64,000 nt of DNA from Camillea tinctor (Eukaryota; Ascomycota; Sordariomycetes; Xylariales; Xylariaceae), in the NCBI GenBank assembly GCA_022578605.1, contig MU394053.1:888229-952228 (forward strand). The letters are read 5' to 3'. The first letter of the stretch is position 1. Every line of letters starts with the position of its first letter. Below, piece by piece: positions 1 to 64,000 of the stretch. The notes beneath the pieces were generated by a model. The model did not search any database. It worked only from the letters and a program-made list of their open reading frames with translations, and was not told the DNA's origin. The translations under genes were made by a program, and so were the position numbers.

Positions 1-2600
1 GGCCACGCGAGGGAAGCAAGAGAAAGGAGAGAGAGAAAAAAGAAAAGAAAAGTTACCACCCCGCGTGTATGTGTCAGTGTCAATTCAGGCGAGGTCCGGG
101 CGTGATATCATTTGTCGTACGGTTTTTTTTCTTATACGCGGAAAGCGATACAAGCAATGGCAATTCTATCATGAACTCAAGTTTTCTATTTTGCTTTTTT
201 TCCCTCCTTATCCCTACCTCTCGATCTGTTGCCAGAGATTGCATCTATTTGCCTTTTGTCTCTCTCGCCCTCCCGCTCTGCCCCGCGGAACACGGAATAC
301 ATTGGCAAGTGCAGTGTATACTACCTCGGTGTATAGGCACGTTTGTGTACATTTACGTATATGTTGTGTGTGTGTGTGTGTGTGTTCGTGTTCGTGTCAC
401 AAGACGCCGAGGGTCCGACAGATCAAGAGACAGATGCTGTGAACTAAATTTTTTTTTTGGGTACCGCGCGCCAATCCTACGGTGCCGATGACATGTGCTC
501 TACTCATTCACTCATCCACCGGCTCGCCCGGCAGTAATATAGAGAGGCAATGATATCACGAGATGGTGGCGAGTGCTCGCGCGACACGCTGCGATACAGT
601 CGATTGCGATAATACCGAGATAGTGTCATTAGGAAAGGGGTGGAGAGAGACAAGAATGAGAGATAGAGAGAGAAGATGTGTGTGTATGTGTGTCTCTGTA
701 TAGTGCAACTTGCCTTTCGGGGGTTTTTTCTTTGTATTGTTCCCCGGATTCCTTGATTTTTTCTACTTTTTGGTTTATCTTCTGACTTCCTGGATTGTTG
801 GGTTGGCAGGGATGAGAAAGACCCTTTGGGGACTACCTTATAGCTTGGACTTTAGCGACAGGTGTGGCTTGAAGGGGGAGATGAGTCGGTTTTGATAGCG
901 CGCGCGCGGCTGAAATTTGGGGAGAAGGATGAAGAATCTGAGAGGTCGACTTGCGACGCAAGCTCGGAAAGAGGGGCGGGCAGAAGATTGGTTGAGGGGT
1001 GCAAGGTGGTAACGGTAACGCCCGTGGACAGGAACGGTGGAAGTGGGCCGGAGGTAGCAGGTAAGAGGGGAGGAGTTCAGTGCGATACCTACTACACAAG
1101 ACGTGACCTTGTTACTTAACCTATTTGCTTACTTTCCCCCTGTAGGGAATGAAATCCGACACTGTATCCATTGTACCTAAAGATCCATCATCCTCCTCGT
1201 CGTCGGGTCGGGTACGGGGAGGCGGACACGGAGAGCGCATCGTGGGGCTGGTGTTTTTACCTAAACGGGAAGACTTACAACAAGCAGCCTATCGCCTTTC
1301 ACCGTCGCTAGCACGTACATATACGCACGGATATGGAGATTACCTAGCTATCTACTACATACCTCTACGTGCACATGTAACCTATACAGATCCTTTCTAG
1401 GCTCTAGGCTCTAGGCTCTCCCCTTCCCCTCCTGCTCCTGCTCCTTCACCTGCACCGGTAGATAAAGAGAGAAGAAGAAAAAATTGCGGTTCTTACTTTA
1501 CCCATCGAATTTGTATAGTTGAAAACTTCCGGAATTTGCACATCGGAAGTGGGCAACGGAAGACAGAAAAGGGCTTTCATAAGTCTAACTTACCTAACCT
1601 ATCTAGCTTTACTTTGGCTAAGTGGCAAAAAGAAGATGAAGGCCTCGATTTTTCCCTCACGGGTTAATATATCACGGCGCACAAACTACCATATAGGTTA
1701 CCTTTCTTTCTTTTCTCTCGATCTCCCTCCGCGAAATGTCACGAGGGCCTCTTTTCCGCCAATTTCATCATCATTTTTGTTATTTCCCCTTTCTTCCCAC
1801 ATCCATCCATCCATTCATCATGCCTTTGTTTTGATGTTATACTTATGCTGTGCTTTGCTGTCAATGCGGGTAGGTCACCTGGTTCTTCACGCCCCCCCCT
1901 TTTTTTTTGTTCTTGTGTAGGTTAGGTGTATGTGTGTGTGTGATACTCTAGACTCTCTGGATCTAAGAATAGTATGCTCATCGCGAAACTAAAATGCCCT
2001 GCCTGCCTGTTCTGCGGGCTCGATGGGAGACACAAGAGAGAGAGAAAATGGTGCCATTGTTTCCCAGAGAGCACTGCATAAGAAGCTAGGCTCCTTTTTT
2101 CCTCTCTGTCTGTGTCGTCTTTGCCCTTGGTCTATTTTGCTTGGCGGCCGGCTTCATTTTTCCTTTTTATCTAATGTCGGGGTCGGATGAGGAATTGAGG
2201 TAAGATAGGGTAGAGAGAGAGGTGTATGCATAGGTATGGTATGGTATGGTACATTAGGGTACCTCTCGTAGATGTGGTTTGGGAAGCGGAAGAGAGACCA
2301 ACAATAACTAAGTACGGAGCGGAGGTACGCACACTAGCGACGAGGGGAAAGGAAGATACTAGCTGTAATTCGCAGATCAGAATACCCTATGTTCGATGGT
2401 ACCTACGGGGCCGAGCCTGATGATCCCCTCATGTATGTAACTGCTCGAGTTACACTTATCTTATAGGAGGAACGGAGTAGTAGATATGGGTGTTATTGTT
2501 ACTAGATAACGACCCGCTTATTTTTGAGTTTATCTATATACCAGTATAATAGATTTATCTTTCATCAACCGAAGCAGCCAATAGGAATTTCTGTTGTACA
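1..2600. other. gene-free stretch, low-complexity
   Basis: I see no convincing gene here. The open frames are short (60-140 codons), rich in Ser, Arg and Cys from pyrimidine or TG-rich DNA, and match no family I recognise. The stretch contains purine-rich tracts near the left edge, a (TG)n run, GAGA-rich tracts near 640-680 and 2030-2045, and ATCC repeats near 1800-1815. It may hold long UTRs or regulatory DNA of a gene beyond the left edge. Confidence 0.5.
366..385. repeat. (TG)n microsatellite
   Basis: About ten uninterrupted TG units are followed by TTCGTG repeats. It is a simple dinucleotide tract with no coding context. Confidence 0.85.
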
Positions 2601-2671
2601 GCATCAGTGGTTTAGTGGTAAAATCCATCGTTGCCATCGATGGGCCCCGCGTTCGATTCGCGGCTGATGCA
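2601..2671 (+). tRNA. tRNA-Gly (anticodon GCC), intronless
   Basis: A full cloverleaf of 71 nt can be drawn. The acceptor stem is GCATCAG paired with CTGATGC, with discriminator A at 2671. The D arm contains AGTGGTA. The anticodon stem CATCG/CGATG closes the seven-base loop TTGCCAT, giving anticodon GCC. The T arm contains GTTCGATTC closed by CCGCG/CGCGG. A T-rich run downstream (TTCTTTTTCTTTTTT) fits RNA polymerase III termination. No intron is present. Confidence 0.95.
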
Positions 2672-5600
2672 ATACCAATATTCTTTTTCTTTTTTCCTTC
2701 TATTGTTCGTGTGATTACTTTTGTTGGTCAATTAATCTAAATGAAAAAGTCTTGTGTTCTGCTCATTAACCGTGAGGAGGCTATTTTTAGCTTAACCTAA
2801 TTCCCAACGTTCTGGCTCTTTGTTTTTGCCTGATGTCGTCTATTTTATTTACATATTTGTTTCTTAAAATAGGCTTTGGTCATCTGCTGTCGTCGTCCAT
2901 TTCAACAGACTTGCTGAACGAGCGAATGAGTTATTGCTTCGTTTAATGATGACCGGCTTAGTTGGAAAGGGGGCACGCGCGATATCATTATTCTTCGGTT
3001 TCTTGCTTTCGTACGTAGAGCGTAGGGTTTGGTCAGATAATGTGGGCTGGATACTCTGGGTACAGAAAGGTTGACAAGGGCGCTCCATAGGAATGGGGCA
3101 TGTCATATTAGACTCCTTTTAACTAGCTACTATCACGATGGTTGATTCGCTATCCTTCCGGCCTCAAAATTTTTTTACTTGTTCAAATCTTGTTTCCGCT
3201 CGTCTTACTGTTCGGATACATCCTTATTTGTTTCTTGGCCTCTCTCCTTGTTCTTGCCCCTCCTGTTTCCTTCCTCCTCTACTTTTGACCAGGGGTGAAG
3301 GACAAGATGCGGCAAAGTGATCCCGTGCCAAGCGGCGGGTTTTCGTGGAAACTGACAGAAACAGTGGCATCTTCCTCGGAAGGGATCGTGACTTTTTTGG
3401 TTTGTTTTATGCTGGCGGGGACCGGTAGGACTACATTTACCGGTGAGGATTACGAGTCGGGACAATGGTATCCATTTCACAGTGATAGGTAGCGTAGTAG
3501 TGGTGGTGATGGTGGTGACAGTAATAATATAAGGAGGAGCTAAAAATACCTATTCGTCGATAGACGAGAGACCAAACCTCTTGATCACCCCCCCTTCCCC
3601 CCTCAAACGATGTATCATTAAAAGAATTCGAGTAAGCAAATCCGCTCTCGTGTATATGCGCTTTTTCTCTTTCGCGCTTCTAAAACCCATGTAGTAACGG
3701 ATGCTGTTTAGGTTGTAAAGGACGTATTCCCATCCAGGTAGATTAGGTATGATCAGAAGCGGAGCATGGGAAAAGGACAAAAGAAAAGAAAAAAGGAAGT
3801 AAACCATTATTTCGGAGTCGAAGCCGATGCGCATAATGAAATCCCCCCGCCTTCGCCCCTCACACACATACGTTTTTCTAAGTCTTCTGCAAAAAAAAGT
3901 AATACATCAAGTTTTTTCTTTTCCTTTTTATCTTCTATTTCCTAACTTGGGATTCAAACGAGTTATATATCAAAGCGGGTTCCCTTTTGTCGGCAGGTAT
4001 TTCCCGCGTATAGGATATATGCGTGTGATACCTACGAGATACCTGCCTACCAATGTGCGTCTTCCTATCTTGCTGTCTGTGTGTTTGTTTGTACACTAGG
4101 AGGAAGTAAACTTACTGGCTGGTCGAACTCTGCCCAGTAGTTGTTGTGGGCTCTCTGTACTCTCCAAACCATAGGAACCCCCATGTAATTACTACTCCCC
4201 TGCTCTATTCCCACCCACACTCTAAATTATCTCCATTTCTCTTCTCAACCCAAACTGCCGACATCGGCACAGTATAAATAAGAAAAATTATTTCTTGTGT
4301 AAAGTAGATATGTACATGCTCAGGAATAAGGGGAGAGAGTGCGTGAGAAACGGAAGCTTGTAGGTAAGTAGTTGTTGCTGAGTGGGATGTGGAAAAAGTA
4401 GGGAGTGGGGGGCATGGGGGGGTAAGAAGATGGGAAAATAATATTCAGAGGGAAATTAGACGCGAATGTCCTGAACATGGCGTGATGGGGATGGCGGTAC
4501 GGGACGGTACGGGTACGGTACGGCGCGCGAGTCGTTTTTTTCTCTGTCCATGTCTCTTTCTTCCTGCCTTTGGGGGGAGGGGGTAAGGTAGAGAGAGAGA
4601 CGGCAGTCAGAGTGAGTGAGAAAGAAAGTGGGTATTATATAAGCGCAATGTAGATCTGACCTGATATCTCTCTACCTGGACAGCTGAGAAGAAAGGACCA
4701 TCTACCTAACCTACCTTATCTTAGGCTGGCTACTAAGTAGACATGGCATGTATGTACGTACTCATGTCATGTATGTATATGTGCGTGCGTGTGTGTGCGT
4801 ATGTACATGTGTATGTATGTAGGTACCATAAGCACGCGGGATGTAAGTAGGTTGGTAGGTAAGAAGGTAAGGGTAAGGTAACATGCTTGATTAGCAGATA
4901 GACGGACTAACAACAGACGGACGGATTGGTAAGTGGGATTACCTAGCTTAGCGGACAAGCGCCAACTAGGTAGGTAGGTACATACATACACACATCCATA
5001 CGTACATACATGTATGTAAGTAAGCAGCAGCAACCTTTACCTTACCGTGCCTTACCATACCCTGTCATGCCATGCCATGCCATGCTATACCTTACCTATG
5101 TACATACACACGGAGCCAGGTCCCATGGTACAGTGAGACTTATCCAACCCGGCGGCGGCATCTTTTCTTACACGAATAGGTAGAGGCTTCTTACCCCCCT
5201 TCCCCCTTTCTGGCCCCCATTCCATTCCCAAGGGTTTAAGGAAAGGGAGAAAAAAGCCCGCACGGCCGGTCCTAGCAACTACTTACCTAGGAAGGTCTAT
5301 AAATCCTATGTCCGTCTTACGGACCGGGGGGTGGTTGACTAGATCCGGTCAGGCATGCCTCACCTAACCTAACCTTACCTACATAAGTTACCTACTTACC
5401 TAACCTATAGGAATACCTATATGACCGAAATCCCATACCCTCTCCCCCTGCTGCCTATAGAGACTTCTACACATCAACGGGGGAACATGTGACTCAGCTG
5501 AGGCCTAGTTAGGCATTACCTATAACCTAACCTTACATATCTATACCCAACCAGCCAACCAACCAACTACATAAAGCTAACCATGCCTAAGTTAGTATTC

Positions 5601-6934
5601 GCACATACACATGCGCATATACACTACATACATGCCCCTTTAAATTTAGTTCATACCGAGTGATCAGTTGCCCCCCCCCTTCCCAAGCCAACTAATCCCA
5701 CTTAGGGGGAGAACTAGAAACGCAGCATCGTCTTTAGAGTAAGTTATACTGTTTCATGACTAACCTACTTATGTTGTGTCCTTACGCTATAACCTATAAC
5801 CTGCCCAGGCAAACCTCCAAGAAGCTAGGTAACAAGGTCAGCGGCGGCGCTAACATAGTTGACTCATCTATACGTGTCTGTCTGTGTGTGCGGCCTAACC
5901 CTCACATGATGATAAAGGGGGCTCCTTACTATGTACCAAACGGGATATTCGTTTGCAAGTCTCATGGTTTTATTCTTATTTTCTTTCGTCTTCGCACTAT
6001 ACCAATAATTTTTCAAGTCCTAGTTTAGTTTCTTTATTTTACTTTATGTAAAACGCTAAGTGGGTTGATGCCCTACGTGCTTAAGAGGAGCTGGCGCTAA
6101 CGCGAAGCATATCATATTTAAGACACACCAATGAATGTCTAGACATATGGAAAGAGTCCCTCATAGGCTAGCTACATGTAGCCCCGCGTTTAGTCTTTGT
6201 TAGAGCATTTGAGTCTATAAGCGATAGTATAGTGTTCATGTGTACCTAAAATACTTAGTATCAATATGCGTTAGTCAGTTGTATTGTAATAACAGCGGTG
6301 TATGTTCTAAAAGACAGTAAATATTGGAATATCGATTTGCTCTATTTCTTGCTTCCATCATTAACTATTTACCTACTTATACGCGAGTTTCAAAAGGGGG
6401 GTGGGAAAAGGGGGCACTTGTAGAAAGAGGTCTTGTTTTCGACAAAAGAGATAACGCGAGCTTCCCTGTACACGGAAGCGAAAGCAAAAGATATCGAGAG
6501 TTATGTGTGGTATCACTTATACTTATCCAGAACCTCTCACCTTCGGGAAGGAGAGGGCAACAGAGATATAAATCAGAAGCAAGCATACATGACCCAACAC
6601 CATAAACTCCATGATGATGATAAGGGCGTTCAACTAAGAACGACAAGGGTAATAGTATAAGAAAAAAGAACAGCAAAACAAAAGATGAGCGAGTGCTATA
6701 TACACCGATCTAAGATGCAACCTAAGGAATATGAACATGCATATATGACCTGACCCGGTTGTCCCACGATGTGGATGAGAATAATGTAACGGCATGGTGT
6801 TATCACTTAGTAGGAGATGTCACGAGAAAGGGAAACCAAATAAATGGGGTGGTTTATCCCAATCATCAGCGGTGATGGTGACGGCGACGAGACACATGGC
6901 GCAAGTAAGTTTGGAAATGAGTTGGGTTATTCCC
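2672..6934. other. gene-free stretch, TAGGTA/TACCTA-rich
   Basis: No gene is recognisable in this 4.3-kb stretch; frames are at most about 105 codons and low-complexity. Between about 4680 and 5620 the DNA is packed with variants of ACCTAACCT, TACCTA and GTATGTA on both strands. The right end is the 3' flank of the PIB1-like gene on the minus strand. Confidence 0.5.
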
Positions 6935-8814
6935 CTAATAGCCAAAGCTATCATGCTGATGTACTGGACATCGTCCTGGGTGATCAACGAACCATTCGTT
7001 AATGCAGGACCGGTGGAAACGACACAAGCACTCCAGGCGGGCCATAGGCACACCGACCTCAAACTCTTCTAGGCAAATGGTACATTCTGCCGAATCAACG
7101 CAGTCTTTCTCTGTGGCCAAATAGGGGAACATGCCGGTTCTCCGAGCGGTGCGTGGGGGTGGTGTGCCATGGCTATTTGACCCATCGCCCATAGGGGGTC
7201 TTGGGTTATAAGTGCTATGTGCTGTGATGCAGAGGGTAATGTGCGATTCTCGGAGGGACTCAAAGTTTTGAAGGTTACGCGAGGGCAGCTCTTGATGACA
7301 TATAGGACATTCGTCTTCCTCGGGAATCTGTGGTGGTGGGGGTAAGGGACGGTTCATGGCCGCCATGGATGATGAGGAAGAAGATGCATTGGCCAGATCG
7401 AAAAAGGAGCTTAGTTCCCTGGGGACGCGAGATGACATAGAAGCCATCATAGAGCGGGAAGACGGATGCATCCCAGGCTGGCGTCCGTATGGTGAGTAGT
7501 GACGTGTTTGGTAGTGTGCAAGACCCCCGACACGGTTATTAGGGTTATTAGGTGGTGGCTCCCACATCCGCGACGCTGGGCCAGGATCCTATTTTTGTAT
7601 TAACATGGACTGGCTGGTTTAGATAAGCGAGACTGGAGGGGGGACTAACCAATGTAGCACTTCTATTCCTAGGAAAAGTGTCACCAGCCGGATTTGACGA
7701 GTATCGTGGAGAAAGAGAACTTGACCTGCCATCGGTAGCAAAGATGCTACTCGAGCTACTTTGGGTTCTGCGGTGCGACGAACCCGAGGGGTAGGACTCA
7801 GGCGATTGCTGCGGTTGGGGCGGCGTTGTGTTCGGGTCCGGAACACAGGGATTGCAAAGCCGAACTCGCTCACCACCGCCGAGGGAGCTGAATTCAGCAA
7901 TGCCCCCTTCACCGGCGAGAAAAGAAATGCTGGGGTAATAGTTCCGCTCACCCGGTGGCCGTACTATGAACTGATAAGGTAGGATAATGCGGTGCGGAGA
8001 GCATGCATTACAAACTACTCTGCCACATTTTCTAGACGGTATATTAGTATCAGGGTGGAAAGGGGCTGATAGTGGCCCGACTATAAACTTACCGGCAATG
8101 ATGCTTCCTAACAAAAATGCTGAACTGCGTACGGCATATTGGGCAGTAGGTTACCTCTGCATCTGGCTGCCATCGTGGGACGATAAAGTCCGGCGGACCT
8201 CTCCTTTGTGCTTGCGGGGATGGAGGCAATGCCATTGAGCTTAACCGCGAAGACGGTCGTCCCGAAGATAGTGATGCTGTGTCGAGCTGTGGTCCCACTG
8301 GCTGCTGTGGAGAGCGTTCTGCTGTGATATCCCCGAGAGATGTGGTCTCTTGAATAGATAACTGTCTGAGCGATTCCGCGGTTGTTTCGCTCAAAGCGTC
8401 TTGTAGGGTTATACCAGATGCTGGTTGGGGACTGTCATTACCAGCAGCTAGTGCCGGTGGCAGGGAAACCGTATCGAGATCCAAATGCTGTGTTGCCTCG
8501 GAAACTGGAAGTCCATCGGTTTCGATCGGTGGCTGGCCAGGCTCCGAGATTAAGGCACCATCATTCGTTGTTGACTGTACGCTTGGTCCAGCTTCATCAT
8601 GGGTATCATCTCCTGAGGTTCTTTCGGTCAGATGGGTCGGGCAATCGAAGTAGCGCGAACACTCGTGGCCAAAGAATGCAGAGGTCTGATAGGGACAGGA
8701 GGGTGTGTCGGGGGCACCACTTCCAGCATATGAACTTCCTGACTCGGTGTCGCTAATGTTGTGGTCTTCCTCTGCCGTCGGAGGTGCATGACCTCCGCTA
8801 CCAACCGAAGACAT
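6935..8814 (-). CDS. FYVE and RING finger E3 ubiquitin ligase (PIB1-like)
   Basis: Three exons, 8814-8093, 8031-7650 and 7588-6935, join in frame to 585 residues; both introns are 61 nt with GT/AG ends. The middle carries a FYVE zinc finger: a WQPD box, then RKHHCRKCG across the first intron, then paired cysteines ending in RVRLCNPC. FYVE domains bind phosphatidylinositol 3-phosphate on endosomes and vacuoles. Next comes a CPIC...H...C cluster. The C-terminus has a RING of spacing C-x2-C-x14-C-x-C-x2-H-x2-C-x11-C-x2-H, very like ZNRF and yeast Pib1 RINGs (ARLECLC, CPVH). FYVE followed by RING is the Pib1 architecture; yeast Pib1 is only about 286 residues, and the extra length here is a Ser/Thr/Pro-rich N-terminus and linker. 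Likely role: ubiquitination at endosomal or vacuolar membranes. Confidence 0.9.
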
Positions 8815-10191
8815 GATGCGACATGGGCAGGCTGAGCTTATAAAAGAGACGAGAACTTCGTGGGTTAGATCATCGAAGACCGAAGATCAGGGATGGCGGA
8901 CCATGAATTGGGGAGATGCGAGGTTCTTAATAAGAGGAAGAGGGGTCGGAGCGGATTAAGGAGGCTCGATTCGAGGGGGTTTCGAGGGGGTTTTTCGAGA
9001 GGGTTTTCGAGGGGGTTTCCTAAAGATAGTGAGGTAGGTGAATCAGCCACGATATTGTCTTGCATCTATTCTGGATCGGGATTGGAGAATGGGGGATTTC
9101 GGTATGTAGGTGAGAGCAGACTGTGATAGGATAGGCTGAGGGGGACTCGCGCCAGGCCATCAGTATCAGACAGAGATGCGATGTGATGTTGCTAACGTAA
9201 GTGACCTGGGCTTACCAAAGATAGTTGAAGATGAGGCTGTGATGTAAGTATAGAAGATTGAAGTAACGACAATATACTAATGGTTTATTGCTTTATTTTA
9301 TCTTATTGCAGTTTCAATATTTCTTAGTGAGGTTGATGTTGATGTCGAGGTTCAGGTTTAGCGACAAACTCTAGAGTCGGAGCTAAAGAGTTGTAGTTGA
9401 CGTTCGTTCGACGTTGGACGTGCAGCGAAGTTGCTCCAAAGTCCCCTGCCCCATTATCCATAACCCACGCTTGCCAAGACATTTCACCATTTATCAGTGG
9501 GTCCTCTTGCTGCATTATCCTTATCACTGATCACTAATGGGCCCCAGCTGTCAATTGAACATCAATTTAACATCTCGTCAGCAGCTATAGAATTGGAACT
9601 TATAAAAATCGTAGAACTTCAAGAAGTTCTTAACCTAACAGGTTAGATAATATTGTATGTTATCAGCTTCCATCTCAACTGCCATTTCATTGTTGTACAT
9701 TTAACAATGCGTGGCTATACAATAACAAATTCCTTAGCTGGGCTTTTACTATACGTCATTCACGCATCTAGGTACCCATGTATGTAACCTACGTAGGTAC
9801 CTAAGTAAATACCTACTATGTATTACATAAGGTATGGGAATACATGCAGAACCTTGCTGGGGCACTTCTTCCAACAAGGTTTACCTTTGTAAGGCAAGAG
9901 CTGATAGCAAACCTTTGACCTCCAGGTCGGAACCTATCTAACTCTAACTAACGCTGCATTGCGTCAGATTTCCAGGGATCTAGGTTTAAGTTAAAGTACA
10001 TTTGTATACATGAGTACCTAACCTACCTATATATACTATACCTTGCTGTCACTATTACTCTCACCAACTCTATTAGACGATGTAAAAATCAAAATCTCCC
10101 TCTATACCATATCATATCGCATCGCATCGCAACTCATTCATATGTTTCGTGTTGCCTGGGTATCTACTCATTATCTTCCACCTTCTTATCC
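8815..10191. other. intergenic: promoter of the PIB1-like gene and 3' flank of the lectin-like gene
   Basis: No convincing gene. A 67-codon minus-strand frame at 9324-9527 has no recognisable motif and is probably chance. A GAGGGGGTTT tandem array lies about 150-200 bases upstream of the PIB1-like start. TAGGTACCTA-type words cluster near 9770-9835. Confidence 0.5.
8971..9020. repeat. tandem TCGAGGGGGTTT array
   Basis: Four imperfect copies of a 12-14-bp unit, TCGAGGGGGTTT with slight variants. The four G-runs are of 3-5 bases, so the plus strand could form a G-quadruplex. It lies in the probable promoter of the PIB1-like gene. Confidence 0.75.
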
Positions 10192-11963
10192 TTACCCTAT
10201 AGGCACAATTCCAGCATCGACCCAATTGCTCCCGTCGTACCAAACCTCCTTCACCCTGCCGCCGTCCACCTGGAAGAAACACCGGTTCATATCCTGTTCT
10301 CGAGAAATGCCCTGTGCCGTCCGAGGAAACGCCCCCGGTGTCAGGCAAGCGATGTCTGTTCCCCTGATGGCGCCCCCCAGCGCCTCGTAAGTCTGCGGTC
10401 CTTGCCACCCGCTCGAGTCTGCCTGCCAAACCACCTGTATCGCATCATCATCGTCTTGATACAGGATGTAGGTGTTGACCTGGTTATCACTATCGTACGG
10501 CCTGCCCACCGTGAACGCCCCGATCGAAGTGTTTGCTGGTATGTCCTGGGATAGCGTCCCGTGCGTCCAGGACGTGCCCTGTGTGCTTTCGGCCGAGTCG
10601 TTGCGCAGCTTGCACGAGAGCTTGCCGTCTGTGCTGCGGTAGACCACGCCGGACGCATCTGAGTAATTTTGGGCCGCTGGTAAGTTGACCAGGCTGCTCC
10701 CCGCGGACGCTTCGATGCCTAGGTCCGTGTCGTTGACCCACCAGGGGCTCTGGGGATTGCTACCGTTCATACCGTACATTATCGTCCACCGGACCTTGTT
10801 ATCTGCGTCCTGCGTTACGACATACGGGAAGAAGGACGAGATGCTTGTGCCCGTGCCCATGTCGAGCGGATAGTCGTTAAGACTGCTGCTCCGGCCCTTT
10901 AGCGGTAGAGTCCCGTTTTCCAGCTCGAAGTTAAACATTTGGCTCCGTGCTATGCTGTCTTCATCTTCATAGAATAGTTCTAGTATAGGCTAGGAGCAAG
11001 CCATTAGCAACCTCTTCTCTACGATAGGGTGTTGTTGAGACCTACCTTTGTCCCACTATTCATGTATGCTGAGGCTGCAATAGCTCCATCCTTCCTGGGG
11101 GCGTAGGGAAGCGTATCGAGGATGGTTGAGTCCGTCCAGTTATCACTTGTACTCTCTTTCGACATGAAGCGTAGCTGATCTTGTGGATCTTGGAAGAATA
11201 GGCGTATCGCATAATCGTCCCCAGAATCCAATCGATATCCTGTAACCGCTATCTTCGAATAAGCTTTAATGGTCGTGGGCGAAGGTTCGTTCGACGTATT
11301 CGTTGATGCATTTTTGCTACTAGAACTTGATCTCGCTACGGTAGTGCCTAATACGGCCCCAAGCACTACACCAATGATTATCACTACTATTATGCCACCG
11401 ATCGACCATTGCTTTCGTCGTTTATGGTTCAAATCTGCGGCCGCGGCTACGCTCCTATGAGGATCATCTTTGACCCATGAAGGATCGGAGCTCAACTCTG
11501 GTCGGTCATATAGGGGATGTGACTCCGAATGCCAACCTTCGAACTGCCGGGCATCCTGTATCGAAATCGGGTGGCTATGAGGGAAGGCAACTTCAAGTGA
11601 ACTGGCTTGGGGTGAGTGCACTGGTATTGGCCACTGAAATTGAGTCTGATCTTGAGGCTGTGGTGGTATCGGCGGGAGATTTTGTATAGGAGCTACTTGA
11701 ATCCCTTGTGATGTGAGTTCATCGGCATGTGCTGACCCTGATATTCTGTAAAGCGTTGATTCCTCATGTAGTCCCCTAGCTGCAAACTTCTGGTCTTCTT
11801 GGGGTACAACCTGCAATCCCGGAGTACTCATCTCGTCCCTGTCTGGAGCCACTTCTAGCCATGGTTGTGGGTGTGCTTGTCTGGGATCCATCTCACCGCA
11901 AGAGAAGTAGAACTTCTGGCTCTCAGTCACTGCATCTTTATATTGTTGAAGATCCTGCATCAT
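10192..11963 (-). CDS. single-pass membrane protein with fucose-lectin-like ectodomain
   Basis: Two exons, 11963-11046 and 10989-10192, joined across a 56-nt intron give 571 residues. A start at the next ATG (11891, MDPRQ...) is equally plausible and resembles the usual start of this fungal family. The N-terminal part has three degenerate repeats around WLEVAPD, GLQVVPQ and GIQVAPI. One hydrophobic helix of about 22 residues, rich in Ile, Val and Gly, follows a basic RRK stop, so it is probably a type II membrane protein. After a Ser/Thr/Asn-rich stalk, about 330 residues show repeating aromatic/acidic blades (ILELFYEDED, NTYILYQDDD, WYDGSNW) like the fungal fucose-specific lectin propeller. 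The family assignment is by pattern recognition; sugar binding is inferred. Confidence 0.75.
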
Positions 11964-13939
11964 GCTCTATATGATAGGGCAAATCAAGAGACTACGCAAC
12001 CGGGTTACGTAGGCAGCAGTTTAAGAAAAGGGGATCATTTGACGAAAGAGTAGATTCCTCTCTCTATCTTCAAGATTGGTGATGGCTGGCTCCCAAACCC
12101 AAGACAACTAAGTGCCGGGGTTCTGCGGCACAGTAACGACGGCAGAACGTATTAGCCCTATCAACTCATATTGCGAGATTAGCTACTTACGATCTAAGGG
12201 ATGGTACTTTTTGCAGTCAGCGATAAATATAGGTCGGGATCCTCAATAATCCCTGGCGGCTGAAATCGCGAAAGCAATAGTTAGTTTCACGACCTGCAGT
12301 TATTGGCTAGAAGGATCTCAATCCTGGGCGGTTAACTTTTCAAACCTTTCAGCCCTAACTACTAGGTAAGTAGAGTACCATACATCGAAAGGGGGGCTTA
12401 CCACGTGCTTAGACATGGTCAAGTAATGCCTTTGAATAGAGTCCTCAAGACAAGGTAGTATAGGTATCTTATTCATCAGCCAATCACATCGCTCAGTCCT
12501 TGGTGCTCTATAGTCTCTCTGCACTTAAACAGATGAGTTCCACTTTAACGTAAGCAGAGCAGGCATAGCTACAGAAATAAAGTCCCGACTCCTACCCTAC
12601 ATCAATGCCAATGATCCTAACCTGATTAGCACTTCTTATATACTAGCTCTTTCTTGTATGATCAGATAGTAAATGTACCAGGATACGCGTATCAGTACCG
12701 ACAGCTTCACAGAGCATTCAAGTCTATACATAATAGTTGAACCAATTGTTACCAATATATTGGCGACTTAAATGTAGCACTTGTTCATATTGCATGTGAT
12801 GTATCAGGTTTGAGCTTCAAAATTATGTAAATAGTCTTATAGCGTTATAATCCAATACCTTAAAAAGTGGAACTAAGACTCTACACTACACTACAATGTT
12901 ACATGCATAGATTCATTGATACCAGATGCATTGATGCCGCCAGCTGCATTAGTCAGACATATAGACGCATGTACTGGACCGCAATCACATTTCCCTCAAA
13001 GGAGCATCAGTGATATTACCACTGATAGTTAATGGAGATACAATAAAACGGGACCTTTATGTAGGGTCATCAAGTCGGTCTAGACTTTCCAACATCCCTC
13101 GCTGCACCATTTTCATATAACCTTCCCCAACTTAGTATTCTTTCTAGTTTCAGCCTCAACACATGAAGATCGGAATTTCGATCCTTCTCATAACTTGAAC
13201 TTCAAACTTTGGCTGAGCTGACAGGTCACAGGAGTGTAAGAGAATCTAGTTGCTGGATAGCGCGACAACACAGTCTGTGTACAGTAGTCGACAGCTTACG
13301 TATGGCGTGGCCGCCTGTCCCGAGAATATATTGACCTCACGAATACGTTTACCAATACTACTGCATGTATGGCTGCAGTGACCCATCTTAAAGTAGACCA
13401 ATCAAGAGAGGTGGTCGTGAGGTTTTGAATTGCATTCGTAACCTGTGCTGTAATAGCATCGTTCTTCACCACAACACTGCTGCATGTAGCAAGGTAGATA
13501 ATATACTAGATTCAAAGAATATTGTCTGCAAATTCTAAGCTGAACATTGCTGCGATGAAAGTTCGCTTCAGTGAATCTAGTAAGATGTGGGACGGTGAAG
13601 TCTCACCAGAAAACTCGCTTGCACGAACTCTACAAGGAATGTCCTCTGCCATGCATTAAGGTGCTGACTCTCCACTACACCGGACCCGCCATGCTGTCCT
13701 AACCGTTACAACGAGTGGGGATGTCCATGTAGGTAGTGAGCACGGTTTGTCTGAATGTACTCCTGCCTCTACGTTCCCGGCGAGTTTAGCGTTGGTTATT
13801 CCATAAGCACGACGGCATCAGAAACCGGGAAGCGACAGAAGAATTGGTTCCGTGTACATAAATACCCTCGTTAATATACTATCCTATCCTACACTGATCC
13901 GGTGAATTATACAAGCTTGGCTCTTTTGCTTGGAACGAT
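11964..13939. other. gene-free stretch
   Basis: I see nothing codable beyond frames of about 70 codons without motifs. Composition is AT-leaning, without obvious tandem repeats or long inverted repeats. Confidence 0.5.
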
Positions 13940-15002
13940 CTAGATCTTTGACACGAAGTTGACCTGGTTCTCCATCGCAAGCCGGGACAGGCGCAAACCA
14001 TCACTCCCTGACTCGAACCCGTGAGGGACACCTAGATACAAATGGAACTCGACGTTGACGTCCGCGGCACTCAGCTTGGACGCATAAGCAATGTCTTCGT
14101 TTCTGAAGAGGTCCAGCGACCCGACGTCGATGTAAGTAGGCGGCAGCCCACTCACGTCCTTAGCTCTAGAAGGCGAAGCGTAAATAGGAACATTCTCATC
14201 ATTTCGCTCCGCTGGTAGGTTTTTGTTAGTCTCGTTTTTTTTTCAGCAAGTAAGGGAACGGGAAAAGAGAGAGAGAGTGTGTGTGTGTGTGAGTCATTAT
14301 ACCTCTTTCTAACCCCCCCAAGTATGTCTTCCAGCCTATCTGGTTCCAGGACGACGTCCAAGAGAGATATGGCGTCATAGGGTGGTCTTCAAGTAAGATA
14401 GTCTGGTCGTCTATCATAGGGGCTACCAGGACCTGGCCGGCCAATGGATGCTTGAGACCCTTGTCCCGAGCGAAGAGCGCAGTTCCGGCAGCGACACCAC
14501 CACCTGCGCTATGTCCGTAGAGTAGGATGCGCGCGGGGTCGACATTGAAGGTCTGCGCGTTCTTCTGCAGCCAAATAATGGCCGAGTACACGTCCTCGAC
14601 CGAGGCGGGGAATGCCTTCTCGAACCCAACTCGATATTCTACTCCAAAGACCTGCGTGTTGTTCCGCTGGGCTATGTCAGTAATGACTCGGCGGGAGAGT
14701 TCTACACTGCCGGAGATCATACCACCGCCATGAACGTATACGATAGCGCGTTGGGCCTTGCCGCCCGTCGGGGTGGATGGTGGCACAAAGCGACGGACGT
14801 TGTGGCGGGTGCCATCGAGCGAGGTGAACTCGTGTTTTGATTCCTGGAAACCTTCTGGGTTCGAGGAGGTAGTGAAGTATTCCTTCATAAGCTTGTTGAT
14901 GTGTTCGTGGATTTGAGATACTTCTGTGAACGCAGGCAGCGGGTTGTCCCTTGAGGGAGACGCAACTTGCTGCCATTCAGAATCGACTATGAGAGGTGCC
15001 AT
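13940..15002 (-). CDS. alpha/beta hydrolase, hormone-sensitive-lipase type
   Basis: Exons 15002-14303 and 14211-13940 join across a 91-nt intron, giving 323 residues. The intron carries a CA repeat and ends ACTAAC...CTACCAG. The oxyanion-hole motif is HGGG (in VYVHGGGMISG). The nucleophile elbow is GHSAGG. The acid lies in VGSLDLFRNED and the catalytic histidine in VPHGFE. These four motifs in this order are diagnostic of the HSL/alpha-beta-hydrolase_3 family, which hydrolyses short-chain esters, lactones or amides. There is no signal peptide, so it is probably cytosolic. The substrate is unknown. It lies 3 kb from the aldonate-type cluster, and membership of that cluster is uncertain. Confidence 0.88.
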
Positions 15003-17009
15003 GTTGGTACGAGAAAAGGTAAATATAACTTGTATGAGAATAGGACGATTAATTCTAAATCAATCGCTGGTGGTGAGGTTGGACGATAATCGTTGGGAGG
15101 TCACAAAACATATATTCACGTCGTTGCCTACTTTTATTATATAGGCACTATAGATGTTATATAGGAATGCTATCCCTACGTCTTATACAATCACTCTAGC
15201 CTCATGCTGAACATACCCATTCGGAAACAAAGTTGCCGACGATATTTTAATACCATTGCTCGTGGAAGTACCTTTGTTACAGAAAAGATCGTAATGTGGA
15301 GTTGGTGATAGGACAAGGTTACCAAGACCCTTCTCAGCCTCTACACCGTATCTAAGCATTAACGAGACCCGCTAGCAGAAAGCACGGGGTTCCGTGCGAG
15401 CCCGGGTCAGCAACTTAGGGGAATTAATGCACCCGGTGCTCCGGTGTCTCTGCTTAGACGTCCTAGAAACTAGGTAGTTTTGAATGCAGCAAGCAGGGGT
15501 TCGGGATTTTTTGCCGGGGCAATTTGTAGCCCGAACCACAAAGTTACGTTGAGGCCACCGGTGATATAGGAAATACCGGAGACTTTCTCATCACGATAGC
15601 TCCAGTAGCGATTTTTGCATTTCTTAGACTAGCGCTCGCAATCTCTCATGAATACTATCCAAGATCAAGATTGAAGCCGCGGAGACTGTCACGACCAGCT
15701 GAGAAAGGACTTAGGCAATAACGTCGTTTTCATGCAGGAAACTAGAACTACAACCACCACCACCTGCGATGTCTTTTCTTATACTTAACAGTACTCTCTT
15801 TGTTTTTATGATGTATGAACTTCCAAATACCTGATGATCCATCATTCGTAACGGATATTTACTTATACATAGTAGGCGTTCTAGTTCTACTATGTATTGG
15901 GGGAAGGGAATTTATTTCTAGTAACGTTCAAGTAAGTAGTTGAGCACGTCCCACACCTATTCTACACCTGAGATCTAGGTACTCCCCACAGGCTGGTAGG
16001 GGCTGAGGTCTTTTTCTTTTCTAACCGATATACGTACGACAAACCTACCTAGGTACTTACCTAATTTTAGCAATTAGTATTATCAAATATGTGAGGAGTC
16101 ACTATTCCTTATAAACAATAATTCTGGTTCATGCTCCGTGTCGTGTTTGGGAGGGATGAAGCTACGCAATAGTTTGTTTCCTCATCGTTCTCGGTAAAGT
16201 GTCAACAGTGGAAAACGTGAAGAATTCCAAGATAGACTGTAGGATTATAAGTTCCGCAACTAAAACGGAGATGGTCAGGGTCTCGGAGGATTTTAGCTGA
16301 GGTATCTAACAAAACTGATCTGCCAAAAGTGAAGAGGATTGAGTCCTAAAATCAGATCGTAGAATGGAGATAGACCGGAATCCTTCATATGTGGGCTGGC
16401 TCAATACCTCAACGGAGATCCTCGAAATCCGATTATCTATAGTCAATCTCGAACACGGCCTCACAAACATGTTCGGCGTACTATTGTCTCTTGGCTAAGG
16501 TCCGCTAGGACGGTAAACTGCATGACTTTTGCAATCCATTGAGGGGGTTTCAAGCTCCAGACAAGTGTTTCTACCCAGAGTCCCTGTCAACGAACATTGA
16601 GTCAAAAAAGCGGTGCCTGACGAATTAAGGGAAATGAACTAGCAGGCATCAACGGCAAGGACATTGATATTTTGAGGGGCCTAGTCTTCTGCTTGTGTGT
16701 CGTGTGTTGAGCCTTTTAAAGTCCATAAGGTCTATAAAGCTCTTGTGGACATATCTCCCCTCTTTACGCTCTCATTGAAGAAGAGCCACATGATAGGTAC
16801 TCACTATGAGCTTTGTTCATTGATATTTTAAGGGTTTGTAAATGCTATAACCGTACATATTAGCCTAGTAAGGGATTTGATGGTGTATCGAAAATGACTG
16901 ATACGTTACGTCCCGGCCAAGGGATGGGGGGAGGGGGGGGTAATTGTATAGCACAGAATAGGGGCACAATGGCCACTCGGTCATTGTAAGAATCTTTTGG
17001 TCTCGAGGT
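15003..17009. other. gene-free stretch left of the solo LTR
   Basis: No convincing open frame above about 60 codons. A GC-rich patch near 15360-15560 contains short palindromes such as CACGG-GGTT-CCGTG. Otherwise the DNA is AT-leaning with TACCTA words near 16040. Confidence 0.45.
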
Positions 17010-17211
17010 TGTTGGTTGTATGATAGATGATGACTAAGGGCCCTAAGGCCTTAGTCATCTCATAGGGACTATAAAAGGGTTGCCAACGCTTTGCAACCCT
17101 CAACTAGATAGTTCCCTCTTTAGAGACACTTGAATACACCAGTCTCCAACCCCTTGTTATTTGCTTTTTTGTTATTATGACTTTTCTTTCTTACGTACGT
17201 ACATACCAACA
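17010..17211. mobile_element. candidate solo LTR (202 bp)
   Basis: The segment starts TGTTGG and ends CCAACA, a perfect 6-bp terminal inversion with the TG...CA ends typical of LTRs. The flanking pentamers are GAGGT (17005-17009) and AAGGT (17212-17216), a 4/5 match to a target-site duplication. Inside are a TATA-like TATAAAA at 17070-17076 and two perfect hairpins: an 11-bp stem (17029-17039 with 17049-17059) and an 8-bp stem (17076-17083 with 17093-17100). No retrotransposon coding sequence is next to it, so it would be a solo LTR. The strand is probably plus, judging by the TATA box. Confidence 0.55.
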
Positions 17212-18236
17212 AAGGTATAATGGGTTGCCCAATACCTATTGTAGCATGATGGATAATACATAGCAGTTACTAGAAGAAAGTACGGAAATGAAATCTTACA
17301 GGGCCATAAGGAAAACCCAGAAATAACCCTAGAGTTTTAAGGTCCAGGTTGAATATCAGGTGATGATTTTTTTTAAAAAAAAAAAAAAAAAAAAAAAGAG
17401 CACAACAGTCAGAAATTCTCTAGCTCTAAGTCTATGAATATTTTAACCTACAAAAACAGTCTTCGAGTATCCCCTTGTTGATACATCACGAATAATAAAT
17501 TTGAGTTTGTCCAGAGATGGTTTAGGAGACTAAGCTACCAGAAGTAGTTGATCGACTATATGAACTTACAGAGATCGCAATTGAGATTCACCTTTATGAT
17601 TAGTGACTCAATTTTGGGCTTTAAGCTTAGAAAAGGCTGTCAAGGGGATATGCGTGTAGCACCGTGTCTGAAAGGAAAGCAGGGCCTTTCACAGATTGCT
17701 GAAGTGAGAATAGGATATCTTATGAATTGAAAGAAGAAGAGGAAGAAAGCTGCCTCTAGACACTTGTGTTGGTGAAATTCTGCCCAGTCTTATCGTGGCT
17801 TGGAATAAGGGGGTGGCGGCTAACCGTTAGCCTAGTGGCTTGCATAATAGGAGGTGCCGGACGGAAGTGGGTCTTCCCGGCGTTTGACTGCGCCCGACTA
17901 AGAGTTGGCTGCCGAATGCTGTGAGGTGGATTAACCCGGAGGGGAAGGCAGTCATTCTTAGTGCTCACGGTTGCTTGAAGTCGGCGAACTTTCCGGTACG
18001 GGCACATATGCAGCATTATCTAATACAGTAAGAAGTATATGGAAGAAATTGTCGTAATCAGCATTAATGTCATGAGCATACAATTTAGTTATTTACTTCG
18101 CACACATATTAAAATCCGGTTTTAAGTCATACACTGCCTCCTAGTCAGACAGACATCTCAGCCATCATGACCAAGCCCAATTCCCATTATGTTCGGAAAG
18201 CAAGGTGTCGAGGTTGCCAAAGCCCCCAGTAAGCTA
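17212..18236. other. gene-free stretch between solo LTR and regulator gene
   Basis: Frames of 60-86 codons here lack motifs. It includes the T8A23 homopolymer block and the 3' flank of the Zn2Cys6 regulator. Confidence 0.45.
17367..17397. repeat. T8-A23 homopolymer block
   Basis: Eight T are followed directly by 23 A. It could be a poly(A) relic of a retroposed sequence or simple slippage. No LINE-like coding sequence is visible upstream. Confidence 0.8.
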
Positions 18237-21200
18237 TTACCCCCTATTAGTTAGCTCCAGAGAACAGGATTCATATAGGGTACCGGTACTGACTAACGAA
18301 TCAAACTGATCCCAGGTAGTCATTTCTACCACAGAACTGCTGGGACTGATGCCCACAAAATGTTCTGCTGTTGAGTCTAGTGATCCAGCAGTACCCGTAG
18401 CACCATAGTTAACACTGCTAATTGGAAACGTGGTGTGAGGTCGGCCATGGCTCGTCATCGTATCTGGCTCAGCCCTGGGCCCTGCTGTACCACCCCCCAC
18501 GCCTGTATAGTCCAATGCTCCAGCTTGAGTCGCCGTTACTGATACACGATCGCGCAAGGCTTGGTTATGCCTTAAGACTTCAAGTCGAAGTTCTTCAAGG
18601 ACCATCCCATATCTTTGAACCCAAGAGCCGTCCCGGGCATTCTTGATGATGCGGGATTGGCAGTCTGAGGCGGCAACATAATAAGGTAGACCTGCATCAG
18701 GCTGTGTATTGCCTTGTTGTATAGCATAAACATAAAGAACCACTACTGCACATGACGAGAAATAATATGTGAACTGATAATTAATAGCATTAGTTATTCT
18801 GGGCAAAAATAATATATCGACTCGTTGAGGCATACCCAAAATGCTTTATGTAGTTGGTTACCTTCCTCAAGCTCCTGGATTAGTTTCGTGATCTGCATCG
18901 CAGAGTTTAGGCATTCATTCACGTTTTGTTCATAGGCACCTTGGGATGATCTCTTCGTCCGTGTGCTACCAGAGTTAGACAGATTGGCAAAATTATTTAA
19001 TAGGAATGGGCGATGGACGATAAGGACTAGAATAGAATCAGCCAACACAGTTTCAAGCAGATTTTCAAATAGGAGATCCGCAGAGAATGACCCCCATATT
19101 GCCATTAAACACAACATAAATCAGACAGTCGGTGGTGATGGAATTACTGACGAGTATGCCAATACGCTAGGTTAAGCACATTTCTCTGCCGCCGGAAGAG
19201 CGGAGGCAGGAGTGATTGAAGTGCACCACGGTCATCTAGAAGAGCAGACAATTCATCTCGCCATATTCTCAGTTCGTCAGTGAACTTGGAGGCGAGCTCA
19301 ACACGCTCGACGGATGATGGTGTCCGTAGACTATAGAATTCTCTAAGGACCCGAGCGATTATACGAGATATTCTAGATTAGGAGCATTAGATACCACCAA
19401 TTACACAAGCTCCATATAAGACTCACTTCACTTGAGCAATCGGAGCAGCCATCTCAGGGAGCGCCCTCTCTGGGACTGCTGGTAGTTGACCAGAGTCAAG
19501 ATCGGCACTGAGAATTGAATCAGTAATGAGTTACTATACCAGGGAGAAGGGGGCATTTGGTGCGGATTTTTAGAAGATATCCTGAGAAGCACACATGCTA
19601 AGACCTAGCAAATGGATGATCAATAAAAAAGGTGAAGGAATAGTGAAGTACTCACTCATCTACACATGCTGGAAACTCCTTATACCTAAGTCAGCTTTGG
19701 CAAAATAAAAAGTGGCAAAATAAAAAGGGGCAAAATTCCTTCCGGTAATTAACCTACTTGGTTAATATCTTCATCATGGAATGCTCTTGGTCGGCCTAGA
19801 GCGGCACCTAAATATGCATCAAGGCTATAGGCGACCCAAAAAGTCCGTTTTCTACACTCAGACTCAATAACGTCACCGTTGGCCGTCTCACTCCTCCTGC
19901 TTCTCCGATGAATCCCAAGGGCAAACACCAGGTGTGCCAAGGTCCCGAAGAGAGACCAGCAATGATTTATGCGGGACTCTGCGAGTAGATAGAAGCATTG
20001 GCATAATCGCGCTTGGATACTTGTCAGACGAACTTCGCCTTTCTCCTCAGATAGTTGATGGTCTGCCGCCCAGAAGAATCGCACACTAGCATTATTAATA
20101 TAAGCTCAATTAGCCAATTAGAAGCAAGCATTCTGTGAAATTTGGTTGATGGAATGGTATCAACCTCGGCACTCAATGTTGAGGTTTCTTCCATATTGAT
20201 GTTGTAGATAGGATTAAGATGAAGACACATCATTGTTTTGTAGCCTCTTCATGGATTGAAGAGGACCGTGCGACATACCTCGACTCTGGCTTTTGGCCAT
20301 CTGACGGCCGCGAAAACTGTGTGGCATGCGCGAACATCATGAATATCAGAGCTATACGACTACGCGCGCCGTCTTTAGTCCTCATTTTGCCGCTCGTCTC
20401 GTAAAGTTCATCTAGCCATAATTCCATGGTCCTACGATGGAGGAAACGATGCGTTGCTACAGCAAAGTCAAAATACCTGCCTAAGAGCTCTTGCGCCTCA
20501 GCCTTGGGGGGTAGTATGAAGAAAGACCCTTCAGACTCGGGAAGTGGCAGATCTCCAAATGTGAATATGGATGACTCGGATGAATAATGAGACGCTTGCT
20601 TCGCCAACTTTTTCTGGAGTCTTAGGAGAAAAGATACTCCAGATGATGGTCCTACCATATGTCCTTGTCTATCTGCTTGGAGTGGTTCCGGAGAGTTCCG
20701 GGAGGAGTCCATCGTTGTTGATTGAATCGCAGATGTTTGGCGCCGAGAAGAGTTGGGATCGGAGGCCATCAAACTTTCTTCAAAGTCCTCTCGAGACTGA
20801 TCAGAGGTCTCGGTGCTGTTTCTCTCATGGTCTATTACATTGCTGTAATGTGATAGCCTCCGTGAGTCGTGAATATGGGACGGAATGCCACCACCCGGAT
20901 TGGGTATCCTAGTCTCTAGTGACCGATGACTTCTTTCATTTTGTGGAAGAACATCACTAGGCGATTGCAGTACGCTGGGATGGCTGCTCTCAATGAAAGG
21001 GAGTCTTCCTCGTCGATATGGAGCAGTGAACTGACAAGCAATACCCAGCTCTAGGCAGAACACACATGGGCATTTCCCAGAGCATCGCGTCTTTCTCCTG
21101 TATGACGTGCATATTAGCAGGGTGCATTATACTAAACGTTGAAGCCGCACCTAGCTCCTCCCATATGTGAGTGGGTTACTTACGATTTGCAACGATCACA

Positions 21201-21383
21201 AGCCCTGCTCACTCGAGATCTCGTAGGGTTCCCCTTCCGTTTCTTGGCTGTCGGATATACCGGATCATTCTCCTTGACCTTATCCGAAGAGCCATAATCA
21301 GGAGTGGATATCTCAAGATCGTGACTACGACCGACTGGGTGTTTATCTCGAATTTCGGGGCTTACATCCATACTCGCTGCCAA
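18237..21383 (-). CDS. Zn2Cys6 fungal-specific transcription factor
   Basis: Eight exons were resolved: 21383-21184, 21097-20279, 20085-19758, 19678-19656, 19507-19427, 19372-19152, 19026-18836 and 18773-18237. They total 2400 nt, 799 residues. The N-terminus is basic (KKRKGN) and leads into a Zn2Cys6 binuclear cluster of spacing C-x2-C-x6-C-x5-C-x2-C-x6-C, split by intron 1. A Ser/Pro-rich linker follows. The fungal_trans domain then shows RLTSIQARLCQCFYLLAESR, CRKRTFWVAYSLD and GRPRAFHDEDINQ. Later exons continue the family pattern (ARVLREFYSLR, HRPFLLNNF, AVVVLYVYAIQ). Exon 4 is a 23-nt microexon. The 193-nt intron 2 is the least certain. It stands next to a catabolic-type cluster on the same strand as the dehydratase, so it is the likely local regulator. 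Confidence 0.9.
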
Positions 21384-21709
21384 TTGATTGAATTAGGAAA
21401 AGAGACAAAAGTGGCGGGAGAGGTTTTCGGAAAAGGAAACTGGGGTATATTGTTGAAAGGGAGAAGCCGAAACTTATATGCATTATTGCAATTGATGCTT
21501 GTATCGAGATATTCAATACATGACGGAGGAGAATGCACATCTCGGAACTTCTGACCGACTAGCCAGGTCGATGATTACATGTAAGTGATCAGCTACCTAG
21601 GGTAATAGGGCCCGGACCTCTACGGGTAACTAATAGACAGGGGGCTAAACCAAGTTTTCTCGAATAACTCAACCTTTTCTATCTATAGAAGCTTTCTGGT
21701 TGCTATGTG

Positions 21710-23016
21710 CTACCATTCTCTCAATTCGTTACCTGGCCCTGAAAATATTGGGCTTACCCACGCCTTTGAATCTTTCGATAGTTCTCGGACCTGATTCTCA
21801 TCGATTTCGATTCCGAGGCCCGGACCACTCATCAAGTCAATGTATCCACCTGTGACCTTCCAGACCTCCGGATTTGTAGTGTAACTTGTTAGATCTTGCC
21901 CGCCCACGTTATAATGGATGCCAAGGCTCATCTCCTGGATCACAAAATTCGGACTCGTCGCGTCGATCTGCACATTAGCAGCCAACGCTATTGGGCCCAA
22001 CGGACAATGGGGAGCCAGTGCAACATCGTATGTTTCACAGGCCGCCGCAATACGTCTCATCTCTGATATACCGCCAACATGGCTGATGTCCGGTTGCAGA
22101 ATGTCTACGCAACCTGCTTCTAGGAATGGCCGGACATCCCACCTGCTATGAAGACGTTCGCCTAGTGCAATAGGCAAATGTGTCTGGGCGGCTATTTGTT
22201 TGATTCCCCCAATATTCTCACTTAATAACGGCTCTTCAATGAAAAGGGGGTCAAGCGGTTCGAGCTTAGCTACAAGCTGCTTAGCCATAGGCTTGTGGAC
22301 ACGCCCGTGAAAATCGACACCGGCATCTAGACCCAAGGCCCTTACTGCCTTCACACGTTCAACGCATGCCTCGAGCTTTTTAGGAGAATCAAGCCAGCCA
22401 AGGTCTTCAGTTCCGTTCATCTTGATTGCGTCAAACCCTTGTGCTTTCCGAGCATTCCTATATCGCAGATCAGGACGTGTTTAATGAGGGAGGTGAGTGG
22501 AAACATACGCCTGTGCCTCTACATCACCTGGGCGATCGCCGCCAATCCAAGCATAAACTCTCAGCTTGTCCCTAACTTTACCGCCGAGAAGCTGATAAAT
22601 TGGAACATTTAATTTCCTCGCTTGGTGTTGTTTAGCGCGTTTCATTCATGGTGAGCTGAGAATTGCATACCCTTGAGATCCCATAGCGCGATGTCAATGC
22701 CACTTAGAGCACTCATAAGCACTGGCCCCCCGCGATAGAAGTTACCTCTATAGGCTGTTTGCCATATGTGTTCGATATCACTGGGATCCTCCCCTTTAGC
22801 TGAAGTCGAGAAAATGGCCTTGGCATAGGGTAATACTTACTCAGCTTCAAACCCCATAAACCGGTCAGCCCAGGAGTCGAGGCATCCTTCTACAGCTTGT
22901 GTGTGTCCTTCCAGGGATGCCTCGCCCCATCCCACGGACCCGGATTCATCTGTAATCTTGACAAAAAGCCATCTTGGTGGCACACGGAAATACTCTAGTT
23001 TGACGATTTTGCCCAT
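21710..23016 (-). CDS. aldonate dehydratase, enolase superfamily (galactonate-dehydratase type)
   Basis: Exons 23016-22841, 22780-22671, 22620-22509 and 22457-21710 give 381 residues, almost the length of bacterial D-galactonate dehydratase DgoD (382). Metal ligands and acid/base residues align with DgoD with a constant offset of two: D181 and H183 in GVDFHGR, E207 in FIEEP, E233 in ALGER and H283 in APHCPLGP. Family enzymes dehydrate an aldonic acid to its 2-keto-3-deoxy acid. The residues support dehydratase chemistry, but the exact sugar acid cannot be read from sequence. It differs from the longer (about 450 aa) L-galactonate dehydratase of the fungal galacturonate pathway. The next genes encode an AKR, an aldolase of the matching type and an MFS transporter, so a catabolic step is likely. 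Confidence 0.9.
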
Positions 23017-23683
23017 GATTGTGTCTTAGATGATATTGTTCGCTCCTTGTAAACAGTATCACACTAATATTACCTGAAATTCAATCGACTTATTTTCTTA
23101 CTGTCAGGGCCTATAAATCGGGCTTGTACGGCTAACGGCTGAATATCTGAGGGGTCCAGGTCCATTGCGGGGGAGGGGAAATGGGGAAAGTGGGTATAGA
23201 ATCGCATTGTTACATATCCATATACCCTGTAAGTGGAGCCATATTCCATTTCTAGTCCGGAATTCACTTTGATTGGCTGAAAAACTACCGATATAGATCT
23301 ACCTTGACTCTGATTGGTTCCTACTATAAAACATGGAATAATGTAGCTCAATTATAGCACGACTATTGACGTTGATCGATCATTATCTCTGCAACATGCT
23401 CTTCAACTTACCCTACAAACATATCTTATGATCAGTCAAAAACTCGAATAGGCTTCTAGAATGACTCCTACAGGTTGTTCAGGGTACTATTTACGGTAAT
23501 AACATAATCATCCAAGAGTGAAAACCTGACGAAAAGTGTACCAAATGGAAATATAGGCTCATGGGGTTTTAAACCAACAACATGGTGATTGGCTGAGGAC
23601 CGAGCTTGTATAATCAACTATTCAAAGCCTACGTATAGCTCAGAAACACAAGAAATATGCATTTTATGTATCAATACTTCACA
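23017..23683. other. promoter region of the dehydratase and 3' flank of the AKR
   Basis: 667 bp without a believable gene; the 93-codon minus frame has no motif. It should contain the dehydratase promoter. The CCGAGG word seen in the two divergent promoters of the cluster is not evident here. Confidence 0.45.
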
Positions 23684-25105
<1,422 letters not shown>

Positions 25106-25556
25106 GGCTTGACTACTCACTCGAATATGATGACCTGATGTAAAGTTATGTTACTGAATATTTCAAGTCAATTCAAAACACTACAAGAATGAACTTCGGA
25201 TAAGTTTCTGACTAAGTAAACATGATTATACTGAACTAGGCACTGTAAAGGTTAAGTTAACTGGAGCAGCACTACGATCTTCGGAGAACTTCGCCATCCT
25301 AAGAGTGGTTTTCCGGTGACGTGATGCTAGAAGAGTGGGTTTCTCCAAGCTTCGGGGTAGTTGTGCACGAGCTATACTCCCCCAGTTAGCCGAGGACCCC
25401 GCATCAAGTTCGCTCCCATATATCCGAAGTGCCTACAAACATCGTGGCGAACTTGGAGAAAGAATTCGAGAAAGTAAATATTTATACCATTTCGTTACTG
25501 TCGAGCCAGGTTTACTAAGAAACTCTTCGAACATATCTAGTTAAGAAACATCCATC
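25106..25556. promoter_or_regulatory. divergent promoter of the AKR and aldolase genes
   Basis: 451 bp between two start codons that point apart. The region has three CTTCGG/CCGAAG words (25279-25284, 25350-25355 and 25424-25429) and one CCGAGG (25390-25395) followed by ACCCCGC. CGG-type words are the usual half-sites of Zn2Cys6 factors, and one such gene lies in this cluster. Binding itself is inferred. Confidence 0.5.
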
Positions 25557-26645
25557 ATGGCTCGAGTTCCGCGCCCTGGTGTCTACGTGCCGTCCCCCAC
25601 GTTCTTCAAACCAATTGCTCCAGGGGCACATCAAGCGGAAGTCGATGTCGCGACGCAATCAGAACACAGCATATTCCTAGCCAAAAACGGGGTCCATGGG
25701 CTAGTTTTGCTCGGTTCTACTGGTGAAGCGATCCATCTCTCGCGATCAGAACGACGCGATCTCATCTCTGGGGTCCGCAAATCGCTCGACAATGCTGGGT
25801 TTCCTGACTATCCCATTATGGCCGGGGTATTGGTCAACGCCGTGGACGAGGCTTTAGAATGGATACAGGACTCGAAAGAAGCGGGAGCACAGTGGGGTTT
25901 GGTGCTTGCGCCAGGATACTTTGGCGGGGCCGCATCGCAAGCAGGGATTATAGAATGGTATACAGCAGTGGCGGACAAGAGCCCGCTGCCGATCCTGATG
26001 TGAGTGGGAACAAGATTTGATTCATCACTGTCATATGAAGGAAGGACGAAACTCACATATATCTGATTAGATATAACTACCCCGGTGTCTCCAATGGACT
26101 GATGGTAACTCCGGAGACATATGAAAAGCTCGCACAGCACCCGAACATCGTTGGTTGCAAGATGTAAGTTATATTACCTTGCTACACCAATATGGACTGC
26201 ATATCTCGGTACTAATATGATCAGGTCCCATGGCAACGTTTCTTACCACGTACAAGTGTCAACATCTCCTAAAATTGATTCTACGAAATTCCGGGTGTTC
26301 AGTGGGTTTGGTCAACAACTTGGTCCAATTGTTGTCTTCAATGCCGCTGGTGTGATAGATGGATTGGCTGCAATCTACCCTTCAACAGTGGTGCGCCTGT
26401 TCGATGTAGTTAATAAGAGACCCCTTGATGAGGAGGCGATTAAGGAAGCTCGGGTTCTTCAGCACAGAGTCAGCAGCGCAGAAGAGTTCATTGGACGCTG
26501 GGGAGTCCTGGGAATTCGAGAGGCTATATACCATGTCACAGGGCTAGGAACGCTTGAAGGTGGTCGGGCACCTCTCCGAGGCAAGATTCCTGACGGTGCA
26601 TGGGCCGAATGGAATCACGTCATGAAGGCGATGTCCGAGAACTAG
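25557..26645 (+). CDS. DHDPS-family aldolase (2-keto-3-deoxy-aldonate aldolase type)
   Basis: Exons 25557-25999, 26071-26163 and 26225-26645 give 318 residues, the usual length of the dihydrodipicolinate synthase/KDG aldolase fold. Visible motifs are LLGSTGEAIHLSRSER, the tyrosine loop YNYPGVSNG, and the Schiff-base lysine (about residue 177) in NIVGCKMSHGN. This last motif with SHGN matches fungal 2-keto-3-deoxy-L-galactonate aldolases (GaaC/LGA1) better than DHDPS proper. Such enzymes split a 2-keto-3-deoxy acid to pyruvate plus glyceraldehyde. It is paired head to head with the AKR, which fits reduction of the aldehyde product. Substrate stereochemistry is not readable from sequence. Confidence 0.9.
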
Positions 26646-26992
26646 GCCGTATATAAACTATTTTATATCTTGGGCTTCATCGTCAAGAATAATATCTTGC
26701 CATGATCTACCCTCATCTCTCTGGCCTGAGTAGGATGTTATTTCCCCTATTATAAGGTCACGAGATACTGGTAAATCAATGTATCGTGGTTTGAAGATTA
26801 TTGCGTAGACACTCAGCTCGTGGACGTGGGAGGTGCATGACCGTCGTACCTAGCTCTAGATCAAAATGTACATATCCCCGGCCACATGAACGGAAAAAGG
26901 CACTAGCTGTGAAATACGATATTCCAGTTATTCAAGTTTTAACCCGCTGTAACCACCGCAGAAGCCCAAAAGCCTTTTTCGAACGATACCCA
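26646..26992. other. convergent 3' flanks of aldolase and transporter
   Basis: 347 bp between two genes that end towards each other. I see no gene. A plus-strand frame overlapping the transporter's last exon is a shadow. Confidence 0.5.
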
Positions 26993-28921
26993 TCAGTACA
27001 CGTAGAAGTTCATGGCCGAGGGGTCCACCTGTCGCATTTTCTTGTTAAGTCTTTGGAGGGCTATCCGCATAACCCAGGCGCAAACAATCACTCCTGCAGA
27101 GAACCCAATAGCCCCTGACATGGCTTTCCTGAACTGTGGGGCATCGGAGTCTATGATCGTTATTGTTAGCTATTTATGGTAACAAGGTGCCTCTCGACAA
27201 TTCAGTGGACTTACCTGGGAAGGTGTAAGGAGTGTAGACTGAGGCAAGATTACCGAATGTGTTGCACATCGCAATTGCAACGGCTTTCTTTTCGTCGGAC
27301 TGCCCAAGGACACTTGCTGTCCATCCTAAGATAATATTGTTCACGCCATAGGTAGCCCCCACAAAAAGCATGATTCCAAAGTACCTAGCTCCAAAGTTGA
27401 AGGTTGACATGCTAATGGCGAAGCCAGCAATAGCAATGGCTTTGGAGACAGTAGTATGCCAAGTGCGTTCGTTGAAATGTCCACTTGACCAAGAAACCAA
27501 GATAGACATAAATGCAGCAAAAATGTAAGGCGGGCATGTGAGCACGAGGGCGACTGTAGTACTTAAGCCAAGACTCTTCACTACAGTTGGAAGGAAATTC
27601 TTAAAGCCGTTGGCGCTGAGGTGCAAGTTGTCCATCAAACAGAACACCCATGTTCGCCAGTCGAGAACAGCTTCTCGCAGTCCCTTCATGACACTAGTTG
27701 TGCCATCACGTCTTTCGGTTGTGTCTTTAAAGATACGGTCATGAGCTAGTTGTCGTTCTTCGGGTGTAAGCCAGCGTGTCTTCAGGGGAGAATCTGGCAA
27801 CAAGTAAAAGCCAGAGATCGCAATAACCATTGAAAATGCCCCTTGAATGATAAAAAGCCTAAGATATTAGGTTAGCTTCAACGTGATCGAGGATCCCGAA
27901 ACCTGTCACCTACCATTGCCATCCAGCAAGACCACGACGACCCCCAAGACCAGCGAAGACAGGAGCAGATATCAAGCCTGAAAAGGCGCTAGCCGCCATG
28001 TTGCCAGTGTAGAATACAGACATTCGTGTGGCTATTTCCTTCCTCGTGTAAAACATACTCAGCATGTACAGTGCTCCTGGATAGAACTGACAACGAGGTT
28101 AGCTTCAAATGAATTTCTGGGCCTGTTCGGTGTCTTACCGGAGACTCCACAATTCCTAGGATAAGTCGCAATACTAGCATGGTCTTATAGTCATGGGCTA
28201 AAAACGTGCATAGTGTGACGATCGACCACGCAGTCATGAACCCTTATAGTTGCATATTAATATAATGGTTTACCAGTTCTCGCCGGGTATGACTTACCTG
28301 CCATGAAGAGTGAAGGGCGAACTCGGTTTAGAAGCATGTTAGAGGGAACCTGAGCCACGTCGCGTGTCAGCATTGTTTACCGGCACTAGAGCTTTTGAAA
28401 GTATTCGCGGTGGAGTATAGCACAAGAAAAATGTAGCTGAATTCGCATATTGAAAAGGGAATTAAGGCCTTAGATAGACTAACCTGCCCACACAAGTATC
28501 CGACGAAAAGAATTGATACACAGGTGTTGTATTCGTATCCTTTCATGTTCAAATCCTTATCGAGACCATCGAGTTTGCCATTGATCATCGCGTTCCGATC
28601 GAGAAAGTTGAAGAAGTACATGAGCCATAGTATCGGCTAATAGTGTATAAATGTTAGAAGGATCTGATACCATTCATGAAATGGTGGTTTTGACGGAAGA
28701 TTCTAAGATTCGGATATCCTTACTAGAATGTAGAGATCAAGCTTCCTCACGAGCTTGATCTCCGCAGGGTCAACTTTGGCATGGGCACCAAATTGGTCAA
28801 CTGGTGCCTCGACCTCTTTAACGAAAGCTTCTTCCTTAGCTTGTTCCACATGTTCCGGGCTCCCGGATCTCTCCTTGTAATCGGGAGTGTCCATGTTGAA
28901 TAGCGGAGAATGGGGGTCCAC
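26993..28921 (-). CDS. MFS transporter, anion:cation symporter (Dal5-like) family
   Basis: Seven exons: 28921-28724, 28636-28484, 28349-28298, 28242-28139, 28086-27914, 27858-27215 and 27150-26993. They give 493 residues with about 12 hydrophobic segments. Family hallmarks are LVRKLDLYILP...WLMYFFNFLDRNAMINGK at the first helix, VGYLCGQVPSN, LLNRVRPS, GIVESPFYPGALYM and FYTRKE, GWQWLFIIQG and YLLPDSP. ACS members in fungi carry carboxylates such as allantoate, nicotinate or pantothenate, and bacterial DgoT in the same family carries galactonate. Import of the cluster's acid substrate is therefore the simplest role. The gene shares a 695-bp divergent promoter with the A-T-R reductase. Confidence 0.9.
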
Positions 28922-29616
28922 GAAGCAATTGTTTTGAGCCTGAAGGGGTGGCTTGGGATATTTATCAACACGGGACTATCAGACCTTGGCGTGGCCCAAC
29001 AAACAGGAAGCTGAAGCTCAAGTGACAGGGCTGATCCTACGTAGACCGTATTGCCTATATCGTTTCTAAGCTAAGTCGACTAGTTGGGGATTTTCTAGTT
29101 TGATGGAGATCAGCTTATGAACCAAGACGCGGGGACCCCGCAAACCCCAGCCTTAGCCAGGCCTTGGCTTACTAGGTTATTATAACGGAAAGGGTCCAAG
29201 CAGTCAATTACATTGGCCTCGCTGACAGGGTGTCATCTCTGCACGGTTCGACTTCCTTTGTTGGGATTTATCCGAGGAAAAGCAAGTGATGAATAGTTTC
29301 GTAGGAACAATTCGGATACAACATGCTTCCTCGGAAAACGTTGCTATGCTGGCACCATGCTTCTCATCCCCACGTCGCAATGGCAACGATCTCCTCAACT
29401 GAAAATATGCTTTTCCGATTCCTATTCGGGTATATGGGACAGCTTGGTTCCAGATACCCGATCATATTCATCCGAACGGCTACGTCCGAGGTTATTAGTA
29501 TTCGTGCCGTTTATGGCATATTATCCTAAGTAGACAAATTGGTGAAGTATTTCTTCATGAGTTCGTGAAGGTTGAGTCGAGCCATATTACATACAACCCA
29601 TGGGAAATCAATCACA
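28922..29616. promoter_or_regulatory. divergent promoter of the transporter and A-T-R reductase genes
   Basis: 695 bp between two divergent starts. It has an inverted pair TCCGAGGAA (29271-29279) and TTCCTCGGA (29327-29335), another CCGAGG at 29486-29491, and the palindrome at 29129-29141. CCGAGG also occurs in the other divergent promoter of the cluster. This suggests joint control by the Zn2Cys6 factor, which is an inference. Confidence 0.5.
29130..29140. promoter_or_regulatory. CGG-N5-CCG palindrome, candidate Zn2Cys6 site
   Basis: CGGGGACCCCG, within the longer palindrome GCGGGGACCCCGC. Inverted CGG triplets with a fixed spacer are the classic binding site of dimeric Zn2Cys6 factors. It lies 209 bp upstream of the transporter start and 477 bp upstream of the reductase start. 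Confidence 0.4.
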
Positions 29617-32600
29617 ATGTCGTCTCTCACAGCTACGCCCCAAGTCAAACTAGACATTGAAAGCCGTAACACGGCTGGGGATGTTGAAAACACATCCATT
29701 GATAGTATAAATGACTTAATCGTCAACCGTGCAACTATTGTGCCTTTCAAAACCTTGCTTGCATATCCTGGCAAAGACGGGGTTTATATCTCTTATACTG
29801 CCAAGGAGCTTGATAACTTCGCAGACGAGGCTGCAAAACAATATGTCCGACTTGGTTTGGCCCCCCAGGTGCGTATTATGACTTTATAACCCCGTAGCAA
29901 ATGATTAACAAGTTCGAACAGGGAGGAAAGGATGAATCTGAAGTTGTGGCTGTACTTGGCCCTTCCAACTTGGATTACATCGTGACCATGCTCGCTCTGA
30001 CTCGAATTGGATTTACCGTGCTTTTCCTTTCGACGCGCCTGTCCATAGAAGCCTATATCGCTCTTCTTAATGCAACGAACTGCCACAGAATAATTACTGT
30101 TCCAAAGCATTTAGACTTGGTTAACCAGGTCGACGAGACTTATAGCATTACCCAGTTTCAGATGCTCAACAGTACAACTTATACGAAACCAGACCAGAGT
30201 GGCACCCGGTTCACGCGACCTGTCGAAATCGAGAACGAATCACAAAAGTTTGCGTTTATCGTCCACTCTTCAGGCTCAACTGGACTTCCTAAGCCAATAT
30301 ATCAAACTCATCGGTCGTGTCTTATGAACTACTCAGTCGGGAGTGGTATGAGAGCGTATGTTACCTTACCCCTATATCACAACCATGGACTAGCAACCTT
30401 TTTCCGGGGAATTACCTATTCAGTTACGACAGCTTTCTTTGACGCTTCATTGCCTATGACCCACGATTACCTGGTAAGCGGAATGGAACAGTTCGGCCCT
30501 GAAAGCCTTCACTGTGTACCATACTCAATCAAGTTACTTGCTGAGAGTGACCGAGGCGTGGAAATTATGAAAAAGTGCAAACTCGTCCTGTTTGGTGGCA
30601 GCAGCTGTCCAGACGAGCTAGGTGATAAGCTCGTGGAGGCCGGTGTTTACATCGTAGGACACTACGGCGCGTGAGTAATATCAAGTTCATCGTTAGAAAG
30701 CAGATGCTAACGGTACTCAGCACCGAGATGGGGCAACTCATGACATCCTTTAGGGAGAAGGACGACAAAGCATGGAATTATATGCGACCATTTCCTAAGG
30801 TCGCCCCATATCTCCGTTTCGTACCCATTGGCGAGGGACTATATGAATGCGTTGTATTAGATGGTTTACCAACGAAAGTAATGTCGAACTCGGATGACCC
30901 GCCAAATTCGTATCATACACGCGACACATTTGTTCCTCACCCGACTATGCCCAATGCTTGGAGGTACATCGGACGCCTAGATGATCGCGTCACACTCGTG
31001 AATGGCGAGAAAGTGCTCCCCATCCCCTTTGAACATCGCCTTAGACAGCATGAGTTGGTCGAAGAGGCTCTCATCTTCGGAGTTGGCAAGGCTTTCCCAG
31101 GCCTGCTCATATTTCCAAGCGAAAAGTCACGCGGTCTTAGCAAGGAAGTCATACTAAATGAACTACTCCCAGCTATCAATGCTGGTAATGAAGCAGCTGA
31201 AAAGTTCGGCCAGATATCAACTGACATGGTAGAAATCCTCGACCATGGCACGTCTTATCCGCGCACGGACAAGGGGACAATCATCCGAGCAGCAGCCTAT
31301 AGAGCATTTGAGAAGGTTATTGAGGATATATACGTGCGGTTTGAAACACATGATGACGCTAGAGATGGTGCTCGGAAAGTACTGAGCCAGTCAAAGCTCA
31401 TAGAATACCTGCTAGATCTATTCACAAACACAATAGGGGTGAAAGATCTAACTGAAGATTCCGATTTTTTCGATCGTGGCACAGACAGCCTTCAGGCTGT
31501 AGCAGCACGAGCTAAGATCATGCGAGAAATTGACATAGGCGACACGATTCTCGGAAATAATGTTGTCTTCGAGTATCCTTCCGTTCAAAAACTTGCGACG
31601 TATCTCTACTCTCTAAGAACTGGCGAGGGACTTATCCAAGCAGACGAGATAGCATTGATGTCCGATCTGATATCGAAATATTCCGACTTTCCTGTGTTTA
31701 CCCCTGGAGGCAATGAGCCAGATGGTGAAGTTGTCGTAAGTCTCATACTAATCTTCCACATCGATAACTAACAGTGGTAACAGCTCCTTACTGGTACGAC
31801 CGGCTCCCTTGGTGCACATATCTTATCTCGCATAGTGTCACTACCGCAGATCAAGAAGGTATACTGCCTAGTCCGAGCAGCTTCAAAAGAGGAGGCCCAC
31901 TCTCGTGTTCTTTCCAGCCTTGGATCCCGTCAAATACTTCAAGGAATGCCGGTGGAAAAACTTGTTGCCTTGCCAAGCGACCTGGGCCAAGCGAGGCTTG
32001 GTCTTGATGATACCACATACACCACTATTCAATCGTCCCTGACTAGGGTTATCCACAGCGCTTGGATGGTAAATTTCAACGTGGGCCTTAGTAGTTTCGA
32101 GCGCTCGCACATTGCTGGCGTTCACAACCTCATCAAACTTTGCCTCAGTGTGCCTTTCCAGGCTCCAGCGAAGCTTTTCTTCGTCTCATCCATATCGGCT
32201 GCGGCAGGGACACCAATTCCAGCTACCATCCATGAGACGCATGTTGAAAACCTTCACCATGCACAAAATATTGGTTATGCGAGGTCGAAGCTGGTCACAG
32301 AACACATCATGAGAGAGGCCACAAGGAAAACGGAGATGGTTGCGAGGGTGCTGAGGACTGGGCAACTTATGGGGGACTCCCGCCATGGGCTGTGGAACTC
32401 CACCGAAGCCATTCCATTGATGATCCAAAGTGCGAAAACAATAGGGGTATTGCCTACCCTAGATGAGGTACGTTTTTTCCCCCATCTATTATTCATGATA
32501 GAGCACACTCTAACATATAGTCACAAAGACTCCTTCATGGCTACCTGTCGATAAATGTGCCTCCGCCATCCTCGAACTCTCAGGCTTAGCTCCAAACTCT

Positions 32601-32957
32601 GATGGGGTCATACCGAGTGATAGCAAAGAGGTCTACCACGTGCTAAATCCGAAGCTTTTCTCCTGGAGTGACGAACTACTCCCTGCCCTGAAGGCTGCTG
32701 GACTGCAGTTTGATATTGTGTCCCAGCGTGAGTGGGTCCGGCGGCTGCGCGAGGGCGAGCAGGATCCGAAGAAGAATCCCACTATCAAGCTACTCGACTT
32801 TTACACAGAGAAGTATGACAACGATCTAGCGGGGCGAAGAGGCCTCAAGTTTGAGACCCGGGTAACAGCACAGCGTTCTGAAACGATCAACAACGGCTTC
32901 GATCTTATACAAAGCGGCATTTTACAGAAGTGCTTGGAGAACTGGCAGCTCTTGTAG
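29617..32957 (+). CDS. NRPS-like carboxylic acid reductase (A-T-R architecture)
   Basis: Exons 29617-29868, 29922-30670, 30721-31735, 31784-32467 and 32529-32957 give 1042 residues, normal for fungal adenylation-thiolation-reductase enzymes. The A domain has the P-loop HSSGSTGLPKP at about residues 198-208, PLYHNHG, FGGSSCPDELG and YIGRLDDRV. The thiolation domain has DFFDRGTDSLQAV, with the phosphopantetheine serine near residue 588. The reductase domain starts TGTTGSLGAHI (NADP-binding) and has the Y-x3-K pair in GYARSK near residues 837-841. There is no condensation domain. Such enzymes activate a carboxylic acid with ATP, hold it as a thioester and release an aldehyde or alcohol with NADPH. 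The last intron was placed at CACAAAG|ACT because only that acceptor keeps the frame. An ATG at 29572 is a less likely start. Confidence 0.92.
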
Positions 32958-33357
32958 TCTGTGATGTGAAGTGTATATAATGAGAAGACTCTAGCTGAAT
33001 CAATGAACCAGATGTCTCCCGATACCATATAATGCCATGTCGGAATTTCGATACATGAACAGTTATATCTTTTTTCGTCGCTCTTCGCAAAAAGTGAATC
33101 GAATAGTGAATAGAATCCGGGGATTTCTTGAACTTATGCCCTAGCAGGATGTATCAACAACCAATTCACTGATTGCGCGCGTCACAGCATCATGACCGAA
33201 CAATTAGCTATGAGCATAAACCTTGACTTCTTTCCCTCCCCTGCAAGCATTTTCTGTTCGAAAGCCGCAAAAAAAACCTCGTCAAATCTCTTTAACTCCC
33301 CAACACCCCTTCTCATTCAAATAAAGAATTACTAACGCATATATTTCTCACTGAAAG
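32958..33357. other. 3' flank of the A-T-R gene
   Basis: 400 bp without a gene that I can recognise; AT-leaning. Confidence 0.4.
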
Positions 33358-33985
33358 ATGGTTGAGCTCAAGAATCCGTTCGAGTCCCCGGCGTTAACCT
33401 CCGCTTCGATTTCTGGGGAAACTGGGAACGCCGTGATGCCAGTAAGTTGATGGAGAAGCTCCATGTTGCCCTGTCGTATATAAACCATTACAATGGTGCG
33501 TCCGCCTAATTTAACCATCGAGATATCTTAAGTTAAATAAAATACTACTAACCTAACGATTGCTAACCTCTTCCTGTAGTGGTTAGTACTCAAAGGCCAT
33601 TTCCTCTTATATCTCCGCGAAGCTATTCTTCTCACGACACACTTAAACCAAACATGTCCTTCCCCTATCTGTTTAAATAAGGAATAGGGAGCTAGTAACT
33701 AGCACTTTCCGGGTAGCACGATCGTGTCCGCATTGCAATTGTGGAGGGGACCTACCAGAACGTCAATTGGCTCAATGGGAACCGGCATATGCCTGTAAAC
33801 TGGAAGGCCCCTGATGCTACGGTAGGTCGTTTTGTTGTTCTTTAGCATTCTCTTCTTATGAAGGAAAGTGCATTAATCATCTGGTGTATAATAACTAGGA
33901 CCTCATGGTCGATGATTTAGTGCCCCCTATTTGTTGTTTACAAGCCTCGCAAGTACCACTGGGCTCTTATTAGACAATAGATCAG
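33358..33985 (+). pseudogene. unrecognised split coding sequence, probably a remnant
   Basis: The plus strand has three protein-like pieces with splice-like borders. Around 33381-33495 a frame reads VNLRFDFWGNWERRDASKL onward and stops at a GTGCGT donor. At about 33716-33820 another reads RVRIAIVEGTYQNVNWLNG and NRHMPVNWKAPDAT, preceded by GGGTAG and followed by GTAGGT. After an ACTAG acceptor at about 33899 a frame reads DLMVDDLVPP and ends near 33970. The ATG at 33358 is in a different frame from the first piece, and the pieces do not join cleanly without a 2-nt exon or a frameshift. I do not recognise the family. It is either a small multi-exon gene I have mis-spliced or a decayed one. Confidence 0.3.
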
Positions 33986-34605
33986 TATGTTCGATAACCC
34001 ACCTATGCTATTATAAACGGATTATCCTGACATCTCCGATCCAAGTTGGTTAAGGAGTACGCAATGAGAAAAAGCAGAAGGCGACATGAAGTTAGACAAA
34101 ATTATTTTTCGAGAGCTACTCCTCATTCACAAAGAGAGTGTGCTATTGATAATATATTGCTCATGATTTATCTACATGCTTTAGTGACTACACTTGTGTT
34201 TCGTGTTGAATGCATATTAATTTATATTTTATTTAATATGCAGGCAATCCATCGTCTTTGAAATCAACTATCCCGTGTCCCTCATCCGGGTTATTTGATC
34301 TGCATGAAAACATCTGTGGGCCTAATGCTGATTCCACATAGTGTGCTCAGGTACGACGCACATAACGGCTTTAATGTGAAGCCGGAATTAAGACACAGGT
34401 TGTGGCTTGTGGAAGGTCTACGAGGAGCATAAGCAGAGAAACATGGAGTCAACGATATAAATATCGTTGTTTAGCCTTACTAATTCTGCCCAGCACTATG
34501 TTCTCTACCTTTCAGGTGCTCTACTGTACGATTCTGTTCTCCTGCCTACAACACATAAAAGCACACCACTAGAAGTCATATATCTTTTTACCTGGAGAAT
34601 ACAAT
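33986..34605. other. promoter side of the SnoaL-like gene
   Basis: No gene is seen. A 71-codon frame at 34046-34261 has no motif. Confidence 0.4.
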
Positions 34606-35061
34606 ATGGCATCTTCCCTCACTACCGACCAGCTCCACGCCAAACTTGAGGCCTACTGGGTCGCAGTCCGGGCTCTGCGCCCGGACTCACCCGACGCTGA
34701 CTACCAGGCCATGGCTTCGTACATCGCGCCGGATGCGAGCCTCTACTTCCACGGCATAAACACGCCTCCAGCTATCGGGCCCCAGGGCGCCATTGACGAG
34801 ATGCGGAGGCTGACCACGTACTGGCACCTAGAGGAGCGGCGGGTGCGCATGCGCGCTACGGACGGTGACCGCACTGTGGTGGCCGAGATGGACAATTCGC
34901 TGCTGATACAGGGCGTCACCGTCCAGCTGAAGGAGCTCGAGATCGTAGAGTTTGACGATCAGGGGTTGATAAAGAGCTACCGACTATATGTTAATCCTAA
35001 CCCCGTGGCTGAGGCGTTAGCAAAGGCGAAAGCGGAGAAGGAGGCTACCACGTCGAAATAG
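34606..35061 (+). CDS. SnoaL/NTF2-like small protein
   Basis: A single-exon frame of 151 residues. The pattern AYWVAVRAL...DYQAMASYIAPDASLYFHGI...PPAIGPQGAIDEMRRL fits the SnoaL-like/NTF2 fold. So does the later strand pattern RTVVAEMDNSLLIQGV...LKELEIVEFDDQGLIKSYRLYVNP: a helix-plus-curved-sheet cone of about 130 residues. Members include polyketide cyclases, isomerases and many with no known activity. There is no signal peptide. The C-terminus is an Ala/Lys/Glu-rich tail. It lies 1.6 kb beyond the A-T-R reductase and is convergent with the SRPBCC gene, so it may be an accessory of the cluster, which is not proven. Confidence 0.75.
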   Translation: MASSLTTDQLHAKLEAYWVAVRALRPDSPDADYQAMASYIAPDASLYFHGINTPPAIGPQGAIDEMRRLTTYWHLEERRVRMRATDGDRTVVAEMDNSLLIQGVTVQLKELEIVEFDDQGLIKSYRLYVNPNPVAEALAKAKAEKEATTSK

Positions 35062-35348
35062 GGGGCGGGGACTGAGAAACACTTGAGTAGATTTAGAATG
35101 GAAAACAGTGTAATGTTCCATTGTTGGAGAAATTAAATAGGTATTTAAGGACGTAGCATATTGGTAAAAGAAGTTTACTCTAGCGACAATGCTGATGCTT
35201 TTCCACCGGATAGTGGTTTACGTGCGATACATTTCAAATGGATATATTTGCGATTCTGTACAATAGATGATAATTTGTTAAGCTATCCGCGTACCGCAAG
35301 GTATCCTTCCAGGTGATATTAAAGACGAGCGGTAGGATGCATTCCTGT

Positions 35349-35864
35349 CTAAGCCAAGCTGTCCTTCGTGGTCTTTACTAAACCATCCAGCCAGTCCTGG
35401 TGACCATTGAGCATTGGGTTAGGCCTCGTAGTAGATAGCTGGGCAGCCGGTTTCCCGATCTGGGATTCCTGCGTCAGGATCCGCACAACACTCCAATCCA
35501 AATCTTCCACTAGCCACGCATGATACACATCCAAAAACGTATCCTCGTCACCGTCTTGCCATGCGCGCCAGGTGAGTCTCCCGGGAGTACTTGATGTGGG
35601 TGCCACAGATTCGTAGACCTCCGATTGTAGTGGGGGAAATCCAAACGTCGAGAAGCTGAACTTATCACCCTTCTCGAGTACGGGGCTGGAGCTTGGCGGG
35701 GTGATCTGACTAACGTTGTGGTAATATGACTCCCACTTGGTAATATTCGCTAGGTATGGCCATACTTGGTTCGCAGTGATGCCTTTGACGATGACTTCGT
35801 TCGACACATAGTTGTCAGTGGTGCCGGGAAGATACTTTTCGGGCCAGATGATGTGGGAAGGCAT
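35349..35864 (-). CDS. SRPBCC-fold protein (polyketide cyclase/START-like)
   Basis: A single exon of 171 residues. The order NEVIVKGITANQVWPYLANITKWESYYHNV, EKGDKFSFSTFGFPPLQSEVYE, GRLTWRAWQDG...VYHAWLVEDL and a C-terminal amphipathic helix (HQDWLDGLVKTTKDSL) is the usual layout of SRPBCC/Bet v 1-like ligand-binding proteins. Members bind hydrophobic ligands or act as cyclases or hydrolases; no catalytic residue can be assigned here. The 287-bp gap to the convergent SnoaL-like gene is gene-free. Confidence 0.75.
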   Translation of the reverse strand: MPSHIIWPEKYLPGTTDNYVSNEVIVKGITANQVWPYLANITKWESYYHNVSQITPPSSSPVLEKGDKFSFSTFGFPPLQSEVYESVAPTSSTPGRLTWRAWQDGDEDTFLDVYHAWLVEDLDWSVVRILTQESQIGKPAAQLSTTRPNPMLNGHQDWLDGLVKTTKDSLA

Positions 35865-36737
35865 CTCGTTTGTAAGGGTTGATAATGTTTAATATGGAGT
35901 GACCTATAAGTAGAAAAGCCAATTGAGTTGATAGAGCATTCTGTGTCTGTAATACCGTAAGACAAAGTAGATCATGGTGTAGATATATCATATATGAACA
36001 TATCAAAAAACTCAGGGGTGATTAGGGTCAAAGTTATCCCGCACACATTACTAACAAAGTTCAGTTGTCTACGTACTACTGCTACTTCACTATCGTGGTT
36101 GTTAATTTGTTCGTCGACTTTTTCAACTATAGTGTCGTTTTATGGCATTTACTTACGTATCGTGGAAAAGGTTTTCGTGATGATCAGTCCACCTGATGAC
36201 AATGTAGACTGGTGGAGCTTCCCTTTTCACGTAGTACTACGGCACGCTTAACCGCGCACACACGAAGGGAATATTCTTGCTATAGCTCACTACATAATAT
36301 AAGTGATACAGAATGGCTTCCTTGTGAACATGTTTGACATGTCCATATCAACATGGGAACTAGCACCCCTTTTGTTCTATTGTAAACATCCATGCTGCTG
36401 AAATAAGTAATAAGGAGTATCTATCAAGATATAGACACAAGGTATATCCGCAGCTACATGTATATAAGGGACAGGTCCTCCCATCATCCAGAGATAGATG
36501 TTCACCTATTTAAGCAACCTCATAACCCCAATTCAATATTATTGATCAGCAAAGCTATGCAACCAGGGGGTTCTGTGCAGCGAGAAAATAAACCTAGGGC
36601 TGATATGAGTGAATACTATTATGGGAGGGGGGTTAGAAAACGTCTAATTACATAAGGAGGCTTCAGATCTCTTATAAATAGTTTCTTCCGCGAAACCATA
36701 TTCACACGAACTATGTGAGATTATATATCATGAAACA
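35865..36737. other. gene-free stretch
   Basis: Frames of 65-85 codons with no motif. AT-leaning DNA between the SRPBCC gene and the damaged locus. Confidence 0.4.
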
Positions 36738-37868
36738 TCACCACCCACCCTCATCCTCCCCCATAGGCATCATATCAGTAGCTTCCCCGGCGTGGTACTC
36801 CTCTGCCTCATCTTCGTACTCTACCTTCTCGATGCGCCCAATTTCGACTAGTTCAGCAAGTATATCAACGTAGCCATCAGTCGTAACGCACACTTTAGTG
36901 ATTATTTCCGGCTTCTCTTTCGATGGTTGATTGTTTCTTCCACTAGACGCGCTCATAGAGTCGTCGGGAGAAGGTGTCCTAGGCACTTGCATGATCTCTT
37001 GGGAAAACAGTAAGAGGTTTCGCATATGAATATTATCACTTCGATCCTCTAGCCCCTGAGCACCTTCTATAATGTAATGCAAGTAGGGTGGCGCTAGCGT
37101 CCGTATATCATGAAGTAGTTGAAGAGCATCATCGAATTCTAGTTCGGGATCCAATAGTTTCTCAAAACGCTCAAGAGACAGATCAACTGTTGCTATAGTG
37201 GTCTCAGGCAAGATTAATAGATGCTGCACAATGAAAGACTGTATCAAGTCTATCAGCATTTGTTGGCAAGATAGGCGCCAGAAATCTGATGAGGGATCAT
37301 CTCTGAGGGAACAGAAATACGCCACAAATGGAATATTGTGGTTGCTAGAGAGTGCCACCAGGCATGTGGCAGTCAGCATATCTTGACTTGGGCACGCGGT
37401 ACCGTGAGGGCCTTGAATCCAGAGTGAGTCTGGATGCGAGCTGGCCGTCCAAGCGTCAAGACGTCTTTTTACTTCATTGTCGATTTTAACTTGTGAAGCT
37501 CTTGAAGTGAGCTCGACGAGATTTTGTATATCCTAGTTAAACTTTGCGGCAATAGGATTCAGGAGATTCAAGACCTCTTGGCGACAAAAACGATAGGCAG
37601 AGGTAAGTGGTCCGCCTTCTGAGCCCCTGTCGATATTGCCTCGGACATCCGATGTTGAAATTTCCCCGTCACGCGAGAACCGCTCTTGTGTATCACTCAT
37701 TAGAAGTCTTCGAGGTGATGATGAACGTATCAAAGGTGGTAGTTCATTTCTCGTTTTGAGACTACCATAGATTGCTATCTTTAAGTCTTTCAGCTCTTGG
37801 TTCAACAAGGACATGTTTCGGTTCATCGTATCTAGGCCATGTTGCATATTACTTTGTTTCTGTTCCAT
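36738..37868 (-). pseudogene. fungal hypothetical (NACHT-like context) with an in-frame TAG
   Basis: Read on the minus strand from ATG 37868, one frame stays open except for a single TAG at 37535-37533 and ends at 36738. The part before the stop has a coiled-coil-like Met/Asn/Gln/Leu segment and a Ser/Arg-rich linker. The part after it reads DIQNLVELTSRA, VKRRLDAWTASS, SLWIQGPHG and then a Leu-rich helical region of about 200 residues. SLWIQGPHGTACPS sits where NACHT-type NTPases have a P-loop but lacks the GK[ST]. No splice sites flank the TAG in a way that would remove it. The frame is also open upstream of the ATG, to a TAACTAG acceptor-like sequence at 37887, so 5' exons are probably missing. 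It is best called a broken or decaying gene. Confidence 0.55.
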
Positions 37869-37907
37869 ATCGTTTCGGTACAATACCTAGTTAACCTCGG
37901 ATTCTAG

Positions 37908-38707
37908 GCCCCCTGGTGTTGGGAAAACATATAACGTCGAGGCGATTGCTGAACTCCTGAATCGCCCATTGTTATCTCTTACAGTTGCCGATATCGGGAT
38001 AGTCGAGACTGAGATTGACCGAGAGTTGATGAGATGGTTCGGCCTGGCAGAAGTCTGGAACGCTGTACTTTTGGTTGATGAAGCAGACATCTTCCTAGAG
38101 CGGAGACAGAATAGGGATCTTGCAAGAAATGCTTTAGTATCAGGTATAATGCAAGCACCCTGCCAAATCATCGTAGAGCTAATAGTATCTAGCTTTCCTC
38201 AGACGCATGGAATACTTCAAGGGCTTACTGTTTCTCACTACAAACCGCGTAGGCCAGATCGATGATGTTTTTATATCCCGGGTTCATGCGGCCATTGAAT
38301 ATCGTCCTCTTACTTCCGATGCTAGAGTACAAATTTGGTCAGGTTTCTTCCGCAAGCTGGTTAAAGAAAGGGCAGGCAAGATCCAGGTTACCCCAGAAGC
38401 TAAGAAATGGGTATTGGACAGGGCGAAATCGGGTGAGACCCAGTTGAACGGTCGAGACATCCGCAACGCTCTTCAAACCGCCATCACATTGGCTGAAGTG
38501 GATCACGAGAAAGATCCTGATATAGATCCTGAGAAGACCACGGTTCTCGTGGGCCAAAGGCATTTTGAGGAGGTCCTTCACATTAGCAACAAGTTCCAGA
38601 GCTACGTAGCGAGCATTAAAAGAGAGGACGAAAGGAAACGTGCGGCAAACAGGGCTGATAGGAATGACTTTTTCAATGATCAGCAAAAAGGGGGCAATTA
38701 TTCGTAG
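37908..38707 (+). pseudogene. AAA+ ATPase, 5'-truncated
   Basis: Two exons, 37908-38143 and 38193-38707, encode about 249 residues of the C-terminal AAA+ module found in a large fungal family whose members usually exceed 600 residues. Walker A (PPGVGKT) begins within a few bases of the left edge. Walker B is AVLLVDEADIFLE. Sensor 1 is FLTTNR, with the arginine-finger region VGQIDDVFISR. The C-terminal lid has NGRDIRNALQTAI. Directly upstream is a splice acceptor (GATTCTAG), but the expected N-terminal exons are absent. The DNA there belongs to the oppositely oriented broken gene. Without a start codon and N-domain it is unlikely to be functional. Confidence 0.75.
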
Positions 38708-38882
38708 CCATTCTCAGACAGTAACTGTTCTTCTTTGTTTTTATCCTACGTTATTGATAGGTAGATGGTTTTCGTACTTAAAATATCAAGGTTAGAAAGC
38801 AAATAAGCACTTATCAACGTTTTTCTCCTTTCAAATCCTTTCTCTTAGGAACGAAAAAAGAGAGACGAGGAGCAGAAAAGCA

Positions 38883-38897
38883 GGGGGGGGGGGGGGG
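38883..38897. repeat. poly-G run (15)
   Basis: An uninterrupted run of 15 G just left of tRNA-Ile. Its length in the assembly may be unreliable. Confidence 0.8.
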
Positions 38898-38924
38898 AGG
38901 AAAAAGGGAAGGAAAAAAAGAAGA

Positions 38925-39019
38925 TGGTCAGTATGAGGATCGAACTCATGACCTTCGCATTACTTGATACAACATGTATTGTATTAGTACGACGCTCTAA
39001 CCAGCTGAGCTAACCGACC
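38925..39019 (-). tRNA. tRNA-Ile (anticodon AAU) with a 21-nt intron
   Basis: On the minus strand the acceptor stem is GGTCGGT with ACTGACC (one G-T pair), discriminator A. The D arm has AGCTGGTTA. The anticodon stem TCGTA/TGCGA closes the loop CTAATAA, anticodon AAT. Between anticodon position 37 and the 3' half of the loop is a 21-nt insertion containing the short inverted repeat ATACA/TGTAT. The T arm has GTTCGATCC. The intron lies at the canonical site one base 3' of the anticodon. Confidence 0.93.
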
Positions 39020-39258
39020 AAGCTAGTTGATTGAAATTGTCTGTGCAAAATTCATATCATCAAGCTTACAAAAAAGCCATTCTTTTCAATCTCCAACTAA
39101 CCTATGTTCAATATCGTCCCAAGTTGGTCCCTATCCGCCCTTGACGTAACGTTGTGCTTCGCTGTCCATAGGTATTCATAACTATATCTTTCACGAAGAA
39201 ATGGATAAGAACTTAGGTAGTCATGATATTATAGTGCGAGGGGCTCGAATTATACATC

Positions 39259-39357
39259 CTCTCCAGCCCCTTTTTTTCTACTGTGGGGTCCAGCGAAAAC
39301 CTTCAATCAGAATGAATCCTTTCGCTGCAGCCCGCAGTAGAAAAAAGGGCTGGAGAG
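39259..39357. repeat. foldback element, about 39-bp imperfect inverted repeats
   Basis: The left arm 39259-39298 and right arm 39320-39357 pair almost throughout. Both read, outside to inside, CTCTCCAGCCC, a T6-7 run, CTACTG, then a GGG-containing patch and CAGCGAAA. About 21 nt form the loop. Differences are one indel in the T/C run and a few substitutions. The arms extend weakly outwards (TACA). It could be a miniature transposon relic or a structured RNA. It lies 240 bp from tRNA-Ile. Confidence 0.65.
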
Positions 39358-39506
39358 TGTAAGTGCTTGCGATCTGTTGAAAGGTATAGCTGAAAACACA
39401 TCCTTCTCCCTCCCCTTTAGGTGCACATGCTTACATGCTACCGCGTACCCTAAAATCCAAAACGCCGCTCTGAGTCTGAACAAAACTCTTCCTTCTATCT
39501 GTCTCC

Positions 39507-40255
39507 TTAATCACATGGACTCTTGCAACCATATAACTCCCTAAGGCCCGACCTTGGATCATCGAAGACGTCTTGCTTTTCACCCAAATTTCGAGGAATA
39601 TCATCGTCACCCTGCACCCCTTTGAGCCACACAGCTACGCTATGGAACATTGCACTGATCACCAGAGCAAACGATATTGCTAATGGCAATGTCAGCAATA
39701 CTAGGGCCCCAAAATCCTCCCATGTGTTCTCGGAGGCAATGTAGAAACTAGCGCCAACACAAGCGCAAATCGACGTAGTGAGGATTTGGTTCTGTCGGTT
39801 GTCTTCCCTTCTGCTTCGATGGAGCACCAAAGACGATAGGCAATATGTATGTAGTATCACGAATACTTGGGTTATGGGCGGGGATCCTGTGGTTATCGAT
39901 GTAGGGGTATTCAAAAAGTACATCTGTAGCACCTAGGATATAATCAGTACCAGTTGTATCTGTTATGGCTACATTGGTTTTCTCATACTTCTTGGTTCTT
40001 ATTCCAAGTGGAATGTAGTGATTTCAACCCGTTCTGGTAGTTCAGTAGACTGAGTTTTATTATGTGATGCCCAAGAACTGCAGCTGCTGATAATGAAACC
40101 ACCGCTGAGCACCAGGTTAACAGATGACGTCTCAGCAACCTTTGGCGTCTCGATTGGTAGGAAGAGGAGTTCTTAACATGTGTTGCTCTAAAGAATCGAT
40201 AAATTCTCCATGCCCGAAGTCGGTCAAATTTGTTAAGCGATGTGGAAGAATTCAT
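39507..40255 (-). CDS. small multi-pass membrane protein, unknown function
   Basis: Exons 40255-39989 and 39932-39507 join in phase 0 across a 56-nt intron and give 230 residues. Four hydrophobic stretches are visible: around TWCSAVVSLSAAAVLG, VFVILHTYCLSSLVL, ILTTSICACVGASFYIA, and FGALVLLTLPLAISFALVIS. The N-terminus is basic (RRQRLLRRH). I do not recognise a named domain. It is divergent from the next, larger membrane protein gene, with 552 bp between starts. Such divergent pairs of fungal membrane proteins may be functionally linked, but there is no direct evidence for that here. Confidence 0.6.
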
Positions 40256-40807
40256 ATTTCTCCCCCTGACCCTGGGTCTCTATACGAATAGATGTGATTC
40301 TGTCGGCCTTTTCTATCGTGATCAATAGGGCGATTTATACAATGTGTGTTTCACCATATAAACATGCCAGCAGAACCTCGGAGTGGGGTAAAGTCCTATG
40401 TAGGCTTGAACACTGCACAGCCTCATCTTAGGTAGGGGTCGTTTATTCGCATTATTACTGGTCAAACCATCATGCGCGCTTCTCCTTCTCGAGATTTATA
40501 AACTCCATGATGTCTATGTTCTCTGTCATAGGTGATATCCATTTTAAATTCCATCTGCCCCCCCGCTTGACCTTCGATATACTCAACCTTGCGGAATCAC
40601 CATACATCTAAAGGTCATATCCTAAACTACTGAAAGCAGGGAACTTGTAAGTGCTGACGTTCATACTATACTACTTAATCCAGCTCTCTAGGGGCCTTTT
40701 TTTATTTGTTTTTGGATTCCGCCCAAATATGAACAGCCTGCTAATTCCTGTCTAGGACCCTTACCCGCGGTGTCGAATTGAGGAAACGTAGTCCTCGCAG
40801 GCAGACG
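40256..40807. other. shared divergent promoter of two membrane protein genes
   Basis: 552 bp without a gene. No distinctive site was picked out. Confidence 0.4.
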
Positions 40808-42910
40808 ATGGTTTCACCTGCCCTAGCTCGATGTCGTTCCGTCTCCCACCCTCCAACACCTCCTGAACGTCTACACACAAATGATCGTGACATCAATAAT
40901 ACTCGCAAGACACCTGACAGGCTTTCGAATCCAGATAATGGGTGCCCCGGGCTTGTCAATCAACTTCAACAACCCCAGACTCGTCCTATAAGTCAAGAAC
41001 AATTAGTTGCCGAAGTCAAGGGGATTTACGCTGGTCTTGTGATAGTCGAATCCAAGTGTATCGAGGCTGATAATGCACAACTACCACAACCAGGCGCAAA
41101 CCTCAATCAAGAGCAATGGCAAGCGCTGATTGGTTTGCATCGAACATTACTTCACGAACATCACGACTTCTTTTTAGCCTCTCAACACCCATCGGCAAGT
41201 CAGGCTCTGCGACGCCAAGCTTCAAAGTATGCTGCCATGCCAGCTCGAATGTGGAGGCATGGAATGCATTCTTTCCTGAAATCACTACGTCAACACCTAG
41301 GTTCATCCGAAGACATACAATGCTTCATATACATGGCCTACTCTATGATGGCCCTATTATATGAAACAGTACCGGCCCTGGAAGAAACATGGATGGGGTG
41401 CTTAAGGGATTTGGGAAGATATAGGTATGTCATTAACATGAAGCGAAGGCAAGTTATTAATTTTGACCTAGGATGGCCATTGAAGATGGTATTTGGGATA
41501 TCGAGATATGGCCTTCAGAGTTTCTCCATCGGTATTCGAAAACAAGCGATATAATACCAACGATTGAACGTCTGCATCGCCGCCTAGCAGTTCTATCTCG
41601 GGCTTGCGCATTGTTGCATTTGCACCATCACACCAAGTGGACATATTACCGTCTTCCCTTGGCGTCAGAGCGAGTGTAAGTCATCAAAATCTTATGATTA
41701 TTTGGGGAGATGCAGGATAATAATTCTGTCATTAAAGCAGGATCGAAAACGAGTCCATTCAGTGGCCATATTTTGGGACTTCTGAATTTGGAGAAATGTC
41801 GGATTACGACGCGCTCTTGAGCAACCACGAGTCTTTAGAGCGCTTTCTTTTTCTCGAACGCCAGAGGAAATCCTGGAGAGGAGTTTCCCATAGGGCTCCT
41901 CTCATGACCCCTTTCAAATTCCATGCTCACGAAGGGTGTAGATCTTTCCGGAGTGCATTGACAATGATGAGAACTCCTACACACCAGCTACTCGGTTTTG
42001 GACGATTTGCAGTTCCAATATCAGACGCATATGTTGGCGAACACGCGCAAGCCAGGCCAGAAAAGACGGGTATCACTTTCATTAAAAGCTACCGTGGGTG
42101 TACGGGATACAGCAGATGGCTTTGGTATTTAACTAAAGTGCTCTCGTATGCTACATGGGTAATGGTTCTCGACATCCTCCCAACGGCGTACGCAAGTCCA
42201 AATAGCATTGACGTTGGAGGGAGCGGATCAAGTGCTAAGCATATCGTTGAGTCGGAGTGGTCCTCTGCACTTGCGTGGCATCCTTTATTAGGAACCTTGA
42301 CTCTCAGCACTTTTGGAGCAGTTTACTTGCTTGGGGAGCCTCTCTTCTTCTACGGATTAGCCATGGGGTTATATGCCGGAGGCTTTCTCCTAATGGCGTT
42401 TGTTGGTCACTTGCCTTTCCACACCTTGTTTCAGTAAGTGACCCTTTTCGCTTCCTTATTTTCTGCCTAGCGAGATAGCATCGTGAACTGCATTCTAATT
42501 CTTGGTGCTAACATATCCTAGCGTATGGACAATGTGTGCCGTATATACGATTGTATGGTCTTACTATGATACGCTCAACTTGAGCCCAATTAGGAGAGAA
42601 ATGTAAGTCAATTGCTATGCTTATACCGGATTCTAGCTAACAGTTTGCTAGCAACGTGCTATCAGCCATTTTCATAGGGCTGGCTCTTGACATAATAATC
42701 AGCAGTGCCTTTATTACAGGCAGTAGCATCGAATTTGGAGGTCAAGACAGCCTATCCGGCCCAGTTATGGTGGCTACCTTTCTGCTTCCGTGTGTGTCAT
42801 TTTCGACCTTCCTCTGTGGTCGAGTTCGGAACGCTCTTTGCATGCTAAAGGATTTCTGGTTCAATAATGAAACAAATCAAGAACAAATGTATGCACCCCC
42901 GGGACTGTAG
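40808..42910 (+). CDS. Est1-like helical N-domain fused to multi-pass membrane domain
   Basis: Five exons, 40808-41424, 41472-41675, 41741-42433, 42522-42602 and 42652-42910, give 617 residues. The frame is open before the ATG from a TTG at 40778, but 40808 is the first ATG. The N-terminal half resembles the fungal Est1-type DNA/RNA-binding or TPR-like helical domain: YAGLVIVESKCIEAD, QWQALIGLHRTLLHEHHDFF, MPARMWRHGMHSFL, FIYMAYSMMALLYETVP and CLRDLGRYRMAIED. The C-terminal half carries about six hydrophobic segments, including WLWYLTKVLSYATWVMVLDI, LLGTLTLSTFGAVYLLG and VMVATFLLPCVSFSTFLCG. The fusion occurs in fungal proteins of unknown function. Cellular role and topology are not known. 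Confidence 0.75.
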
Positions 42911-43221
42911 GCTCATATCATTTTTTGAGATTCAAAGAAGCGTTGGATTGGTGTTCTGCGGTTTGGAGGGCATATGAGAGTTTCAAATGTGTGAAATAGA
43001 TGGAAGAAGACTCTAGTAGTCTTGTATCGTGATGCTATATATGGGTTAGGATGGGGGGTCGCGTTTTTGTATTTCAACATATTAGAATACCGTTGGTATC
43101 GAGGCCATTAACTATCTTTTTAGGGTATTCGCAAAGAACGTTTATAACTTAATAAAAAAAAAGTAAACTATCACGATGGTGAGAATATGTAGTGGCAGTA
43201 GTAGTAGTAGTCATAATAGCT

Positions 43222-43248
43222 GTTGTTATTGTTATTGTTATTGTTATC
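43222..43248. repeat. (GTTATT)n microsatellite
   Basis: About four and a half tandem copies of a 6-bp unit, ending GTTATCG. A GTAGTAGTAG run lies just to the left. Confidence 0.8.
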
Positions 43249-45859
43249 GTTGCGCAAAGAACTAGAAGTAGAGATATATAATAATCTGAGCTCTTAGCTT
43301 GCTGAAAACCCTTGTATCTTGGAATCCCCGTGCTTAACTCCTTAGTCCTCAACATTTACATCTCATCACGTTGTTAACTATTTTCTATGGTAGTAAAGTA
43401 TGGAGGGACTTGGTACCATGGCAGCAGCCACCCTACTAGAGGGTTCGCCCCCAGTACGGACCTAACTCACTGTATACAAAGCCCGCTCTCCTCTCCCAGT
43501 ATGTGGGAAGGGTTAAGCATTTGTTTATGTCACCCCCTGTCTACAAGTTGTACGTTGCTTGATCCCCAGCGTGACAGTTGGGTCTTCAACATTACTAGCT
43601 ACCATTTCGAGCCCAGTGAGTCTTCAATCTATATCCCCCATATGATATTCTCATGACTGTATTTAGTTCTATGATGGTTTCAAAAGCCAGGCTATAGTAA
43701 TGCCATGCCATGGCTCATTCATCTGCGTTTAGAAGGTAGCATAGGAGGTGTCATCACTTTACCATATTTTCGGTTTGGAAATAGGACCTGCGTAGCTGGA
43801 ACTAGTATGAATATAGTTAAATCAGGATAGGAGCATAGTGGTTTTTTCCTGTATTATATATATCTTGTGTCGTTCTGTACATGTACAAATCTAGAGCCCG
43901 ACCACTAGCTAGACCTCTAACTTCATCCATGGGAGGGGGAAGAGCCGTGAAGCATGTATAGGACCCTTACGTGCCTTTTCAACTGCTATACATAATAAGT
44001 TGCGACCCCAGGGAGGTTGGTTCCGGTGGACAGACTTAGTATCCTAGGCCAAGGCGCCGTATATTTGAGCAACGGTCAGCTTGGAACAACGCCGGCGCGG
44101 TCGGTTCGTACAACTCAGCATCACCGGACCTTTCGAGCCCGGTGTTACACCCGTGCTGCCGCATACTCAGCACTTCCACATAATAATTATGCGAAATACT
44201 CTGAGGTTTACTTAATAATGAGTGTGCTTTAAGAATCGAAACTTAATGATCAATGAGGTGTACTACTAGAGATACTTCCGCCCGGCCATTTTGAGCCTCG
44301 TCTTTGGCAATTGATCAGGTCAAAGAACCATATAGGTTCATCTTCCCCCTTTGCGATTATGGAAACCTATCTACCTACATTTCCTGAATCTTGTTTTCCT
44401 TTAACCGATAGAAATAAAAATTAATTTCATGTATCCTATCACTTCTGGAGACTTACGTCACTCACCCTAGCCAGAGACCGATTCGTCTTCTCATCCCGGG
44501 GATCTCTGATAGCCGATAGGAGGACTCGACCGAAAACGCTAGACGTGCCTCGAAGGAAGGAAGAAAGTCCGCCGAATCGGGACTCAAGGAAAGACTTATT
44601 CTCCTTAGCTATTAATAAAGTCGATGTCCAGTGATGTCAGCCAGGTGGGCTTACAGCGAAACGCCCGTAAGCCGTACCCTCAGGGTGAAGGTAGAAGGAA
44701 AAAAGAAAGAAGGAATCCACTTTTACATCTCCCCAATCTTGCACAATTAAAAGGACAGGAGCTGCACGCACGAGCAAGCAAGACATGCTTGCCTGCCTAC
44801 CACAAGTGTAGATACCTGAACCCGTCCACTCATGCATGCATCTGTGCCTTGCGCAGCCTTACCTTACCTGTGCTGTGCATAACACCATCTACCCACTAGC
44901 TACGCATTTTTTCTAAGCTAGGCTAGTGTAAGCTTTGGTCTGCCTCATTCCTATCCGTATATGTATACACTACGTAGTAGTATAAGTTATGCATTGGTCA
45001 AAAGGTGCTTGGTCTCTCTCTCCCCCCCTGACCAACTAACCTCGGCTACCTACCTCACGCACAAGCCAATATATTCCCTTATATGCGTGCAGTGTGTATA
45101 ATCAAAAGCAAACCTAGCTAGTGAATTGCCGTTAAACGTCAAGAGCATAGTACCTAACTAGGCGGTGAATACGTCAGACGGAAAGGATGGGGGAGAGAAC
45201 GGGGGCTAGACATATTAGATAATACGCTAGTTAAGACGTTGCTGAACCCATTGGCGAAAAGCACTACACACGTCTAAAGTTATAAGTCTATTATAATCTC
45301 TTCTCATGTATGTCATATCATTCATGATATCAACCAAGCTGAAAGATCCAGAAAAAAAGTTTTATTATCCTATAAGAGCTTTCGAGTATAGGCTGACAGG
45401 AAACCTGAAAAAAAAAAGAAAATAAACATAAGACGTCAATGACTCAAGAACAGCGCACAACAATACCAACTAGACACGAATATAAGACTTACACAGACAC
45501 ATGCAAAAAGGCGAGGCGACCAGTTACATGCGGGGAGGGGAGAAAGGAAGTTGGCATTGGGTAGAGATAACCCCTATCTACCTACGTAAGCAAACAAGAG
45601 GTATAAACAAATAGAGCAAGCTGATCTGCCCAATAGAAAGCTATACATACACAAATACGTAAGCACATGCTTACCTATACCATACATCGACTCTAATCAA
45701 TATATCAACAACATACAACCTCCTAGGTAAATATTGAAAATTATCGGTTTGGGGAGGGGGAGAGGGACAGGGTCGTGGTCAATATGTATAAGCGCCTCAT
45801 TACGTCAATCACCGCACACGCAAACAAGGAATTCACAAAAAAAAGCAAATATAATATAT

Positions 45860-45880
45860 GCGATGCGATGCGATGCGATG
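45860..45880. repeat. (GCGAT)4 microsatellite
   Basis: Four exact pentamer copies plus one base. Confidence 0.85.
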
Positions 45881-47002
45881 AAGGTTACCATCGGCATGCG
45901 GCAGTGTAGGAATTGTGACTGACCCGTCGGCCTTGGCCGCATCGAACGCAGACCTGAGTAACCCAGATAGATAGGGCCCGGCCGCTCGAGTTGTGGAACA
46001 ACAACAACAATAACAACAAAAACTTTAGGTATTGGCTGGCGTATGTGCATTTCAGCCGCGGCCTTACCATGCAGGTCAATAAGGTAGGTAAGGTCAGGTT
46101 AATCAGTACGGGAGTCGTCACCTAACCACCTATGTATCTGCAATCGATTAGAGACCATTCACCTTTTACCCCTATTACCCCTAAACCCAACCGGAGCTAG
46201 GCCGGGGGTCTGATTTGGCGTCTCTCTGGTTTTTTTTTTTCCCTTCTCCGAGTTGAACTTTTTTTTTTGGACATGGCTATCCCGAAAGGAGAACCTACAT
46301 CTAGGATAGGAATCAATAGACAGATTACCTAGGTTAGGTTGAGAATAGTAGGAATGCGGTCTGGGGGTTGGTTGGCTGATCTCAGCCTCAGATTAGAACC
46401 AAATCCCGCAAGAACCTAAAGCGTTGTTTTATTTTTCTCTTACTGTTCGCTTATATTGCCAATCGTGCCCAATATAGCCAGGGTTAATAGTTTCTTTTTT
46501 TCTTTCTTTAGGCAGTAATTGTTATTAATTAGCGATATTTGAAAAATCGGAGAAATAAATGAAAAAAAAAATGAATATTTAAAAAAAAAAAAAACCCCTG
46601 ACATTATTTATTCCATATATATTAACATTTATTTCCCTCCCCTGTTTTATGTTTCCCTCTCTAACGTTACGTACAGCCATAGTGATCACCAAAACAAGAC
46701 AAGACATTATTGATCCCTAAAGAGTACGTATAGGCTGAAGATGGTACTTAGTAATGCTTCTATGAAGTAAGACCCGTCACGTGCTTATCCCAGCACATAG
46801 GCGGACAGATTGGAGGGGTATCTTAGGTGTAGGGGTGTGTATGCGTGTGTATGCGTATGTAAAAGAGGATCATGCTTCTTCTGAGTTCGTCTTAGTATTT
46901 CGCTCATGCTTTTCGTCCGGCAATCAATCCCTCCTCCAAAAAAAAGATAAATAATTGAATTGTGCTTCCTTAGTATGTATAATCGTAGTTCAGGGCATTC
47001 AG

Positions 47003-48488
47003 TCATGACTTTTCGTCTCCGGCCACATTAGAGACGAATTCCGATACCGCCTCGAAGTAACCCTCCTCCAGCACGCTCGAGTTGTGGTCACCACCTGGCA
47101 AGGCCTTCCAGATCTTGGTCGGCGTCGTTGCCAGCTCGTAAAGCTTTCGCATGTGAGTGGGCCTATAATGTCACACGGCATCAGCTAAAGAACCACAAGG
47201 TCTCCTAAAGTGAGACATGCTGATGTTGAGGGTGTGCACATGGTAGCTTTTAGTCTTATCAGGAAACAGTGAGTATAATCCGTGTCCCGAGTACGGGACT
47301 CAGGTTTTGTGGATGGTTGTTTCAGATCATCATTTGTACTAAGAGCAACGAGCAAATAAACGAATAAATGGAAATGATACGACTTACGGGACAATCTCGT
47401 CTTGCAACCCACTCAGGAATAAAATGGGGACTTCTGTGATAGTCGGTAGTATAGTCTCGCTTGGCCACACCTGGTGGCATAGCATTGTCAAATACTTGGC
47501 CGGAGGGATGATAGACGGAATTAAGGATCGTATAGAGAGGAATGTGTTCTCCAGGATCAGGCCCACAATGTCTCCCGCATATTGGTTCTTGGCCGTTAAT
47601 TTGATGCTTACGGCACCTCCCAAACTCTGGCCATAGATGATGATTTTGTGGTCGCTCGTCTCAGCCCGATTTCGTAGATAATCCAGCGCCGTCTGCGCAT
47701 CCAACGTGATTCCCTTCTCGTCCGGCTCCCCTGTAGACAAGCCATACCCCCGGTATTCCAGCATGAACACGTTGCAGCCAATGTAGTTGAGTAACATGCG
47801 GGCAATGGGTAAGCGGTGGCCAATGTTGCCTGCATTGCCGTGGAACATCAGAATGGTGCACTTCGAATAGCGACCGCCCCGACGGGCCCGGATGTAGAAT
47901 GCCGACAACTTCTCGCCATCGTTGGTAGGTATGACCAGCTCTTCAAAGTCCTTGATGCCGTACTGCGAGGGTCGGGGCACGTCCGTTCGGGCATTGGGGG
48001 GCATGTGAGACGGGTAGATCAGAGCTCTGCAGCGTGGGGGGTGGTTCACCTGATGGTTAGCAAATTTGGGTTCTGGTGGGAAAGGCGTTGATCATCACAA
48101 TAGAGGGTGGGCGGAAGGGACGGCGGTGTGGTTGCGTACTTCTGCTTGAAGTAGAGGAGGGTTGTCACGACGGCGGCAAGACCCTGGGCGACATCTGTTA
48201 GCTCGGCTGCAGCTCGGCAGCGGGTGGTGAAGGCGGCATGGGCGCGATGGCAGGCTTTATGATAGGCCTTCGTCAAGGAGAGTGATGACAAAGAAGAGGA
48301 CAAGGAGAAGGAGGATTCAGACGAGGTTGAAGTTGATGTAGAGGTTGATGCTGGTGCTGATGCTGAGCGAGGAGGCATACCGTAGATGCCAGAGCCGGCA
48401 GTCGCATGTAGCCGGCGACAGTGCTGAGCAGCGAGACAATCTGCTCTAGGTAGCTTGGTTCTGACAATGAGGCTCCTGGAGGAGACAT
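47003..48488 (-). CDS. BEM46/ABHD13-type alpha/beta hydrolase
   Basis: Exons 48488-48381, 48267-48140, 48026-47388 and 47162-47003 give 344 residues. The hydrolase core is unmistakable: ALIYPSHMPPNART, FHGNAGNIGHR, EYRGYGLSTGEP, the serine elbow IIIYGQSLGG, the aspartate in LSGLQDEIVP and the histidine in LPGGDHNSS. The N-terminus has a hydrophobic AAVVTTLLYF segment ending just before the core, as in membrane-anchored BEM46 proteins. The first intron is inferred. An alternative is an unspliced start at an ATG inside it (MPPRSAS, about 48376), giving a Ser/Thr-rich N-terminus. Fungal BEM46 proteins are ER or plasma-membrane associated and implicated in polarity and germination; the substrate is unknown. 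Confidence 0.88.
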
Positions 48489-60651: not shown

Positions 60652-62337
60652 TCATAAGAGCCAAGTGAACCAAGGTCGGCGGAGGGAAGTGGGCTGTTTG
60701 AGTTTGTTGAGGCAGTATCCGCCGTAGTTCTGCGTCTCCCTGCCGTCGCACTCGCAGCGGCAGCCGATACCGTTCTCCATTTCGGGAGACCAGGTGCTCG
60801 TCGTGCCATCAGCGTTGGTGCCGTTGCCTAGGAGCGGTGACTCGAGCAGCTGCCCACCCGGCGCATTGGCCGGGCACTGGAAAAGCCGGTCGTGCCGGTA
60901 GCCAAAGTCCTCAAAGTGGTGCACCTTACGTGGGTCCACAAACATGGCCACCGCGAGGGAGTGCACGGCCGCGTCGCCCCACTGTGGTTTTGGTATGTTA
61001 GTTAGATCCGATGGATTATGGAGTGAGGTAGATTTAAAGGATGGTGGCGTAAGTTGTAAGGATAATAGTATCCGTATAGAGATGAGAAGAATAAGGAGGG
61101 AAACGCGAAAATTCGCTTTAAGAGAGGTTATAAGACGGGAATAAAAAGGCATAATTAAATAGGAGATGCCAAAGAGAAAACGTACCCGCTCAAAGTAAAA
61201 TCCACCCTTCTTGTCCAGATACTCGACATAATCTTGATAAGCCCGGGTACGAAAGAAGTCCATATCGGCGATCTCAAAATTACTCCAGTAATGGCACAAG
61301 CTCCAAGTGTCGCCATGACGATCACGGTGCGGCAGCCAGCTAAGCAGGCTGCGGAAGGGGAACGGCATCCAAGAAGCCGAGACCATGGATTTCCACAGGT
61401 TGTTGGCGGGCACGCCCATCATTTCCTTCCAGTCGGCCGTGGCGCGGAAGAGGCCGGGGCACGACGCGCCAACCTCCCACAAGGCGATGGTGAAGCCGTA
61501 CACCTTCTTGTGCCGCGCCATCTGCACGAAAGGGTCGTAGGTGATGGCGCACGTGAAGTCCACGTCGGGCTCCAGCCGCCAGTACCACTTGTAACTTTTG
61601 AGGACATCGAGCTCGTAGAATTTGCTAATAAACCAAGACCGTGAGGACGATTGCCGGCGCGCGTTAGCCTTGTACAACTATTTTTTTTTCTTGAGAATAT
61701 CCGCCTTTCTATTACCCCCTTTCCCTGTCTTTTCCCTTGCCAGCGCGAACTGTTTGTACGGTGTGGCGCCCGTCTCTTCTTCCAGGAGCTGGAGAGGCTA
61801 GAAAGCTGGTGTTCAAAAAACTCACCCCGAATAGAACCGACACATATGGTGATACCCTTCCTCCCCGGCGTGTGGTGTACTTGTTTCGCCTTGTTGCCGG
61901 ATGTTCTCCTTGGCGGCAGCGGGATCAATCCAGTCGGGGTACGTCCACTGCTCGCGTGGTATAACTTCAAACATGGCCTTGCCACTAACGGTGGCATTCA
62001 GCTCTTGTATAAATAGGGGGTCCCACGGCTCGTCATTAAGAAACATAATTGGGTAATTAAACCACTTGTTAAAGTGCGATTCGATGGATATTATAGTCTT
62101 CTTGGCCTTCACCCGCTCGTGATTCCGCGCCAGCATAACGAATATGGCATTTTCGCGCTTCGCTCCGACATCCGGCTCCTGGCAAGTGGTAAAAAAGGGG
62201 GTGTCGAGCTCGCTCGCGGGCCGGGGCACGCTATACCGCCATAGGTGGACGATAACCTCAAAAACGAAGGGTGCGGCCACCGAGAGGAGCAGCCAGAGGG
62301 GTAGCCGTCGCGCAGGACGGATGAACCGCCTTAACAT
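60652..62337 (-). CDS. alpha-1,2-mannosyltransferase, KTR/KRE2 family (GT15)
   Basis: Exons 62337-61826, 61624-61186 and 60981-60652 give 426 residues. It is a type II Golgi protein: a short basic N-terminus (RRFIRPARR), then a signal anchor LPLWLLLSVAAPFVFEVIV. The catalytic domain shows NAIFVMLARNHE, ESHFNKWFNYPIMFLNDEPW, YHHMCRFYSGKFYE, the metal-binding EPDVDFTCAITYDPF and HYWSNFEIADMDFFR, HHFEDFGYRH and the C-terminal CRCECDG. GT15 enzymes add alpha-1,2-mannose from GDP-mannose to N- and O-glycans. SGKFYE across intron 1 resembles Ktr4-type members. Intron 1 (201 nt) was fixed by the frame SG|KFYELD. Confidence 0.95.
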
Positions 62338-64000
62338 GTTAAATGTTTTTTTTTAAATCGGGGTATAGATTAGTCGTCCAAGGCGTTCTTCAGACCATTG
62401 TCTGGAAGGTCGGTGTGGGTAACCAAATAAGAAGAAGCGAACCGATCTCGTGAAAAGCAATAGGTTAGGAGGTTAGGTAGGTTAGTGTAGTGTACAACAG
62501 GATGATGGTATTGCCTAGGTATTTAGGGTAATACGAGATAGAGACAGAAATTGGTTAGTTAGGTAGGTATTCAAGAATGAATGAAAGAAGGAAAAAAGAA
62601 AAAGAAAATAAAAAATAGTAGTAAATGTAAAACGGGAAAAGGGAAAAAAAGAAGAATTCGATCTTAATGCGCTTTCCCTTCCCCCAATTCTAGGCGTGGA
62701 TAAGAAAGATTAGGAAGGGGAAAAAAAAAGTAGCCAGGACAAGAGTGGAACATTCAATTAGGTTAGAGCCTAAGCCGCGTGCGTGCGTTGCGTGTGTCGT
62801 GTGCTACTTGTCCCGGTACTACACTGACTAGTGTAAAATAAGGGTAAAAGTGTAAAAGTTGACCATCAGGCTACAGAATTAAGTTGGGAAGTTCAGGGGT
62901 CAGGCTTCCGCTGAACGGAGTTAGGCGAATTAGGTTTGGGATGGTGAAAGTCTATTAAATTGAAAAATAGGGGACCTTACCCCTAATGTACACTACAATA
63001 GTATGTATATATACATACTTACATCGAGTACATACTTACATTATACTACCCTTTTTTTAACGACTAAACGCTAGACTAAAACTAGTTGTATGAACATACG
63101 TAAGAATCTATTTTATAGCACGAATTAGTCCGATCTAACTAATCGGTAGTGTGATCCATCACGTTGGAACTAGGAACAAGATAACATACACGGTACCGGC
63201 AATAAGAAAATGGTGATAAGATAGGATTCTTCCAACTCACCTATATTAGGTACATGATCTGTTGAGACGATGCTGGCTGGGCAATCCTACCTAGTAGTAA
63301 CCACCAGACCTACATCATTTGTAGCGGAATATGTCAGCCGAAAATGCTGACAGCACCAATTCCGTGTCCATAGCGCATTAACCTAGGGTAGATATTTCTA
63401 ACCACATCTTTCCATCGCTCGCTTTCTTTCTCAGCCTTTCGATCCTCTGTTAGTGTGAAACTGCGTTTCAAGCATAAACGCTCAAGAAGCTGTCGCACTA
63501 GATGAGTATAATAAAAGTAAAAATAAAAACAAAAGTCGTCATCAAAAGAATCGTGCTGTCTTGTTCTCTGCCACCTATAAGCAATGAATCCGAAGAAGGC
63601 GGTGTACTGTGGCCTACATAAGATACCAGTCCTATGCAACAAGGGGGGAGGGCCCTTGGGGATTGTATACGCGTATATTAGTATCTAGTATAGCATTGGT
63701 GGATAGAATTGTGTAGTGTAACCAACTTGAAATTGATTTCTCTGGCTTTTTTAAACACAATTAGGTAAATCCCTGTTTCCCGATTTCCATGCATTTCTAA
63801 AAATCCCGGTTAACTTTTGACTAGTTAGCCCGATTCGGAGCTTGGGCCACCTTCGGGTTTCTCGGAGCTGTCAAAACCCCACGTTCGCTAGCCTGAAGAA
63901 GTCCGGGTCCGCCTACTTACTTTACTTAACTTTACTTTACTTTCCCGCTTACTTACTCCAAAGCCTTGATATCCCTTCCGTCAAGTTCAAAACTTCCCTT
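62338..64000. other. upstream region of the mannosyltransferase, gene-free
   Basis: A 102-codon minus frame at 63334-63642 has no recognisable motif. The stretch has TAGGTA words near 62470-62570, and a TTACTTAACTTTACTTTAC repeat near the right edge. Confidence 0.45.

Follow-up and report, generated by a model that had tools for sequence, protein, structure and literature searches.

Fungi degrade D-galacturonate through a pathway comprising GaaA, GaaB, GaaC, and GaaD. A second fungal system, the non-phosphorylating De Ley-Doudoroff pathway, has penultimate-step enzymes that are called still elusive in the accessible part of the literature on it, and we take that step to be the aldolase. How fungi break down galactarate is an open question. 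For Aspergillus niger, RNA-Seq and gene deletion have defined a gene set on galactaric acid consisting of 39114, 1090836, 1146483, and 1121140 (Kuivanen, 2016, PMC5153877). According to the available portion of that paper, galactarate induces the aminoadipate-reductase-like gene 39114, an aldo-keto reductase (AKR) gene, and a mandelate racemase/MLE gene, and likewise transporters and a regulator (PMC5153877). Deletion of 39114 abolishes galactarate use, deletion of the AKR gene blocks or lowers it depending on the medium, loss of the FAD oxidoreductase 1121140 blocks or lowers it, and deletion of the mandelate racemase/MLE gene 1146483 does not block it (PMC5153877, same portion). When 39114 was expressed in yeast, no activity with galactarate was seen, and the passage describing this, as far as accessible, mentions neither ATP nor a phosphopantetheinyl transferase (PMC5153877). 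Deletion of 39114 is already in use for galactarate-producing strains, and galactarate chemistry therefore matters for biotechnology.

Camillea tinctor, a wood-inhabiting fungus, carries a gene cluster that looks like the missing galactarate pathway. In the window, the whole 64,000-nucleotide stretch of DNA that was analysed, the cluster spans positions 18237-32957 and has the following features:

18237-21371, minus strand: Zn2Cys6 transcription factor (TF), 816 aa, PF00172 and PF04082; likely pathway regulator
21710-23016, minus strand: D-galactonate dehydratase (DgoD type), 381 aa, NF010624, PDB 3rr1
23684-25105, minus strand: AKR, 332 aa, PF00248; proposed L-galacturonate and/or glyceraldehyde reductase
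25106-25556, unstranded: divergent promoter between the AKR and aldolase genes, with two TATCCGAAGT sites
25557-26645, plus strand: DHDPS-family aldolase, 318 aa, PF00701; proposed 2-keto-3-deoxy-D-galactonate aldolase
26993-28894, minus strand: MFS transporter, 509 aa, PF07690; proposed sugar-acid importer
28895-29616, unstranded: divergent promoter between the MFS and A-T-R genes, placed from the gene models, with two TATCCGA sites
29617-32957, plus strand: A-T-R (adenylation-thiolation-reductase) NRPS-like carboxylate reductase, 1042 aa; proposed galactarate reductase

A sequence-only reading had described six clustered genes with two divergent promoters here. All six were rebuilt intact with GT-AG introns, each scored above the gathering threshold of its Pfam family, and both promoters could be placed. 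Full retranslation of five genes (all but the AKR gene) gave no internal stops, on which basis pseudogenes were rejected. The AKR model was assembled manually, with exons one to four retranslated and the other four located individually, and the TF model takes one intron from the alternative of two reconstructions.

Judged by its sequence, the dehydratase is clearly assignable to D-galactonate. It scored 526.5 bits against the galactonate dehydratase equivalog NF010624 of NCBIfam (cut-off 311), only 122.7 bits against the L-talarate/galactarate dehydratase model (cut-off 500), and 426 bits against PDB 3rr1, and its next match in its own genome is at 31%. A DgoD-type enzyme with all catalytic residues had been claimed, and D181, H183, E207, E233, D256, H283, and E308 are all present; we take these seven to be the metal ligands and catalytic residues. 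The aldolase lies above the gathering score of PF00701 and has K178 and Y151, presumably the Schiff-base lysine and the tyrosine of the DHDPS family, confirming its earlier assignment to that type. That it would act on the D enantiomer of 2-keto-3-deoxygalactonate (KDGal) we infer only from its pairing with the dehydratase. No galacturonate reductase was recognised adjoining the aldolase paralogue on C2. The AKR, whose best PDB matches are aldehyde reductases, had been described as having a full tetrad; its family held up in Pfam, and the tetrad (D, Y, K, H) was read off the sequence only. The transporter scored 156 bits against the D-galactonate transporter family TIGR00893 (cut-off 395) and matched the D-galactonate transporter structure 6e9n weakly (E 7e-5). 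Because the TIGR00893 cut-off was not reached, the earlier ACS label is reduced to MFS, perhaps ACS-like.

The A-T-R protein contains AMP-binding, AMP-binding_C_3, PP-binding, and NAD_binding_4 domains in one chain, all above gathering thresholds. Its residues H237, E430, S590, Y837, and K841 correspond to the five essential in NcCAR, given in the accessible part of the source as a His (PxxH), a Glu (GEK), a Ser in the T domain, and a Tyr and Lys (GYxxxK) (PMC5826065). These domains and residues bear out the earlier description of an intact adenylation-thiolation-reductase enzyme. N238, H239, and Q339, which we take to line the A-domain pocket by mapping to the CoA ligase pocket, are polar and conserved in 114, 106, and 116 of 117 sequences, respectively; the PDB entries matching the A domain are too remote to support a pocket model. 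A paralogue in the same genome (C3:1390k), which matches the window enzyme at 47%, carries the same polar pocket, and the pocket is therefore weak as proof of a sugar-acid substrate. The polar conserved pocket was nevertheless counted for a galactarate route, as was the absence of sugar dehydrogenase and lactonase domains from the six genes. The substrates first guessed, namely an aldonic, keto-deoxy, or non-sugar acid, are unlikely to be correct, since the A. niger data point to meso-galactarate, and hence to an aldarate at the start of the route.

We searched with the A-T-R, aldolase, and dehydratase proteins and took the best 120 matches each. With names transcribed by hand, 116, 106, and 107 of the 120 rows, respectively, were used; 4, 14, and 7 nameless rows and six named dehydratase rows were dropped. 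Two genes were scored as sharing a contig when the organism name and the contig size of the cluster representative were equal, which is not a measure of gene distance. Two rows with a mistyped contig size (P0114, P0334) and one with a guessed organism (P0041) contributed to no match. Among the matches listed, 21 of 24 organisms have A-T-R and aldolase on a shared contig; the figures are 13 of 22 for A-T-R with dehydratase and 23 of 32 for aldolase with dehydratase. Approximately 1, 1, and 1.6 such organisms, respectively, would be expected by chance, and a chance neighbourhood was rejected. In seven of the nine organisms with comparable locus tags, the A-T-R tag lies at most 7 numbers from that of the aldolase or dehydratase. 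The organisms with an A-T-R gene and one or both partners on the same contig presumably span Sordariomycetes, Leotiomycetes, and Dothideomycetes. The check on related genomes proposed with the sequence-only reading was thereby passed, the A-T-R gene included, and co-location is conserved for four of the six genes.

Aspergillus species, which we take to belong to section Nigri, occur in the A-T-R family tree, and this counts for a galactarate route. Two observations count against it: in all three Aspergillus species with both A-T-R and dehydratase among the matches listed, the two are on different contigs, and A. niger is absent from the best 120 A-T-R matches. Trichoderma and Coniochaeta are among the aldolase matches listed and absent from the 116 named of the best 120 A-T-R matches. 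A gar1-deleted, UDH-expressing T. reesei strain converts D-galacturonate to galactarate almost equimolarly, according to the accessible text (PMC5153877), and Coniochaeta MF729 did not consume mucic (galactaric) acid. This accumulation and non-use, in genera without a listed A-T-R match, was also counted for a galactarate route.

The TF has both PF00172 and PF04082, in agreement with its first description as a Zn2Cys6 factor. Across 692 aa it shares 46.5% identity with the TF portion of a fused TF-A-T-R prediction from Plectosphaerella (P0113), in which the TF orthologue adjoins the A-T-R gene; the next TF match in its own genome is at E 2e-9 and 27%. TATCCGA, a motif chosen post hoc from these same promoters, occurs nine times in the window, which is chance level (8.33 expected); eight copies fall within 21251-29318, and the two divergent promoters account for four of these. 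TATCCGAAGT has 59 copies in the genome, two of them in the AKR/aldolase promoter, and the reversed control pattern has 72. TATCCGA is thus a weak candidate for the regulator site.

We consider it fairly probable that the cluster serves uptake and breakdown of meso-galactarate, a reading in which substrates, stereochemistry, transport, and regulation are all inferred. The MFS protein would import galactarate. The A-T-R enzyme, once phosphopantetheinylated, would adenylate one carboxyl with ATP, hold it as a thioester, and reduce this with NADPH to the aldehyde, giving L-galacturonate. The AKR would then convert L-galacturonate to D-galactonate, the mirror image of the conversion of D-galacturonate to L-galactonate. 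Dehydration by the DgoD-type enzyme would yield 2-keto-3-deoxy-D-galactonate, which the DHDPS-type aldolase would split into pyruvate and D-glyceraldehyde, the latter being reduced to glycerol by the same or another AKR. The Zn2Cys6 factor would regulate the cluster genes. With slightly better than even confidence, we extend this to moulds generally: they would use galactarate via A-T-R reduction, L-galacturonate, and D-galactonate, and the cluster would hold the whole route, including the elusive fungal D-KDGal aldolase. The clustered, non-phosphorylating hexonate route proposed from the sequence is well supported for D-galactonate, by the equivalog dehydratase and the aldolase-dehydratase pairing.

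At the level of families, the cluster matches the A. niger genes: aminoadipate-reductase-like, AKR, mandelate racemase/MLE, transporter, and regulator are all represented. The window A-T-R and 39114 would be orthologues, the A-T-R nature of 39114 resting on its annotation; the paralogue C3:1390k could instead be the true counterpart of 39114. A. niger has redundant D-galactonate dehydratases, which may explain the lack of effect of the 1146483 deletion. No counterpart of 1121140 was recognised by eye among the 38 window ORFs of at least 150 aa. This finding, the harmless deletion of 1146483, and the lack of galactarate activity of 39114 in yeast weigh against the galactarate reading. The statement that no described fungal pathway has this mix must be qualified, since similar genes are known in A. 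niger; it holds insofar as the accessible text gives no enzyme functions, aldolase, or clustering. Our literature searches found no fungal pathway through L-galacturonate, nothing joining fungal galactarate with a carboxylic acid reductase or mucic acid catabolism with an AKR, and nothing on galactonate dehydratase with an NRPS-like enzyme or on L-galacturonate together with a galactarate reductase.

A plain D-galactonate or D-galactose cluster (non-phosphorylating De Ley-Doudoroff), with a separate job for the A-T-R enzyme and 39114 corresponding to a different A-T-R protein, is possible, though we think it distinctly less likely. Among the best 120 matches each, some aldolase-dehydratase pairs, for example in Neocucurbitaria and Coniothyrium, have no listed A-T-R neighbour, the paralogue C3:1390k lies near an MFS gene and an FAD hydroxylase gene, and a D-galactonate pathway is reported in A. 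terreus in the accessible text (PMC11219438). Against this, none of the six genes has a sugar dehydrogenase or lactonase domain by Pfam, and an unrelated A-T-R job is unlikely because the gene shares its partners' contig across the three classes. Many A-T-R enzymes of fungi work in secondary metabolism, and PFICI_08544, the P. fici relative, is among 13 A-T-R proteins of that species reported, in the part accessible, as lacking earlier investigation. It is nevertheless improbable that the cluster makes a secondary metabolite, with a keto-deoxy sugar acid or another acid being activated on the A-T-R enzyme and released from it by reduction: Pfam found no domain of a PKS, terpene synthase, P450, or methyltransferase in the six genes (the flanks being scanned in part), and conservation of the gene set over several classes is unusual for such clusters. 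Galactarate is meso, so that either end could be reduced, and D-galacturonate catabolism is common in moulds, yet reduction to D-galacturonate to feed the classical GaaA-GaaB-GaaC route is very unlikely, since the cluster dehydratase is of the D-galactonate and not the L-galactonate type and an A. niger strain without gaaA and without the first 264 bp of gaaC can still catabolise galactarate. Growth on D-galacturonate, by contrast, ceases when gaaC is deleted, so that the route probably does not run via D-galacturonate and L-KDGal. An L-fucose route resembling the T. reesei one (PMC12370193) was rejected, Pfam having found no fucose dehydrogenase or fucosidase domain in the six genes.

If the galactarate reading is true, sugar-acid catabolism makes use of a kind of enzyme that is mostly familiar from secondary metabolism, aminoadipate reductase and glycine betaine reductase being among the exceptions; every step can then be tested, and there is a concrete candidate for the missing D-KDGal aldolase of fungi, which we also propose for the De Ley-Doudoroff step. 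NcCAR, AtCAR, and PnlA resemble the window enzyme in A-T-R layout and the five essential residues. Their substrates, as far as the accessible sources go, are aryl, aliphatic, or amino acids including aminoadipate, whereas a sugar diacid is proposed here, and the gene partners of the window enzyme are catabolic. Like the GaaA-GaaD pathway, the proposed route is non-phosphorylating and would combine uronate reduction, dehydration, aldolase cleavage, and glyceraldehyde reduction; it differs in the opposite stereochemical series, the proposed aldarate start via the A-T-R enzyme, and the clustering of six genes. With the fungal De Ley-Doudoroff pathway, as partly accessible, it shares D-galactonate dehydratase and an aldolase yielding pyruvate and D-glyceraldehyde, whereas galactose dehydrogenase and lactonase are lacking among the six genes. 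With the A. niger set, the cluster has enzyme kinds in common by annotation; that set, in the accessible text, comes with enzyme functions unassigned and aldolase and clustering unreported, and it includes an FAD oxidoreductase with no obvious counterpart in the cluster of C. tinctor, which brings a candidate aldolase together with the other genes at one locus.

Six genes of the window form a conserved fungal metabolic gene cluster, most probably for galactarate. Splice models gave six intact genes, each with its expected Pfam domains, in Camillea tinctor (Xylariales; assembly 44.7 Mb, contig C3 of 1,399,664 bases, of which the window spans 888229-952228); the model of the aldo-keto reductase (AKR) was joined partly by hand. 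The order is Zn2Cys6 transcription factor (-), dehydratase (-), AKR (-), aldolase (+), MFS transporter (-) and adenylation-thiolation-reductase enzyme, A-T-R (+), and the cluster coordinates proposed in the sequence-only reading, 18237-32957, run exactly from the stop of the transcription factor to that of the A-T-R. The gene models leave two divergent promoters.

Divergent promoters in the cluster (from gene models; no strand)
25106-25556, between the AKR and aldolase genes
28895-29616, between the MFS and A-T-R genes

Two motifs found post hoc, TATCCGA (eight copies in 21251-29318 versus one in the remaining window) and TATCCGAAGT (59 copies genome-wide, two of them inside the AKR-aldolase promoter), are possible sites of the Zn2Cys6 factor. 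In the flanks lie an alpha/beta hydrolase (Abhydrolase_3; 14226-15059) and, at 34573-35061, a protein whose weak similarity to SnoaL falls short of the gathering score; neither seems to belong to the route.

The neighbourhood that the sequence-only reading had suggested seeking in other fungi is indeed conserved for A-T-R, aldolase and dehydratase. Protein searches with these three were taken to the best 120 matches each, and rows without an organism name and six named rows were left out of the co-location counts. Among organisms with both proteins in the matches listed, the A-T-R shares a contig with the aldolase in 21 of 24 (1.04 by chance) and with the dehydratase in 13 of 22 (1.02); for the aldolase-dehydratase pair the figure is 23 of 32 (1.62). 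The chance figures assume 40 Mb genomes. All three lie on one contig in at least seven organisms. Where locus tags are sequential, the A-T-R is within seven tags of a partner in seven of nine organisms among the matches listed, and distant in the other two.

Locus tags of A-T-R and partners
Pestalotiopsis fici, close: 08541/08543/08544
Stylonectria, close: g730/g735/g737
Fusarium nematophilum, close: 012733/012736
Stictis, close: 006041/006043
Diaporthe citri, close: 010079/010085
D. ilicicola, close: 3219/3226
Cadophora malorum, close: 001233/001236
F. decemcellulare, A-T-R distant: 2170 versus 12784 and 12786, the latter two together
Aspergillus nanangensis, A-T-R distant: 006600 versus 001271

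In P. fici the single tag 08542 separates dehydratase and aldolase, the place of the AKR in the window. The aldolase-dehydratase gap is 21 tags in Venturia effusa, and A-T-R and dehydratase are on separate contigs in all three Aspergillus species with both among the matches listed. One Plectosphaerella plurivora prediction fuses an A-T-R with a Zn2Cys6 factor 46.5% identical to that of the window over 692 aa; because the next-best Camillea factor reaches only E 2e-9, sequence similarity makes it very likely an orthologue, adjoining the A-T-R in that one genome.

The aldonate half of the route is well supported. With the NCBIfam equivalog model for galactonate dehydratase (cut-off 311) the dehydratase reaches 526.5 bits, and it stays far below the threshold set for L-talarate/galactarate dehydratase. 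The nearest solved structure is 3rr1, named putative D-galactonate dehydratase (426 bits), and the second-best match within the same genome is 31% identical. Pfam assigns the aldolase to the DHDPS family, and its nearest own-genome paralogue matches in two pieces (55% and 43% identity). This second copy, on contig C2 (L024:4283-5652), opens exon 1 with a hydrophobic, signal-like stretch and perhaps has another role. A 470-aa Verticillium longisporum aldolase prediction (P0121) has much of the protein duplicated internally, which may be an artefact of annotation or assembly. The AKR is similar to aldehyde reductases; glyceraldehyde is also reduced by the AKRs Gar1 (the T. reesei D-galacturonate reductase) and yeast Gcy1 (PMC8622349). 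In the fungal non-phosphorylated De Ley-Doudoroff route the penultimate-step enzymes are called still elusive (PMC9781776, available passages), a step that we take to be the aldolase.

The two closest own-genome relatives of the A-T-R have 47% and 41% identity. The closest (L026, G000:C3:1386500-1396400), near the contig end, has a FAD phenol-hydroxylase-like gene on one side and, on the other, an MFS gene similar to the window transporter. A-T-R positions 238, 239 and 339 align with what are taken to be pocket residues in 4-chlorobenzoate CoA ligase. Among the 117 family rows, Asn238 occurs in 114, His239 in 106 and Gln339 in 116; positions 238 and 239 are small or hydrophobic in four of ten further own-genome loci, those in which the motif could be found, and are Leu and His in the paralogue at C1:108k. 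Since the L026 paralogue carries the same three polar residues, the pocket shows no more than compatibility with a polar substrate. The enzyme keeps all five residues established as essential in the fungal carboxylate reductase NcCAR (PMC5826065). It is 54% identical to PFICI_08544 of P. fici, one of 13 A-T-R proteins described as lacking earlier investigation (PMC9605436, available passages).

A quick-method tree covered the 117 family rows (116 matches plus the window A-T-R) and two own-genome paralogues, which separate from the family with support 98, on long branches whose join is possibly false. Aspergillus species, which we take to be of section Nigri, fall inside the family. Trichoderma (one row) and Coniochaeta (three rows) occur among the best 120 aldolase matches and are absent from the 116 named of the best 120 A-T-R matches listed. 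T. reesei engineered to lack gar1 and to express UDH turns D-galacturonate nearly equimolarly into galactarate (PMC5153877), and Coniochaeta MF729 did not consume mucic acid (PMC7393721, available passages). Their absence from the A-T-R matches listed fits these observations, though rows stand for clusters and species and strains differ.

By our own stereochemical argument, galactarate, being meso, could be reduced at the end other than that of D-galacturonate to yield L-galacturonate, whose reduction would give D-galactonate, the substrate of the cluster dehydratase. Among open-licence papers we found none joining galactarate in fungi with a carboxylic acid reductase, fungal mucic acid catabolism with an AKR, galactonate dehydratase with an NRPS-like enzyme, or L-galacturonate with galactarate and a reductase, though description elsewhere is possible. 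Galactarate breakdown probably does not pass through D-galacturonate and L-KDGal, because an A. niger strain that had lost gaaA and the initial 264 bp of gaaC could still break down galactarate (PMC6419801), and only the deletion of gaaC fully stopped growth on D-galacturonate (PMC12744346).

We infer the role of the A-T-R in a galactarate route by analogy with A. niger genetics. The seven selected galactarate-induced genes include 39114, annotated as AMP-dependent synthetase and ligase and as aminoadipate-semialdehyde dehydrogenase (FPKM up from 1 to 5497 at 5 h), the AKR gene 1090836 (1 to 5239) and 1146483, annotated as mandelate racemase/muconate lactonizing (2 to 641) (PMC5153877). We read the annotation of 39114 as the A-T-R layout. 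In the available passages of that study, its deletion blocked galactarate use in both tested media; deletion of 1090836 or of the FAD oxidoreductase 1121140 blocked it in one medium and lowered it in the other, deletion of 1146483 did not block it, yeast-made 39114 had no activity found, and the authors term the pathway unknown (PMC5153877). Deleting 39114 also improved production (PMC6419801). The A. niger set and the window cluster match at family level, except that the cluster has an additional aldolase and no FAD oxidoreductase.
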